64,000 nucleotides of DNA from Candidatus Krumholzibacteriota bacterium (GCA_016932415.1 JAFGCX010000007.1:244280-308279); one strand, 5' to 3'. Counted from the stretch's first letter, positions 1 to 64,000 are shown. The notes: generated by a model from the sequence alone, not told the origin. Numbers and translations: made by a program.

Positions 1-474
1 CAACCGCTCATAGCATCTAAGCCAGATCGCCTTCTTTTCCATCGGCTCGAGCGCCGTATTCAGGAGGCTGAGGACCCGCGCTTCTCCCTCGCGCTCCTCC
101 AGCTCCCTGTCCGGCCCGGCAAACCTTCCGGGAAGGTGCTCTACATCGAGTCCCTCCCCGTCGCCCAGGAGATCGACTCGCCGAACCTCGTTAAGACACC
201 GGTTCCTCGTGATCGAAAAGAGCCAGGAAGAAAACTTCGATTTTCCCGCGAAGGAATCGAGCCCTTCAATCGCGCGCAGAAAAACGTCCTGACTTAAATC
301 CAGCGCCTTCTCGTGGTCGCTGACGTACCTGAAGCACCACAGGTAGACAGCCTTCTGGTATCTTCCCAGCAGTTCGGCCGTTGCATCACCTCCCCGGCCT
401 TTGTCGCGGCCGGATCTGGCGAGACCGACCAGTTCAGAGTCAGTCAGTCCACCGTATTCTTCTTCATTAGACAT
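1..474 (-). CDS. ECF-family RNA polymerase sigma factor, 3' part beyond window
   Basis: The frame opens with ATG at 474 (MSNEEEYGGLTDSEL) and is still open at the left edge, giving 158 residues. Region 2 is plain at about residues 40-100: a helix with YLWCFRYVSDHEKALDLSQ, then DVFLRAIEGLDSF, then SSWLFSITRNRCLNEVRR, the usual ECF sigma order of core-binding helix, -10 recognition helix and basic end. Region 4 is only beginning (LEPMEKKAIWLRC) where the window ends. It directs RNA polymerase in the cytoplasm to an unknown promoter set. It starts 15 nt after the stop of the TPR-CHAT gene on the same strand, so the two are probably co-transcribed. No anti-sigma gene is visible; it may lie to the left. 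Family call is secure; regulon is unknown. Confidence 0.9.
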   Translation of the reverse strand, partial: MSNEEEYGGLTDSELVGLARSGRDKGRGGDATAELLGRYQKAVYLWCFRYVSDHEKALDLSQDVFLRAIEGLDSFAGKSKFSSWLFSITRNRCLNEVRRVDLLGDGEGLDVEHLPGRFAGPDRELEEREGEARVLSLLNTALEPMEKKAIWLRCYERL

Positions 475-489
475 CTCAGATTCAGTAAA

Positions 490-3378
490 TCACATTTTCC
501 CGTTAGATTTCATGATATTTTTTCGTTTTGCCGCCGCGATGGCGATCGCGAACCCCGCCACAAGAACCATTAAAAGAACGATATATTGTAAATACCTAAT
601 CACTCCCTTCTCTTCGAGATCGACAGTGATATTCCCGTTCCCGATGACTACAAAGCCTGCCCAGTAAAAAGGGGGCTCCGTCTTTTTTCTGCCGCGGACA
701 GTCATTTGCGAGCGCTGAAGAGCTGCGGCGACAGTCTTTCCCTTTGCCAGTTCCTTGTAGAACTCTCTCATCAGATCGGCGGTCGCGGCATCATCGACAG
801 GCCAGAGAGTCGCCACGACGGCAGAGGCGCCGGAGCTAATAAAAGCCGCCGGTAGGCCGAACATCCCTTCACCGACAGCGATCTTCCCCCTCGCCGATTC
901 GCATCCGGAGAGGACCACGAGACGGGCCGGTATACTTCCACCGGCAATATCCCCCGCTCTGAGATATGTGTCAGGTTCGAATTCAAGCGTCGAAGTTTCG
1001 TTGTCATTTTCCGGTCCCAGGAGAAACCCCGAGTGCCAGATCTTCTCATCATCTATCTTCACGTGAGTCGCGATATGTATCACTTCTGTAGAATTATCCA
1101 TATCGAAGAATTCTTTTTCCCCTCCATCGAAAATGTCGACACCGGCAATCCTGCCGCGCAGAAAGTCGACTTCCTCTTCGGCACCTTTCAATCTCGCTCC
1201 GCCTCCAGGAGCGACAGCAAGTATCCGGGCCGGGGTGTCAATTTTCTTGCCGGTGCCGGATCTCACCCTCAGCCACTTGAGCATCGTAGCTGAGGGGATC
1301 TGCTGGTTCTCCTTTGACTCGCAAAGCTGCCGCTCTTCGCTTTCGGGATCGCCTGGATCGGAAATAATGAGTGCGCCAAACGGAACAGAGCTGAAGTAAT
1401 TATCGGGCGCGATCAGGAGGCGCCTGGCTCCTCGTACAAGATCACCGACCTGGCCCAGTATCAGGTCGCCGAACTGCCGGTTCATACCGGCAAGATCGAT
1501 CTCAGCTTCCCCCCGATCGCCGCTTTGCGGCCTCTTACTCACAGCTTCGCGGTAAAGACCGACCCTCGCGGCGAAATCGGATTTCCTGCCGGGAAGAACA
1601 GCCATCCTAACAGCTTTGGCCGTTACGGCGAAGAGGTACGACTCACGATCACCGACTACAAAATCGAGGAAGAGCTCACCCGGGCCAAGGACTTCATGTC
1701 GCAGTTCAGAGAGGGAGATCGGAGATATTTTCGAAAGATCAGATTGAGGGCCATCCTGCCGCCGAGGCTCTGTCAACCTCTCAGTGAGGGTTCTCGCCTT
1801 GTATCGTTGAAATATGTTGAACATCTCTTCCACACGCTCTGCTTCAAGCCGATCTGGCGGATACTCAAGGACGATTCCCGCGCAGCTTACAGTGCTCCAG
1901 TTCCCTGTTTGCACTTCCCTCCACTCGTGTGAGCCGGTCATTTCACGCCTTTCGTCGATCAGGTCAAGGGCGCGATGGAACCATTCGTAAGCTTCGGCTG
2001 GCCTGCCCGCCGCGCGGAGAGACGCGCTCAGCTCAAAAGCCGCCTCAAGCTTCTGCTGAATATCGGCGGCTTGACCGATCTGTCTTTCCATCTTCTCCAG
2101 CCTGGCGAGCGCTTCTCCGGGTCGGCCTTCCCGGCGGATGTATCCGGCGAGCATGATATTCATTTTCGTTTCGTACTCTTCGACGTACGGCGACGCGAGC
2201 CCAACCTCGAGGACTTCGATTGCGGCGGCAGTACTGTCCATTCGATTCAAAGCATCAGCCAGCCCCGTGACCGCTTCGAACCTCTGCTTGTTATTCAGCA
2301 TGCTTCCCATTCCAAGGACCTGCCGGTAAAGCCGGGCCGCGGCGTTCATTCTTTTTTGAAGAACGCGTACCTCGCCGAGCCTGTTTCTCACTGTTCCGAG
2401 AAGGTCCAGATAATTCAATTCTTCGCAGGTCGTGATCGCCGATGAAAGGATATCTGCCGCATCTTCGTAATTTCCCAGGTAGGTCATCGCCAGGGCGGTG
2501 TTCGAGGCTGGTGTTATCATACCGCGCGCGTTCCCCATTGCTTCACTCAACTCAGTCGCCCTCTGGTAGTACTGGACGGCGAGGCTCATATCGCCGTAGA
2601 CGTACTCGAGGGTCCCGAGGTTGTTGACAGCATGCGACTCCTGGACGAGGTCACCGAGTTCCCTGGCGGCTACAAGGACTTTCTGGTAACAATCCCTCGC
2701 CGATTCTTCATTCTGCATCGTGTTATATACCCTGCCGAGACCTATCATCGGGGTGAGACCGGCCTGTTTCATCCCTTCAGCGGTGAAGATCTCCGTCGCG
2801 AGAGTATATTCTTCGCGCGCCTGATCGAGCTTCCCCTGCTGGAGATAGACGTATCCGAGAGCCGTTCGGGCCCACGCCTCACCCGGTCGGTTACCGGTCA
2901 GTCTCGAAAGGGAGAGTTTCTTCAGGCTGAGTTCCACGCACTCGTCGTAGCGCCCCTGCCAGGTCACGGCGAAAGCCTTGAACCCGAGAGCCTCCGCCCA
3001 GTTCAGCGTGTCTGCGCATGCCTCTGAGATACGGATCGCCAGATCAAGCGACGCCATTCCATCGACGTACTTTCTCGCCGAAAGCTCCGCCCTGCCGCGT
3101 ATGAGAATGAGCCTGCCGATCGCCATGGAATCATCCTCAGCTTGCGCCTGGTCGAGAACGAGCGGCACGAGCGATAGTACCGAATCGAAATTACCTGCCG
3201 AAAAAAGGGAATCTAGCACCGCGCGCTGATCACTGATCGACGCATTGCTTTGCTCGTCAAAATCATCCTGCCCCGATACAGATACGCCAGGCGCAAGGAT
3301 CAGGCAGACTGCTGAAACAGCAGCGGCGAACAAAACCGCAAAGAGTCTGCTGGCAGATGGATATCGTGATAAAGCCAT
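490..3378 (-). CDS. Exported TPR-CHAT caspase-like protease with C-terminal membrane anchor
   Basis: 962 residues. An N-terminal signal peptide or membrane segment (about 12-35, followed by VSGQDD) leads into roughly ten TPR units (about 50-480). A CHAT domain fills about 540-915. The catalytic pair of this clan CD cysteine peptidase family is present: His772 in HIATH and Cys826 in VVLSGCESARG, with the usual EGMFGLPAAF and FYWAGFVVIG around them. A hydrophobic helix at about 929-948 is followed by a short basic tail (KRKNIMKSNGKM), so the protease domain should face the periplasm with the tail inside. No Shine-Dalgarno precedes the ATG; a TATGAT lies about 9 nt upstream, so a leaderless message is possible. 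It sits 12 nt after the GH92 stop and 15 nt before the sigma factor start. Substrate unknown; a link to sigma control is inferred from order. Confidence 0.9.
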   Translation of the reverse strand: MALSRYPSASRLFAVLFAAAVSAVCLILAPGVSVSGQDDFDEQSNASISDQRAVLDSLFSAGNFDSVLSLVPLVLDQAQAEDDSMAIGRLILIRGRAELSARKYVDGMASLDLAIRISEACADTLNWAEALGFKAFAVTWQGRYDECVELSLKKLSLSRLTGNRPGEAWARTALGYVYLQQGKLDQAREEYTLATEIFTAEGMKQAGLTPMIGLGRVYNTMQNEESARDCYQKVLVAARELGDLVQESHAVNNLGTLEYVYGDMSLAVQYYQRATELSEAMGNARGMITPASNTALAMTYLGNYEDAADILSSAITTCEELNYLDLLGTVRNRLGEVRVLQKRMNAAARLYRQVLGMGSMLNNKQRFEAVTGLADALNRMDSTAAAIEVLEVGLASPYVEEYETKMNIMLAGYIRREGRPGEALARLEKMERQIGQAADIQQKLEAAFELSASLRAAGRPAEAYEWFHRALDLIDERREMTGSHEWREVQTGNWSTVSCAGIVLEYPPDRLEAERVEEMFNIFQRYKARTLTERLTEPRRQDGPQSDLSKISPISLSELRHEVLGPGELFLDFVVGDRESYLFAVTAKAVRMAVLPGRKSDFAARVGLYREAVSKRPQSGDRGEAEIDLAGMNRQFGDLILGQVGDLVRGARRLLIAPDNYFSSVPFGALIISDPGDPESEERQLCESKENQQIPSATMLKWLRVRSGTGKKIDTPARILAVAPGGGARLKGAEEEVDFLRGRIAGVDIFDGGEKEFFDMDNSTEVIHIATHVKIDDEKIWHSGFLLGPENDNETSTLEFEPDTYLRAGDIAGGSIPARLVVLSGCESARGKIAVGEGMFGLPAAFISSGASAVVATLWPVDDAATADLMREFYKELAKGKTVAAALQRSQMTVRGRKKTEPPFYWAGFVVIGNGNITVDLEEKGVIRYLQYIVLLMVLVAGFAIAIAAAKRKNIMKSNGKM

Positions 3379-3390
3379 ATCACGATTTTA

Positions 3391-5826
3391 TCATAAATTA
3401 CAGGCCTTTGCACGGGGAAACCATGGGACTCCAATCCTCTCGTTCGGAACATGAGAATCTTGATTCGACAAGTTGGTTTTCATTCGATAGTTCATTTTCC
3501 CGGCATTAATAACTTCTTGATGATTTATTGAGGATTCCAGGTATTCATTTCCATCAAGTTGGATCGACTCAATATACATTCGCTCCGAACTATAATTATT
3601 CACCTCTACTACAAACTCCCTCCCATCGCCCAGATCGATCTTCGCTCCTGCAATACATGGTGTGCCGATGATATATTCTGCTGAACCGGGGCAGACGGGG
3701 TAGAAGCCGAGGCAGCTGAGGATATACCAGGCGGACATCTGGCCGCAGTCGTCGTTGCCGCAGAGACCGTCCGGGACGGGGCGGTACATTGTGTTGACTA
3801 TCTCGTGAACACGCTGCTGCGTTTTTTCAGGGGCGCCGACGTATGAACAGAGATATGCGATGTGGTGGCTCGGTTCGTTCCCGTGCACGTAATTGCCGAT
3901 TATCCCGACCCTGGCGACATCTTCGCTGTGGGCGATATCATCGTCGGAGACTTTCATCACAAAGAGTGAATCGAGCCATTCGATCATGCGGGCTGGGCCG
4001 CCGACCAACTCTATCAATCCCGGAACATCATGCGGAACATAAAGCGAGTAGTTCCAGGCGTTACCTTCGATATATCCCTGCCCCGCTACGCTTAGCGGGT
4101 CGAAAGGTTCTTTCCATGAGCCGTCGGAGTTTCTTGCCCGGATGAATCCGGTCTCCTTGTCAAAGATATTTCTGTAATTCTGAGAGCGCTGGCGGAATTC
4201 CCTGGCTATCTCCTTCCTGCCAAGCGACTCCGCGAGCTGAGAGATGCACCAGTCGTCGTATGCATATTCGAGGGTCTTCGATGCCGAGTTGCTGCTTATA
4301 TCCTCGGGGACATAACCGTACTTTCTGTACGCTTCGATGCCGTCGTAGGCGCCGAAGTTTGCCGACCTGACGCAGGCGGCAAGGGCGCGCTCGCCGTCGA
4401 AACCACGAATCCCTTTTATCCAGGCGTCTGCGATAACAGAGACGGCATGATATCCGATCATGCACCAGTTCTCGTCGCCATGATGCGACCATACAGGAAG
4501 GGCGCCGTGAACGCTCTGCTCGCTGTGGGCAAGTATCGACTTAACCATATCGGTCGTTCTCTCAGGTTCTATGATGGTAAGCAGTGGATGCAGCGCCCTG
4601 TAGGTGTCCCAGAGCGAGAAGATACTGTAATTTGTAAAGCCAGGGTCGCGGTGGATCTCCTGATCGAGGCCGCGGTAACTGCCATCGACATCGCAGAAGA
4701 CGACCGGCGACATGCATGCATGATAAAGAGCGGTGTAGAAATTGATCTTTCGATCGCGATCTGCATCGATCCGGATCTTCGAAAGCTGCTTGTCCCAGGC
4801 GGCGCGGGCCTCGCTTCGAACGCGGGCAAAATTGAAATGAGGGAGTTCGGCGCAAAGATTCTTCAGGGCGCCGGCGGAGCTTACCGGCGAAAGGGCGAAT
4901 TTCACGAGGATCTCATCGCCATCCTCGATCTCAAAATCGAAATGGGCCTTTATAGCGCGACCGGCTCGTTCGGGGAAGTTGTCGTCCTCATCGAACTTTC
5001 TCCACCATCCGTTGTAGACAATATCTTCCCCATTGTGGAGCCCGTACGAACTGATCGGCTTTGATAAGACCATCGCGAAGAAAAGGGTCCTTGTCCTTGC
5101 CCACCCTCTGGTCTGCCTCATCCCTGTCACAAGGGTATCGTTCTCGACGCGGATCGACGACCAGATGACTTTGCCGTCATAGTTGTAGATGCCGTGCGTC
5201 AGGTCGAGAATTATATGGGCAACTGAATCTTCACCATCCCCTCTCTCCTTGCCGGTACCCGCGCCAGTAAATCTATACTTGTGAAAACCTACCCTCGTAG
5301 AAGCAGTCAGTTCGACATCTATCCCGTAATCATCAAGGGTGACTGCGTAGTATCCCGGGCTTCCCGTCTCTGTCTCCTTGGTGTAGCTAGAGCGGTAGCC
5401 GGAGCCGGGGTCGCCGGCAGTGCCGGGATTCAGGTGAAGGGGGCCGGTCGTCGGCATCAGCAGAAAGTCGCCGAGGTCGGAATGGCCGGTCCCGTTAAAA
5501 TGTGTATGGCTGAATCCGACGATGGTCGGATCGTCATACTGATACCCGGCGCAATACCTGTAGACATCGGGGTTGTATCCATCCCCATAGGTGAATAGAA
5601 GAGTGTCGGTGTCAGGGCTCAGCTGCACCATCCCGAACGGCACAGTCGCGCCAGGAAAGGTGTGACCCATATCGCGCGTACCGATGAAAGGATTCACATA
5701 TGAGCAGAGGTCCTTTTTCTCGATGGTGGGAAGATCCGGAGCCGATTCGACAGCATTACTATATGCATCTCCGTTATTAATTATAATCGTTATCAGCACG
5801 GCAATAGCCAATCGAAGAATTTTCAT
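3391..5826 (-). CDS. GH92 family alpha-mannosidase, exported
   Basis: 811 residues, the usual size for GH92, a Ca-dependent inverting exo-alpha-mannosidase family that trims mannose from N-glycans and yeast mannan. A signal peptide (MKILRLAIAVLITII, cleavage near residue 25) precedes the N-terminal beta-sandwich, which opens with the family signature VNPFIGTRDMGHTFPGA. The catalytic alpha/alpha barrel contains GNEPSHHIAYL and GNDDCGQMSAWY, which hold the acidic residues known to bind Ca and activate water in this family. The start is supported by AAGGGG eight nt upstream of the ATG. It is first of three same-strand genes followed by TPR-CHAT and ECF sigma, though a glycosidase in a signalling operon is unusual and the grouping may be chance. 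No sorting tail is present, so it is probably periplasmic. Exact linkage specificity cannot be read. Confidence 0.93.
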   Translation of the reverse strand: MKILRLAIAVLITIIINNGDAYSNAVESAPDLPTIEKKDLCSYVNPFIGTRDMGHTFPGATVPFGMVQLSPDTDTLLFTYGDGYNPDVYRYCAGYQYDDPTIVGFSHTHFNGTGHSDLGDFLLMPTTGPLHLNPGTAGDPGSGYRSSYTKETETGSPGYYAVTLDDYGIDVELTASTRVGFHKYRFTGAGTGKERGDGEDSVAHIILDLTHGIYNYDGKVIWSSIRVENDTLVTGMRQTRGWARTRTLFFAMVLSKPISSYGLHNGEDIVYNGWWRKFDEDDNFPERAGRAIKAHFDFEIEDGDEILVKFALSPVSSAGALKNLCAELPHFNFARVRSEARAAWDKQLSKIRIDADRDRKINFYTALYHACMSPVVFCDVDGSYRGLDQEIHRDPGFTNYSIFSLWDTYRALHPLLTIIEPERTTDMVKSILAHSEQSVHGALPVWSHHGDENWCMIGYHAVSVIADAWIKGIRGFDGERALAACVRSANFGAYDGIEAYRKYGYVPEDISSNSASKTLEYAYDDWCISQLAESLGRKEIAREFRQRSQNYRNIFDKETGFIRARNSDGSWKEPFDPLSVAGQGYIEGNAWNYSLYVPHDVPGLIELVGGPARMIEWLDSLFVMKVSDDDIAHSEDVARVGIIGNYVHGNEPSHHIAYLCSYVGAPEKTQQRVHEIVNTMYRPVPDGLCGNDDCGQMSAWYILSCLGFYPVCPGSAEYIIGTPCIAGAKIDLGDGREFVVEVNNYSSERMYIESIQLDGNEYLESSINHQEVINAGKMNYRMKTNLSNQDSHVPNERIGVPWFPRAKACNL

Positions 5827-6110
5827 TTATAAACCCCTTTATATCTCACCTGGTTTTTGGCGGCGGCGAATATCCGCCACGAACCTGCTCATCGTACAAC
5901 TTTTACCCGGCAGGTACAAGACCGGGGTCCGGCCCGTCCCGTGCATCTTGATTCAACGAGATAGATGTATTATATTTAATAGGAAGAACGATCCGCCACA
6001 GCCACTTCCAATATCGACCAGTCACCATCCTCTGATTCTGCCAACCTGTACCTGCAAGACGCGTTGCTCCATCTGCTCGTTTCCACGCGAGCATAGCCTG
6101 TGGTAAGGAG

Positions 6111-6809
6111 GTGTCCGATGCAGCGGCTGCTTGTAGTAGAAGCCGGTATGCTTGCCGCGTGTTTCTGGCCGGGTGCGGCGCGACCGGGCTGAACGAATGC
6201 CAGATCGAAGAGGAACTGGAGATCTCTGTAAATGCCGCCTCACTTGAGTGCTACAGCCACAGCGTTCTTCGTGGAAAGGGATCGATCCGGATCGAATGGA
6301 CCCTCTCAAAGAGCACCGCGGGAGCGGTCTTTTCCGTCCAGCGCGCCCCGGCTTCGAGAAGATGTTTCAGGGAGATCAGGCAGATCGAAGCAGGCCCGGA
6401 AGATCTGACCTTCATATATCTCGATATGAGCTGCCAGCCTGGAAAAACATATCGCTACCGAGTCGTATATCGTCCTTTATTCGGAAAATCATGCATCCTA
6501 TTCGAGACTGGAGAGTATCTGGCAGTCGCTGTTCCGACGATCCTGCATCCGAACCACCCCAATCCTTTCAGCACCGTCACAGAACTGCGATTCTCACTCG
6601 GCGAAACGGTGGAGACCTCCATCGCCATTTACGACGTGGGGGGAAAACTGGTGCGTCTCATTGTGAATTCCATTCTCGAACCAGGATCGTACCTTGCCGC
6701 CTGGAACGGGCGCGACGACACAGGCCGGCCGGTGGCCGCAGGAGTCTACTTCTGCTACCTCCGGGCAGGCAAGGCGACCCTTTCGAGGAAATTAATCCTT
6801 ATCCGGTAG
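6111..6809 (+). pseudogene. Fragment: FN3-like module plus FlgD-type sorting tail, probably frameshifted
   Basis: The open frame encodes an FN3-like stretch (GAVFSVQRAPAS, then GKTYRYRVVYRP) followed by a complete FlgD-like Ig tail (NHPNPFS, WNGRDDTGRP, AAGVYF, ending SRKLILIR). The 5' end looks wrong. AAGGAGG sits immediately before the GTG at 6111 with no spacing. An ATG at 6118 is correctly spaced and opens a signal-peptide-like MQRLLVVEAGMLAACFWPGA in another frame that stops after 24 codons. The simplest reading is a former exported protein that lost most of its body and acquired a frameshift near 6190. Part of it (about 6285-6600) is repeated at about 9075-9390. An alternative is a small intact exported protein with an odd start. 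Confidence 0.6.
6285..6600 (+). repeat. Direct repeat, first copy (partner at about 9075-9390)
   Basis: A block of about 310 bp inside the 6111 fragment recurs in the same orientation about 2.8 kb downstream. Conserved runs include CCAGCGCGCCCCGGCTTC and ATGAGCTGCCAGCCTGG in both copies. One base is deleted in the second copy near its start. The two copies bracket the vWA gene and could recombine to delete it. Confidence 0.7.
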
Positions 6810-6818
6810 CTGGAAATA

Positions 6819-6827
6819 TGTTATAAT
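6819..6827 (+). promoter_or_regulatory. Extended -10 promoter for the vWA gene
   Basis: TGTTATAAT is a perfect -10 hexamer with the TGn extension. No good -35 is present at 17 nt (TATCCG), as is common for extended -10 promoters. The next start codon is about 130 nt downstream. The same TGnTAnnnT pattern precedes several other exported-protein genes in the window. Confidence 0.45.
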
Positions 6828-6955
6828 GATCATATTCTACATGGGGAAATAGTACGCCTCGAAGCGAAACCAGGAGTTGATCAAAACAGAAATAGATCTC
6901 AAGAAAAATCTCAATGATACTTTTTAAACACGATACGACCCACTGGGGAGAGATC

Positions 6956-9058
6956 ATGAAAAACACCATATTGCTTGCTTTAATCTGTCTGATTGTTCTG
7001 TCCGTATCGATCGCCGCTGAACCGGTGATCGTTGAAGAAGACTGGACGCTGATCCGTACAATTTCGTTCGATAATCCGATCGCGGCACATTTCAATCCCA
7101 TGGACGGCTGCATATACGCGGCCCGGCGTAATTCCGACGCCGATGGACTGTATCGTATAGACGCGGCGGGATACACAGTCCAGATCGCGAGCATGGCCTA
7201 TCTTGCCGGCGTGGTTGTAGACTCTCAGACGGGGAACATCTTCTTTTCCGAGAGTTACTATGGCTTTATCTACCGCTCGCCCTTTGGTACGATAAGCCAT
7301 CAGACCTGGGTTGGCGGCTTTCATACCGGAGATGACGACCCGATGGGTCTGGCGATCGCGCCGATGAATTACTCGGGCGACGTTCTCTCGCCTGGTGAAG
7401 CTCTGGTAGTCGACGGTGGATATGGCGGCCCCGATGAGATATGGCTATGGTCCCCTGCCTCGTCCGAGGGAGAGGTCCTGCTGCATGCCGACGACGAGAC
7501 TCTTGTGGATGCGGTGGATATAGCGATTGGAGATTCAACGGTCCACCTCGTTGACACCGGCGAGACTGCACCAGGCGTGGTCTACCTTGTCACAAGCGGG
7601 GGCGTTCTGACCCCTCTTTCGACATCCCAGCCTCTGGCCGATCCTTGCGGTATTACGTACGACCCGGAAAATGGCGACCTGCTGGTCCTGGACCAGGGCG
7701 ATGACCGGGTGGTACGGATCGACCCGTTAACAGGCGATGCAAGCATCGTGTTCACGGGTATCACCGCGGACTTCGGCTGGGCCGGGATAGATATCACATC
7801 AGACGGACGACAGATGGCAGTCTCCGCCTATGACGATGACGCGATCTATCTTTTCGCCCGCTGCGACGCGAGCTCTCACCCCGAGTTCGATTGCGACGGC
7901 AACGGTATCTATGACGGCTGCGATATCGCCGGTGGGGCTTCCGACTGCAATCGCAACGGACTTCCGGATGAATGCGACCTTGTGGATAACGACTGCAATC
8001 TAGACGGCATCCCGGATGATTGCCCCAATTGCCCTCCGGTCGAGATCATATTTATCCTGGACACTTCAACCTCCATGGACGACGAAGCGGCTGTTCTCTG
8101 CAACAACATGAGCCATGTAATTACAATTCTCGAGGGTGTCGATCTCGATGTAATGCCCCTCTTGCTTGGAATCTGCGACCTGCCAGGCGGAGCGTACAGC
8201 TGCCTGGAAGACCACATAACCAACCTGCTCGGCACCACAGTTCCAGGATCACCACCACCCGGCCTGGAATTGCTTGGTGACTGCACCGGTTATCTGGAAG
8301 GGTGTCAGGAAGACTGGGGGCTTGCGGCCGCTGTTGTCTCCGGCTCTTATTCCTGGCTGCCCGAGGGAGAATCGGTACGATTGATCATTCCAGTCGCCGA
8401 TGAAGGCCCCGGCTGCGGCGACCCGGTCGACTCTTTCGATGAGGCGACTATAGCTCACGCGATCTCCGTAGCGCAATCTGCCGGCGTCATCGTCTCTCCG
8501 ATCACCGGGACCGGCTCTTCAACCACCGTAAAATCATTGGCCCAGGCTCTCGCCGATTCTACCGGCGGCATGCATTTCAACTCGACCGAACCGGCGCTTG
8601 ACATCGCCGACGCTATAGTCGATCTCGTATTGACCGCCTGCTCGAGTTACACCGACTGTAACGGAAATGGCATCCTTGACGAATGCGATATCACAAGCGG
8701 TACAAGCGAAGATGATAACAGCAACGGCATACCGGACGAGTGCGAGGATATAACAGACGTGGGCCCGTTGCCAGAAAGCAAGGTTTTGCTGCTGGAACAG
8801 AACAGGCCCAACCCGTTCAACCCTTCGACTACTATCTCGTTTATACTTCCACATGACTCGCATGTTGAACTGACGATATTCACCCCTGGCGGCCGGCGCG
8901 TGGCCACGATCGCGAGTCGGTGGTTCGCCGCGGGCCGAAATGAAGTCTTCTGGAACGGCCTCGATGACGCTGGCAAACCGGTCGCTTCAGGCGTCTACTT
9001 CTACCGTCTTGAAGCAGGCGAATTATCACAGACGAAGAAGATGGTGCTGCTTCGCTGA
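6956..9058 (+). CDS. Exported protein: beta-propeller, Ca-binding repeats, vWA domain, FlgD-type sorting tail
   Basis: Starts at ATG 6956 because GGGGAGA precedes it and MKNTILLALICLIVLSVSIAA is a good signal peptide; 700 residues. Order: an SMP-30/NHL-like propeller of about 290 residues; Asp/Cys-rich segments (DCDGNGIYDGCD, DCNRNGLPDECD, DCNLDGIPDDCP) resembling thrombospondin type 3 or dockerin-like Ca loops; a vWA domain with the MIDAS motif DTSTS; another pair of Ca loops; and the sorting tail (RPNPFNPSTTISF, WNGLDDAGKP, ASGVYFY, TKKMVLLR). It is probably exported and held at the surface or released, using the vWA and Ca loops for adhesion. The gene lies between two broken copies of another sorting-tail module. 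Ligand unknown. Confidence 0.85.
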   Translation: MKNTILLALICLIVLSVSIAAEPVIVEEDWTLIRTISFDNPIAAHFNPMDGCIYAARRNSDADGLYRIDAAGYTVQIASMAYLAGVVVDSQTGNIFFSESYYGFIYRSPFGTISHQTWVGGFHTGDDDPMGLAIAPMNYSGDVLSPGEALVVDGGYGGPDEIWLWSPASSEGEVLLHADDETLVDAVDIAIGDSTVHLVDTGETAPGVVYLVTSGGVLTPLSTSQPLADPCGITYDPENGDLLVLDQGDDRVVRIDPLTGDASIVFTGITADFGWAGIDITSDGRQMAVSAYDDDAIYLFARCDASSHPEFDCDGNGIYDGCDIAGGASDCNRNGLPDECDLVDNDCNLDGIPDDCPNCPPVEIIFILDTSTSMDDEAAVLCNNMSHVITILEGVDLDVMPLLLGICDLPGGAYSCLEDHITNLLGTTVPGSPPPGLELLGDCTGYLEGCQEDWGLAAAVVSGSYSWLPEGESVRLIIPVADEGPGCGDPVDSFDEATIAHAISVAQSAGVIVSPITGTGSSTTVKSLAQALADSTGGMHFNSTEPALDIADAIVDLVLTACSSYTDCNGNGILDECDITSGTSEDDNSNGIPDECEDITDVGPLPESKVLLLEQNRPNPFNPSTTISFILPHDSHVELTIFTPGGRRVATIASRWFAAGRNEVFWNGLDDAGKPVASGVYFYRLEAGELSQTKKMVLLR

Positions 9059-9074
9059 TATGGATCCGGCTATC

Positions 9075-9390
9075 GATCCGCAACGAGTTGACCCTCACAA
9101 AAGTGCCGCAGGAACGGTCTTTTCCATCCAGCGCGCCCCGGCTTCGAGAATATGTTTCAGAGAGCCGAAAAAGATCGAAGCGGGCCCGGAAGATCTGCCC
9201 TTCATATATCTCGACATGAGCTGCCAGCCTGGGAAGACGTATCGCTACCGCGTTGTATATCGGCCGGCGTTCGGGGCCGCGTGCATCCTCTCCGAGACCG
9301 GAGAGCATCTGGCAGTCGCTGTCCCGACGACCCTGCGCTCGAACCACCCGAATCCCTTCAGTACAGTCACAGCGCTGCGATTCTCAGTGG
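9075..9390 (+). pseudogene. Truncated second copy of the 6285-6600 FN3/sorting-tail module
   Basis: Begins just after the stop of the vWA gene with no start codon of its own. It aligns almost without gaps to about 6285-6600 at high identity by eye (roughly 80-85%); both encode QRAPAS, AGPEDL, IYLDMSCQPGKTYRYRVVYRP and NHPNPFSTVT. The match ends inside the sorting tail at CTGCGATTCTCA, and strongly AT-rich DNA follows. The copy is therefore cut at the left border of an apparent insertion. The rest of the 9059-9459 gap holds only AT-rich sequence with no gene. Confidence 0.75.
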
Positions 9391-9459
9391 ATAATTTAGA
9401 GGAAATTGATTTTGATTCGATATGTTGTGGTGATTACCGTTACTGTACTATTCTACAAA

Positions 9460-11679
9460 TTAAATACTAAGTTTGCTGGAATCTCCTGGAGGAATAAAAA
9501 CTTCTTGTATTTTCTCACATTTTCGATCCTTACCTATACATTCAACTAATGATTGAAGCAAATAAATACCCTGCAAATATAGTATGAGTGATTTTATTGG
9601 TGATGGAGACTTTGATGCAATGAAAATAAGACGATCTGCCAGATAATAGGAAAAACGTCTGATTCCAGAATGTTTTTCATGAAACTCCAATTCTTCCTTC
9701 ATTCCATTAATTAAAATATCCCACACAACGGATAACCCCCTCCTCCTTTCAGGATATAAAATATTAAATTCCCCCAATCCCTCTTTTAATCCAAATTGTT
9801 CTATAAACCATGTTAGTTCTTCATTACTATATTGTTCGAGATTCATCGAGATACAAACATGCGCAACGAGATGGGAATAGTCGATCAAATAGTCATCGAC
9901 ATGAATATTCCCAATATCAATAAATCGAGATGACGTACCATCGTTATTAATCATTATATTGTTCCCATGGCAGTCTCCATGCACAATAACATTTCTTGAT
10001 TTATCTTCAGGATATCTCCCGGTCAACGGAATATTATGATACATATTCAATAATTTGACTATATTATAGCGGGCGGTATTTATCCTGATTTTCCTGCCGT
10101 CTATCTTTATGAAGATTCCTCTGTTGATAGCTACGTCTAAGTATGATTGCTTTCTGGCTAAACCATCAAGTCTCTCTAAAAGTTTTCCAATTCTATATTC
10201 GAATGCAGGTGGTTCTTTAACATCTCTAATAGATTTCGGAGTAATTGAATGTAGTCTTTTTATAAGCGATAACGAGGCTTTCGAATACATAACAAGCTTT
10301 TGATTCTGTGATGCCTGAGTACCATCGCTGGGGAGGCAATTTTTTACCAGCGATGCATACTCATCATATTCCTCAAGATATTCTATTACTCCATAACCTT
10401 GTTCTCCGGATCCTATTGTTCCAGCATTAATCTTTTGATCATGAAATGCTACAAGTTTTTTCCCTTCTTCTGGAAGGGTATCATAAATAACTGAGGATCG
10501 TTTTAATACTTCCGGCGGTCCAATTTTAATAATATATTTTGATTTGGTTCTCGATATATTTTCTAATGTTAAAGGAGCATGTATTTTTGCATTTACGCTA
10601 TATACATGTGCTGAACTCCACCCACCAGTCAGCCTCCTTACATCATCGAGTTCAACATTTGTAGAATTTCTCAGAACATCTTCAAGCATGTTCATTTCGC
10701 TTGCTGATATATTCGAATTATCGATTCTTTTCTCTATTAATGCAGAAACCCCACAATTCATAAATCGAACAAAAAATTCTTCTTTATCAATTGCCAATAT
10801 CAGTTTTAAAAACAACCCCGCGTGATAACCGTCAAAATTGCCGATTAAATGCTTTGCGCAAATTGACAACCAATTCAGAAAATGCTCTTGTTCTTTAACT
10901 TTACGCCCGCGTTTGCGCTCAATAAAATATAGGAATATATGAGGATAAACAATTCTTGAAAAATCGCCTTGATGGTATTTCTGCAATCTTTCAATAGTCG
11001 CAATGGAAACAATGCGTCCTTCCAGATAATTCAAATGCCTTTCCAGCGATTGATTTCTTTGATACCCGTCGTAATATCCACTAAGGAAGAGCAGCCACAT
11101 AGCGTAGCTAAAGTCTCTAGGTATTATGTTTTTTCTTTCTCTCCGATTTATTATTAAATGCCAATGACTTTCGAGAAATAGTTTGTGCAGTCTATCCGCA
11201 TCTTTAATGATTTTAATATTTTTAGGAAAATTTTCAGGTAATTTATCTTTTTTAGCATAATGAACCAAAGTGCCCATAAAATCAGTGTAAGCCAATCTGA
11301 CAAGTGTCTTGTCATCAAGATAATCGCTATAATGTTCAATAAGATAAACTATTGAATTCTCAAAACTATCAAAATCAAATTCGGAAATTTGAAGTAATGA
11401 CCTTAAACGGCTTGGATGAGCATACATTTGCACTTGATCAAGTGCCGTCTGACTTTGAAGATATTCAGAAAGACCTTTAAGCCGTTCTTTTATTATCGGT
11501 AATATGCGCAGCCAGGAACAAATTTCTATTAATTGAGCTGAAGCTCTTGCTATATCGCCAGATTTTATTTTATTGGCAGTTTCGATTTCGAAGAACTTGT
11601 TATTCGATGACTCTGCAGAACTTAGAAGTTTTGTGAACAGAGTGATCGAATCCCGCATTAAAGTTTCTGATATTTTCAT
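9460..11679 (-). CDS. Large APH-fold kinase with long N-terminal helical region, AT-rich
   Basis: Starts best at the ATG at 11679 (MKISETLMRDS), giving 739 residues; an upstream in-frame ATG at 11733 would add an unlikely hydrophobic stretch. The C-terminal 350-400 residues form an aminoglycoside-phosphotransferase/choline-kinase-like domain. The Brenner catalytic loop HGDCHGNNIMI is intact, followed by the metal-binding FIDIGNIHVDDYLIDY. The first 370 residues are helical and unrecognised. APH-fold enzymes phosphorylate small molecules or proteins using ATP; at 739 residues this one is more than twice a resistance kinase, so drug resistance is unlikely. Its AT-rich DNA contrasts sharply with both flanks, which suggests horizontal transfer. 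APH-like domains also occur in predicted bacterial conflict systems, but no partner is visible here. Confidence 0.75.
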   Translation of the reverse strand: MKISETLMRDSITLFTKLLSSAESSNNKFFEIETANKIKSGDIARASAQLIEICSWLRILPIIKERLKGLSEYLQSQTALDQVQMYAHPSRLRSLLQISEFDFDSFENSIVYLIEHYSDYLDDKTLVRLAYTDFMGTLVHYAKKDKLPENFPKNIKIIKDADRLHKLFLESHWHLIINRRERKNIIPRDFSYAMWLLFLSGYYDGYQRNQSLERHLNYLEGRIVSIATIERLQKYHQGDFSRIVYPHIFLYFIERKRGRKVKEQEHFLNWLSICAKHLIGNFDGYHAGLFLKLILAIDKEEFFVRFMNCGVSALIEKRIDNSNISASEMNMLEDVLRNSTNVELDDVRRLTGGWSSAHVYSVNAKIHAPLTLENISRTKSKYIIKIGPPEVLKRSSVIYDTLPEEGKKLVAFHDQKINAGTIGSGEQGYGVIEYLEEYDEYASLVKNCLPSDGTQASQNQKLVMYSKASLSLIKRLHSITPKSIRDVKEPPAFEYRIGKLLERLDGLARKQSYLDVAINRGIFIKIDGRKIRINTARYNIVKLLNMYHNIPLTGRYPEDKSRNVIVHGDCHGNNIMINNDGTSSRFIDIGNIHVDDYLIDYSHLVAHVCISMNLEQYSNEELTWFIEQFGLKEGLGEFNILYPERRRGLSVVWDILINGMKEELEFHEKHSGIRRFSYYLADRLIFIASKSPSPIKSLILYLQGIYLLQSLVECIGKDRKCEKIQEVFIPPGDSSKLSI

Positions 11680-11827
11680 TATTATACCAACCCCAAAGTA
11701 AATGAGGAAAAAACATAACATATAATTCAACAATAATCAATATATTCATATATTATTGATTCATGCGAGTTTATCATAGCAGACACTGATAAAGCAGCCT
11801 ATCCCGGGCAACCTGTCCGGAGCCTCC

Positions 11828-11857
11828 TTGCCAAAACAGGCTATTTTGTGCTATCAT
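11828..11857 (+). promoter_or_regulatory. Sigma70-like promoter with extended -10 for the ZU5 lipoprotein gene
   Basis: TTGCCA, an 18-nt spacer, then TATCAT preceded by TGC. Five of six bases match consensus in each hexamer. The start codon lies 88 nt beyond the -10. Confidence 0.45.
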
Positions 11858-11944
11858 ACGTCCGTTTTATTACCTGACTCCCGGGCTTATCCCCGGAGTT
11901 GTTGATTCGGCGGTTGGTCCCACCCCGGCAGAAAGGTAACATCG

Positions 11945-13564
11945 ATGCGTAACGCCTTGCTTTCGATTTCAGTCATTTCATTACTGCTTATTTCTTTATT
12001 CGTTATCTTCAATTGCGGCGGCGACAGCGGCACTTCCGTGACTACGCCCTCCGCGGAAATAGGGCCGGAAGGCGGCACAGTTACTGATAAAGGAGGCGCC
12101 TCGGTATATATACCACCTGGAGCGTTGAATGCGGTGACCACGATATCGGTGGAAACAGTCGCAAGTGATGACGATCTCCCCTCTGATCTTGACTTTTTCT
12201 TCATGGAATGCAGCGGGGGAGGAATCTTCGAGCCGCACGGGCTGGTCTTCAACGACTCGGTCACGATCACCCTGCCCCTTGTCACATCGTTGCCGCCAGG
12301 TGATACGCTCACCCTCTTCACCTGGTCCGAGGCCGATACAGCGTGGGACTGCTCACAGTTTCCAGCGATAGTCGATCCCGGCGGCCTGAGCGTCAGCGCG
12401 AAGGTGACGCACTTCTCCTATTTCGTTGTGGATATATCGTTCGGCAACGCGGACATGTTCGACCTGCTCAACTCCGAGACTTCTCCCGAGAACGCGTTCA
12501 GCAATTTCTGCAGTGATTTCCAGAATGAATTTTACGGCGTGGGAACAAGAAGCCTCCCTCCCCAAGTCGGATGTTGTTTCGAGGCGAAGTACATCGAGTT
12601 CTACATGGAATACTGCGACGGAGAGGCTGTCAGTACGTTCAACCATACTGCAGGCATTCCCACTTCCTGCCCGAGGCACGAGCGCATCACGGCGACGAAA
12701 GCAGGCGCGGCAGCTGGCGCCTATACGACACTCAGCGTTGTCATTCATCTCGATTACTGTGTTCCGACACTACACATCTCTAATTATGACAACTTCCTGG
12801 ACCTCGACAAAGGAGAGACAGGCACGATGATATCGGGCACATTCAACTGTTCCGACAAGTTTCCGAATACCGGCGGGACTATTGAATTCTCGGTGGAAGG
12901 CCCGGGATCAGTCGCTCCAAACAGGATAATGACGAACGATACCTGGCAAGTGCATTTTGAATCGACAGAAGAGGGCACAGCAGTGGTAACCGCGACTCTG
13001 GCGTCGTGCATGAACCCATCAGGAAGAGTCACTGATAACGTGATGATTCATTGCGCAAAGAAAGGCGACTGGGCTGCCGTGATCGAGATAGATTTCACTC
13101 ACTCCGGCGAGGGCGTTGACTGGACCTTCCAGGATCATGTGGGGATACTGGCCGACCTTACCATAGACGATGAAGCAGACTCGGCGATAACAGGGACCAC
13201 TATCTCGGGATCTCAGGAAATGGACGTCGCACCGGAGAGCTGCGACCTGACCGCGGTGCTGGCTCCGGAATTCGCCGGAGGATACCTCAAGGGAACAAAG
13301 ATCGGCGAGGTGATCCAGTTCCGATACGCACCAGATCCGGGTTCATTCTTCGTGATGTTCGGCCTTCACTGCGAGCGCGAACCGGACCCCCCGTTCGATA
13401 TAATGATCACCGCCTATACCAACATGCTGGCCACGATCATCGGCGATATCATTTTCACTACACCATTGGTCGAAGCATTCCCGGTCACCGTAAGCGGCTC
13501 GCAGTCTTTCGGCAGCGACCCTCCAATCGAGTATACATATACGCTGACGATGGCGAGAAGGTGA
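11945..13564 (+). CDS. ZU5-domain lipoprotein
   Basis: 539 residues. The N terminus (MRNALLSISVISLLLISLFVI, then FNCGGDSG) is a lipoprotein-type signal whose Cys is followed by GGD; the lipobox is slightly irregular at -1/-2. Residues about 32-160 match a ZU5 domain, the beta fold known from ankyrin, UNC5 and bacterial surface proteins: AEIGPEGGTV, YIPPGALN, TTISVE, FEPHGLVFNDSVTITLP and VTHFSYFVV are its usual landmarks. The remaining 370 residues are Cys-containing beta-rich sequence without a recognised domain. It is probably tethered to a membrane facing the periplasm or surface. No operon partner: the next gene is convergent. Function unknown. Confidence 0.75.
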   Translation: MRNALLSISVISLLLISLFVIFNCGGDSGTSVTTPSAEIGPEGGTVTDKGGASVYIPPGALNAVTTISVETVASDDDLPSDLDFFFMECSGGGIFEPHGLVFNDSVTITLPLVTSLPPGDTLTLFTWSEADTAWDCSQFPAIVDPGGLSVSAKVTHFSYFVVDISFGNADMFDLLNSETSPENAFSNFCSDFQNEFYGVGTRSLPPQVGCCFEAKYIEFYMEYCDGEAVSTFNHTAGIPTSCPRHERITATKAGAAAGAYTTLSVVIHLDYCVPTLHISNYDNFLDLDKGETGTMISGTFNCSDKFPNTGGTIEFSVEGPGSVAPNRIMTNDTWQVHFESTEEGTAVVTATLASCMNPSGRVTDNVMIHCAKKGDWAAVIEIDFTHSGEGVDWTFQDHVGILADLTIDDEADSAITGTTISGSQEMDVAPESCDLTAVLAPEFAGGYLKGTKIGEVIQFRYAPDPGSFFVMFGLHCEREPDPPFDIMITAYTNMLATIIGDIIFTTPLVEAFPVTVSGSQSFGSDPPIEYTYTLTMARR

Positions 13565-13579
13565 GGGAGGGAGACAGGT

Positions 13580-13599
13580 TCTGACAATATTGTGTCAGA
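13580..13599. terminator. Weak hairpin between convergent genes
   Basis: TCTGACA and TGTCAGA pair as a 7-bp stem around a 6-nt loop, between the ends of the ZU5 and SIMPL genes. There is no T-run on either side, so terminator function is doubtful. Confidence 0.3.
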
Positions 13600-13614
13600 G
13601 ATCTCATTGCATTT

Positions 13615-14265
13615 TCAATCAACTATCTCCCAGACGACCTCAACATTGTCTGTCTTTTCGATATCTTCAGGCTCAAAATCAGGCTGAGCTTCGATATCGA
13701 CCATAGCCTCGCAGCAGAGATTTTCCGTCATTCGACTGTGAAAATGAACTTCGCTCCAGCTGTAATTTATCCTGAGGATCTTTCCCAGTTTCACGCCGGC
13801 AGCTTTTGTCATCAGATCCGCTTTTCGCCTTGCGTTTTTGACCGCATCCTCGACAAGTCTGTCCTTCAGCGCCTGAGGGTCGGAAACGGTGAAGTAGATA
13901 TCGAAATCGGCGCTCGACACCTTTTCGGCAATCGCCTTGAGAAGTCTGTTCGACTTTTCAGTATCCCTCGGAAACTCCAGCTTCAGCTTGTGAGTAGCGA
14001 TATATCCGTTGAAATTATATTCTTCCGTTTTCTTGTCATAAACCGTATCGGCTTTGATCCTGAACGAGGTGGTTTTAAGCGCTTTTCTGTCCACCCCCGC
14101 CTCCTCAACGGCCAGACGCACCTCTTCGACCTTCCTGTTGAGCGATTTAAGCGAATCGGTGTAATCCATTTCATGGCCCCTGACATCGAAACTTATTCCG
14201 AAAACATCCGGCGACTGGCTGACAGTTCCGCTTCCCTTGACGACAATGGTCCTTGTATCTGCCAT
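13615..14265 (-). CDS. SIMPL (DUF541, YggE-like) domain protein
   Basis: 216 residues from ATG 14265, chosen over an in-frame ATG 15 nt upstream because AGGGGAG lies five nt before it. The start of the chain is typical: TIVVKGSGTVSQSPDVFGISF, then a helix of pairs (SLNRKVEEVRLAVEEAGVD), KTTSFRIKADTVYD, a YNFNGYIATHKLKL strand and the DAVKNARRKADLMTKAAGVKLG helix. SIMPL proteins form ring assemblies and are linked in E. coli to oxidative stress tolerance. Unlike YggE, no signal peptide is visible, so it may stay in the cytoplasm. The second half has odd Cys (NLCCEAMVD). The gene is convergent to the ZU5 gene and adjoins the AT-rich segment. Confidence 0.85.
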   Translation of the reverse strand: MADTRTIVVKGSGTVSQSPDVFGISFDVRGHEMDYTDSLKSLNRKVEEVRLAVEEAGVDRKALKTTSFRIKADTVYDKKTEEYNFNGYIATHKLKLEFPRDTEKSNRLLKAIAEKVSSADFDIYFTVSDPQALKDRLVEDAVKNARRKADLMTKAAGVKLGKILRINYSWSEVHFHSRMTENLCCEAMVDIEAQPDFEPEDIEKTDNVEVVWEIVD

Positions 14266-14316
14266 GGAGACTCCCCTCATGATCGAATGAATATGTTATG
14301 GATTACCAAAATCATC

Positions 14317-16164
14317 TCAAAAGAGAAAGTAGTAAGCCATATAAAAACCTTTCGGGTCATGCTGTATTGGATTTATACCATCGCCTGAGAGAAGCGGCAG
14401 CGTCTCACCATTCGCAACGGCTTCAAGATCGACAGATTTGCCAAAAATATAACCGACCTCGAAACGATGGTACCTCTTATCGTTCCTGGTATAAAATTCA
14501 CGTGATGTTATTCCTATACCCATTTTTATTAACCAACCGTCAATTTCAGTTTCATATGTCGTTGTTTCCATACCGTCATACATCGAAAAAGATTCATAAC
14601 GAGAATAGTGAACAGCTCCAGTTACTGCATGGAGCCGCCATCCATATTTCCAGAACTGCAAACGTATCGGGATCTGATATCTGACCTCAAGAGAATACCT
14701 ATCCGGCCTGATATCACCAGATTCTTCAAAAGTGATTCCGGGCCCCTTCACCAGGTCATCAAAGCCATAACTTATCGGTGACCATATTAGATCCAAAGAA
14801 GTCTCTTTTGTAAGGTTGTACGAACCAAGAACTCCAATGGAAAAAGATGAATAATCCCCTATTACAATATCCGAATTAGCACCAAGCCGCCAATTTCTGC
14901 CCATTCGAACTGGCTCTTTTTCCAGTTTTCGCTGCCAGCGAAATGTTCCTGTAAGCCACGTTTTGCCATCATTCTTTAATGAAATATAGGATTTCACAAC
15001 AGCGGAATCCGCAACACCTCTTTTTAGGGCAATATCGATGATCTGATCCGCTTTCTCAGACTTGCCGTTGGCTACAAGATTATCAGCCTCAAGCAGATAA
15101 GGTTCTTTCCACAAGCTGTCTATAGCGATGGCTTTGTTAATATGTTTCGACGCTCTCTCGTCACGCTCTTTCTGAACTGCATTTTCCCGGTCCGTACCAA
15201 TATGGAGTATTCTTTTTTCGCCCAGGAGATATTCCTCTGCACGGCTTAGATGGTAAGAAGCCATGGAAAAATGATACATTCTTTCAGCATCACGCTCACT
15301 GATATCATATTTCTTTTCTTCTCCTTCATTCATAATATTCTCATAGGCTTTAGCAGTGCTTTTCCATTCTGTTTCGAGGCGAAATCCTGTAGGTGTTGGA
15401 GCCATATAATTGTCGAGCGGGTAATATGTCCTGCATAAAAAGAACACTTTCCCATCAAGGTCATAAAGATGTCCAGGCAGGACAGGAGGATTGATTGCGT
15501 ACTGAGACTTTTTTATACGCAGATCTTCGTCAATGCTATTATCGAGGAATCCTTCCAGGATATTCTGCTTTTTTTTGAATAATGCAGTATCGATTTCGGG
15601 AATAGTCCCTTTAAGTAAATCGTCCCCACTATCTAGAGCAGACCGTTTCTTTGTCATATGAACGACCAGCAATTTATTCCCTTTATAATCGATCACATCT
15701 CCAGAAAGATTTGCGCTGAAGACATATACTTGTTTCGATTTTGGCAGGGTTCCCTTAAAAGCAAACAAAACATCGGTTTTATTGAAGCTGATACTAGCAT
15801 TAGCCTTGGTTGTCGTCGTATACGTCCCCCCGGATGGGAGTGTATAAGTATTAACGCTATAATACCCTTCGTAATATTCCGGTTCAGCAAGCGCCAATAC
15901 GGTATATTCCTGATTATTTTCAGCTGTATAAGCTTTAAAATACCCCTCGATGTTCAATGTGTCCCTGATGATCACAGACGAGCTGTCATACCGGAGCACC
16001 CTCTTCATCATCTCGACTTCTTTAGAAATATCACTATTTGGCAGGTTTCCATCATAACTTTGGCAACCGGAGTTTATGAGTGACACAAAGCCAAATAAAA
16101 TAAATGATAATACCGGGAACAGGTTGTGCTTAACAAAACGCTCTTTCCATTTAATATGCTTCAT
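14317..16164 (-). CDS. Lipoprotein with helical repeat region and C-terminal beta-barrel-like domain
   Basis: 615 residues from ATG 16164 (MKHIKWKER); a lipoprotein signal ends at INSGC. The middle (about 290-400) contains TPR-like helices (SMASYHLSRAEEYL, ASKHINKAIAIDSLWKEPYLLEADNLVANGKSEKADQIIDIALKRG). The last 215 residues alternate strands with aromatic girdles (GTFRWQRKL, SFSIGVLGSYNLT, YSLEVRYQIPIRLQF, RLHAVTGAVHYSRY, HRFEVGYIFG) and end in YMAYYFLF, a final Phe typical of outer-membrane barrels. This suggests a lipid-anchored protein with an eight-strand-type barrel or beta-sandwich. Base composition is AT-rich compared with the SIMPL gene next door. I do not recognise the family. Confidence 0.7.
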   Translation of the reverse strand: MKHIKWKERFVKHNLFPVLSFILFGFVSLINSGCQSYDGNLPNSDISKEVEMMKRVLRYDSSSVIIRDTLNIEGYFKAYTAENNQEYTVLALAEPEYYEGYYSVNTYTLPSGGTYTTTTKANASISFNKTDVLFAFKGTLPKSKQVYVFSANLSGDVIDYKGNKLLVVHMTKKRSALDSGDDLLKGTIPEIDTALFKKKQNILEGFLDNSIDEDLRIKKSQYAINPPVLPGHLYDLDGKVFFLCRTYYPLDNYMAPTPTGFRLETEWKSTAKAYENIMNEGEEKKYDISERDAERMYHFSMASYHLSRAEEYLLGEKRILHIGTDRENAVQKERDERASKHINKAIAIDSLWKEPYLLEADNLVANGKSEKADQIIDIALKRGVADSAVVKSYISLKNDGKTWLTGTFRWQRKLEKEPVRMGRNWRLGANSDIVIGDYSSFSIGVLGSYNLTKETSLDLIWSPISYGFDDLVKGPGITFEESGDIRPDRYSLEVRYQIPIRLQFWKYGWRLHAVTGAVHYSRYESFSMYDGMETTTYETEIDGWLIKMGIGITSREFYTRNDKRYHRFEVGYIFGKSVDLEAVANGETLPLLSGDGINPIQHDPKGFYMAYYFLF

Positions 16165-16327
16165 GCATATAACCACCTTTTACAACATTATCTATCCCAT
16201 CTGGAAAAAACCGCACAATACAAGGATAGAATATAATTTAGTTTTCAAAAGACACACGTACTAGATGTATGTGCTAATATAAATCTCAACAAATGACCCT
16301 CACTACATTTAACACTCCTAGCATATC

Positions 16328-17335
16328 TTAGAATATATCATCCAAGTATTTTGCCCTTAACAACACGTCCTTTTTTACATAAACCGGACTCTGTGGTGAC
16401 TTGTTTTTATCCTCTATAGGGATTTTTTTGATTCTTTTAGCCTTTCCTTTAAAATACACAATATATTTCCCTGTATTTTTGTAGGGTTTAATATCCTGAA
16501 TCTTGGCCATATGCGTAACAGCACTTACCGGCGAAGTCTGGTAGGCGGCAATATACTTTATCCGTTCCTTCATTGCTGCTCCGATCCTGATCTCGTACCA
16601 ACAATCCTCTCCCAGGAATGTTTCCTTAAAACCATCCTCTCTTGCAGGTACGATTATTGTATCAGATTCAACCCTTCTCATTTGCCGCTTTTTCCGCCTT
16701 TCCCTTTGCTTGATTTTATCACCTTTCGGAATCTCGCCATAATCTTCTCCCACATCATACAGCGTATCATATTGATAAATCAGCGACCCTTTTGACGACA
16801 TATATGCTTTTAGTTCAAGGACTGAAATATTCGCATTGATCTTTGCAAGCACATTGTGCAGTTCTGATCTGGCCTCGTCAATTAGCACAATCGCCTTAAA
16901 TGGTTTATAGATGGCACTGTCGAGATAGTTGTCAATGTTTCTACTGGCCGAATTTGCCTGACCCGTTCTAAGCTTTTTCAACATTTCAGGATTTTTTGTT
17001 ATCTTTTCCATAAGAAAATTTCGGATCGAATATTTTCCTTCCTCAAAATTTGTTGCAAATTTTAGAAGCTGGATCCCGACATGCTTAAAAGGATCATGTG
17101 ATACTATCTCATTTTCAATAACGTAAAACTGTGGATCAGACGGTAAGGTCAGATCGATCAAATATGCATCAGGAATCGTTATAATATCATTTCCTCTAAC
17201 TTGTTTTTTCACGTCGACATATATTGTAGCAGGACCGAATATTTTATCCGCCAAGTGTTTTACAGCTTTTTCGAATTCACCCTCATTTACAAACTGCAGA
17301 TAACTGAATATTTCATCCTTTAACGAAATAAGCAT
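16328..17335 (-). CDS. Unrecognised protein, possibly PD-(D/E)XK nuclease-like with PUA/EVE-like end
   Basis: 335 residues, GGGAG before the start, AT-rich. The N-terminal 130 residues resemble a restriction-nuclease fold: an early Glu helix (EGEFEKAVKHLADKI), then PDAYLIDL, then FYVIENEIV and a helix with HVGIQLLKFA, as in RecB-like enzymes where a Gln follows the core. The usual ExK is ENE here, so activity is uncertain. A basic linker (QRERRKKRQMRR) leads to a C-terminal domain with WYEIRIG, RIKYIAAYQ, VTHMAKI and GKYIVYFKG, which looks like a PUA/EVE-type beta-barrel. No signal peptide. It stands alone on the minus strand with an upstream gap of about 280 bp. A defence or mobile-element role is a guess. 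Confidence 0.6.
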   Translation of the reverse strand: MLISLKDEIFSYLQFVNEGEFEKAVKHLADKIFGPATIYVDVKKQVRGNDIITIPDAYLIDLTLPSDPQFYVIENEIVSHDPFKHVGIQLLKFATNFEEGKYSIRNFLMEKITKNPEMLKKLRTGQANSASRNIDNYLDSAIYKPFKAIVLIDEARSELHNVLAKINANISVLELKAYMSSKGSLIYQYDTLYDVGEDYGEIPKGDKIKQRERRKKRQMRRVESDTIIVPAREDGFKETFLGEDCWYEIRIGAAMKERIKYIAAYQTSPVSAVTHMAKIQDIKPYKNTGKYIVYFKGKAKRIKKIPIEDKNKSPQSPVYVKKDVLLRAKYLDDIF

Positions 17336-17612
17336 GATTTACTCCCTGCTTCCTCAAATATGTTTTTCCAAACGTGGCGTTCGCACCTTAATGATATCCC
17401 ATTGAAGGAATATTTATTAAGGCCATTTTTGCAGTAATAAGTTATCTCCGAAGTTATGCTTTGGTGGAAATGCAGCGAGACAGCCGGCAGACTATACCAC
17501 GAGCCCATGGCGGATTTCAACAATTGTTTCGAAGTTAGCTGTCAACAAACAGTTAGAATCCCGGGGCTACTTCAGATTCATCGGCATAAACACCCGAACA
17601 AACCAGCCCCCA

Positions 17613-19715
17613 TCACCTCATCAGCACCATCTTCTTCGAAATGGAGACCTTCCCCGCATCGAGGCGGCAGTAATAGACTCCCGAAGCGACGGCGTTGCCG
17701 CTGCTGTCCGTTCCGTTCCAGACTACGGACCTATCGCCCCGGTCCTCGCCCCTGTCGACGAGTCGGGTGACGCGCCTGCCTGAACTGTCGAAGATATCGA
17801 TCGTGACGATCGACTTTTCGGGCAGGTAGTATCTTATCGTCGTGGCGGGATTGAAGGGGTTGGGGTAATTCCATACGAGCGCCGTCGCGCCCGGGCCCCC
17901 GTTCTCCGCGTCCGTTACTTCCGAAAGCGGGTATTTCCAGACGCCTCCCGCTGTCAGACCGGCGTATAGGTATGAGCCGGCGACATGAAGCGCGAGCACA
18001 GGCATCCCTGATTGTCTCTGGCCGATGACGATCCAGTTCGCTCCATGGTCGTAACTTACGAATATCCCCCCTGAGCCTGAACCCGCGTAGACAACAGAAC
18101 CCGCGGCGGCAAGGCATCTTATGTCAGGATGGCCATCAAGTCCGTACAGCGCGCGCGACCATGAATCACCGCCGTCAGCGGATCTGTACAGGCCGCCCGA
18201 GGCCGTACCCGCGAGAAGGAATCCATCCGAGAAGAGAAGGGTGTTGATCGCGCCTTCCGGCAGGCCGCTACCAGCCAGTGTCCAGGAAGTGCCTTTGCCA
18301 TCAAGCGACACGTAAACCCCTCCATCGGCAGTACCGGCGAAAACACTCGCGCCGTCGCTTGCCAGGGCGCTTACGTCGGCGCTTCCAATGCCGGGACCCG
18401 CTGCCGACCAGCTTGCGCCATCATCAGACGAGATGAAGACCCCTTCGCCCCGGCTGCCGGCGAATATCAATCCTGCGCATCTTGCGAAAGCCTGGACCCA
18501 CATGCAGGTGAGACCGGTGTTGGACTGTGAGAAGCTGGCACCGCTGTTTACCGACCTGTATATCCCGAGCATATCGGTGCCGGCAAGAACCAGCGGACCG
18601 TCGGAGAAGACCGAGCGGATCTCGACAGTGTGAATCGTACTCGCCCTGGTCCAGCTGTCGCCGCCATTTATCGTCGTATAGAGGCCCGACCCGTGAGTGG
18701 CGGCGATAACAGTCGCTCCGCAGTCGGTGATCGATCCGGCCGAAGCCTTGAAGGTGTTCCCGGAGCTCAGCGACCAGCTAACGCCGCGATCCGTAGACCT
18801 GTAGACACGCCCGCTTCCCACCCCGGCGAAGAGGACCGAGTCCCCCGTCCCGACCGCCCAGAGGTCTTTCTCGTTAAGTCCCGAACCGGACGCTGTCCAT
18901 GTGAGCCCCGAATCGCTCGACGCGTAGATACCGCTTCCGAATGACCCCGCGTAAAGATCGCTATCGAGACTGGTGAACCCTTTTACCATTGGGATGTTCG
19001 TTACCAGCGGCGCCCAGAGGCTGCCGCCGGTCGAGATGAAAACACCATTATAGAGCGTACTGGCGAAGATCTTACCGCCGAAAGGATATATCGACATGAT
19101 GTTCGGTCCGCTGATCCCGGTGCCGGAGAGGCTCCAGCTCTCGCCGGAGTCCTGGCTCCTGTACATCCCGTCGAGATAGGTCCCCGCGAAGAGGTTGACG
19201 CCGTCCGTATCAAGCCAGTATACGTATTCGGCCGAGATGCCGCTGCTCGATTCTTCCCATGTCTCTCCCGCGTCTTCCGAGCGATATATGCCGCCCTGGT
19301 AAGTCCCGGCAAAAAGCACGCCATCCTTCGAGGTGAGAGTCTTGACGTATGTCCTGTACAGCAGGTCGCCCGCCCTCTCCCAGTTTATCCCGTGATCGCC
19401 CGAGCGGAAGACCCCTTCGTCGGTAGATACGAACAGATACCCCGCCATCACGCAGAGCGACTTGCAGTCGCAGCTGACCAGCCCGTCGTTTCGAAATTCC
19501 CAGGACGTTCCGAGATCATTGCTCGCGAGAACGCCCCCTCCCGTGGCGGCGAAGATCGCCGTCCCGTCGTAGGCGAACGACCTGACAAACCTTCCCATCG
19601 GCCCGCTGGTCTCCTCCCACTGCGCCATGAGTAAAGCCGGAAGGACTGATATAAGTGAAACGGCCAGGGCCAGCGCCCTGGCTGATATCCTGGAGAATGT
19701 CAATAAGCGATGCAT
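17613..19715 (-). CDS. Exported sortilin/BNR-repeat propeller with FlgD-type sorting tail
   Basis: 700 residues from ATG 19715, which follows AAGGA by ten nt and opens a signal peptide (SARALALAVSLISVLPALLMAQ). About a dozen repeats of 40-50 residues follow, each with an Asp-box S-x-D-x-G-x-x-W (SGDHGINW, SEDAGETW, SQDSGESW, STDRGVSW, SADGGDSW, SYDHGANW) and an LFAGT/VFAGT strand. This is the Vps10/sortilin or BNR photosynthesis-stability-like propeller, probably ten-bladed. Asp boxes are structural; no sialidase catalytic residues are evident. The C terminus is a full sorting tail (NYPNPFNPATTIRY, WNGTDSSGNA, ASGVYYCRL, KKMVLMR). It is divergent from another exported propeller gene across 316 bp. 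Probably surface-exposed; ligand unknown. Confidence 0.85.
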   Translation of the reverse strand: MHRLLTFSRISARALALAVSLISVLPALLMAQWEETSGPMGRFVRSFAYDGTAIFAATGGGVLASNDLGTSWEFRNDGLVSCDCKSLCVMAGYLFVSTDEGVFRSGDHGINWERAGDLLYRTYVKTLTSKDGVLFAGTYQGGIYRSEDAGETWEESSSGISAEYVYWLDTDGVNLFAGTYLDGMYRSQDSGESWSLSGTGISGPNIMSIYPFGGKIFASTLYNGVFISTGGSLWAPLVTNIPMVKGFTSLDSDLYAGSFGSGIYASSDSGLTWTASGSGLNEKDLWAVGTGDSVLFAGVGSGRVYRSTDRGVSWSLSSGNTFKASAGSITDCGATVIAATHGSGLYTTINGGDSWTRASTIHTVEIRSVFSDGPLVLAGTDMLGIYRSVNSGASFSQSNTGLTCMWVQAFARCAGLIFAGSRGEGVFISSDDGASWSAAGPGIGSADVSALASDGASVFAGTADGGVYVSLDGKGTSWTLAGSGLPEGAINTLLFSDGFLLAGTASGGLYRSADGGDSWSRALYGLDGHPDIRCLAAAGSVVYAGSGSGGIFVSYDHGANWIVIGQRQSGMPVLALHVAGSYLYAGLTAGGVWKYPLSEVTDAENGGPGATALVWNYPNPFNPATTIRYYLPEKSIVTIDIFDSSGRRVTRLVDRGEDRGDRSVVWNGTDSSGNAVASGVYYCRLDAGKVSISKKMVLMR

Positions 19716-20031
19716 CCGTCGCCAATCCTTTTCGGAAAGAAAAGCTGTCCGGCAACCATAAGGACAGCACGCGTCATTCAATAGCTCCATATTACCATAT
19801 ATTGCCTGCATTTGACAGGATCGATTCTTCCTGACCCCGGACACTCTCCTGTGCCGAAGAGAGGTCAGTTGGCTTCCTCCTCCGAAATCCTCCAAAAACT
19901 GTCGGAAATATGCTACAATATTATGTCATATAGAGATAAAGACAGTCTAACCTGTCAGAGCCTCGTAAAAATATTTAACGCGGGCTGATTTTCAGCCGCC
20001 TGTTGATCAAAAATTTCAGGAAGGAAATCCC
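19716..20031. other. Divergent intergenic region between two exported propeller genes
   Basis: Holds the leaders of both genes. On the plus strand there is an extended -10 (TGCTACAAT), then an imperfect hairpin (GCGGGCTGA and TCAGCC) and a good AGGAAGG ribosome site before the 20032 start. No small gene was seen. Confidence 0.5.
19911..19919 (+). promoter_or_regulatory. Extended -10 promoter for the 20032 propeller gene
   Basis: TGCTACAAT with the TGn extension; the -35 at 17 nt (TCCAAA) is poor. The leader would be about 105 nt. Confidence 0.4.
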
Positions 20032-22494
20032 ATGAGCATGACAGCGAAAGTATCATCCCTTCTCCTTCTTCTTTCTCTCGTCATCGCCGCGCCTTCTCTG
20101 CAGGCGTTCTGGTGCGAGGACGGAGTCCCTGTATGCGCTGCTGTGGGAATACAGGACTGCCTCGATACCGCTTACGGCTATGCAGGTCATATGCTGCTCG
20201 CGTGGCAGGATTATCGAAACCTGTCCGACGCTGATATCTATGTACAGCGGATCGATGAGATCGGATCAGCCCAATGGACCACGGACGGCCTTGCAATATG
20301 CACAACTTCCGGAGACCAGGAAAATCCGCAGATCATCAATGACGGAGGAGGAGGCGCGATCGTCGCCTGGCAGGATAATCGTTCCGGTGATTACAATATC
20401 TATGCCCAACGGATAAAATCCGGGGGAACGATCCAATGGTCAGCTGGCGGAATACGCATATGCAAGGCGATCGGAACCCAGGAGTATCCCCGGATCGTGA
20501 CAGATACTGCCGGTGGCGCGATCGTTGTATGGATAGATGAACGAAGCGGCGACGATGAGATCTACGCGCAGAGGATAAATTCAGAGGGAACCCCCCAGTG
20601 GACCACCGATGGCGTCCTGGTATGCGCGGCAAGCGATACCAAGTCATCGATGCAGGTTATTCCAGATGGCGCGGGTGGAGCGATCCTGACATGGCGCAAC
20701 TATGACGGGGCCCCTTCCATGGCCGACATCTGTGCCCAGCGGATTGACGACTCGGGATCGATTCTCTGGACTGCGGGCGGAGTATCCATCTGCAACGCGT
20801 CATTCCACCAGAACGATCCTCAGCTCGTCACGGACGGAGCGGAGGGAGCGATCATTACATGGGCGGACAATCGAAGCGAAGTCTCGAATATCTATGCCCA
20901 GCGGATCAATCCCGCGGGGACTGCGCAATGGACTACCAATGGGGTGCTTGTCTGCCCTGAGTATTTTCCCAAGTACTCCCCTCAGATCTGTTCTGATAGT
21001 ACGGGCGGAGCGGTTATAACATGGTCTGAGACACGCCACTACGATACCGGTTATGATGTCTACGCGCAGCGGATAAACAGCGCGGGCATCATCCTTTGGG
21101 ATTTCGACGCCATCAATGTTACTCCCGTGGAAGAAGGCCAGGGGTATCCTCAGATCGTAAATGACGGAACAGGCGGAGTGATAATAACCTGGGTAGACGA
21201 TCGTGAAGGCTCTTCCAGAATCTATTCGCAGAAGCTTGACGGTTCGGGGATATTCCAGTGGAGAACAGGCGGAGCCCCTTTGTGCCTTACAACGTCAGGC
21301 ATGGAATGCCTCCAGATCACTGAGGATGGGACCGGAGGCGCCGTCGCAGCCTGGGTGGACTACCGCCTGACGATGGATCGTAACATCTACGCCCAGTGGG
21401 TCGACACCGGAGGGATGCCAGGTTACAGGCCGACTATCATCGCCTCGATCAGCGACATCCCCGGCGACGAGGGCGGCTGGGTCCGGCTGACGATAGAGAA
21501 GCATTCATACGACGACGAGGGGTGGTTCAGATACCCGATCTATATGTACAACATCTGGCGGCGTGTTGATGACCCCGTCATGCTCTCTGCCATTGATAGG
21601 GCGGCGCCAGGCCATTCCCTGGAGGAAACGTCTCTTTCTGACTGGCCAGTCGTCGAACTCGACGGCCGGCGATTCCTCGTCTCGACCGAGCTTCTTCCAG
21701 TGCAGGATTTTCCTCCCGGCACATGGGAAGTCCTCGGCTGCTTCAACGCCTTCCGGCAGGATCAGTATCTCTATGTCGCCAGCACTCCGGCAGATTCGAC
21801 CGGAAGCAGCGTTCCGATGCCGGTCTTCTGCGTAAGCGCTCATACTCTCAATCCATCTCTCTGGTACGTCAGCGCGCCAGACAGTGGATATTCAGTCGAC
21901 AACCTCGCCCCGGCACCTCCGAGCGGCCTTGCCGGAGAGGCTGCCGAAGGCCCTCCCGGTGTCCTTCTTGAATGGGATCAGAATATCGAAAGCGACTTTT
22001 CATATTATATCGTCCACAGGGGCTCTTATGCCGGGTTCATCCCGTCGAGGTTCTCAAAGCTTGGAGAGACCGTTGCCCCGGAGTTCACCGACGAATATCC
22101 TCTCTGGTACGATTCGTATTACAAGATCTGCTCCGTCGACCGCCACGGGAACGCCAGTATATACGCGGTGCTCGGCCCCGGCGATCTGACAGGGGACGAT
22201 CCCGCCACCACTCCGGCGGTGACATACCTGTCGCGGAACTACCCCAACCCGTTCAACCCGTCGACGACGATCAAGTTCGGGTTGAGCGAGGCGGGGCCTG
22301 TTACGCTGAAAGTATATGATCCTTCGGGCAGACTGGTCAGGGTAGTCGCCGATGAGCCCCGTCCAGCCGGGCACTACGCCGAGCAGTGGGACGGCTTCAC
22401 CACGAGCGGCCAGAGAGCCGCCAGCGGAGTCTATTTCTACAAGCTGTCTGCCGGCGAGTTTACCGAGACAAAAAAGATGGTGCTTCTGAAGTAG
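20032..22494 (+). CDS. Exported eight-repeat propeller protein with FN3-like region and FlgD-type sorting tail
   Basis: 820 residues; AGGAAGG before the ATG and a signal peptide ending near QAFWCEDG. Residues about 30-465 hold eight repeats of about 53 residues. Each reads roughly as DGxGGAIxxWxD, IYAQRI and QWTxxG in order, giving eight (I/V)YxQ(R/K/W) motifs. The regular count suggests an eight-bladed beta-propeller. A central domain (ISDIPGDEGGWVRLTIEK, YNIWRRVDDP, PPGTWEVLGCF) and an FN3-like module (PAPPSGLAG, VLLEWDQN, YYIVHRGS, YKICSVDRHGN) follow. The sorting tail (NYPNPFNPSTTIKFGL, ASGVYFYKL, TKKMVLLK) ends it. The gene at 49511 has the same full architecture and the one at 32556 lacks the central part. 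The role is unknown; surface display is inferred from the tail. Confidence 0.87.
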   Translation: MSMTAKVSSLLLLLSLVIAAPSLQAFWCEDGVPVCAAVGIQDCLDTAYGYAGHMLLAWQDYRNLSDADIYVQRIDEIGSAQWTTDGLAICTTSGDQENPQIINDGGGGAIVAWQDNRSGDYNIYAQRIKSGGTIQWSAGGIRICKAIGTQEYPRIVTDTAGGAIVVWIDERSGDDEIYAQRINSEGTPQWTTDGVLVCAASDTKSSMQVIPDGAGGAILTWRNYDGAPSMADICAQRIDDSGSILWTAGGVSICNASFHQNDPQLVTDGAEGAIITWADNRSEVSNIYAQRINPAGTAQWTTNGVLVCPEYFPKYSPQICSDSTGGAVITWSETRHYDTGYDVYAQRINSAGIILWDFDAINVTPVEEGQGYPQIVNDGTGGVIITWVDDREGSSRIYSQKLDGSGIFQWRTGGAPLCLTTSGMECLQITEDGTGGAVAAWVDYRLTMDRNIYAQWVDTGGMPGYRPTIIASISDIPGDEGGWVRLTIEKHSYDDEGWFRYPIYMYNIWRRVDDPVMLSAIDRAAPGHSLEETSLSDWPVVELDGRRFLVSTELLPVQDFPPGTWEVLGCFNAFRQDQYLYVASTPADSTGSSVPMPVFCVSAHTLNPSLWYVSAPDSGYSVDNLAPAPPSGLAGEAAEGPPGVLLEWDQNIESDFSYYIVHRGSYAGFIPSRFSKLGETVAPEFTDEYPLWYDSYYKICSVDRHGNASIYAVLGPGDLTGDDPATTPAVTYLSRNYPNPFNPSTTIKFGLSEAGPVTLKVYDPSGRLVRVVADEPRPAGHYAEQWDGFTTSGQRAASGVYFYKLSAGEFTETKKMVLLK

Positions 22495-22539
22495 GGAACC
22501 GGGGTGAAAGTCTAAAATCGATATTCTTTGATGAGATCG

Positions 22540-23430
22540 TCACTCGACGGCCAGGCTTGAAGAAAATATGACGCTGCCCTCGGGGTCAATGACGCGGACT
22601 CTATATTCTCCCGGCTCGAGAGTCCCGCCCTGAAGAAAAAGACACAGGGTATAGTTATAGCTGAAAGCTCCGCCGCTGATCGATTTGGCGTAAACAGGTT
22701 CGGAGCCGCCTCCACCGATGATACGGACCTCGTACTGATCGTCGTCCGAAAGCTCTATATCAGGTCCGGTCAGCTCCAGCAGGAGAAATCCGGCAACTTC
22801 GGCCTCTATCGTCGTGACTCCCGGACTGGAACCGGCGCCGCGGACGACACCTGCCTCATCGGACAGGACCGATACTCCTCCGAGGACGCCGATCGCGTCG
22901 CTGGAACGGTCAACCCTGGAAATGAGCAGTCCGATCGCCGCGACGGCGACGATAAGATAAACGGCCGCCGCGGCCGGTCTCAGGACCAGACTCGAAAAGA
23001 TCTCCCTCCACCTGCTCAATCGACTCGTCGCCTCTGCCGATCGGCTGGACGCGCTTCCGGACCTGGCCAACGAACCGTCATCTGCCCCGGCAGCAAGGTC
23101 GACGGCATGAAGCATTTCTATCTCGGCACGGCATTCGGAACACGCCTCGATATGCGTCTCGACTATCGCCCGCGCCGACGGCGTCATGATAGCGGGATCT
23201 TCGGCGAACTGAACAAGCGTTTCGGGATCGGGATGCCCGGAAAACGCCTCGACGAGGGTCTCGTGAAAACCGATGACAAACCCGAGAAGTTCCGCGCAGG
23301 AGGCGCACTCTGCCGCATGCCCCTCGACAAGACTCTTCTCTTCATCCGTAAGGGCCCGGGTCGGATACCAGACGGCAAGCTGCTCGCACTTTCGGCACTG
23401 CCCGGGTCTTTTATCATTTCCACTATTCAT
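22540..23430 (-). CDS. Membrane anti-sigma factor with two zinc-finger (zf-HC2) motifs and periplasmic domain
   Basis: 296 residues. Two HxxxCxxC motifs (His38-Cys42-Cys45 and His93-Cys97-Cys100) mark tandem zinc-binding anti-sigma domains; a further CxxC lies at 12-15. A Ser-rich linker leads to one membrane helix at about 152-171 (RPAAAAVYLIVAVAAIGLLI) and a 125-residue outer domain of beta character (ELTGPDIELSDDDQYEVRI, GEYRVRVIDPEGSVIFSSSLAVE). The cytoplasmic part should hold the ECF sigma factor encoded 10 nt upstream, and the outer part should sense or be cut. Tandem zinc fingers are less common than single ones. The divergent neighbour is an exported TPR-CHAT protease, which makes the outer domain a candidate substrate. 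Confidence 0.88.
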   Translation of the reverse strand: MNSGNDKRPGQCRKCEQLAVWYPTRALTDEEKSLVEGHAAECASCAELLGFVIGFHETLVEAFSGHPDPETLVQFAEDPAIMTPSARAIVETHIEACSECRAEIEMLHAVDLAAGADDGSLARSGSASSRSAEATSRLSRWREIFSSLVLRPAAAAVYLIVAVAAIGLLISRVDRSSDAIGVLGGVSVLSDEAGVVRGAGSSPGVTTIEAEVAGFLLLELTGPDIELSDDDQYEVRIIGGGGSEPVYAKSISGGAFSYNYTLCLFLQGGTLEPGEYRVRVIDPEGSVIFSSSLAVE

Positions 23431-23440
23431 AACGCCTCAG

Positions 23441-24136
23441 TTACAGATCGCCGTTCATCAACGGACCTCTCAACAACTCCCGCGCGTTCTCGACGCAACG
23501 GAACAACCTCACGCGTGCCGCTTCCTCCGATATTCCAAGCCAGTCTCCGATCTCTTTCCGGCTGAAGCCCTCGACGTACGCGCGGAGGATCATCTCCCTG
23601 CACACCTGGTTGAGCCGATCAAGCATCCGCTCGAGCATTACGCGGCTTTCGATCCTTTCACCGTCATCCTGTTTCGACACCGGGTCGGAAACGCTGTCGA
23701 AGGAGACATGGTCTCCGCGGGACTTGAGTCTGCGATAGCTTGTTATACACATGTTTTTCGCGACTCTCCGTACGTAAGCCCGGAGGTCTCCTCCTTTGAA
23801 GCAGCCGTCCCGCAGGTTCTGGACTACGGCGAGGAGCGTCGCCTGGACTATATCTTCGGCTGTCTCGAAACCCCAGACATGGTGCTCGGCGACGTATCTC
23901 GCCCACGATTCCACCCGCCGCACGTGTTCGGGATGTCCCTCGATGAAGCCCTGAACGATCATGTCGGTGACGTCGTCGGATAACACGGACTTATATTCCG
24001 GGCTCCCCGATCCCGAACTCTTCCGGGCACCTGCCGGAATCCCGCCGGTCTTTCCCGCTCGATCCTGAGGAAACAACAGCCGCTCTCCCTTTCTAAACCC
24101 GGGAGAATGGTACTTTGCAGTTTCACTTCGAGTCAA
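23441..24136 (-). CDS. ECF-family RNA polymerase sigma factor
   Basis: 231 residues from a TTG at 24136; the true start is uncertain because no clear ribosome site is present and the first 55 residues are unlike sigma factors. Region 2 runs from about 70 to 140 (WARYVAEHHVWGFETAEDIVQATLLAVVQNL, then LRAYVRRVAKNMCITSYRR). Region 4 is at about 165-220 (LNQVCREMILRAYVEGFSRKEIGDWLGISEEAARVRLFR), with a normal helix-turn-helix. It should be held inactive by the anti-sigma factor whose gene begins 10 nt after its stop. The pair is divergent from the TPR-CHAT gene, so the sigma factor may control that gene and itself, but no repeated ECF-type promoter could be identified by eye. Confidence 0.9.
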   Translation of the reverse strand: MTRSETAKYHSPGFRKGERLLFPQDRAGKTGGIPAGARKSSGSGSPEYKSVLSDDVTDMIVQGFIEGHPEHVRRVESWARYVAEHHVWGFETAEDIVQATLLAVVQNLRDGCFKGGDLRAYVRRVAKNMCITSYRRLKSRGDHVSFDSVSDPVSKQDDGERIESRVMLERMLDRLNQVCREMILRAYVEGFSRKEIGDWLGISEEAARVRLFRCVENARELLRGPLMNGDL

Positions 24137-24229
24137 GCAGTAACGCCCCGTCAGTATCTTCGCGCGTCAAGGGCTTCCGGTATTACAATCGTTCTACTGG
24201 ACTAAACGTTACATCATCCACAAAACCGG

Positions 24230-24258
24230 TTGATAGATGCTTTAAAGCGGTATATGCT
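24230..24258 (+). promoter_or_regulatory. Possible promoter giving a leaderless TPR-CHAT message
   Basis: TTGATA, a 17-nt spacer and TATGCT end only 8 nt before the GTG start of the TPR-CHAT gene, which lacks a Shine-Dalgarno. Transcription would begin almost at the start codon. The -10 is a weak match, so this is tentative. Confidence 0.25.
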
Positions 24259-24266
24259 CTTTTATC

Positions 24267-27200
24267 GTGAAAGCATCCGTTGATAAATACTTCATACTGT
24301 TCGTCATCGCGTCGCTGGGATTTCTTGTATCCACCACAACGAGCCTGCTCTCGATGACCGCCGCGGTGGAAGAGACATCAAACGCGAGGGCGCTTTTCGA
24401 TCTTGCCACCCGTCTTATCAGCGAAGACAGCCTCGAGGATGCCGACCGGATCCTCCTCCGCGCCGCCACACTTACCGAAAATGATACAATGAACAGCAGA
24501 AAGCTGTTGGCAGATATCCATACAGCCCGAGGCCGGATCGCCCTGCGCCTTGGCCGTCACGCCGAGGCCCGACCCCTGTTCGAAAAGGCTTTGCGTGTCG
24601 AAACGCCTGGCCGGGGCGCCGATCACGCGGAATATGTCCCTGCCATAAGCGGGCTTGCCGCGCTCGAATTGATCGAAGGTGATTTCAAGAGATCGGAAGA
24701 CCTCTTCCGGCGCGCCCTGGAGATAGCCCGCCCGGCGTACGGCGACGCCGACCCTGTCATGATCGACGCCGTGATCGGGTACGCGACGGTCCTCGGCTAC
24801 AAGGGAGAGTATATCGCGGCCGAGGAGATCCTTCGTCCACACTTCGAGACGGTCACGAACGAATACGGAGACACGGACGACCGGTCGATCCGCCTGATGC
24901 TATCACGCGCCGAGGTCCTCTCTACGCTTGGCAGAGACGTCGAATCGACGCTCCTCTATCGCCGGGCGGCCGCTGCTGCGGAAAAGGTCTACAAAGCCGA
25001 TCACGCGACTAGGGCCCTTGCTCTCTCCGGCCTCGCTCACACGTACAGGAGAGCGGGACAGGGGCAGGAGGCTCGCTCGCTTTACCGGCAGTGCATCGAG
25101 ATCGTGGTGAGAAAACATGGTTCCCCTCATCCGGATCTTGTCCATTACCGTAGCCGCCTGGGAATGTCGCTTTTCGAAGGCAATCGTTGGTCGGAGGAAG
25201 CTCTTGCCTCGATCGATCTCGCGATCTCTGAAGCAACACAGCTTTACGGCGAGGACAGCTACCAGGTCGCGATCGAGAAACGGCAGATGGTGCTCATTCG
25301 GATGGGACGGCTCGAATGGACGATGGCCGCCACCGTTTTCGAATCGTGCCTGCCGACTCTCACGCGTTACTTTGGCGCGGACCATCCGTTCCTGAGCAAG
25401 ATACTCAAGGGAATCGCCTGGACCTATTTCAATATGGGCCGGTCAAACGCCGCGATTGCCAGTATCGGCAAGGCCGTATCACTGCATGAAACGACGAAAG
25501 GCGGCGACAGATTCGAACTCGCATATCTTCTCAGTATAAAGGCATCGATTGAAATAGACGCTGGAAGATACGACAGCGCTTTTGCCTCGGCCAGGCGTTC
25601 AGTCGAAACGGCGATCGGAGTCCAGGAGGAAAACCTTCAGATATCATCGTCGAGCGAAGTTATCCACTACGCTGTCCGACCGTACACCTCGGCGCGGGGA
25701 CTCGTCACGGCCGCGGCGGCTCACCCCGCCCTTACCAGGGAAGATTGGGGAATAGCGTTCGCTCTGGTCGCCAGGACGCATGGCAGCGTACTCGACTGGC
25801 AAGCCGAGCGGCACCGGCTTCTCCGATCGTCCCAACGAGCCCGGCGGTCGAACGAGGCGGTCGAAAAAGCCTCTCAATATCTGGCAAATCTCGTTGTAAA
25901 CGGGCCCGGGGTCGATACGGCGGCGTATCACGATGAACTCGAGCGGGCAGGCCGGAATGTCGAAGAGGCAGACCGGGCGGCTTCGGCAGCAACGGAGGAA
26001 TTACGCGCGGGAAGCGATTTCACTCCGCTTCATCAACGGGTCTCGCTCTCGACGCTCTGCGGAGCGCTTGATCCCGGCGTAACTCTGATCCATTTCCTCA
26101 CCTATGGGAAAATCGTCGGAAGACCGTCGGAAAAACCATCATGGCGTCTTCCATTCTACGCGGCTTTCAGGCTCTCGAAGGGAGACGAAGGGATCCCCGA
26201 TCTCAGTTTTATCGACCTCGGATCGGTGAACTCCATCGATTCCCTCGTTGACGGATACCGGGACTCGATCGAGGCCATGGAGGCCGGAAGGCGTCCGTCG
26301 GCGCGCGACGAAGCTGAATACCGCAGGTACGCTCTCGCTCTGTATGAGCGGCTATGGGCGCCTCTGTTTTCTGATGAAGACGAAAGACCTGGTTCCGACC
26401 TGGCAGAGGCCGGGGCGCCGCTCATTCTCATAGTACCAGATTCCAGGCTACATGAGGTCGATTTCAATACCCTCCTCTCCCCCGGCGGGACGCTTGTGAT
26501 CGAAAAATGGAAGACGCACATCCTCTCTTCGGCTGTAGATCTTTTAAAAACGCCAGTTACATACGAACGGGGCAGTGACCTGCTCGCCGTGGGAAATCCC
26601 GCCAGGGACACAACAGATCCCCTGACGATGGCACCGCCCGATCAGGACGCGGACCAGACGGACCGGTTGTTCTGCATGGATGCGGCGTCAGTCGCCACGC
26701 CTCTACCAGGGGCCGAAAGGGAGGCTGCCGCCGTGGCAAAACTCTTCTCCCGGGAGACTGGAGAATCGACAGTCCTGCTCTCTGGAGCCGAGGCTACCGA
26801 AAGCCGGGTTAAAAGGGAGATCGCGGGAAAACGGATAGTCCACTTTGCCACCCACGGATTTGTCTGCGACGAAGACGCGATGCGCGAACGAATGGCCGGT
26901 GAGACGCCGATCGATCCTCTCCTGATGTCAGGCCTCGTCCTGGCCCCCGGACACGAATCGGACGACGGCCTTCTTACTGCGCAGGAAGTGACCTGCCTCG
27001 ATCTCAGGACGGTCGACTGGGTCGTCCTCTGCTCGTGCGGATCCGGCCTCGGCCGGGTAGTCAGCGGGGAAGGAATGTTCGGACTCCGCCGCGCGTTCGA
27101 GATCGCTGGCGCCCGGACGGTCATCATGGCGCTATGGAGGCTCGACGATAACGGCACGCGCCTGCTCACCGAGGAGATCTACGCCCGGAGAATCGCAGGC

Positions 27201-27323
27201 GCCTCGACCGTCGATGCCATCCGCGAGACCGAGCTGGCCCGCGTCGAAGAAAGCCGCCGCCGCTTCAACCGCATCCACCCTTCTCTCTGGGGCGGTATCA
27301 TCTCTGAAGGCGACTGGCGCTGA
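24267..27323 (+). CDS. Exported TPR-CHAT caspase-like protease
   Basis: 1018 residues from GTG 24267. The N terminus (KYFILFVIASLGFLVSTTTSLLS) is a signal peptide or anchor. Kinesin-light-chain-type TPRs fill about 40-470 (GRHAEARPLFEKALRVE, GDFKRSEDLFRRALEIARP, GRYDSAFASARRSVETA). A helical linker follows, then the CHAT domain at about 620-1015 with its dyad His863 (HFATHG) and Cys924 (LCSCGSG), and GEGMFGLRRAF. The final conserved block is WGGIISEGDW instead of the usual WAGFVLIG. There is no second membrane helix, unlike the protein at 490-3378. It is divergent from an ECF sigma/anti-sigma pair across 130 bp. A role in cutting the anti-sigma outer domain is inferred from topology and order only. 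Confidence 0.9.
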   Translation: MKASVDKYFILFVIASLGFLVSTTTSLLSMTAAVEETSNARALFDLATRLISEDSLEDADRILLRAATLTENDTMNSRKLLADIHTARGRIALRLGRHAEARPLFEKALRVETPGRGADHAEYVPAISGLAALELIEGDFKRSEDLFRRALEIARPAYGDADPVMIDAVIGYATVLGYKGEYIAAEEILRPHFETVTNEYGDTDDRSIRLMLSRAEVLSTLGRDVESTLLYRRAAAAAEKVYKADHATRALALSGLAHTYRRAGQGQEARSLYRQCIEIVVRKHGSPHPDLVHYRSRLGMSLFEGNRWSEEALASIDLAISEATQLYGEDSYQVAIEKRQMVLIRMGRLEWTMAATVFESCLPTLTRYFGADHPFLSKILKGIAWTYFNMGRSNAAIASIGKAVSLHETTKGGDRFELAYLLSIKASIEIDAGRYDSAFASARRSVETAIGVQEENLQISSSSEVIHYAVRPYTSARGLVTAAAAHPALTREDWGIAFALVARTHGSVLDWQAERHRLLRSSQRARRSNEAVEKASQYLANLVVNGPGVDTAAYHDELERAGRNVEEADRAASAATEELRAGSDFTPLHQRVSLSTLCGALDPGVTLIHFLTYGKIVGRPSEKPSWRLPFYAAFRLSKGDEGIPDLSFIDLGSVNSIDSLVDGYRDSIEAMEAGRRPSARDEAEYRRYALALYERLWAPLFSDEDERPGSDLAEAGAPLILIVPDSRLHEVDFNTLLSPGGTLVIEKWKTHILSSAVDLLKTPVTYERGSDLLAVGNPARDTTDPLTMAPPDQDADQTDRLFCMDAASVATPLPGAEREAAAVAKLFSRETGESTVLLSGAEATESRVKREIAGKRIVHFATHGFVCDEDAMRERMAGETPIDPLLMSGLVLAPGHESDDGLLTAQEVTCLDLRTVDWVVLCSCGSGLGRVVSGEGMFGLRRAFEIAGARTVIMALWRLDDNGTRLLTEEIYARRIAGASTVDAIRETELARVEESRRRFNRIHPSLWGGIISEGDWR

Positions 27324-27410
27324 CCCCCTCTTTTTTTTCGATCCATCTGTAACGTTTTACCTGTTAAAGCGATGATCAGGGTAGAAACAACTTTTCAGGG
27401 GGAGACCGTA

Positions 27411-30400
27411 ATGAAAACCTTTTTTTGCCTGATTTTTTCAATCGTTGCACTAATGAATTCCGGTACGCTTAACGCGGCGAAGGTCCAGATCGATGCGTCC
27501 GAAGACTCATATGTCCTGAGTACCACGCCGACTACGTCCTATGGCAGCGCATCTACGCTGCTGGTCAAACACGACGTGTCGCCTTCGGAGGTACTCGCCA
27601 GGGCTTTTATAAAATTCGATCTGTCGTCCATCCCCGCCGACGCGACTATACAGGCTGCCCTGTTATGCCTGTATGACCAGACAGCTGCTGGCGGAAACAG
27701 ACTTCCCGTATACGCCGTCAGCTCTGGATGGTCGGAGATAGATATAAACTGGGACAACCAGCCCTCCTTCGACCCGGCCGAGATAGGAACACTACCCGGC
27801 TTCGCCGGAGCGCAGTGGTTCAGCGTCGATGTGACCTCTGTCGTTGAAGAGTGGCGGGGAGGTACCCGTTCGAACCACGGCCTTCTGGTCAAGGAGGGAA
27901 GCGGATACTGCCTTGCCGCAAGCCCCGAACCATTCGGACCGCGGACTTTCAGAAGCAGTGAATATTTCGGGTTCAAACCATATCTCATGGTGATCTATGG
28001 AGCCGAAACTCTGGAAATAACATCGGTGGCTGACGCGCATGTCAAGTCGGCAACACCGGACGTCAACTACGGTTCGAGCGAAGCGTTGCAGGTCATCAAC
28101 ACGGGATGCTGGAGTTACCTGAGATTTGACACTGGAAGTCTTCCCCTGGGAACATCGATCGAGTACGCCCGTATTCGTCTATACCAGTACTCCTTTGGCG
28201 GATTAGTGGGAGGTTCTTTCCCGATCAGCGCTCACAATGTCAACTCGTCATGGACCGAAGGAGCGATCACGTGGACGACGAAACCGGCATTCAATACCGT
28301 ACCGGAATCGTTCTGTTTCGGAATCGCCGGGTCCTCACATGTCGGGTGGGTCGATCTCGACGTGACGGAGTCTTTGCAGGGATGGCTCGCCGGCGGCGAT
28401 AATTACGGTATCGTTGTTAAAAATCCCTTTGAAATCACTTTTTCCATGCCCCAGGCAGGTAATTTCCGCAGCAGGGAATATGCGGGGACCGAATACCGGC
28501 CACAGATAGAAGTGTTCTACTCGTCGGAGCCGGAAAATCAGTTCATCCCCTCCCAGAGCCTCACCGGCGTCTATATGGGAGACGATTGCTGGGGTGATAT
28601 AGACGGCGACGGCGACCTCGACCTGATCGTATGCGGCGACACGGGGTTCGGTGCGGTCACCAGCATCTATTTCAACTTTTCCGGGACGTTGACGGAATCA
28701 TTCTCATCTTCCATTCCGGATATCCTCTGCAGCGCGAGCAGCGACAATATCGACCTGGGAGATTATGACAATGACGGCGACCTCGATCTCGCCATAGCAG
28801 GCGAGGCGTCTGCCGTCCCGATCACCGGGATCTATAAAAATAATGGCAGCGGAACCTTCACCCTCGACACAAGACAGTCGCTCACCCAGCTAAAGAACAC
28901 CTCCCTTGCCTGGGGAGACTACGACGGCGACGGTGACCTTGATCTGTACGTCCAGGGATACACGGGGTCGGTTGTCAACTCGACGCTGTACAGAAACGAT
29001 GGTACCGGACTCCTCTCTCCCGCTACAACCTCGCTGACCGGTCTGTTCGCTGGATCAGCAGACTGGATCGATTTCGATGGCGACGGCGATCTCGACCTCG
29101 CTGTCACCGGGTCTACGACCCTGGCAAGAATGACAATCTTTTACGAAAACATCGGAGGCACGCTTACTTCACTTGGAGATAAGGGACTCCCAGGCCTTGC
29201 CTATTCGGATATGGCATGGGGAGATTACGATAACGACGGCGACATGGACCTGGCTCTTACCGGTGAATCGTACAATCCCAACATCGAGTATGCCCGCGTC
29301 TACAACAACGACGGCGGTGGCGGCCTGACGCTCGCCTGGCAGACATCAGGCCTTCGGATGAGCTCCTGCGCGTGGGGCGACTTCACCAACGACGGGAAAC
29401 TCGATCTGGCGTTCTGCGGAGACGACGCCATCGTCGGCCAGCAGACTTACCTTTTCTACAACGATGGTACCAATGATTTCGCGCGCCTGACGCAACCTGC
29501 CGTCGCAGACGTCTACCGCGGAACGGTGAGCTGGGCCGATGTCGACAATGACGCGGACCTCGACCTCTTCCTGACCGGAGACCCCACTTATTCCGGAACT
29601 CCCATCGCCATACTCTACGATAACACTTCCGGGCCGGCCAACACCCCCCCATCTCCTCCAAACCTGTTCGGCACGGTGCGTAAATCTGGATTTACGCCTT
29701 TCACCGCCGACACTCTCATCATGCGCTGGGACGGCGCTCAGGACGCTGAGACGTCGGAGCGGGGCCTCTACTACTGCGTGCGGGTGGGGACTGAAAGGTG
29801 GGGAGAGGATATCTTCTCGGGGACATATGGATCGCCTCTCATGGGAAACGTCCAGGCATCGAACGAGCTGAGAGTGACAATCCCTCCGTCGGGGCCCGAC
29901 AACCACTTCTACTGGAGCGTAAAGGCTGTCGACGCGGGTCTTATGGCCTCCGGCTGGTCGGTGCAGCAGTGCAGCTGGGATCCCGACAGCCTATGGTCGT
30001 ACGATGACGACCCGGTCGACGACGCGTTCGTCGATAACGCGTTACCCAATACTCCCTTGGGATCTACGCAAGAGCTTAACCTCATCGTCGGCGACGCGTG
30101 GAATTCAGGCAATATCGCCCGGACATATATCAAGTTCAATCCTCCCATCTCTCCCGAACCCGGCGCGGAGATCTCGCGGGCCGAGCTCCACGTGTACTGC
30201 CGGAGCGTCATATCGCCTGTTTCATACTACATATCAGCCTGGGATGAAAGTGATGATTTCTGGGATGAGTCTACCATAACATGGAATAACGCTCCCACTT
30301 GGCTCTATTACTACCCACGGGACGTAATCAGAGTCACTCCCGGATGGAATGTGTGGGACGTCACGAAGAGTCTGACCGCGATGGTGGACAATGAGGTCAC

Positions 30401-30830
30401 ATTCGTTCTTCGCGGATCGACTCCCCTCGAAGGGACATCAGGAGTATGGGCCGAATTTGACAGCAAGGAATTCGAGAACGCGCCATTTCTCAGGATCCAT
30501 TACGTCTCGCTGGTCGGGGATGATGAAAACGGCGCTACTCCCGGATGCGTAGAACTCTCACAGAATATTCCAAACCCTTTCAACCCGGCAACGCGGATCA
30601 GCTTCACTATCCCCGGCCGATCGGAAAACGAACATGTGACGCTCAGGATCTACGATGTGGCAGGGAGGCTGATGCGAACGCTTCTCGACGAGTCCAGAAG
30701 CGCTGGGCTTCACACCGTCATCTGGGACGGAAAGGACCGGAACGGTTCACCGGTCGCCAGCGGTATCTATTTTTACCGTCTCCAGTGGAACGGAAAGACG
30801 CGGTCGAGAAAAATGGTACTGCTTCGCTAA
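27411..30830 (+). CDS. Exported protein with three DNRLRE domains, FG-GAP repeats and FlgD-type sorting tail
   Basis: 1139 residues from ATG 27411, preceded by AGGGGGA; the signal peptide is MKTFFCLIFSIVALMNSG. Two DNRLRE domains come first (IDASEDSYVLSTTPTTSYGS with LARAFIKFDLSSIP; then VADAHVKSATPDVNYGSSEA with LRFDTGSLPLGTSIEYARIRLY). About seven FG-GAP/VCBS repeats with Ca-loop signatures follow (DIDGDGDLDL, DYDNDGDLDL, DYDGDGDLDL, DFDGDGDLDL, DVDNDADLDL). After an FN3-like module a third DNRLRE domain (DDAFVDNALPNTPLGS, YIKFNPP) precedes the sorting tail (NIPNPFNPATRISF, ASGIYFYRL, RSRKMVLLR). DNRLRE modules occur in exported carbohydrate-active and adhesive proteins. The gene is 87 nt downstream of the TPR-CHAT gene and may be read through from it. 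Confidence 0.87.
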   Translation: MKTFFCLIFSIVALMNSGTLNAAKVQIDASEDSYVLSTTPTTSYGSASTLLVKHDVSPSEVLARAFIKFDLSSIPADATIQAALLCLYDQTAAGGNRLPVYAVSSGWSEIDINWDNQPSFDPAEIGTLPGFAGAQWFSVDVTSVVEEWRGGTRSNHGLLVKEGSGYCLAASPEPFGPRTFRSSEYFGFKPYLMVIYGAETLEITSVADAHVKSATPDVNYGSSEALQVINTGCWSYLRFDTGSLPLGTSIEYARIRLYQYSFGGLVGGSFPISAHNVNSSWTEGAITWTTKPAFNTVPESFCFGIAGSSHVGWVDLDVTESLQGWLAGGDNYGIVVKNPFEITFSMPQAGNFRSREYAGTEYRPQIEVFYSSEPENQFIPSQSLTGVYMGDDCWGDIDGDGDLDLIVCGDTGFGAVTSIYFNFSGTLTESFSSSIPDILCSASSDNIDLGDYDNDGDLDLAIAGEASAVPITGIYKNNGSGTFTLDTRQSLTQLKNTSLAWGDYDGDGDLDLYVQGYTGSVVNSTLYRNDGTGLLSPATTSLTGLFAGSADWIDFDGDGDLDLAVTGSTTLARMTIFYENIGGTLTSLGDKGLPGLAYSDMAWGDYDNDGDMDLALTGESYNPNIEYARVYNNDGGGGLTLAWQTSGLRMSSCAWGDFTNDGKLDLAFCGDDAIVGQQTYLFYNDGTNDFARLTQPAVADVYRGTVSWADVDNDADLDLFLTGDPTYSGTPIAILYDNTSGPANTPPSPPNLFGTVRKSGFTPFTADTLIMRWDGAQDAETSERGLYYCVRVGTERWGEDIFSGTYGSPLMGNVQASNELRVTIPPSGPDNHFYWSVKAVDAGLMASGWSVQQCSWDPDSLWSYDDDPVDDAFVDNALPNTPLGSTQELNLIVGDAWNSGNIARTYIKFNPPISPEPGAEISRAELHVYCRSVISPVSYYISAWDESDDFWDESTITWNNAPTWLYYYPRDVIRVTPGWNVWDVTKSLTAMVDNEVTFVLRGSTPLEGTSGVWAEFDSKEFENAPFLRIHYVSLVGDDENGATPGCVELSQNIPNPFNPATRISFTIPGRSENEHVTLRIYDVAGRLMRTLLDESRSAGLHTVIWDGKDRNGSPVASGIYFYRLQWNGKTRSRKMVLLR

Positions 30831-30863
30831 AACAAGATTCAGGCGGGTACGGAGGGGGCAAGT

Positions 30864-30888
30864 GGCCCGGAGCGTATCGCTCCGGGCC
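30864..30888. terminator. Bidirectional terminator hairpin
   Basis: GGCCCGGAGCG and CGCTCCGGGCC form a perfect 11-bp stem with a TAT loop, between the convergent ends of the DNRLRE gene and the DUF4412 gene. T-runs are short, but the stem is very strong and well placed. Confidence 0.7.
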
Positions 30889-30905
30889 TTCTCCGGAGAT
30901 CCTCG

Positions 30906-31664
30906 TTATTTCGATTTCTTGTAATCTTTCGGAATATCATACGTCCCTGACGGCGCGGCCTTTTCAGAGATCTCGACGATCTCGATGGTCGATCTGACCT
31001 CGGCCCCCATCGCCTCGGATTTCGCCTCCTGGTACACTATTATCCCCTTCACCTTCTTCATTTCTTTCATGACCTCGGCGAATCCGTCATAATTCGCCAT
31101 CATCGCGTTTGAGGCGGACCAGTAGAGCCCGGGGTCCACATTGATATCCTCCGTGGCCCAGGCTTCGGCGGTCGATTTTCCCATCGGCATCGCGAGGGTT
31201 ATTATATATTTCCGGCAGTCCCAGTCCTTGATCTTTTTCGTCTCGGATGTCTCGGTGACCGAAGCATCGAACTTCATCATCGCGCCTGCCATCCCCTTCA
31301 TCTTCTCAGCCATCGCTTTCGCGTCCTCATCGCCAGCAGTCTCATCTTCTACAGCCTTGTCTATCGCCTTATTCAAATCCATTGAAGTCTCGGCATATGT
31401 CTTTTCGGCGTGATTGAGGAAATAAAGAATATCTTTGGATGGAATGACGATCACGGAAGAACCATCGGCAAGATCGATCCTCGCGTGGTCCTTGCCTATC
31501 CATGTTACCGATGTCTCGTCTTTCGCCGGCTGAGTCTGCCCCATGATAGTGAACCCGTCAGTATGGCTGACCTGCTTCATCCAGGTGTCGGCATGGGACG
31601 ATCCGCAGATGAAAAGAAGCGAAAGAACTGCAATAACGACCACTCGCGCGGTGCTGTTTCTCAT
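30906..31664 (-). CDS. DUF4412-type exported protein
   Basis: 252 residues with a signal peptide (MRNSTARVVVIAVLSLLFICGSSHA). The pattern matches the DUF4412 family: TWMKQVSHTDGFTIMGQTQPAK, then a strand pair (TWIGKDHARIDLADGSSVIVIPSKDILYFLNHAEKTYAE), then an Asp/Met-rich helix, then ETKKIKDWDCRKYIITLAMPMG with a conserved WxC, and AEAWATEDINVDPGLY. Such proteins are periplasmic with an LolA-like flavour, but the biochemical role is unknown. The Met-rich central part (AMAEKMKGMAGAMMKF) is notable. It ends at a terminator shared with the convergent gene. Confidence 0.75.
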   Translation of the reverse strand: MRNSTARVVVIAVLSLLFICGSSHADTWMKQVSHTDGFTIMGQTQPAKDETSVTWIGKDHARIDLADGSSVIVIPSKDILYFLNHAEKTYAETSMDLNKAIDKAVEDETAGDEDAKAMAEKMKGMAGAMMKFDASVTETSETKKIKDWDCRKYIITLAMPMGKSTAEAWATEDINVDPGLYWSASNAMMANYDGFAEVMKEMKKVKGIIVYQEAKSEAMGAEVRSTIEIVEISEKAAPSGTYDIPKDYKKSK

Positions 31665-31966
31665 TACTATCTCCTTCCTTGTTGAAACTGTTAATTGATA
31701 TTCAGAATCGGATTATACATCCCCCCCGATCGTTATTGTCAAGCCGAAACAATGAAGGGAAATTTTTTCGCACGGACCGTATATCGCAATGTCATATAAC
31801 AAGTTACAGGGCGCCATATCCCCCGGTGGGTCAGGCATTTGTCCCTCAAATCCGCAACACACCTTGATGCCCCGTGTGCTGCCAGCAATAAAGGGTTGCG
31901 CTCTTCCATCATTCAGGTGATTTTGACGTAGACATCTTTATTTTCACGGTCTCATTGAAGGCTCTT

Positions 31967-32476
31967 ATGGGTTTTTTGATAAAATACAGTAATACTTCGA
32001 AAGCATTTCCAGCCAGGATGTGCCGGTGGTTGCTGATAGTTGCCGGCGTCCTGTCTGTCGGGTTAGCCACAGCAGGCATTTTCCTTCCGCTTTTGCCGAC
32101 CACTCCTTTTCTGCTGCTGGCTGCCGCCTGTTTTTTCAGGGCATCAGACAGGCTCTATCAGTGGCTTATAGATCACAGATGGCTTGGCCCATACATCAAA
32201 AACTACCGTGAGCACAGGGCCATTACCAGGCGCGCAAGGATAGTTATCCTGCTGATGCTCTGGTGTACCCTTGGTTATGCCGCTTTAACGGCGACCCATT
32301 CCCTGGCGATACGGATTCTATTATCACTGATCGGTATCGGTGTCACAGTGCATGTTATGAGTATCAGGACTCTGCCCCTGGAGATCTTCTCCGATAAGGT
32401 CACAACCACAACGGAGGATGTTAATGAACAAGAGATGCATGAAGCAACAGCGCGTAATCGCTCGAAATCCACTTGA
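31967..32476 (+). CDS. DUF454 (YbaN-like) inner-membrane protein
   Basis: 169 residues from ATG 31967, with GAAGG five nt upstream; an in-frame TTG 12 nt earlier is less likely. Typical family landmarks are present: CRWLLIVAGVLSVGLATAGIFLPLLPTTPFLLLAAACFFRAS, a WLIDHRWLGPYIKNYREHRAI loop, then two more membrane helices (VILLMLWCTLGYAAL, ILLSLIGIGVTVHVM). It is an integral inner-membrane protein of unknown function; E. coli YbaN is the model. The -35 of the next gene overlaps its stop codon, so it is not an operon with it. The 290 bp upstream hold no other gene. Confidence 0.88.
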   Translation: MGFLIKYSNTSKAFPARMCRWLLIVAGVLSVGLATAGIFLPLLPTTPFLLLAAACFFRASDRLYQWLIDHRWLGPYIKNYREHRAITRRARIVILLMLWCTLGYAALTATHSLAIRILLSLIGIGVTVHVMSIRTLPLEIFSDKVTTTTEDVNEQEMHEATARNRSKST

Positions 32477-32501
32477 AAAAGACCCGCAGGCGTGATACAA
32501 T
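32473..32501 (+). promoter_or_regulatory. Strong sigma70-like promoter, extended -10
   Basis: TTGAAA, a 17-nt spacer and TACAAT with a TGA extension; five of six matches in each hexamer. It overlaps the stop of the DUF454 gene and lies 54 nt before the next start codon. Confidence 0.6.
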
Positions 32502-32555
32502 TTCTCAAGCGGTAATTCGGTCATTAAAAACAAATATCACGATTGGGGGAAAAGG

Positions 32556-34253
32556 ATGCGCGGTAGATCTCGCCAGCCGGTTCTTTTCGGTCTTTTGATC
32601 CTTTTCTGTTTCTCGCTATCCATTCAGGCGGCCTGGGAAGAAGACGGGACTCTTGTCGAGCCAGCTCCTGAATCTCCGGTGGAGGTTATTTTCAGGGATC
32701 TTAGAATGGCAGACAATGGTATGTGTGGCATCGGTCTCGGATGGTTCATCGCCGGATCAAGTAAATATTATTACCAGGGGCTGAATTGGGAGGGCAGTCT
32801 ACTCTGGCCCTCTGATCCTGTCTCGTGGATCCTGCCGGGGGGATATTTAGCTGGAATTCCCCGGATCGCGTCTGACAATACAGGCGGGATGTACCTGACA
32901 AGTTCCGGGAGCACTCCCGATTTGCGCCATGCCTTTATCACAGCACGCCTTTATGCCGCCGCAGATACTGTAACTGATATCGATTTTTTTGACGGGTACT
33001 TGGGAGAAAAATCACTGCTCTACCCCTCCATAGTATCAGACGGATATACGGGAGCAATAGTCTGCTGGGGCGAGTATCCTGAAATCTTACCCTCGTACGG
33101 AATTATTAAAGCACAGAGAATAATGAACGATAACACTGTTCTGTGGGAAACGAACGGTACAGTGCTATGTAATATGGCAGGAACCCGCTATTCACCGGTG
33201 GCGGCTGCCGACGGATCGGGCGGAGCTATCATAGTCTGGATTGATTGCAGGGATCCCGGAAGGGAGATCTATGCGCAGCGGATCGATTTCGCGGGGGTCA
33301 CCAAATGGACAACCAACGGGATACCTGTCTGCGCGGCGGGAGGAGAGCCGTCCAATTACGATATCTTCGCCCAGCCGCCCGGGGGCGCTATTGCCACCTG
33401 GGTCGACCAGCGCAATGGCGGCAAGGATATCTACATCCAGCACCTCGCCAGCGACGGATCGCTACTCTGGGCCGCTGAAGGAGCGCCTGTCTGTCTCGCC
33501 CCCGGCACCCAGGATTATCCGTTCGCCGTGACTGACGGAATCGGTGGAGCTCTCGTCATCTGGAAAGATTTTCGCTCGGGTGACTCTGATATTTATGCTC
33601 AGAGGATCAGCTCTCTCGGCGAAGCGCTCTGGGCAGAAAACGGAGTCCCCGTTGCCTGCGGTCCCGGCGACCAGAGGTGCCCGCGGATCTGCTCCAGTGG
33701 CGACGGCGGGGCGATAATCGCCTGGGTGGACGACTCGACCGGTGAATCAGATATCTATTGTCAGGCTGTGGACAGCGATGGTTCTTTCTGCTGGGGACCT
33801 GGCTTCGTTCCTGTCTGCACAGCCGCTGGCGACCAGGACGAAGTCGTGATCCAGAAGCACTGCCTCGGCGGCGCGTTCATTGCCTGGGTAGATTTCAGAA
33901 GCTCATCTTATGGGGAGATCCGCGCGACGCATATCCTGCCCACTACTACCGATGCCGATACGCCTGTCATGGGAGAGGAATTGATCCTCGGACAGAATTA
34001 TCCCAACCCGTTCAATCCGGCGACGACGATTTCTTTCGACATGAAAAAAGCTGCCGGGATCACCCTGAAGATCTACGACCCGGCGGGACGCCTGGTAAGA
34101 ACACTTGTAGATGAATATCGCGGGAGCGGTTCGTACAACGAGATATGGGACGGCCTGAGTGATACGGGAATGAAAGTCTCGAGCGGAACATATTTTTACC
34201 AGGTCACAAGCGGAACGGAAAAACGCTCCAGGAAGATGGTGCTTCTGCGCTGA
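32556..34253 (+). CDS. Exported eight-repeat propeller protein with FlgD-type sorting tail (short paralog)
   Basis: 565 residues with a signal peptide (LFGLLILFCFSLSIQAAWEEDG). It is a paralog of the proteins at 20032 and 49511 but goes straight from the repeats to the sorting tail. Eight units can be counted. The first three are degenerate (YYYQGLNWEG, AFITARLYA, IIKAQRIMND) and the last five clear (IYAQRI, IYIQHL, IYAQRI, IYCQAV, IRATHI), each followed by LW or KW and an outer NG or EG. The tail reads NYPNPFNPATTISF, WDGLSDTGMK, SSGTYFYQV, SRKMVLLR. Keeping the count at eight despite divergence supports a closed eight-bladed propeller. The start has a GGGGGAAAAGG ribosome site. Confidence 0.87.
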   Translation: MRGRSRQPVLFGLLILFCFSLSIQAAWEEDGTLVEPAPESPVEVIFRDLRMADNGMCGIGLGWFIAGSSKYYYQGLNWEGSLLWPSDPVSWILPGGYLAGIPRIASDNTGGMYLTSSGSTPDLRHAFITARLYAAADTVTDIDFFDGYLGEKSLLYPSIVSDGYTGAIVCWGEYPEILPSYGIIKAQRIMNDNTVLWETNGTVLCNMAGTRYSPVAAADGSGGAIIVWIDCRDPGREIYAQRIDFAGVTKWTTNGIPVCAAGGEPSNYDIFAQPPGGAIATWVDQRNGGKDIYIQHLASDGSLLWAAEGAPVCLAPGTQDYPFAVTDGIGGALVIWKDFRSGDSDIYAQRISSLGEALWAENGVPVACGPGDQRCPRICSSGDGGAIIAWVDDSTGESDIYCQAVDSDGSFCWGPGFVPVCTAAGDQDEVVIQKHCLGGAFIAWVDFRSSSYGEIRATHILPTTTDADTPVMGEELILGQNYPNPFNPATTISFDMKKAAGITLKIYDPAGRLVRTLVDEYRGSGSYNEIWDGLSDTGMKVSSGTYFYQVTSGTEKRSRKMVLLR

Positions 34254-34287
34254 TATTTTGCCCTGATCGGAAAGCGCCCGAAATGAG

Positions 34288-34332
34288 AATCCGGCTGCCT
34301 GACAGGCCATCTGCCCGGCAGCCGGATTTTTT
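34288..34332 (+). terminator. Rho-independent terminator
   Basis: AATCCGGCTGCC and GGCAGCCGGATT pair as a 12-bp stem around a 17-nt loop, and a T-run follows. It lies just after the stop of the 32556 gene. Confidence 0.8.
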
Positions 34333-34355
34333 GCGCTTTTTTGACACCCCCCGCT

Positions 34356-36539
34356 CTATCTCAGGAGCAGAAGCTTTCCAGTCGCCTCTTTCCCTCCTAC
34401 AGAGATCCGGTAGAAATAGACGCCGCTGGCGGCGATCTCGCCGTCCCGGGTGAGGCCGTTCCAGTATTTCTTGTGCCCTCCGGGGCCGAGATGCCCCTTG
34501 AAGACGGTCTTCTGGAAACGCCCGCTCACGTCGAAGATATCTATCCTTGTCATACCTCCCGGGGCCGGTATCACCATCTGGAAGGTCACTGCCGGATTGA
34601 AGGGGTTCGGGAAGACCTGGTGCTCTATCTCCGATGGAAGCGGCGTGTCGGTCCCCACTCCTATCGTGTCACCGACAGTGACCCTTACCGTATCGAAATC
34701 GACAGTCCCCGTGTCGATGATCGACCGGAATTCGTAGTAGATGGCGTTTTCCATCCCCTCATACGCCTCTCCGGGGATAACCGCCTGGGTCAGAAACACC
34801 GAATCGTCGGATGATTCAAGAAAGATCGTGTCGAGCGAGGTGATAATCTCCCACCCGAGGGAATCCTCCACCGTAACGATCCCGCTGTCGGCAAGCTCGC
34901 TCACATTCATAAGGAGCGACCAGACCTCTGTAGTATCGCCGGGAAAATCGTTCTCGATGTCGTACCATACAAGGCTGTTCTGCCTCAGCATATTCGTATC
35001 CTGGATCGCCACGTAGGTCATTTCGCTGTAGTTGACCATCGGATCGGTCAATGAAACGACATTTATCGAGACATGAACCGTGTCAACGTCTGGAACAGCC
35101 CATGGAGGTATATCCAGCGTGACCGTCACGATCGTATCCATCGGATCGATGGCGCTAAGCGCTACGGTGGCGTCGGAGACGACCTGTGGCCAACCGTGAG
35201 AATTGGCGACATTGATAGTGTATGTATCATCGACGTTCCCCATATTGGCTACTAGGAACTTTACTTCCACCGGCATTTTCGGATATCCCGTGCCGGAGGC
35301 AGAGACCGTAGCCGCAACGTCGTAGATCGGCCCGGAAGGCGCCATCAGCACCGGCCCAGGCCCGCATATACTCTCTATCATCGTCCCCGGATCGAGCAGG
35401 ATATTATCGGCCAGAAGTTCGATCGGACCGTTGCATATGATGACCGGCCATCCCGGAGGGTTGTTTCTCATATCGATCGTCCCGCCGGGACCCGTACCGA
35501 CCTTGCAGTAGAGCTGAGCGTCTATCGCCCAGGGGCTTGCCCTGAAATCGATCGTCGATCCGCTCATCCCGGTGATCCTGCAATCGTTGGATTTCTCAGC
35601 CGGTCTTCCATCGGTCTTTTCGCGAGTCGCGTGGATCGTGTCTATCTTGTCTTTCGTGTTAAGTTCTCCCTCGATCGAGCCGGTCGAATCGAGGACGGTG
35701 ACACGGGCGTATTTCTTGATCGTCTTCGCCTTTATAGTCCCGCCAATATAAAGGGAGTCAGCTCTTATAACGACCTCGTTCGCCGCGATTACCGAATCTC
35801 CCTTTCCAATATATACGTCGCCGGCGGTTTTCGTCCGGCCGCCATTGATCTCCACATCCCCTTTTCGCGACTGGATCTTGCAATAGATCTTCGTCGGCTT
35901 GCCGGCTCCGGACTGGACCTTGACAGTCTTGTCCCCGGCGATTATCCCGTTTCCGGTCAGATTTACAGATCCTGTATTCGACAAAACCTGCGTCTCTTCC
36001 CCTATCGAATTGACCTTACCGGAGATCGTGACGTTTTTTTGCGCTGACAGCGAAACGCTGCCATTAGTCCCTTCAACCGTCCCATGAACGCCGATCGAAT
36101 CCTTGGTAGAGAAAAGATGGATCGGCAGTTTTTTCACCTTGCCCCCCGCTTTAGGCGAGACACCCCCGATCACGCCTCCGGTTCCTACCATGATCGGTCC
36201 TTCAGTAGTAATTTGTATCGGTGTTTTAGCGCTTTTTGCCCTCAGTGTCCCGTTGACGATCAACTCCCCGAGGACCATCCATCCCTTGATCTCGTTCGTT
36301 CCATGTCCCTGAAAATCTACTGCTTTATTTGGCGGTATCTCAGCCTTGTCCTTGCGGCCCTTGACAGCTCCCGGCCACATGAATTTCCCATCCACACCCT
36401 GTGGATTCCACGTGGGAGGTCACTTCCAGTCATCCTCCCCCCCCGTGTTCTTCGTCTTCCAATGGTCTGACAGAGCGTTGGAAAATCCAAGGGTCAGGAA
36501 AAGGACGAGCACTGCCGCCACACCATAACGAGCTTTCAT
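34356..36539 (-). CDS. Exported FHA-like beta-helix protein with FlgD-type sorting tail, split by in-frame TGA
   Basis: The signal peptide starts at ATG 36539 (MKARYGVAAVLVLFLTLGFSNALS), and the frame reads on to EDDWK, then TGA at 36420-36422, then PPTWNPQG and the 679-residue body without any shift. The body opens with a filamentous-hemagglutinin-like repeat region of beta-helix type (GWMVLGELIVNGTL, TEGPIMVGTGGVIGG, GSVSLSAQKNVTISGKV, GSVNLTGNGIIAG, NEVVIRADSLYIGG). It is followed by Ig-like domains and a sorting tail (VFPNPFNPAVTFQM, YWNGLTRDGE, ASGVYFYRI, GKLLLLR). Without readthrough, the body could only start at a weak GTG (36395) and would lack an export signal. It is therefore a recent nonsense mutant, a readthrough gene or a sequencing error. 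TGA ends many other genes here, so it is not generally recoded. Confidence 0.75.
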
Positions 36540-36866
36540 ACGATCACCCCCGGCAATTATTATTAATCGGCCTGGAATCGCTGATGCCTTTCGGCAGGAT
36601 TTATATATGAGATTGAGATGAATTTTATCAGAAAAATGCCGTTTCGGCAAGACAATCTTCAGAGATAAGGCATTAATTATTTACATGTCGAACTCTCTGT
36701 GATATACTGCGTGATCATCAATTATCTTGAAGCTATACGGGAAAATAGCAGCCGCTTATCACCTTGCGCATCTCACCGCTGCGGAATCCCTTTAAATAGA
36801 TGCGAATCGATCAGAAGAGCTGTTATAAAGCAAAGAACTCAATTTGGCATAAAAAGGGGGCATAAG
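36540..36866. other. Divergent intergenic region with promoter
   Basis: Separates the beta-helix gene from the GATase-like exported protein. A good sigma70-like promoter lies on the plus strand, leaving a leader of about 150 nt. Possible upstream starts for the downstream frame look unconvincing. No small gene or riboswitch was recognised. Confidence 0.5.
36680..36708 (+). promoter_or_regulatory. Strong sigma70-like promoter, extended -10
   Basis: TTTACA, a 17-nt spacer and TATACT with a TGA extension; five of six matches in each hexamer. Confidence 0.6.
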
Positions 36867-39329
36867 TTGAAAAAACTGCAGTTGTTGGAACGAATCGGCG
36901 GCCTTGATTGGTGGGAAAAAACGATCGCGTATTTTTTGGCCGTCTTTCTTCTGGCCGGCATCTTTTATACCGCACCGATCGCTGCTGACGATCTCGGCTG
37001 GGCATCAGGCGGAACAACGGACGACAGCGGCGGCTGCGATGCCGATGCCGATATTACAACGAACACTTTTTATACAAATCACAACGGCAACATAACGCTA
37101 TATGTCGACTGGGACGCGTATGCAGTCGAATACGCCAAAGTCCGGTTCAGATGGTACAATGGAGATGTAGCAATAGTATCTCCTACTGACTGCATTTGCA
37201 ACAGCGACTGCTTCAGATCGTTTCAGGAATCATACTCTTTCTACGTGGCGAGCGGGTCAAAGACTTACGACATGGGACTAGGTATCTTCGTCGATACAAG
37301 CGAGGGAGACGATTTCGATTGCCCCGCCAACATGATCCATCGCGAAAATATCACCATCACCCGGCCAAAATGCACATACGCGATCTATATGAATTCGATA
37401 AGCAACAAGACGATACTAGACACCTGGGTGACTGTATCGGGAAACGTTACCGACACCGATTGCTACGCGCCGATAACGGACACCGCCGGAAATCCCGTCC
37501 AGGTCATCATGTACAGACCGATAGGTTCGCCGGTGACTGCGAATACGACATTGAACAACGGCTCATATTCTGTCGTCTTAAACCTCGGGGGAAACACCGA
37601 GATAGGAACTTACACCGTCATGGCGACATATACTCCCAACTCGCCCCCACACCCTCTGACTCCGGCCAGCGCGAGCACAAGCAGGTCTTTCAGGCGGTAT
37701 GTCGTCTCGCCGGTCGCCATAGATATTCCATCGAGGAAGACATTTCAGGACAATTTCCCTGGCCTGGCATACGATATCGAAAGCTTTATCCGGGCAGACA
37801 TGGCAGGGGATGTTAATCCTCCATCGAGCTCGCTGATCATCCCGGGAGATTCGACGACTGTGAGCATCACTCCTCTTGAAGCCCCGCAGCTCGCCACTAC
37901 TATGGACGGGCGCCCGAAAGCCTTCATGCATGTCAACTGTACATATATCGGCCCCGATTACAAGCCGCCCCTGGTCGGCCCTTCCCTTCAGGGAACTTAC
38001 GGCACCTTCTACAGTGACGACGGCGACTGGACAGTGATCCAGGGAGATTCGGCCTGTATCGGATCTAACCCTCCCGTTCCCAACGAATATATGTTTGATC
38101 TGAATGATTCCCTTTTCACCAGGGGATACCGCATCGAGTATTACTTCGAGGCCGAGGACAGCTGGGGCAATGTAGTAAGATGCCCCGGCGGCACAGGCCC
38201 TGGAGACGAATATCTCGAATGGACATGTCTGCCGACATTCAACAGCGGTATTCTGTTTGTTGACGACTGTGATGGGATCTTGAACTTCGAGGAAGAGAAC
38301 TATATGCAGCAGACGTTCGAAGCTGTCATCCCTTCCAGTAATATGCCTGACAGGTTCGATATCAACGCCGGCGATCAGGCATCGAACGGCCTGTCGAGCA
38401 GGGCGCACCTGGAACACCTCAAGAGCGTTTACCGGACTATAATCTGGGATTCAGGGAACCTTCGCGAGAACACGATTTCCGACAATCTATCCGAAGGTGA
38501 AAAGGATGACGATTGCGCCCTTCTGAAAAACTGGCTCGATACGTCAGACCGGGATGTACGCCTGCTTGTCATGGGATCGAATGTCGCTACTGATATCATG
38601 CATTCCCAAAGCGGGCAGGAACTGCTCCTCTCCTGCGGAGTCGAACTCGTCGACAGCAGCTACTACGAGATGACATCAGAAGCCGGCGGTATCGCGATTC
38701 CTTACGTTGAATCGTATTACGGCAGCTGTATGGGAGGTTATACTTTCTATCTATATCCTTCGTTCGGCTCGATCAACTGGTTCGACGTCCTTGACGCCGA
38801 CTATTCAATAGGTTTTCCCGCGATTATTTATCCGGAATTTTATGGAAATTACTACTCCGCCGGTGTTCAAAGCCTCGGCCAAAACAGTCATGGTTACGAC
38901 AAAAGGACGATGTGGCTCGGTTTCAGCCTCTCACAGGCAATCGAACCATGGCCCGACGGTAGAGTCGTCAGAAATAATATTCTGGGCGATATACTCCAGT
39001 ATTTCGGAGAATGCGTTAATGCCGATATGACTGGTAACGAAGAGACCCCCCTGGCGAACCGGCTATCGCAATGCTACCCGAACCCTTTCAATCCCGCTAC
39101 GACACTCGAATTCTCAATCGCGGAAAAAGGTCCCGTAACACTGTCAGTCTTCAATGTCGCCGGCCAGCTCGTAAAAACACTGGTCAACGACATCAGGGAA
39201 GCTGGCAGCCACAGGGTCATGTGGGATGGAAAGAATGAAGCGGGACGAGACGTGGCAAGCGGGATCTTCTTCTGCAAAATAGAGACCGCCGGTTTCAGTG
39301 ACACGAAGAAGATGGTCCTTTTAAGATGA
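36867..39329 (+). CDS. Exported protein with Ig-like and GATase-like domains and FlgD-type sorting tail
   Basis: 820 residues from TTG 36867, chosen because AAGGGGG lies just upstream and LKKLQLLERIGG opens a long signal peptide (KTIAYFLAVFLLAGIFYTAPIAA). The first half is Cys-containing beta sequence with an Ig-like part (TILDTWVTVSGNVTDTDC, NNGSYSVVLNLGG). The second half has a class I glutamine-amidotransferase-like fold seen in other tail-bearing proteins (GILFVDDCDG, YRTIIWDSGNL, LLKNWLDTSDRDVRLLVMGSN), apparently without a catalytic triad. The sorting tail is YPNPFNPATTLEF, WDGKNEAGRD, ASGIFFCKI, TKKMVLLR. Its stop overlaps the start of the next gene by ATGA, so translation is probably coupled. 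Confidence 0.8.
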   Translation: MKKLQLLERIGGLDWWEKTIAYFLAVFLLAGIFYTAPIAADDLGWASGGTTDDSGGCDADADITTNTFYTNHNGNITLYVDWDAYAVEYAKVRFRWYNGDVAIVSPTDCICNSDCFRSFQESYSFYVASGSKTYDMGLGIFVDTSEGDDFDCPANMIHRENITITRPKCTYAIYMNSISNKTILDTWVTVSGNVTDTDCYAPITDTAGNPVQVIMYRPIGSPVTANTTLNNGSYSVVLNLGGNTEIGTYTVMATYTPNSPPHPLTPASASTSRSFRRYVVSPVAIDIPSRKTFQDNFPGLAYDIESFIRADMAGDVNPPSSSLIIPGDSTTVSITPLEAPQLATTMDGRPKAFMHVNCTYIGPDYKPPLVGPSLQGTYGTFYSDDGDWTVIQGDSACIGSNPPVPNEYMFDLNDSLFTRGYRIEYYFEAEDSWGNVVRCPGGTGPGDEYLEWTCLPTFNSGILFVDDCDGILNFEEENYMQQTFEAVIPSSNMPDRFDINAGDQASNGLSSRAHLEHLKSVYRTIIWDSGNLRENTISDNLSEGEKDDDCALLKNWLDTSDRDVRLLVMGSNVATDIMHSQSGQELLLSCGVELVDSSYYEMTSEAGGIAIPYVESYYGSCMGGYTFYLYPSFGSINWFDVLDADYSIGFPAIIYPEFYGNYYSAGVQSLGQNSHGYDKRTMWLGFSLSQAIEPWPDGRVVRNNILGDILQYFGECVNADMTGNEETPLANRLSQCYPNPFNPATTLEFSIAEKGPVTLSVFNVAGQLVKTLVNDIREAGSHRVMWDGKNEAGRDVASGIFFCKIETAGFSDTKKMVLLR

Positions 39330-40675
39330 CTGGCGTGACTTTGGCTGCAAAAACGATACGATTTACAGCAAATGTTTTTCTTGCTGTCACATTTTTCGCT
39401 TCGTCCGTCTGCATGGCCGGCCAGGCAGGGAGCGCCGAAAGTGAGAATGCCTCGGCAAGAGAGATCGAGCGGCTCTCCGAGGAGACAACCGCTTATTACG
39501 ACGAGGGGATGTATGGCAAAGCTCTTGCGAGCGCCAGCCAGGCATTTTCGCTATCGGAAGAGCTTTATGGCCGCCGCCATATCGTGACGGCGCAATCACT
39601 CAACAATCTCGGACAGGTCCACGCCGCTCTTGGAAACAGCGCTGAAGCGGAGAGGATGCTTGTTGAATCTATCGATATCACCGAGGATCTTCGGGGCCGC
39701 GACAACCCTGAGATATCCCCCGCGCTGAAAAATCTCGCTGTTCTCTACACTGCTTCTTCGAGATTTTCCGAGGCTGAGAGAGCGTACAGGCGGCTGATTA
39801 AGATCGTGGAGCGCTCGGACGACAACGAAGATGCCGCGATGCCAGGCCTGCTCGAATCCCTTTCCAACGTTCTCGCGGCGACAGAGAGATTCGAGGAAGC
39901 GATAGAGCTGCGCGAACGAGCGCTCGGGATCAGGGAAAAGGCCGGAGCCGCGAAAAACTTATACAAACCTGGAGATAAGGGCCTCGCCGCGGCCCGCGAA
40001 TCGCTTGCCGTGCTGAGAGATAACCATGCCGCCTTCCTCAACAACCGGGCGATCTCGCTTATCAGGGAAAACCGGTTCGACGAAGCGGAAGATGATCTTA
40101 AAAAAGCTCTGATCGTTAGAGAGAAATATCACGGCCCCGATGATCAACGGACTCTCTCCACCATGAAAAACCTGTCGATCCTGTACACCCGGCAGGAAAA
40201 ATACAGCGAAGCGGAACCGCTTTGCGCGCGGCTGCTGAAGGTATCCGAAGATTCTCTCGGCGCGGGAAACGCCGCGCTGGCTCCTGAATATCTGAAAATG
40301 GTAAGGCTCTTTCAGAAACTCGGGCGTTCGACTGACGCGGCGGCGATGTACGAAAGGGTCATAAGGTCGATGGAAAACGACCGCCAGGTCAACGCCGGCG
40401 CCCTTGTGAGGCAGATCAACAACCTCGCGGCGCTTTATGTCGGGATGGAAAAACCTGATAAAGCTGCTCCTCTTTATTCAAAAGCCGTCTCGTTAATTAC
40501 AGGTGGCGGTATCGCGGAAGAGCCGGAATCGGCAGTAATACTGAATAACGCCCTTCAATTTTTCAGAGAGACGGGCGATGAAGAACAGACAGCCAGGATC
40601 GAGAAACTACTCGGAATCGAACCTGGTCCCGAGGTGAAAAACAAAAACACCGATGATAACACTGGTACCAATTGA
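39326..40675 (+). CDS. Exported kinesin-light-chain-like TPR protein
   Basis: 449 residues; start overlaps the previous stop (ATGA). A signal peptide (FTANVFLAVTFFASSVCMAG) is followed by six or so 42-residue TPRs of the TPR_12 type (GMYGKALASASQAFSLSEELYG, GNSAEAERMLVESIDITEDLRG, NRFDEAEDDLKKALIVREKYHG, EKYSEAEPLCARLLKVSEDSLG), with NNLGQVHAALG and KNLSILYTRQ between helices. Unlike the three TPR-CHAT proteins here it has no catalytic domain, so it may be a scaffold that works with the co-translated exported protein. The C terminus is acidic and disordered (EVKNKNTDDNTG). Function unknown. Confidence 0.82.
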   Translation: MTGVTLAAKTIRFTANVFLAVTFFASSVCMAGQAGSAESENASAREIERLSEETTAYYDEGMYGKALASASQAFSLSEELYGRRHIVTAQSLNNLGQVHAALGNSAEAERMLVESIDITEDLRGRDNPEISPALKNLAVLYTASSRFSEAERAYRRLIKIVERSDDNEDAAMPGLLESLSNVLAATERFEEAIELRERALGIREKAGAAKNLYKPGDKGLAAARESLAVLRDNHAAFLNNRAISLIRENRFDEAEDDLKKALIVREKYHGPDDQRTLSTMKNLSILYTRQEKYSEAEPLCARLLKVSEDSLGAGNAALAPEYLKMVRLFQKLGRSTDAAAMYERVIRSMENDRQVNAGALVRQINNLAALYVGMEKPDKAAPLYSKAVSLITGGGIAEEPESAVILNNALQFFRETGDEEQTARIEKLLGIEPGPEVKNKNTDDNTGTN

Positions 40676-40712
40676 ACCGATCCGCAGTATCTCCACCAAA
40701 AAGAAATCAATT

Positions 40713-41342
40713 TCAATCGGAAGCGGATCCTCCGCCGCGCGCGCCGACGACTTCATAAGAGATCGCCACGATAGTAACGACGGAAAGGTACTTTTTCTTC
40801 GACTTGCCAAGCCTCTCCCGCAATTTTTGCGAATCAACGAGTGATAGGGAATCGGCCTTTCCCGCCGCTTTCTGCTTTTCCACCCATTCCACCTGCAGGC
40901 ACGGTTCGTGATCTATCGAACAGACGAGAGATCGATTTCTCTCTATCGCTTCGATATATCGCTCATCGATCCGTTTCTCATCGACCACACCTTTGACTCT
41001 TATTCTTTTCTGATAGAGGGAATCGGCGAAAGATTCCCCACATTCACCGGGCAGGATCCTGATCGTCTCTCCGCCATCTGTCCGAAACTTCAGCTTCTTT
41101 CCTCCAGCGCTGCACACATGGGTTATTTCCCCCTCGGTCTCTACTATCCTGCCGACGTAGTCGGCGCAGTACTTGACAAGGCTATCGGCGTCGACAAAAA
41201 TCACATCGCCGTGGTTTTCCTTACTGCCGGCTACCTGGCCGGCAAAAGATTCGGGGGAAAGATAAAGCCCGCCGGTGGCGAAACACACAATAACCGCGGC
41301 GATGACAACAAGGCGGATCTTTCTTTCGCCTCTCGACCTCAT
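40713..41342 (-). CDS. Exported or membrane-anchored protein with probable OB-fold domain
   Basis: 209 residues from ATG 41342, which has a strong GGAAGGAG five nt upstream; a longer frame to 41417 lacks one. The N terminus (MRSRGERKIRLVVIAAVIVCFATGGLYL) is a signal anchor. The core (VDADSLVKYCADYVGRIVETEGEITHV, KKLKFRTDGGETIRILPG, KRIRVKGVVDEKRIDERYI) has the strand-turn pattern of an OB fold of the tRNA_anti-like/DUF4920 kind, with Cys residues in conserved-looking places. A helical tail (LRERLGKSKKKYLSVVTIVAISYEVVG) may contain a second membrane helix. It is convergent with the TPR gene by 37 nt. Family assignment is uncertain and the role unknown. Confidence 0.65.
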   Translation of the reverse strand: MRSRGERKIRLVVIAAVIVCFATGGLYLSPESFAGQVAGSKENHGDVIFVDADSLVKYCADYVGRIVETEGEITHVCSAGGKKLKFRTDGGETIRILPGECGESFADSLYQKRIRVKGVVDEKRIDERYIEAIERNRSLVCSIDHEPCLQVEWVEKQKAAGKADSLSLVDSQKLRERLGKSKKKYLSVVTIVAISYEVVGARGGGSASD

Positions 41343-41483
41343 TTTTTCTCCTTCCGATGCACGTAAACAGGAACCCCGCGATCCAGGGTCACTTTCGTGA
41401 TATTCTTGATGGTCCACCAGTTATATGCCTGTCCGGTGAAAAAATCCCGATAAAAATGTGGAGACCCGGTCATGAAACTTCCT

Positions 41484-41513
41484 TTGCCAGAAATCGTATC
41501 TGTGATGTAGAAT
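41484..41513 (+). promoter_or_regulatory. Sigma70-like promoter for the TPR/DUF2271 gene
   Basis: TTGCCA, an 18-nt spacer and TAGAAT; five of six matches in each. The leader is about 40 nt and ends with an AGAAAGGA ribosome site. Confidence 0.5.
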
Positions 41514-41556
41514 CAGGCAATCTGATATTTCAATTATATTTCAGAAAGGATCCGGG

Positions 41557-43188
41557 ATGAAAAAGATCTCTATCGCCGCGTTGTTGATGGTTTTCGCATT
41601 TATATCGAACGCGCTCCTCGCGGAATCGGTCGATGAATATATCAGCAAAGCAAAGGAACTGCAGAAAACAGGACAATTCGATGAAGCGCTTGCTCTTCTT
41701 GAGAGAGGACATGCCGAATTTCCAGGCAACTCAGACCTCTATGCCTATTCAGGGCTCTACACCGGGATGAAAGCGGGACAGGCCGCAAATTTCTCGGAAG
41801 CGGGCCTTTTAAGCGCCAAATCCTTTGAACTTCTCGACAAGGCGGTTTCACTTGATCCTGCCAATCCGGTCGCCCTTCTGTTCAGGGGGCTTATGTCGGT
41901 CAAGGTGCCGGAGTTCCTCGGCAAGCTCGACGGCGGGATCACCGACCTCGAGATGACAACTGATATAATCGGTAAGTTTCCCGGGGCTTTGCCGGTTGAA
42001 AGCCAGATCCTCGCCTGGAACCTGCTCGGAGAAGGATACTCAAAGAAAAAAGCGGGGAATAAGGCCGCGGCGGCGTGGAAAAATATAATCAGGCTTGCCC
42101 CCGGATCGGATCAGGCGGCAAAGGCTGAAGAGAATATCAAAAATCTGGATATCCCCGCCGGTGGCGCCGCTGAACCGGTCAAAGCGAAGGCCGCGGCAGG
42201 GTCGGATAAACCGGCCGGCGACTCCAGCGCCCTTGAATCGAAAGGCAAAAAAGCCTTCGATATGGGAGAATTTCAAAAAGCGAGGGAACTCTTCGAAAAG
42301 GCTGTCGAGGTGAACCCGCAGAGCGCCTTCGCCTACAAATGGCTCGGCCTGTCGATCGCGAAGCTGGGAGAAGTCGGTTATGACGACCGGATCGCCACGA
42401 ACACGGATCTCAGGACAAACCTCGTTTTCGCTTCGCTTAAAGCGCTCGACAGAGCGGTGGAACTTGCCCCCGGCGATATGGAACTGAGATTCATGCGAGG
42501 TTCGCTGGGAGTCTACTTTCCATTCTTTGCAGGCAAGCTCGAACAATCTATAGTCGATCTCGATATGGTGCTCAATAGTGAAGCGCCGGACTCACTGAAA
42601 GCCGAGGCGAAATATATGCTCGGCTACGCCTATCAGAAAAAAGGGATGAGCTACTGGATCGATGTGGCCGTCAGGCATTCGGAATCGGAGGCGGCGCGGA
42701 CGGTCTACAAGTCGGAACGTCCCGAGATCAAAAGGCTGGATGAGGAAAAATGCGAAAAACCCTGCCTTGTCATCGATTTCGTCCTCGGATTCAGGGATGA
42801 ACTCGCGCCCCAGACCGCAGTCTGGATCGAGGATGAAGAAGGCCGCTATATAAGCACTGTTTATGTTTCCGGATTCAGCGGATATGTAAAAGAAAAACAG
42901 GTCGTGCTCCCGATCTGGGCCGCTACGTCAGAGTTCAAGGATACCGACGCCGTTACGAGCGCGAGCATAGATATCGGCCATCATCTCTATATCTGGGACC
43001 TGAAAGACCTCGAGGGGAAAAAGATTAAAAAAGGCGATTATATAGTAAATGTCGAAGTGTCATACTGGCCAAGCATGAAATATCAGATGGTAAGGACGGA
43101 GATCTCAATCGGCGGGAAAGACGACAGGAAAGTGGTCGAAGAGGGCGACTTCATCCCCTATCTTGAGACCAGATTCCTTAAAGACTAG
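41557..43188 (+). CDS. Exported TPR protein with C-terminal DUF2271-like domain
   Basis: 543 residues with a signal peptide (MKKISIAALLMVFAFISNALLA). Two similar TPR blocks surround a low-complexity Ala/Lys linker (EPVKAKAAAGSDKPAGDSS): GQFDEALALLERGHAEFPGN with LAFL-type spacing, then GEFQKARELFEKAVEVNPQ. Both blocks contain the same motif (LLDKAVSLDPANPVALLFRGLMSVKVPEFLGKLDGGI and ALDRAVELAPGDMELRFMRGSL), so the gene looks internally duplicated. The last 130 residues resemble DUF2271: AVWIEDEEGRYISTVYVSG, VVLPIWAA, DAVTSASI, YIWDLKDLEGKKIKKGDYIV. That domain occurs in exported proteins linked to FMN transfer and electron transport, but no such partner is near. Periplasmic location is likely. 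Confidence 0.8.
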   Translation: MKKISIAALLMVFAFISNALLAESVDEYISKAKELQKTGQFDEALALLERGHAEFPGNSDLYAYSGLYTGMKAGQAANFSEAGLLSAKSFELLDKAVSLDPANPVALLFRGLMSVKVPEFLGKLDGGITDLEMTTDIIGKFPGALPVESQILAWNLLGEGYSKKKAGNKAAAAWKNIIRLAPGSDQAAKAEENIKNLDIPAGGAAEPVKAKAAAGSDKPAGDSSALESKGKKAFDMGEFQKARELFEKAVEVNPQSAFAYKWLGLSIAKLGEVGYDDRIATNTDLRTNLVFASLKALDRAVELAPGDMELRFMRGSLGVYFPFFAGKLEQSIVDLDMVLNSEAPDSLKAEAKYMLGYAYQKKGMSYWIDVAVRHSESEAARTVYKSERPEIKRLDEEKCEKPCLVIDFVLGFRDELAPQTAVWIEDEEGRYISTVYVSGFSGYVKEKQVVLPIWAATSEFKDTDAVTSASIDIGHHLYIWDLKDLEGKKIKKGDYIVNVEVSYWPSMKYQMVRTEISIGGKDDRKVVEEGDFIPYLETRFLKD

Positions 43189-43312
43189 CGCGTATCGCCT
43201 GACAGCTTGAACTTCTATACCGTTTTAATACTTTATGTTGCGGCTGATCACCCCTCTCCGGCCAGCGATACCATCGCGCCGGTCACATAGTGGGATATAC
43301 CTGTTTTTCCAA

Positions 43313-43341
43313 TTGAAAATCTGTCTGATTTATGTTACACT
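43313..43341 (+). promoter_or_regulatory. Sigma70-like promoter, extended -10
   Basis: TTGAAA, a 17-nt spacer and TACACT with a TGT extension, about 130 nt upstream of the decayed gene at 43473. The rest of 43189-43472 shows nothing else. Confidence 0.45.
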
Positions 43342-43472
43342 TCTTGAGAGCGTTAATAAACTTACAGATCTAAATCGTACACCTTCGAGAAACTGATTCA
43401 ATCAGACGGGGTTTCTTTACCCCTGAAAGCCTGTCAATCGGACAGAGAACATTCGATCTGGCTGGAGGGAAT

Positions 43473-43893
43473 ATGACATTCTTTTCAGTAGAAAAAAGAT
43501 CCGGTCTAAAGATGAAACGCGCACCTCTTTTTTCTATCATGGTCATCCTCATACTGCTGACCGCCCCGGCGGCGGGCGCGCAGGATCCTGTTGAAGATTT
43601 TATTATAAAGGCAGATTCAATATCGAGGGCTTCGGGAGAGGGTGACAAGAATAAGGTTCACAATCCCCGAGACCAGTCATGTCGATCTGGTCATATACGA
43701 TGTCGCCGGCCGCAGGGTCAAAAAACTGATTGACCGGCGCCTGGCGGCGGATCACTATGAAGTGCTATGGGACGGGACAAAGACCAACGGCAACAGGGTA
43801 GCCAGCGGAGTATATTTTTACCGGATAAAAGCGGGAAAATACGAGAAAACGCGCAAGATGGTATTGCTGCGAGAAATAAATAAATTAAAATAA
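43473..43893 (+). pseudogene. Remnant of an exported protein: signal peptide joined to FlgD-type sorting tail, frameshifted
   Basis: A good GGAGGG ribosome site precedes the ATG, and the frame encodes a signal peptide (MKRAPLFSIMVILILLTAPAAGA) and about 25 more residues (DPVEDFIIKADSI). Near 43640 the coding potential moves to the +1 frame and continues as the second half of a sorting tail (TRIRFTIPETSHVDLVIYDVAGR, WDGTKTNGNR, ASGVYFYRI, TRKMVLLR) with eight extra residues. The NPFNP start of the tail and the whole body are missing. The picture is one of a large internal deletion plus frameshift in a former exported protein. A promoter and ribosome site remain. Confidence 0.7.
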
Positions 43894-43920
43894 TCCGATG
43901 TTATATAAGGTTCAACCATA

Positions 43921-44266
43921 ATGAACAAACAGATCAGACCGGTCGCCGTTTCATTGCTGATCGGCTTGCTTATGTGCTCGTACCTCATCGCGACCGAGAT
44001 CGACCTGCTCAGCCCCTCGCAGATGGGGACACAGGCTGAAAAAGTCGTCAGGGGCAAAGTGGAGAGGATCGAATCGTTCTGGAATGAAAATCATTCGAAG
44101 GTATTCACCAGGGTGACCGTCGCGATCGACGAGATATACAAGGGACAACATCAGCAAAAAGTGGATATCCTTCAACTCGGCGGAGTTGTCGATGCCCGAA
44201 AGTAAAACGGGACGAGAGAAGATCGAGATCGAGCGTTTTGTCGCTGAATCACTGGGCGGTCAATAG
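43921..44266 (+). pseudogene. Small exported protein with probable internal deletion and frameshift
   Basis: The first frame encodes a signal peptide (RPVAVSLLIGLLMCSYLIA) and a beta-rich domain start (EKVVRGKVERIESFWNENHSKVFTRVTVAIDEIYKG, then VDILQLGGVVD), ending after 94 residues. In the +1 frame, from an ATG at 44192, 24 further residues (SKTGREKIEIERFVAESLGG) resemble the end of the same kind of protein. Known relatives usually continue after LGGxVD with a glycine- and phenylalanine-rich middle, missing here. A deletion that joined the two ends out of frame is the simplest reading. An intact 94-residue protein is possible. Confidence 0.55.
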
Positions 44267-44279
44267 ATCCCCGTAAAGG

Positions 44280-45011
44280 TCAGCTCCCGAAGACACGCCG
44301 CAGAAGGTCTGTAGTACGAGCGACCGGATCCTTCCTTATCTTTACCTCTTCGGTGGCAAGAACGGTGAAAAGCCCCGAGAGCGCTTTGTCAGTGACGTAT
44401 TCGTCCAGATCGACCAGCCGGTTTTCATCAGCTATCGGCAGGCTGTTGTACGTGTCGGAGATATTGCCATACAACCTGGAGAGTCCTATTTCCTCGATTT
44501 TTTTCGTAACGATCGGATGGAATCTCTTCTTAAGCTCTTCGCTGGTCCTGCCCCTGAAATATTCCGTCGCCGCGGTATCATGCCCCCTTAGTATTTCGAA
44601 GGCATCAGCGACAGTCATGCTCGTTATCGCCGTCCAGAAGACGTCCCTCGCCTCACCGGCGGCCAGCTCAGCGGCCCTGTTCATCCCCCGCTCAAGTTCA
44701 TCGACCTGGCTGCCAAATCCGATCGTACGAAGGGTCGAGGCCATCGATTCGAACTGTTCCGGCAGCACGATCCTGATCAACTGATTGTCGAGGAATCCGT
44801 CGACTTTTGATGTGGAAAGAACGGCATTGCCCGAACCCACCCTTAGAGCTTCCTTGATGCCCGCAATAACAGTCGTTTCGTCGAGAGCCCCGTCATCGCC
44901 CGACCCAGTACCGAGAATCGCGCCAAGGTCTTCCTGCAGGACCTTGCAGCTTGTAATGGATAGAGAGAATATCAGAATCATTATCAGGCAAGAGCGTTTT
45001 AACATATCCAT
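44280..45011 (-). CDS. DUF4197 lipoprotein
   Basis: 243 residues with GGAAGGGA five nt before the start. A lipoprotein signal (SCLIMILIFSLSITSC) precedes the conserved DUF4197 body: LDETTVIAGIKEALRVGSGNAV, LDNQLIRIVLPEQFESMASTLRTIGFGSQVDELERGMNRAAELAAGEARDVFWTAITSMTVADAFEIL, then the TAATEYFRGRTSEELKKRFHPIVTKKI block and DEYVTDKALSGLFTVLATEE. The family is widespread in Gram-negatives and its function is unknown. Probably anchored to the outer membrane facing the periplasm. It is convergent with the decayed gene at 43921 and stands alone. Confidence 0.9.
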   Translation of the reverse strand: MDMLKRSCLIMILIFSLSITSCKVLQEDLGAILGTGSGDDGALDETTVIAGIKEALRVGSGNAVLSTSKVDGFLDNQLIRIVLPEQFESMASTLRTIGFGSQVDELERGMNRAAELAAGEARDVFWTAITSMTVADAFEILRGHDTAATEYFRGRTSEELKKRFHPIVTKKIEEIGLSRLYGNISDTYNSLPIADENRLVDLDEYVTDKALSGLFTVLATEEVKIRKDPVARTTDLLRRVFGS

Positions 45012-45089
45012 GGCGTTCCCTTCCGATATCTTATTGAATCAAACGATTGGAGTATATGACCCGTAATGAACGCTCGGCAAGATGTTTCG

Positions 45090-45464
45090 CTACTTCTGGA
45101 AAATTGCCAGGTACGCTCCTTCGGTATTCGTCGTCTTTATGACTGTGATCTGAAGTTCGAGTTTCGAATTACTCGCCGTGATAAAATAAGCCCTGTACGT
45201 CGTTGGGAGATTGAGGTCGCCGAATGCTCTTCTTTTTATAAAGTCGAGGATCATTTCCATCGAGTCTTCGTGACATAGATCGACTACAGGCAGATCATCG
45301 AACTCATCCTGTTCCCTCTCGAACAGCGCGGCTAAAAGCCTGTTTGCCCGGATAACGTGCTGGCCCCTGTAAAACAGGGCTGCCTCCCCGCAATCTGCCA
45401 GAGCATCCAGCAGATTTTCCATGCATTTCATTTCGACCCCCTGAAGATTCGCCTCTCCGGACAT
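45090..45464 (-). CDS. Small PAS-domain protein
   Basis: 124 residues from ATG 45464, which has GAGGGA just upstream; two in-frame ATGs downstream at 45431 and 45422 are also possible. The sequence has a PAS-like layout: a helix (MENLLDALADCGEAALFYRGQHVIRANRLLAALFER), the loop DEFDDLPVVDLCHEDSMEMILDFIKRR, and closing strands (TYRAYFITASNSKLELQITVIKTTNTEGAYLAIFQK). There is no output domain, so it would be a stand-alone sensor or a protein-interaction module. It has no signal peptide. It lies between a lipoprotein gene and a helicase gene on the same strand, with gaps of over 75 nt on each side. The ligand cannot be inferred. Confidence 0.65.
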   Translation of the reverse strand: MSGEANLQGVEMKCMENLLDALADCGEAALFYRGQHVIRANRLLAALFEREQDEFDDLPVVDLCHEDSMEMILDFIKRRAFGDLNLPTTYRAYFITASNSKLELQITVIKTTNTEGAYLAIFQK

Positions 45465-45602
45465 TTTTCCCTCAAAATGCCCGTCAACTGATCTTATAAA
45501 CCCCTCTGCCGATAAAATCAACCGGTTTTACCGTCTTTTCGATGATACGAAGACTTTACTGAAGTGAATGATCCGGCTGACATATCTTTCAGGCTGTTTC
45601 GC

Positions 45603-46931
45603 TCAGCGTCCGCTCTGGCTGGTCTTTCCGCTTCCGCCTCGAGTCAATCTGCCACGGCCACGGCCACTCTGCCAGCGCCTGCCACTGCTCCGGCCGAATT
45701 TTTTGACAGTGCCCTGGCTTGACCGGAAGGCGAGGTCGCAGTGATAATCATGATCTGTTTCGGCAGGGACCGGTTTTCCGAGCAGGTTCTCAATTTCGCG
45801 CAGATATCCCCTGTCTTCGGCAGTGCAGAACGAAATCGCGTTGCCCCCCGCTCCAGCCCTGGCCGTGCGCCCTATACGATGAATATATGTTTCTGCTTCC
45901 ATTGGAAGGTCGTAATTGATCACGTGAGTAATATCGTCCACGTCGAGACCTCTCGCGGCGACATCGGTAGCGACAAGGACGCGGAAACGGTCCCGCTTGA
46001 ACCTGTCCAGAGTCCTGGTACGCGCCGACTGGCTCTTGTTGCCATGGATCGCGTCGCTTCGGATCCCCGCGTTGTAGAGCTTTCTCATCACCCTGTTTGC
46101 GGCATGCTTCATCTGCGTAAATATTATCGCTTTGCTTATCTGATCGCCCTGCAGCAGGGATACAAGCAGGGCATCTTTGTTCTTTTTCCCGACGAACAGT
46201 ACTTTCTGAACGATACGCTCGACTGTCGGTTTATCCGGAGCAATGCTCACGCGCACCGGGTTTTTGACCATGGTATTGGCCAGCGCGACCATCTTTGGAG
46301 CCATAGTGGCAGAGAAGAAAAGTGTCTGCCTCTCGGACGGAAGGTATGACAGGATCTGCCTGATATCGGGAATAAACCCCATATCAAGCATCCGGTCCCC
46401 TTCATCGAGGATAAATACCTCCACCCTGTCCAGGTGGATTATTTTCTGCCTGATAAGGTCAAGAAGCCTGCCTGGAGTCGCCACGAGTATATCTACTCCG
46501 CGGTAGAGAGCCTTGACCTGGTGAAACTGGTTCACTCCGCCGAAGATCACCGTCTGCTTCAGCCGGAGAAATCGTCCGTATGTCTCGATGCTGTCCCTGA
46601 TCTGCGCGGCGAGTTCCCGGGTCGGGGCAAGGATCAGGGCTCTTGGGGTCCCCTTGGCCAGTGGGGCGGGATTTCCCGCCAGACGCTGCAGGAGTGGCAG
46701 CGTAAAAGCTGCCGTCTTGCCGGTGCCGGTCTGCGCGCTTCCCAGCAGGTCTCTCCCGGCGAGAAGGTGCGGAATGCACTCTTCCTGGATCGGAGTCGGA
46801 GTATGATACCCCTGCGCGGCCACCGAGCGTTGAAGCTCAGGGATCAGCGTGCTGAATATTCCCTGATCGAACTTGGGTTGACTGGTGGATTTACTGGTGT
46901 GCGCGTTCCGCGCCTTCGAATCTTCAATCAT
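45603..46931 (-). CDS. rhlE: DEAD-box ATP-dependent RNA helicase, RhlE-like, with DEGD motif II
   Basis: 442 residues, AGGA six nt upstream of the ATG. All helicase motifs are in order: Q motif (TPTPIQ, about 44-49), motif I AQTGTGKT (66-73), Ia PTRELAAQ, GG, TPGRL, motif II, SAT, then RecA2 with TDVAARGLDVDDI and HRIGRTARAGAGG. Motif II reads DEGD (176-179) instead of DEAD, followed by the RhlE-typical RMLDMGF. The Gly is a mild substitution at a non-catalytic position, so ATPase activity should remain. A basic Arg/Gly-rich tail (GRSSGRRWQSGRGRGRLTRGG) is normal for RNA binding. Such helicases remodel ribosomal and messenger RNA in the cytoplasm, often under cold stress. Stands alone; the 288 bp upstream have no gene. 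Confidence 0.93.
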   Translation of the reverse strand: MIEDSKARNAHTSKSTSQPKFDQGIFSTLIPELQRSVAAQGYHTPTPIQEECIPHLLAGRDLLGSAQTGTGKTAAFTLPLLQRLAGNPAPLAKGTPRALILAPTRELAAQIRDSIETYGRFLRLKQTVIFGGVNQFHQVKALYRGVDILVATPGRLLDLIRQKIIHLDRVEVFILDEGDRMLDMGFIPDIRQILSYLPSERQTLFFSATMAPKMVALANTMVKNPVRVSIAPDKPTVERIVQKVLFVGKKNKDALLVSLLQGDQISKAIIFTQMKHAANRVMRKLYNAGIRSDAIHGNKSQSARTRTLDRFKRDRFRVLVATDVAARGLDVDDITHVINYDLPMEAETYIHRIGRTARAGAGGNAISFCTAEDRGYLREIENLLGKPVPAETDHDYHCDLAFRSSQGTVKKFGRSSGRRWQSGRGRGRLTRGGSGKTSQSGR

Positions 46932-47219
46932 CTTTTTCCTGGTCCGGCATGGTTCAAATCTCTACCTGCCGGACGCGAGGAAAAGAAAAGACCGCAAAAC
47001 TATAGCGGCAAATTGTATCAGCCGCCACTTGCGGCTGCGTCAACGCCCTGGCCCGGCTGGAATACCGCTGGGCCGCGCTTCTGCAGTAAAAATACGGTAA
47101 CTCCGCGTGGGGCGCAAGGGGAATCGGATAAACCGGCTGGTCGAAGGAGTCCAGGATAACGAAAGAATTGCTACGAAAGATGCGTGGGAAACAATCCGGC
47201 GCTCCCTTTCGATCCGCTT

Positions 47220-48389
47220 TTACCTCCCTTTTATCCCGAAGAGAAACCGGGTGGCACGAGTCCGTTTCACCAGATCACAGCTGATAATGCAACAGGCAAA
47301 CGTCACGAGGCAGATAAGTAAAAATTCCCATACTATACCAAGCATCATATTCTTAACGAAATGCCCGGCGACCGAGATGACAACAAGGTGGAAGATGTAA
47401 AAGGGATAAGATATTCTGCTGAAATATCTGAGGAACCTGTTTTCAAAGGTCAGCGTCCTGCTGGCCAGGCCCAGGATCGCGATCGCCCAGGCCCAGGTGT
47501 TAAAGCCAGCCACCAGCGAGAAAAGAACGTACCGCGGAGTATATGCCGGCGTGGAAAACGAGCCGGCTTTATTCTCCATAAACAGCTTTGCTGCTGACAA
47601 CGCCACCCCGAGGAAGATCGATATCACAGTGTGTCTTTTTATCGCATCAGCCCACTTGTGATCACCCGCGATAATAAATCCGAAAATAAAAGCTGCCATG
47701 TTATAGGTAAAATACCCCCAGTCAGAATAAAGATTATTCCGGAAAAAGGGCCAGACCGGAGAAAGTCCCGCGAAAATCATTGCTATCGGGATACCAGCCA
47801 GAAATATCGCGCCCTTTCGATCGGTGAAAAATCCCGTCACAGCTTCCAGCCGTGCTCTCCCCGTCGCGCGGATCCGAATAAAAAGAGGCAGCAATATTAT
47901 CGAGAAAATAAAGAGGTAGGCCACAAACCACATATGGGCCCAGTTCGGCCCCCCTGTGATTTCCGAGTAAAAGGTGGTCATCAGGCACCACGGCCAGAAC
48001 TGCGTGAAGTAATTAAATTCACTTGTCGCCAGATCGGAAGGCCAGAAATAACCAAGGAGAGGAAACAGAAATATCATAAAAGTAAAAAGAGGGACGAGCA
48101 GCCGTTTGACGCGTTCGATGATAAACCGGCGCGGCGAACGGCGCTCCAATGAGATAAAAACACTGCTGCCAGCCACTATAAACAGCATGAACATATGAAG
48201 GGGGCTTATGAAGTTCAGATACACATGAAGGATCCTCCATGTGATGGTCCCCTTCATGACAAAGGAAAACCCGTTCACGCTGGTGATCATCCAGGCAACG
48301 TGGAAGGGAACAAGGTTGATCGTCACGATAACTCTTACCCAGTCGAGATCGTGAAATCTCTGCGGCAGCCGTGACGCTGTATTTTCCAT
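47220..48389 (-). CDS. Acyltransferase 3 family integral membrane protein
   Basis: 389 residues with about ten membrane helices. The family start is clear: RFHDLDWVRVIVTINLVPFHVAWM contains the conserved basic/His positions, and FISPLHMFMLFIVAGSSVFISL, RRFIIERVKRLLVPLF and GPNWAHMWFVAYLF match the usual OafA/MdoC order. These enzymes carry O-acyl groups across the inner membrane onto glucans, lipopolysaccharide or other glycans. No SGNH domain is fused, but an exported SGNH-hydrolase-like lipoprotein is encoded divergently 208 bp away, which might act on the same substrate. AAGGG precedes the start. The acceptor cannot be predicted. Confidence 0.88.
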   Translation of the reverse strand: MENTASRLPQRFHDLDWVRVIVTINLVPFHVAWMITSVNGFSFVMKGTITWRILHVYLNFISPLHMFMLFIVAGSSVFISLERRSPRRFIIERVKRLLVPLFTFMIFLFPLLGYFWPSDLATSEFNYFTQFWPWCLMTTFYSEITGGPNWAHMWFVAYLFIFSIILLPLFIRIRATGRARLEAVTGFFTDRKGAIFLAGIPIAMIFAGLSPVWPFFRNNLYSDWGYFTYNMAAFIFGFIIAGDHKWADAIKRHTVISIFLGVALSAAKLFMENKAGSFSTPAYTPRYVLFSLVAGFNTWAWAIAILGLASRTLTFENRFLRYFSRISYPFYIFHLVVISVAGHFVKNMMLGIVWEFLLICLVTFACCIISCDLVKRTRATRFLFGIKGR

Positions 48390-48435
48390 CCAGACCCTTT
48401 CGCAAACCGATGTTAAATTGCAAAGATGAAGGAAT

Positions 48436-48444
48436 AATATATCA
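48436..48444 (-). promoter_or_regulatory. Possible extended -10 promoter for the acyltransferase gene
   Basis: On the minus strand TGATATATT has the TGn extension, about 45 nt before the start codon. No -35 match was found. Confidence 0.3.
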
Positions 48445-48491
48445 GGCGCGTAAATAATGTCATTACAAAAGGTTTAGCATGGATAACCGTC

Positions 48492-48520
48492 TGGACGTTA
48501 AATTAGCAATTGAATAAAAT
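48492..48520 (+). promoter_or_regulatory. Possible sigma70-like promoter for the SGNH lipoprotein gene
   Basis: TGGACG, a 17-nt spacer and TAAAAT; four and five of six matches. The leader would be about 70 nt. Confidence 0.35.
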
Positions 48521-48597
48521 CGAAGATGGTGCGACGATTGAAAATCGTATGGAACGAAAGCTACAGGTTGAAAACTTTACGAAAGCGGGAACATATA

Positions 48598-49434
48598 ATG
48601 ATTAAAAAATCATTCCTTGACCGGGTGGCGATATCGTTTATTGTCACGTTTTTCCTCATGGCGCTTCCGGCCTGCTCGAGCGACAGCAAAAAGGTGACAG
48701 ACTCAAACGGCGATGATCCACCGCCGGATGAAGCGAGCGTCATTTTCCTGCATCACAGCACCGGTGGGGTGATATGGAACGGAGGTGTGGCCTCGGCCAT
48801 CGACGACTACAACACTCTGAACGGCAGAAGCTATGTCGTCACTGAAGAAGCCTATCCCAACAGCCCCTATCCATGGGCGAACTATCCATACGATTACTGG
48901 CATCTCTGGGTCGAGGACGGAGGCCAGGCAGACGAAGAGGGGATCCCCACGCTGGAATCCTACACATCCAGCTACGACGTGGTCGTCTTCAAACACTGCT
49001 ATCCTGTAAGCGGAATGGACGACAATACCGGCAGCCCTGATATCGGTTCCTCAAGCAAGAGGATGGAAAACTATCAGCTGCAGTATGCCGCGCTGAAAAC
49101 CCGCCTCCGCCAGTACCCGGAGACACAGTTTATCCTGTGGACCGGAGCCGCCCTGGCGGAAAGCGCGAGTTCGACGGAAGAAGGGCAGCTCGCCCGCGCG
49201 TTTTTTACATGGGTCAAGGAAGATTGGGACGAACCGGGGGACAATATCTTCCTCTGGGATTTCTTCGAATTGGAAACAGAGGGCGGCAATTTTCTCCTCG
49301 AGCAGTACTGCGCGAGCAGTGGAGACTCCCATCCCAGTTCCACCTTCGCGCGGACTGTGGCTCCCCTCTTCGCCCAGCGCATCATTGATGTCATCGAGGG
49401 CAATGGCGATTCCGGTTCCATCACGGGAGAGTGA
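48598..49434 (+). CDS. SGNH-hydrolase-like lipoprotein
   Basis: 278 residues from ATG 48598. The frame continues upstream but the lipoprotein signal (DRVAISFIVTFFLMALPAC, then SSDSKK) fixes this start. VIFLHHSTGGVIWNGG is block I of the SGNH superfamily variant with HHSTG around the nucleophile Ser. TSSYDVVVFKHCYPVSG gives the second block, and SGDSHPSSTFARTVAPLFAQ the Asp-x-x-His of block V. These enzymes remove acyl or other ester groups from sugars or lipids. The protein should be tethered at the periplasmic or outer surface. Its divergent neighbour is an acyltransferase 3, hinting at addition and removal of the same group. Substrate unknown. Confidence 0.75.
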   Translation: MIKKSFLDRVAISFIVTFFLMALPACSSDSKKVTDSNGDDPPPDEASVIFLHHSTGGVIWNGGVASAIDDYNTLNGRSYVVTEEAYPNSPYPWANYPYDYWHLWVEDGGQADEEGIPTLESYTSSYDVVVFKHCYPVSGMDDNTGSPDIGSSSKRMENYQLQYAALKTRLRQYPETQFILWTGAALAESASSTEEGQLARAFFTWVKEDWDEPGDNIFLWDFFELETEGGNFLLEQYCASSGDSHPSSTFARTVAPLFAQRIIDVIEGNGDSGSITGE

Positions 49435-49510
49435 TCAGGATCTGGAAAGCTGGAAAAAGCTAAAGCGTATTATCGATCCATACAGCTGGCCGCTTATGCC
49501 GGCCCGCTCT

Positions 49511-51988
49511 TTATCGCAACAGAACTAACTTTTTTGTTGCGGTGAATTCACCGGCCTCAATGCGATAGAAATACATCCCGCTTGCCACCTGCCGGCCGGC
49601 ATCGTCCCGGCCGTCCCATACCTCAGCGTACCGCGCCGCCGCTCGCCCTTCGTCCACGAGCTCCCGCACAAGCCGCCCCGCCGCATCATATATCTTCAGC
49701 GAAACATTCGCGGGAGCCGAGAGCCCGTATTCGATCCGCGTCACGGGATTGAACGGGTTAGGGAAGTTCTGAGCGAGATAATTAGTCGCGGGCACGCCCG
49801 GTATTTCACTCCCGGTCACATCATCGGGTCTCAGGATCGCAAACCCGCTCTCGTTTCCATGAACGTCGAGGGCCGAGATCTTGTAATAATAGTTACTGCT
49901 CCAGTGCCAATCGCTATCGAAGTATTCGGCGTTGACAGGCGTGGCGATTTTGTTCCCCGGCTCCGGAACAAAATCCTCGCTTGAGCCGCGATAGACCGCG
50001 TAATGCGAAAGATCGTTCTCCACATTCACATTCCACGTAAGCTTTAGACCCTCCGGCGCGGCGCTTTGATCAGCCATAAGCCCCTCCGGAGGTTCCGGCG
50101 GCAGATTGTCAACGGAGTAACCGCTATCGGGGATGCTCGTGTACCATACAGAGGGCATCACCGTGTGCGCGCTCACCATATAGACCGAGTACGCAATTCC
50201 ACTCTCCGTGGAATCGGCGAGCGTGCTCGCCCGATAGATATACTGATCCTGCTGGCAGGCGGCGAAACTTCCGAGAAGTTCCCAGGTGCCTGCGGGAAGT
50301 TCTCCAGTTTCCAGGAAATCCCTCGAGTCGATAAACGATCGACCGTGAACCTCCCTGATTGGCCAGCATGAAACATCAGGCGCATCCACCGATTGTCCGG
50401 GCGGTGAATTGTCAACCGCCGCACCAGCCGCTTTCTCATCACTCACGAGATCGCAAACAGCAAGCAGCTCCGGATCATCGATACGCTGCCAGATGTTATA
50501 TATGGAGACGGGATATTCAAACTCCAGTTCGTCATCGCCTGGAGATTTATCGATCGTGATCCTCACCCATCCGCCCTGATCGCCAGGCACATCCAGCACG
50601 GATATTATGCTTGGAGCGGGGCTGCCGATTCGGCCTTCTCCATCAACCAGCTGCGCATAAATATCATAACCCCCGCTTCGCATATCCTGCCACGTCACAA
50701 TCGCTCCGCCAGGACCACAAGAGACCAGCATTGGGGAATCCTGGTCTGCCGGTGCCGCGCAGATGGCGACGCCATCTGTCGCCCACTGAACAGTGCCCGA
50801 CGAGTCTACGCGCTGGGCGTATATGTCAATATTAAATTCCCCGTTACGAAAATCCTGCCAAACAATGATCGCTCCACCGGCGCCATCGGAGATAATAACC
50901 GGATATCTTTGTTCTTCGGCTGCAGCGCAGATGGCGATGCCATTGGCCGTCCATTGAACTGCTCCCGAAGCATCCAGGCGCTGGGCATAGATATCATAGT
51001 CCCCGTTTCGCAGATCCTGCCACGCGACAATCGCGCCGCCGACTCCATCGGAGCTGATTGCCGGATAGACCTGGCTATGCGTTTCCGTGACGAGCGCGAC
51101 GCCATCGGCCGTCCATTGAACAGTACCAGATGCATTGATCCGCTGAGCATAGATGTCCCAGCCCCAGTCGCGATAGTCATACCACGTCACGATCGCGCCT
51201 GCCGCGCCGTCCGATACGATCCTTGGACCAAACTGCTCTTCCGCTGCCGCGCAGAGGGCGACTCCATCAATTGTCCACATGGTACTCCCAAAACAATTTA
51301 CCCGCTGGGCATAAATATCATAGTCACCGCTCCGGTAATCCTCCCATGTGACAATCGACCAACCGGATTCATCAGATACGATTTCGGGATAATCCTGAGT
51401 GTTCGCCGCCGTGCAGAGGGCTTCCCCATCGGCTGTCCACTGAACGGTTCCCGAAGCATCCACCCGCTGGGCAAAGATGTCCAAATTCCCGCTGCGCCGG
51501 TCATGCCACGTGACGACAGCCCCTCCGGCTCCATCGGAGGCAATTTTTGGATACCTCTGATCCAGCGACGCCTGGCAAATAGCAACGCCATCTGCCAACC
51601 ATTGAACGGTTCCGGAAGCATCCACCCGCTGGGCATAAATGTCATAGCCACCGCTACGGTAGTCGAACCACGCGACAATGGCTCCGCCAGTGCCGTCGGA
51701 GACTATTGTCGGAGCGATCTGAGTGTTTGCGGCAGCACTGAGAACGACGCCGTTCGGCGCCCATTGAATGTTGCCCATGTCGTCCAAGCGCTGGGCAACG
51801 ATATTTCCATCATACCACGCGATAATCGCTCCATCCGCGCCGTCGGAAATAATCACCGGTTTCATCTGATCCTCCGCAGCGGTGCAGATCGGCAGCCCGT
51901 CTTCCACCCATGAGGCCCGGATCGACGGCACAGCGATGACAATAGAACAGAAAGTCATGACAAGCATGATCCGCATTCCCCCGCTCAT
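49511..51988 (-). CDS. Exported eight-repeat propeller protein with FN3-like region and FlgD-type sorting tail
   Basis: 825 residues from ATG 51988, seven nt after AAGGAGG; an ATG six nt earlier is too close to the ribosome site. The signal peptide is MRIMLVMTFCSIVIAVPSIRA. It is the closest relative of the 20032 protein, with the same domain order: eight repeats (motifs IVAQRL, IYAQRV, IFAQRV, IYAQRV, IYAQRI, IYAQRL, IYAQRV, IYAQLV), a VPGDQGGWVRITI domain with YNIWQRIDDP, an FN3-like module (LKLTWNVN, YAVYRGS, YYYKISALDVHGN) and the sorting tail (NFPNPFNPVTRIEYGL, WDGRDDAGRQ, ASGMYFYRI, TKKLVLLR). The repeats are much more alike than in the other two paralogs, which suggests recent expansion or gene conversion. 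Probably displayed or released at the surface. Confidence 0.88.
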   Translation of the reverse strand: MSGGMRIMLVMTFCSIVIAVPSIRASWVEDGLPICTAAEDQMKPVIISDGADGAIIAWYDGNIVAQRLDDMGNIQWAPNGVVLSAAANTQIAPTIVSDGTGGAIVAWFDYRSGGYDIYAQRVDASGTVQWLADGVAICQASLDQRYPKIASDGAGGAVVTWHDRRSGNLDIFAQRVDASGTVQWTADGEALCTAANTQDYPEIVSDESGWSIVTWEDYRSGDYDIYAQRVNCFGSTMWTIDGVALCAAAEEQFGPRIVSDGAAGAIVTWYDYRDWGWDIYAQRINASGTVQWTADGVALVTETHSQVYPAISSDGVGGAIVAWQDLRNGDYDIYAQRLDASGAVQWTANGIAICAAAEEQRYPVIISDGAGGAIIVWQDFRNGEFNIDIYAQRVDSSGTVQWATDGVAICAAPADQDSPMLVSCGPGGAIVTWQDMRSGGYDIYAQLVDGEGRIGSPAPSIISVLDVPGDQGGWVRITIDKSPGDDELEFEYPVSIYNIWQRIDDPELLAVCDLVSDEKAAGAAVDNSPPGQSVDAPDVSCWPIREVHGRSFIDSRDFLETGELPAGTWELLGSFAACQQDQYIYRASTLADSTESGIAYSVYMVSAHTVMPSVWYTSIPDSGYSVDNLPPEPPEGLMADQSAAPEGLKLTWNVNVENDLSHYAVYRGSSEDFVPEPGNKIATPVNAEYFDSDWHWSSNYYYKISALDVHGNESGFAILRPDDVTGSEIPGVPATNYLAQNFPNPFNPVTRIEYGLSAPANVSLKIYDAAGRLVRELVDEGRAAARYAEVWDGRDDAGRQVASGMYFYRIEAGEFTATKKLVLLR
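50620..51910 (-). repeat. Tandem DNA repeats of about 159 bp encoding the propeller units
   Basis: Eight consecutive units recur at the DNA level within the gene, each with runs such as CGCTGGGCATAAATATCATA and GGCCGTCCATTGAAC or near copies. They encode the 51-55 residue repeat. Similarity between units is high enough to permit slippage or recombination. Confidence 0.7.
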
Positions 51989-52125
51989 AGCCATTCCTCC
52001 TTGTATGGGCATTCCTTCGCTACTATCGATTTTATATGAATGAAGAGGAATCGGGTCGAGGGAGGGCAACGGAGATACGCGGCGCCCTCTTCCCCTGAAT
52101 GTCTTGTGATTACCAGTATGGCATG

Positions 52126-52155
52126 ATTCTAACACAGTGTGGAAGGAGAAGGCAA
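52126..52155 (-). promoter_or_regulatory. Possible promoter for the 49511 propeller gene, extended -10
   Basis: On the minus strand TTGCCT, an 18-nt spacer and TAGAAT with a TGT extension. The leader would be about 130 nt. Confidence 0.4.
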
Positions 52156-52244
52156 CGAAAAAAGCGGACACGGGATCGCCCGGAACAACTGGACCGTTCC
52201 GGCAGTCCCGGAACGATTCAATCAACGCAACAACAATTACCTGA

Positions 52245-55200
52245 TTAATTCGACTCGCCGATTAAAACAAATGCCGACCAGAAATAAGGATGATCAAATG
52301 GCCTGTTTTGAACCTGATCGTTATAATTCCTTAGCCATTCCTTGGCTTCCTGAAGCGCCTCGGCTTTGGACATTGATTTTTTTCCGTGCCCATGATGTTT
52401 TTTGAGATTACCCTCCCAGAGGTTGCCGTAGAAACGCCTCATAAGAAGCGCGGTTGCCCGATCATCCACTTTCCACAAACTGACTATGAGACTCCTTGCG
52501 CCCGCACGAAAGAAAGCATGGGACAAACCTATATACCCCTCTCCCCCAACCCTTTTACCAAGACCCGTTTCACAGGCACTCAATGTCACCAGGTCGGCTT
52601 TCAATTTCCAATCCTGGATGATTTCCTTTGCAGTGACCAGACCATCATAAATTCGCGATCCTGTCAACGCGGCTTCAAGCGGATCCGGCAAATTGACCTG
52701 GGAAAGTACCAGTGCCGATCTTTCAAGGTATTCATCATCAACCAGCGCATGAGTCGCTATGTGGATTGTGGAGAACTCCTTGAGCGAATCCAGGTCCGCC
52801 AATTGCGCCAACTCCTGTTCTGTCGCGTCCGGTCCAATAAGAACCGTTGCTTCTGGAGCTATTGTCGCGATATCGATCACCTCCTGCCTGGAACCAGGAA
52901 GACGTGGTAAAGCGGCAAGAGCTTCCCCGTTACCGGCAACCGCGCCTCGCAAGACAGCAATTTCCGGTGCCGGTTCCTTGATACTATTGAAGTTCCCAGC
53001 CAATCCTGTTTCCATCTGCATCGCTGCTGCATGCGCTTCTGAGAAAGGAGGGTCGCCGACAAGCAGTACATGCCGCGATTCCCTTTTCCTGCTTTTTCCC
53101 GATCTTTCAGCCAGCCACGAGTAAATTGTCGCCGAAGGTATATATGATATCACATAGCGATCGCCCAATAACGTTCCCTTTTCGTCCTCAAGAGCCTCAA
53201 CAGGCACGCCTAACATCAACCCGGATGGAATCACTATGAGACAATCAATATCCTTCAGCCACTCACCAAGCGGTGCTATACGTTGAGCCCATATTTCACG
53301 TGTTTTGATCCGGAAATCAGTTGAAGACTCAGGCGAAGACAGTGATCTTCTGAACTCCTTAAAATATTCATAAGGAGATTCGCTTCCATCATTTTTGGAC
53401 GCGCATTCTATGCCAGCCCATTTCACCGGCCCTTTGTGTCGTATGACATAACCCCAACACGCGTATTTGCCATCCTCAACAGCTACATCGAGCCAACCTA
53501 TAAGCGCGGTTCCATTCGAAATGGTCTTTTGAATCCTTTCAAGTGAAAACGAACGCCCCTCGGTAACCGGATAGAGTTTCGCCATTTCCTGTTGAAGAAC
53601 GCTATATTCCAATTCTGTCGCGAGAAGTTTATCATGCGTTTCATCGACCCGTTTCTGCATCTCCCCTGTCGTATCGGCTGACGCCATCTTTCGAAATGTT
53701 TTCAACTCGCCTTCAATTGCGGCAAGAGCATTTTGAAGCGAATCTTCCTGGACGATCTCGGCATTCTTTAATTCACGTTGATCTGAAGATAACAACAATT
53801 CGGAGAGTATGCGTCCCTGATGCATTTCTACTTTTGGCCAAGCTTTGTTTTCTTTGCCTGACATAAGTTGAATTGCGGCAAGACCTGGATAAGGAGATCT
53901 TTGAAAAGTCGCCCTGTTAAAGCCAGTTCCAGCTCTCAACCTGGCCACCTCGAATATTTCTGCTGATTTGGAAAAATATTTCTCCGCGTTTTGATAATCT
54001 TCTTCTTCCCACCTCAGCAGGGCAATATCGTTAAAATCTGAAACGAGGTCGGGATGTGTCCTGCCCATAAGTTTTTCACGAATTGATGTGACCCGCATGA
54101 CCAGCGATTCAGCTTCCCGTTTATTACCCTGCTTATAAAGAAGCTTCGAGTAGCTTTTCAGAATTTGCGCGTAGTCGGGGTGATCTTCTCGCGCAATCTT
54201 CTTCCAGTGCGAAATCGCTTCGCCGTACAGTGAATCGGCAGCCATATAATCCTTTTGCAACATCAATATTCCAGCCAGGTTGCTTAAGCTTATCGCGATA
54301 TTTGGATGTCCATTTTCGTAAGTGCTGCGATAAATCGACAGAGCTTCACGAAAGAGTTGTTCCGCGGTCGTATAATATCCCTGTGATTTGTGCAATTGGG
54401 CCATATTGCCCAGACAATTAGCTACTTCGGGATGAGTATCCCCCACCGTTTCCCGATATATCGCCAGAGCTTCCAGGTACATTGACACGGCAGCGGAATA
54501 GTCTCCCTTATTTTCCAGCAGAGCCGCGAGATTATTCAGGTCGGTCGCGACATCCTTGTGATTCTTGCCCAATAATTTCTGATCAATGGCCAGGCACTTT
54601 CTAAAAAGCGGTTCCGCGTCCAAATAATCTCCTTTACTATTTAACAAGCCGGCGAAATTACTGAGCGTCACGGCGTACGCGTAGTTTTCTTCACCTGATA
54701 TATTTTTTTGCATCGCGAGAGCTTCACGAAAAATCGGAACCGCGTCTTCATAGTCGCCCTGAAGCCTTGTAATAGTCGCGAGCGTGCTGAGAGTCCACGC
54801 TATATCTTCGTGCTCATCACCATAATTTTTCCTTAGAATCTCCAGCGCTTCTTGCGTCAATAACCTGGCTTCAGCGTAATTACCCTGAACCATGACCACA
54901 TGCCCAATATTGTTGAGACTGTAAGCAATAGCTATATGGTCTTTCCCCATTAATTTTTTACGAATAGCGAGAGCCTCGCGTAAAAATGATTCTGTGGTCG
55001 TGTAATCTCCCTTGTGCCAGAACAGGCCTCCCAGATCATTCAGTAGCGCGGCCACAAAGGGATGTTCATCCCCAAGAAACTTTCGCTTCATCGCCAAAGC
55101 TTCACGGTAAAGTGGTTCAGCACCGGCGTAATCTCCCTGGTAATTAAGAATTCCGGCTATGGCATGCAGATTTGATGCGATTTCCAGATGATCATCGCCA

Positions 55201-55997
55201 TGGATCTTTCTCTGCATTTCCAGGGACGTTCTGTATTTCGACAAAGCTCCCTCATAATCTTTCTTTTTCTTCAACAACCCACCGATTTCATAAATCGTTC
55301 TGGCAATATCCATATGCTCCTCGCCGTATATTCTTTTCTGCATCTCCAGAGCTTCCGTGTACAGCGAATCCGCCCCGGCGTAATCATTACTCGCCTGTAA
55401 TGAACCTGCCACGCTGACAATGGTTTTTGCCACTTCCGGATGTTCGTTTCCGAGAATTCTACGGCGAATCTTTAATACTTCACGCTTAAGTCCTGCCGAC
55501 CGTTCATAATCCCCGACATATGTTATCAACCCCGACAGGTCATCTAGACTTTGAGCCACTTCTACATGTTCCTCGCCTAGAATCCTTCGTTGAATCTCCA
55601 GCTGTTTTTCAACAACAGCGGTGGCTTCATCATACTTATTAGCTGAATATAGACTGTCCATGGTTTCTGCCATCAGACTTGCTTCAGCCAGCTCCTGCTT
55701 TTCTTTTGTCGAAAGACCCATGATGAATTCAAGCGTGTTCACAAGTATTTCGATATCCTTGATCTCAAAAGCGCGCGACTGGCTATCTTCTTGTCTCATG
55801 TACAGAATCTCTTTTGCGAGTTTTAACGCCTCGCCATAATTTGCCTCTTTTCGAAACCCTACGATTCTTTCTTCGAGAACAGATATGGAGTCACCTGATA
55901 CGCGCGGTGGATTATCAGCCGTAAAGCAGTCCGCGGAATCTGACCCGGTCATTACTGTCAAATTGATCAGAAAAAAAATGAGCATAAATCGACGCAT
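52245..55997 (-). CDS. Exported TPR-CHAT caspase-like protease with 13 regular 42-residue TPRs
   Basis: 1250 residues; GGGAGGT precedes the start and a short signal peptide (MRRFMLIFFLINLTVMTGSDSA) leads. From about residue 115 to 680 there are 13 TPRs of exactly 42 residues of the kinesin-light-chain type plus a partial one (GDYAGAEPLYREALAMKRKFLG, GDYTTTESFLREALAIRKKLMG, GDYSAAVSMYLEALAIYRETVG and so on), with H/N-P-x-V-A between. A coiled-coil-like linker follows. The CHAT domain occupies about 850-1250, with His1083 (HIATHA) and Cys1142 (LSACETG), GEGYIGLSHAF and the closing PYFWSAFVLIG. Catalysis should be intact. No sigma gene adjoins; a zinc-finger regulator is divergent 332 bp away. 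The regular TPR stack is a likely recognition module; target unknown. Confidence 0.92.
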   Translation of the reverse strand: MRRFMLIFFLINLTVMTGSDSADCFTADNPPRVSGDSISVLEERIVGFRKEANYGEALKLAKEILYMRQEDSQSRAFEIKDIEILVNTLEFIMGLSTKEKQELAEASLMAETMDSLYSANKYDEATAVVEKQLEIQRRILGEEHVEVAQSLDDLSGLITYVGDYERSAGLKREVLKIRRRILGNEHPEVAKTIVSVAGSLQASNDYAGADSLYTEALEMQKRIYGEEHMDIARTIYEIGGLLKKKKDYEGALSKYRTSLEMQRKIHGDDHLEIASNLHAIAGILNYQGDYAGAEPLYREALAMKRKFLGDEHPFVAALLNDLGGLFWHKGDYTTTESFLREALAIRKKLMGKDHIAIAYSLNNIGHVVMVQGNYAEARLLTQEALEILRKNYGDEHEDIAWTLSTLATITRLQGDYEDAVPIFREALAMQKNISGEENYAYAVTLSNFAGLLNSKGDYLDAEPLFRKCLAIDQKLLGKNHKDVATDLNNLAALLENKGDYSAAVSMYLEALAIYRETVGDTHPEVANCLGNMAQLHKSQGYYTTAEQLFREALSIYRSTYENGHPNIAISLSNLAGILMLQKDYMAADSLYGEAISHWKKIAREDHPDYAQILKSYSKLLYKQGNKREAESLVMRVTSIREKLMGRTHPDLVSDFNDIALLRWEEEDYQNAEKYFSKSAEIFEVARLRAGTGFNRATFQRSPYPGLAAIQLMSGKENKAWPKVEMHQGRILSELLLSSDQRELKNAEIVQEDSLQNALAAIEGELKTFRKMASADTTGEMQKRVDETHDKLLATELEYSVLQQEMAKLYPVTEGRSFSLERIQKTISNGTALIGWLDVAVEDGKYACWGYVIRHKGPVKWAGIECASKNDGSESPYEYFKEFRRSLSSPESSTDFRIKTREIWAQRIAPLGEWLKDIDCLIVIPSGLMLGVPVEALEDEKGTLLGDRYVISYIPSATIYSWLAERSGKSRKRESRHVLLVGDPPFSEAHAAAMQMETGLAGNFNSIKEPAPEIAVLRGAVAGNGEALAALPRLPGSRQEVIDIATIAPEATVLIGPDATEQELAQLADLDSLKEFSTIHIATHALVDDEYLERSALVLSQVNLPDPLEAALTGSRIYDGLVTAKEIIQDWKLKADLVTLSACETGLGKRVGGEGYIGLSHAFFRAGARSLIVSLWKVDDRATALLMRRFYGNLWEGNLKKHHGHGKKSMSKAEALQEAKEWLRNYNDQVQNRPFDHPYFWSAFVLIGESN

Positions 55998-56329
55998 GAA
56001 ATACCTCCCGTTTGTTGTGACTCGGCGTATGCCCCCGATTCGAAAATTCCTGATAATGGCAATTCCACCACCATTTTTTCGGACAGAAATATTCTTCCAA
56101 TTAGAAAGGCGCGAAATTTAACACAGATGTATAACCGCTAAATGTTTCGTTGAACAAATAAACACTATCAAATCATTATGCGCCAATCAAGCAACAAGAT
56201 TTTTTTGAAAAAGTGAGACGACACGAAAATTTCAATCTTCCACAAACACTAGATTATTTATAATATTATCTATATTTATCTAGACATTGTGTGCGTTATT
56301 TAGTAATATACTGGTAAAGGAGGTGCGCC
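55998..56329. other. AT-rich divergent intergenic region
   Basis: Lies between the TPR-CHAT gene and the DUF2087 regulator gene. It is much more AT-rich than either. It contains an inverted repeat, a possible TAGACA/TAATAT promoter with 17-nt spacing reading toward the regulator, and a near-perfect AAAGGAGGTG ribosome site just before the regulator start. No small gene was seen. Confidence 0.5.
56249..56283. promoter_or_regulatory. Inverted repeat, possible operator
   Basis: CTAGAT and ATCTAG face each other across 23 AT-rich bases, ending at the putative -35 of the regulator gene. The position fits autoregulation, but short AT-rich palindromes arise by chance. Confidence 0.25.
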
Positions 56330-57082
56330 ATGAGCCACCGGATCCCCGATTCAACGACCGTCGAGCAGATGATTGGCGGATACATGAATACCGACAAGAC
56401 ATTCGATTGCATCTTCTGTGACGAATCTATCAAAAAGGGACATGTCTATCCCCTCGGACCGGAGTTGGTGGAAGCGGAACTCGCCATGAAAAACCACATC
56501 GCTTCGGCACACCACTCCACATTTCATGCCCTGCTCGATCTGGGCAAGAAGAGTACGGGGCTTTCAGAGATACAGCGAACCCTGCTGCGTCATTTCTATG
56601 ACGGTTTGTCCGACAAGGAGATTCAGCCTCTGGCAGGCGGCGTCAGCCTCTCCACCATCCGCAACCACCGCTTTGTTCTCCGTGAAAAGGCCCGCCAGGC
56701 CAAGGTGTTTCTGGCACTTATGGAACTCCTGGAAAGTGGTGACCAGAACCCCGGTTCCCAATTCATCGAGATTCCCGGCAAAAAGTCCGCGGCCGGCGAG
56801 AGATTCGCAATCACAAGAACCGAATTCAGGAAGATCATCAAGGCAAACTTCCCTGATGGACCCGATGGCATGCTGTCGCGTTTCCCCAAGAAACAGAAGC
56901 ATAAGATTGCAGTACTGGTTCAGATCCTGAAGCGATTCGACAGGACCCGTCATTACGCGCAGCGTGAGGTAAATGAGATACTGGCGACCGCATCGGATGA
57001 TTACACAACACTATGCCGTTACATGGTCGACTATGGATTCCTTGGGCGGACTCGAGACGGATCTGATTATTGGGTGGAGTAG
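56330..57082 (+). CDS. Zinc-finger/HTH/DUF2087 transcriptional regulator
   Basis: 250 residues with an excellent AAAGGAGGTG ribosome site. Three parts: an N-terminal C2H2-like finger (Cys27-x2-Cys30, then His56 and His61 in MKNHIASAHH); a LuxR-like helix-turn-helix at about 78-125 (LSEIQRTLLRHFYDGLSDKEI, GVSLSTIRNHRFVLREKARQ); and a C-terminal DUF2087 domain at about 178-250 (LSRFPKKQKHKIAVLVQILKRFD, YAQREVNEIL, DYTTLCRYMVDYGFLGRTRDGSDYWVE). DUF2087 itself is a winged-helix-like domain common in small regulators. It should bind DNA in the cytoplasm. The divergent exported TPR-CHAT gene is the obvious target candidate, though only from position. Confidence 0.85.
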   Translation: MSHRIPDSTTVEQMIGGYMNTDKTFDCIFCDESIKKGHVYPLGPELVEAELAMKNHIASAHHSTFHALLDLGKKSTGLSEIQRTLLRHFYDGLSDKEIQPLAGGVSLSTIRNHRFVLREKARQAKVFLALMELLESGDQNPGSQFIEIPGKKSAAGERFAITRTEFRKIIKANFPDGPDGMLSRFPKKQKHKIAVLVQILKRFDRTRHYAQREVNEILATASDDYTTLCRYMVDYGFLGRTRDGSDYWVE

Positions 57083-57191
57083 GGTGGCGAGATAAAAACC
57101 GATTCCACGTCACAGACGCAATCAAATCGCTGCTGAAATAGTTATAGCCTGAGGAGATAGGCCAGCCCGATGATTCCCGCGCTTCTACTGC

Positions 57192-57220
57192 TTGGATTTT
57201 TTAACAATATTGTTTATACT
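57192..57220 (+). promoter_or_regulatory. Possible promoter for the repeat lipoprotein gene
   Basis: TTGGAT, a 17-nt spacer and TATACT. The -35 matches only three bases but the -10 matches five; the leader would be about 65 nt. Confidence 0.3.
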
Positions 57221-57292
57221 AACGCCTGTCAGCGATCTATGCTCAAACATTTATTTTTCCGGAAACCGGATTTTCAGGGACAGGAGAAAACC

Positions 57293-60200
57293 ATGAGGTT
57301 ATCAATCAACTGTATACTGCTGATTTCGATGTTGGCGCTTTTCTCAAGCTGCAGCTCTGGCGGGGACCCCGTAGGACCGGCCGCTTCAACCAAAGAGATC
57401 ACCGCTTTCAGCTTCCTCGCATCAGAGAACGCCGCGTTGGCTATCGACATCGTCGGCTCTATCACCGGAACATCGGTTGACGCTACCGTGCCGGCCGGAA
57501 CTGATGTGACCGAGCTTGTCGCCAGCTTCACCACCACCGGCGAATCAGTGCGCGTCAGCGAGATTGTCCAGGTCAGCGGCGCTACATCCAACGATTTCTC
57601 CTCCCCGGTTACTTATACAGTGGTAGCAGAGGATGGATCAACTCAGGATTACACCGTCACCGTGGCAGAGGATTTGAGCGCCAAAGAGATGACAACCTTC
57701 GGGTTCCTCGCTTCCGACAACGCTGTTCTGGCCAGTGATGTTGTCGCCTCGATCGCCGGATCGTCGATTACAGCATATGTGCCGATGGGAACCGATGTCA
57801 CAGCGCTTGTCGCGAGCTTCACGACCACCGGCGCTTCGGTGCGTGTAGGTCCGACGACCCAGATCAGCGGCACTACAGCGAACGACTTCTCCTCACCGGC
57901 CATTTATACTGTTGTCGCCTCCGACGCATCCACACAGGACTACACCGTCACCATTACCGAGAGTTCGAGCGCCAGGGAGATAACCTCTTTCAGTTTCCTG
58001 GCTTCTGATAACGCGGGATTGTCAGGCGATATTGTTGCCTCCATCGTCGGAACATCGATATCTGCCACCATTCCGATCGGAACAGACGAGAGCGCCCTTG
58101 TCGCCAGCTTCACGACCACCGGCGAATCGGTGCTTGTCGGCCCGACGACCCAGGTCAGCGGCGTTACCGCTAACGACTTCTCATCACCGGTCATATACAC
58201 AGTCGTGGCAGAGGATGCGTCCACCCGTGATTACACCGTCACCGTCAATCATTCCGCTATATGGATCGGCAATTACACGATCCGCGACGCCGAAGATATG
58301 GCAGTCATCTCGGGGTACACCGAGATAACCGGCTACCTGCAGATCATTTCCGATCTGACCGATGTAAACGGACTGACAAGTCTTACGACAGTCGGTGGTT
58401 TCTTCCAGATCTACAACAACATGGCTCTTATCGATCTTAGCGGGCTTTCATCGCTAACTTCGGTCGGAGGCAGGCTTGAGATCTACAACAATGACGCGTT
58501 GACAAATCTCACGGGGCTCGGCGGTATAATCACTGTCGGTGAAAGCCTCGAGATCACCGGTAACGATCTGCTCGTCAACCTGGGCGGACTTTCCGGACTC
58601 ACCACAATAGGAACATTCGTAGAGATGATAAACAACGCCAGCCTGAACAGCATCTCCGGCCTCTCGAACCTGACCTCGATAGGTGGCTCGCTGGTGATCG
58701 AGCGCAATCCGGTTCTCACCAGCCTCGCGGGACTCGAGCAGATCACAGCTCTCGGTATCGGCGAGTACGACATCGGTCTGGAGATTTCCGGCGACGACGC
58801 TCTTACAAACCTGACAGGACTCGACAATCTGGCATCGGTCACCGGAGGAGTCCAGATAAATGGCAACGACCTTCTCGCTTCCCTCGATGGACTTGGCGCT
58901 CTCGCGTCGGTCGGTGAATATATCTCGATCAACGGCAACCCGCTCCTTGCCACCCTGGCCCATCTGACGTCACTGATCTCGGCTCCCGCGCTCCTCGTCG
59001 GTTCAAATTACTACGGCGGCAACCCGAGTCTAAGCACAATCGATATCCCGACGCTGGAGAGTACCGGAAGGTTGTCAGTCGAATCGAACACCGGACTTGT
59101 CGACCTGTCAGGTCTTTCGGCGCTGGCAAATATCGGCGATCTCGAAGTCAACCAGAATGCGGCCCTCACCACACTCGGATTCGGCTCGGCAGCAGCCACA
59201 CCGCTTGTCGTCACCGGCGAAATCGAAATCTTCCGAAACAGCATGCTCGAGGATCTTGGGGGAATCGAAGCCTCGACCGCTCTTGACGGTTTCGTAAAGA
59301 TCATCGACAATCCGGCGCTCAACTCCCTTGCCGCCCTGAATGGCGTAGTCTCTATCGAAAGTTATCTCCAGATCGGCTCGGTCGACTTCAACGGCAACCC
59401 CAGCCTTCCCGATCTTGGTTTTACCAGCCTGGAAACCGTCGGCGGCTATCTCACGATCGAGGATAACGATAACGCCTCTCTGACCAGCCTGACATTCGGC
59501 AACCTGCAATCTGTAGGCGAAGGTATCCACATCCGTGACAACGCAAACCTGCTGAACCTGGCCGGACTCGACAACCTGACTGCGGTCAACGGCAGTTTGG
59601 AAATCGAAGACAATGTTGATCTTATAAGTCTTTCTGCGCTTGACGGGATCACTTCGATTTCAGGCAACCTGGTGATCGATAGCAACATCTCTCTGGACAA
59701 CCTGCTCGGGCTCGATGACCTCGCCACGATCGGCTACAACCTGGTGATCGCGAATAACCACGAACTCGATCACCTCGACAACCTGGGCTCCCTGACATCG
59801 GTCGGCGCCAGTCTCGAGATCGACAGGAACTACACTCTGGACAATCTCGACGGTCTGGCAGGCCTTACGACGCTGGGCAGCAGCACAGCTTATCACCTGT
59901 ATGTTTTGAACAATTCATTATTGCGGAACACCGACGGTATTAGAAACATCCATACGGTGGGCGGTCCGGTATGGATAAATTATAATGGAGTGACCAGCAT
60001 CGATCTGTCCAGCCTGCAGGCAATTACGGGGGCCCTGCGCATCCAGAACAACACCAACCTCACCACCATCGACATGCGCGCAGTAGTGAGCATCGGTAGC
60101 GATTTCACATTCGACAACACCGGAGTCATATCGACTATCCGCTTCGACGCGCTCAACCACGTGGGCCGTCACATATATATCCGCGGCATCCAGGGTCTGA

Positions 60201-60664
60201 CCGACCTTTCTATACTTGCCGGTTTCGCGGCGGCCAGCGACGCGCTCGGCGGCGATCTCATACTGGCAAACAATACGAGCCTTTCAAATATAGACGTATT
60301 GAGCGGATTCACAGAGATCGGTAACAATCTTGACATCACCAATAACGACAATCTGGCATCACTGGACCCGCTGGCGGGTATTACCTCGATCGGCGGGTCA
60401 GTCTGGGTGCGCGGCAACTCGCTTATACCGGACCTGGGCGGGCTGGCGTTGGTTGCTTCGATAGGCGGTCTGCTGATGATCGATGACAACCCTTCGCTGA
60501 CTGCTCTCGGCCTCGACGCTCTGGCGAGCCTCACTTATGATCTCTACGTGCGCGACAACGCGAGCCTTTGCGCTGACCTGGCCACCGATCTTCGCGATCA
60601 GCTATTGTCGTTCGGCTGGGCACGCACTGCCTACCTGTCGGGGAATACAGGCCCCTGTCCCTGA
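57293..60664 (+). CDS. Lipoprotein with three DUF5018-like domains and a long receptor-L/LRR-like repeat region
   Basis: 1123 residues from ATG 57293, which follows AGGAG by six nt; the lipobox is LFSSC. Three near-identical 90-residue domains come first (KEITAFSFLASENA, KEMTTFGFLASDNA, REITSFSFLASDNA; each with FTTTGxSV and SSPxxYTVVA), matching DUF5018-like beta domains. The remaining 770 residues are repeats of about 22-24 residues built on LxxLTSVGGxLxIxNNxxLTNLxGL, as in receptor L domains and bacterial surface leucine-rich repeats. There is no sorting tail; anchoring is by lipid. It is likely surface-exposed and adhesive. A strong terminator shared with katG lies downstream. The ligand is unknown. 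Confidence 0.85.
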   Translation: MRLSINCILLISMLALFSSCSSGGDPVGPAASTKEITAFSFLASENAALAIDIVGSITGTSVDATVPAGTDVTELVASFTTTGESVRVSEIVQVSGATSNDFSSPVTYTVVAEDGSTQDYTVTVAEDLSAKEMTTFGFLASDNAVLASDVVASIAGSSITAYVPMGTDVTALVASFTTTGASVRVGPTTQISGTTANDFSSPAIYTVVASDASTQDYTVTITESSSAREITSFSFLASDNAGLSGDIVASIVGTSISATIPIGTDESALVASFTTTGESVLVGPTTQVSGVTANDFSSPVIYTVVAEDASTRDYTVTVNHSAIWIGNYTIRDAEDMAVISGYTEITGYLQIISDLTDVNGLTSLTTVGGFFQIYNNMALIDLSGLSSLTSVGGRLEIYNNDALTNLTGLGGIITVGESLEITGNDLLVNLGGLSGLTTIGTFVEMINNASLNSISGLSNLTSIGGSLVIERNPVLTSLAGLEQITALGIGEYDIGLEISGDDALTNLTGLDNLASVTGGVQINGNDLLASLDGLGALASVGEYISINGNPLLATLAHLTSLISAPALLVGSNYYGGNPSLSTIDIPTLESTGRLSVESNTGLVDLSGLSALANIGDLEVNQNAALTTLGFGSAAATPLVVTGEIEIFRNSMLEDLGGIEASTALDGFVKIIDNPALNSLAALNGVVSIESYLQIGSVDFNGNPSLPDLGFTSLETVGGYLTIEDNDNASLTSLTFGNLQSVGEGIHIRDNANLLNLAGLDNLTAVNGSLEIEDNVDLISLSALDGITSISGNLVIDSNISLDNLLGLDDLATIGYNLVIANNHELDHLDNLGSLTSVGASLEIDRNYTLDNLDGLAGLTTLGSSTAYHLYVLNNSLLRNTDGIRNIHTVGGPVWINYNGVTSIDLSSLQAITGALRIQNNTNLTTIDMRAVVSIGSDFTFDNTGVISTIRFDALNHVGRHIYIRGIQGLTDLSILAGFAAASDALGGDLILANNTSLSNIDVLSGFTEIGNNLDITNNDNLASLDPLAGITSIGGSVWVRGNSLIPDLGGLALVASIGGLLMIDDNPSLTALGLDALASLTYDLYVRDNASLCADLATDLRDQLLSFGWARTAYLSGNTGPCP

Positions 60665-60702
60665 TCGGGCAAGACATAGATGCTCACAGAGAATCATAAT
60701 AC

Positions 60703-60732
60703 AAAGCCCGGCGCGCCAGGCGCCGGGCTTTT
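60703..60732. terminator. Bidirectional terminator hairpin
   Basis: AAAGCCCGGCGC and GCGCCGGGCTTT make a perfect 12-bp stem around GCCAG, with T-runs usable from both sides, between the convergent lipoprotein gene and katG. Confidence 0.85.
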
Positions 60733-60776
60733 CACCGACATTTCGGATCAACCAAAGCGGTCCGATCGAACTTCGA

Positions 60777-63675
<2,899 letters not shown>

Positions 63676-64000
63676 CTATGCCGATGTTTCCTGGTCCGAA
63701 TCCAGTGCCGGGATGATCACATCTTCCTCGGGCACAAGAACAGTGACCGCGCCGGGCAGAATCTCGACATCAAGCGGGGTCGTCCCGATTATATCTCCGT
63801 CGGCCTGCACCTGCAGGGGGACATTGCTCCGAATTGTGACGCGCCTCTGCACCTTTATAAAACGCGAGAGGATATCCGGGGACCGGCCGGCCAGTATTCC
63901 GAAAATGTAAAGAGAAAAGTCACGAAAGGGTTTCGTGCCAAGGATGAGAACATCGAGGTATCCATCATCGATACGAATCTCCGGTGCTTTCGGATAGAGC
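63676..64000 (-). CDS. Diacylglycerol-kinase-family lipid kinase, C-terminal part
   Basis: The frame is open from the right edge to a TAG at 63676, giving 108 residues. It corresponds to the C-terminal beta-sandwich of YegS/DgkB-type lipid kinases: YPKAPEIRIDDGYLDVLILG, DFSLYIFGILAG, then VTIRSNVPLQVQADGDIIGTTPLDVEILPGAVTVLVP, where QxDGD(I/P)xGxTP is the family hallmark. The ATP-binding N-terminal half is outside the window. These soluble enzymes phosphorylate diacylglycerol or sphingoid lipids at the membrane. The sequence continues past the normal end with an acidic tail. Its upstream neighbours are unknown. Confidence 0.85.
   Translation of the reverse strand, partial: LYPKAPEIRIDDGYLDVLILGTKPFRDFSLYIFGILAGRSPDILSRFIKVQRRVTIRSNVPLQVQADGDIIGTTPLDVEILPGAVTVLVPEEDVIIPALDSDQETSA

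Follow-up and report, generated by a model that had tools for sequence, protein, structure and literature searches.

One of the closest described systems is DdvA, whose partner we take to be the ECF sigma factor DdvS of Myxococcus xanthus and which is presumably linked to the control of a CRISPR-Cas system. Solved as a single-chain transmembrane anti-sigma factor with CHAT (PDB 8rot, 8rw5), it holds anti-sigma part, helix and CHAT in one chain, whereas the locus described here distributes them over two separate genes. The experimental model for the logic of such a switch is the Csx29/Csx30/CASP-sigma system of type III-E CRISPR (Strecker 2022, PMC10028731). Csx29, like the protein described here, is a TPR-CHAT protein with catalytic His and Cys, encoded alongside an ECF sigma factor and a sigma inhibitor; the differences are that the present CHAT protein has a predicted export signal and that a membrane anti-sigma factor of the zinc-finger kind takes the part of the inhibitor. 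By analogy, the proposed order of events, i.e. an outer-domain cut, then a site-2 cut and then sigma release, would be that of regulated intramembrane proteolysis of the RseA-DegS-RseP type, with DegS as the site-1 protease there and a caspase-fold CHAT protein here. ECF54 sigma factors likewise have CHAT proteins encoded near them, and control by proteolysis has been suggested for this group (PMC8999054); unlike the present set, ECF54 is described there as having no anti-sigma factor. Operons with metacaspase genes, in Myxococcus among others, have also been noted to contain sigma-70 genes (PMC3501461).

In the present work, we examine a gene set located in a 64,000-nucleotide stretch of DNA, called the window below. 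The relevant features are the following.

22540..23430, minus strand: anti-sigma factor of 296 aa, with a pair of zinc-finger motifs, a single membrane helix and an outer beta-sandwich (zf-HC2 in Pfam, in two stretches; AF2 model)
23293..23397, minus strand: first zf-HC2 motif, residues 12-46 of the anti-sigma factor (Pfam)
23131..23154, minus strand: second HxxxCxxC motif, anti-sigma residues 93-100
22915..22977, minus strand: membrane helix of the anti-sigma factor, residues 152-172 (hydropathy and AF2 helix)
22822..22917, minus strand: extracytoplasmic linker of the anti-sigma factor, residues 172-203, predicted to be disordered (pLDDT <50)
22837..22842, minus strand: R197-G198, predicted cut site VVR↓GAG in the anti-sigma factor (Arg invariant across classes; putative cleavage)
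22546..22818, minus strand: outer beta-sandwich domain of the anti-sigma factor, residues 205-295 (AF2 strands)
23441..24136, minus strand: ECF sigma factor (TIGR02937, 6e-18; Sigma70_r2, r4_2)
24267..27323, plus strand: TPR-CHAT protease of 1018 aa, predicted to be exported (CHAT 5e-56, TPR_12 2e-37; AF2)
24270..24374, plus strand: signal-like N-terminal helix, TPR-CHAT residues 2-36 (hydropathy; AF2 helix)
24384..26012, plus strand: TPR superhelix, residues about 40-582 of TPR-CHAT (Pfam, AF2)
26853..26855, plus strand: codon of the catalytic His863 of TPR-CHAT
27036..27038, plus strand: codon of the catalytic Cys924 of TPR-CHAT
490..3378, minus strand: second TPR-CHAT gene of the same kind, followed on the same strand by its sigma gene (window 1-474, continuing outside it) and its anti-sigma gene (L010:9395-10168)

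The coordinates agree with the first-pass annotation in that the sigma and anti-sigma genes lie 10 nt apart, with the TPR-CHAT gene divergent from them. The spacing of 130 bp given there for the divergent pair holds with the TTG start taken here for the sigma factor; with the nearest in-frame ATG, which is codon 59 at position 23962, it would be 304 bp. Similarly, the reported export signal is borne out by a signal-like N-terminus of the CHAT protein, but it requires translation from the GTG at 24267 and would be gone with an ATG start at codon 30. The CHAT-clade relatives of this protein also have a signal sequence, the exception being L089. Automatic calling of N-terminal signals produced some false negatives, and these were inspected by eye.

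The build of the anti-sigma factor is as previously described: it has two HxxxCxxC motifs, located at residues 38 and 93, and a single membrane helix followed by an outer part of about 125 residues. With its zf-HC2 domain and the ECF sigma gene in the same transcription unit, it is a predicted Class I zinc-finger anti-sigma factor, which would bind and inhibit its sigma factor. The CHAT protein scores 190.6 bits against PF12770, for which the curated cut-off is 24, and both H863 and C924 are intact, just as annotated before, which assigns it to the CHAT peptidase family. We have also considered whether this could be a type III-E CRISPR locus. Among the five genes around the site, Pfam finds neither a Cas7-11 effector nor a Csx30 homologue, and the anti-sigma factor is of the zf-HC2 kind; this identity was rejected, as the other III-E parts are missing from these genes.

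We now turn to the protease itself. The AF2 model of the window CHAT protein has a pLDDT of 83.8, and its best Foldseek matches are DdvA (E 6e-16), human separase, which belongs to proteases that cleave after Arg, and Csx29, to which it aligns over TPR and CHAT with a Z of about 26. The resemblance to separase and to Csx29, a cutter of a sigma inhibitor, counts in favour of a cleavage mechanism. His and Cys are both kept in 124/128 sigma-linked CHAT proteins and in 128/134 unlinked ones, while one fused chain (L293) has apparently lost its catalytic residues.

The gene set is conserved well beyond the window. In six genomes, a sigma-70 family gene lies within about 1.8 kb of the CHAT gene in 12/29 cases against 1.1 expected, the sigma profile having been broadened so that divergent sigma factors were counted; the P of 3e-10 assumes independent gene placement, and paralogues make the true value larger. 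In 30 genomes of Acidobacteriota, 38/63 fetched CHAT genes are sigma-linked. With the window anti-sigma factor as query in 80 genomes of the phylum, all seven relatives found adjoin a sigma gene and six adjoin a CHAT gene, the seventh being located at a contig end. Among the named loci carrying the set are some from Krumholzibacteriota, Zixibacteria, Ignavibacteria and Acidobacteriota. The genes are arranged in one of three ways, as CHAT-sigma-anti-sigma, as sigma-anti-sigma-CHAT or divergently as in the window. An arrangement by pure chance was rejected, the linkage being far above expectation. The surveys (12/29, 38/63, 7/7) show the conserved linkage that the proposal made from the window alone required, with the unit standing outside CRISPR, and it is very likely that sigma factor, anti-sigma factor and TPR-CHAT protein form one functional unit.

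It is important to consider here that the CHAT protein might be the output of this unit and not its trigger, i.e. that the sigma factor drives TPR-CHAT expression and the protease hits other envelope proteins or brings about cell death. ECF sigma factors often regulate adjacent genes, the divergent or co-transcribed layout fits self-regulation of neighbours, and 17/29 CHAT genes in the six genomes have no sigma neighbour. On the other hand, at many loci CHAT and sigma are tightly co-transcribed in that order, with -9 to about 50 nt between them, and matched compartments, anti-sigma-CHAT fusions and the Arg motif discussed below bind CHAT to the anti-sigma factor. We regard the output role as quite unlikely.

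The compartments of CHAT protein and anti-sigma factor go together. Among the loci with a recognisable zf-HC2 anti-sigma factor, which are the ones tabulated, 32 combine a membrane helix with an exported CHAT protein, 15 have neither (a membrane-less class gathered mostly with the anti-sigma and not the CHAT query), and there is one of each mixed kind. The covariation is pronounced on the raw counts (Fisher 1.6e-10 for 32/1/1/15), but the independent evidence is few in count, because the CHAT tree has only two to three independent compartment switches, always in the same direction. Both mixed cases can be accounted for: in L089 the anti-sigma factor has 12 residues outside, with CHAT and sigma kept, and in L263 the anti-sigma helix falls just below the cut-off. 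The near-absence of an outer part in the L089 anti-sigma factor nevertheless counts against the cleavage scheme. Overall, the CHAT protein and the outer part of the anti-sigma factor are highly likely to share a compartment, as had been suggested for the window, where the CHAT protein is predicted to be exported and not cytoplasmic.

Other versions of the set depart from this plan. The signal-less CHAT proteins with a membrane-less zinc-finger anti-sigma factor are from Acidobacteriota (L230, L235, L240, L267-L271, L273-L276, L281, L283 and L296), and one genome, G235, has several such sets. Four further loci (L282, L284, L285 and L298) have a sigma factor, a signal-less CHAT protein and a small partner of 160-169 aa without a zinc-finger motif. 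Seven loci (L242, L250, L259, L287, L290, L291 and L293), each beside a sigma gene, encode fused chains in which an anti-sigma-like or zinc-finger region is joined to a membrane helix, TPRs and CHAT; DdvA matches the profile of these proteins (E 1e-22) and keeps the His and Cys motifs, as ATHG and AACEGG. In L047, L049, L065, L126 and L265, next to ECF sigma and CHAT genes, a kinase-like domain replaces the cytoplasmic anti-sigma part with the same one-helix plan. Pfam scores the kinase domain in L049, L126 and L265 and finds DUF4384 as the outer domain in L049 and L265. The outer parts also vary, and include the beta-sandwich of the window, DUF4384, TPRs and Fn3-like domains. The window ectodomain clusters with those of 8 other CHAT-linked anti-sigma factors, and a structure search with its beta-sandwich returned generic immunoglobulin-like matches only.

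This variability counts against a cleavage scheme: as the ectodomain differs among loci, CHAT would need to recognise the linker or make partner-specific contacts. One could instead imagine that CHAT is a co-sensor that cuts occasionally or not at all, binding the outer domain and shifting the grip on sigma, with the Arg as a docking contact. Besides the wide variety of ectodomains, this would account for DdvA and the fused proteins, where CHAT is the sensor part of the anti-sigma factor itself, and for the ability of a kinase to take the place of the anti-sigma factor. It is at odds with the retention of His and Cys in 124/128 linked CHAT proteins, as for a working protease, and with the position of the Arg in a predicted disordered linker, off the folded domain, and we consider it unlikely.

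We return to cleavage by CHAT and to the candidate site. When 12 divergent anti-sigma factors (17-26% identity to that of the window) are aligned, just three positions are invariant: M1, H93 in the zinc finger, and R197. The AF2 model has the helix at 152-172, disorder from 172 to 203 and the beta-sandwich at 205-295, and R197 is therefore predicted to sit in a loose linker between helix and sandwich. An Arg directly before the folded outer domain is found in 7/7 DUF4384, 9/9 Fn3-like and 10/10 window-class members, in 15/16 of the Acidobacteriota beta class, in 13/13 of the TPR class after shifting one row by one residue, and also in 15/15 of the membrane-less class. Some of the assignment to classes was done by eye, which makes these counts and the scores below indicative. 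The five membrane ectodomain classes together have the Arg in 54/55 rows. The residue that follows is Gly in 28, Ser in 17 and Ala in 4 of the 55 rows (49/55 for the three), and Val or Leu precedes the Arg in 30/55.

With a leave-one-class-out matrix, the Arg is the best site in 8/9, 8/10, 13/16, 7/13 and 2/7 rows. The motif scores exceed those of shuffles in all five classes (p 0.04 to 1e-6) and those of CHAT-unlinked anti-sigma factors in four of the five, the TPR class not being above these controls (p 0.37). For the 17 unclassified linked anti-sigma factors, the scores are higher than those of shuffles (p 0.009) but exceed those of unlinked controls only marginally (p 0.06). The mere presence of Arg-Gly/Ser/Ala in 75-residue segments (90% versus 78% in shuffled ones) is a weak test, as this dipeptide occurs frequently. 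In the fused chains, two Arg past the helix are invariant, followed by residues other than Gly or Ser, with further Arg-Gly pairs downstream seen by eye only, and the kinase variants do not clearly share the motif. All three sigma-linked sets of the source genome have it, as VVRGAG, PVRGDG and VLRGIS.

We infer the Arg preference of CHAT from the substrate side only, because the sites cut by Craspases (between A and S, L and D, and M and K) are non-conserved (PMC11106740). In this respect the present family, with its conserved Arg site, differs from Csx30. That R197 is the cleavage site has somewhat less than an even chance.

Another option is that Arg-Gly/Ser is a structural or processing feature cut by a different protease, with CHAT nearby for some other reason. 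Envelope proteases with Arg specificity are common, and the motif always abuts a folded domain; yet it occurs before unrelated folds and also in cytosolic anti-sigma factors, with only the CHAT partner in common, which makes this option very improbable.

The mechanism that we favour starts from a resting state in which the zinc-finger part of the anti-sigma factor would keep the ECF sigma factor at the membrane's inner side. The TPR arm, outside the inner membrane, may sense a signal and activate the CHAT protease, which would then cut the anti-sigma factor after R197, in the linker that joins helix and outer domain. With that domain gone, the stump would be open to the general site-2 protease of the cell, and this step would free the sigma factor, so that the presumed direction is activation. 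A single M50 gene for a site-2 protease is present in the genome; the presence of such genes is universal and hence expected anyway. The scheme builds on the established gene set and its conservation, the compartments matched by sequence, the intact catalytic residues and the conserved Arg. Proteolytic release of sigma is in our view probable, and the whole scheme, in which activated CHAT cuts after the Arg to bring it about, is marginally less so. Of the envelope scheme originally proposed for the window, the unit, the shared compartment and the dyad stand, but it was too narrow, as cytosolic, fused and Ser/Thr kinase versions exist. It is quite possible, though somewhat less likely than not, that such sets are widespread and make up a family of caspase-like switches independent of CRISPR, in which a TPR-CHAT protease cuts the anti-sigma factor paired with it after one conserved Arg. 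Such a family would have evolved three topologies, with the pair either exported or cytosolic, or with both parts in a single chain.

If this is true, the CRISPR protease Csx29 with the sigma inhibitor that it cuts would represent a special case of a larger caspase-fold bacterial signalling system, and a relative of separase and the caspases would act as a gene switch and not as a killer. Sigma release would then have a site-1 protease of a new type, many anti-sigma factors would offer a cut site that can be tested, and there would be a way to the signals read by the TPRs. A literature search without most subscription journals gave no description of the exported set with its separate proteins, of its cytosolic counterpart or of the Arg site, which is weak evidence.

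The source genome has six CHAT genes, three of which, the window set included, adjoin sigma and anti-sigma genes. The remaining three (window 52245-55997, L007 and L008) have no sigma neighbour. The one at window 52245-55997 has many TPR repeats and adjoins a gene for a secreted FlgD_ig/T9SS-tail protein, and a DUF2087 regulator gene (window 56330-57082) is divergent from it. Two of the CHAT genes have as neighbours the genes for two large, look-alike secreted proteins whose C-terminal tails are T9SS-like (window 20032-22494 and 49511-52225), and such tails are also seen beside further CHAT sets (L010, L070). At another locus, a gene for a C10 family (streptopain-like) peptidase (L058:7051-8646) lies directly 3' of a CHAT-sigma-anti-sigma set.
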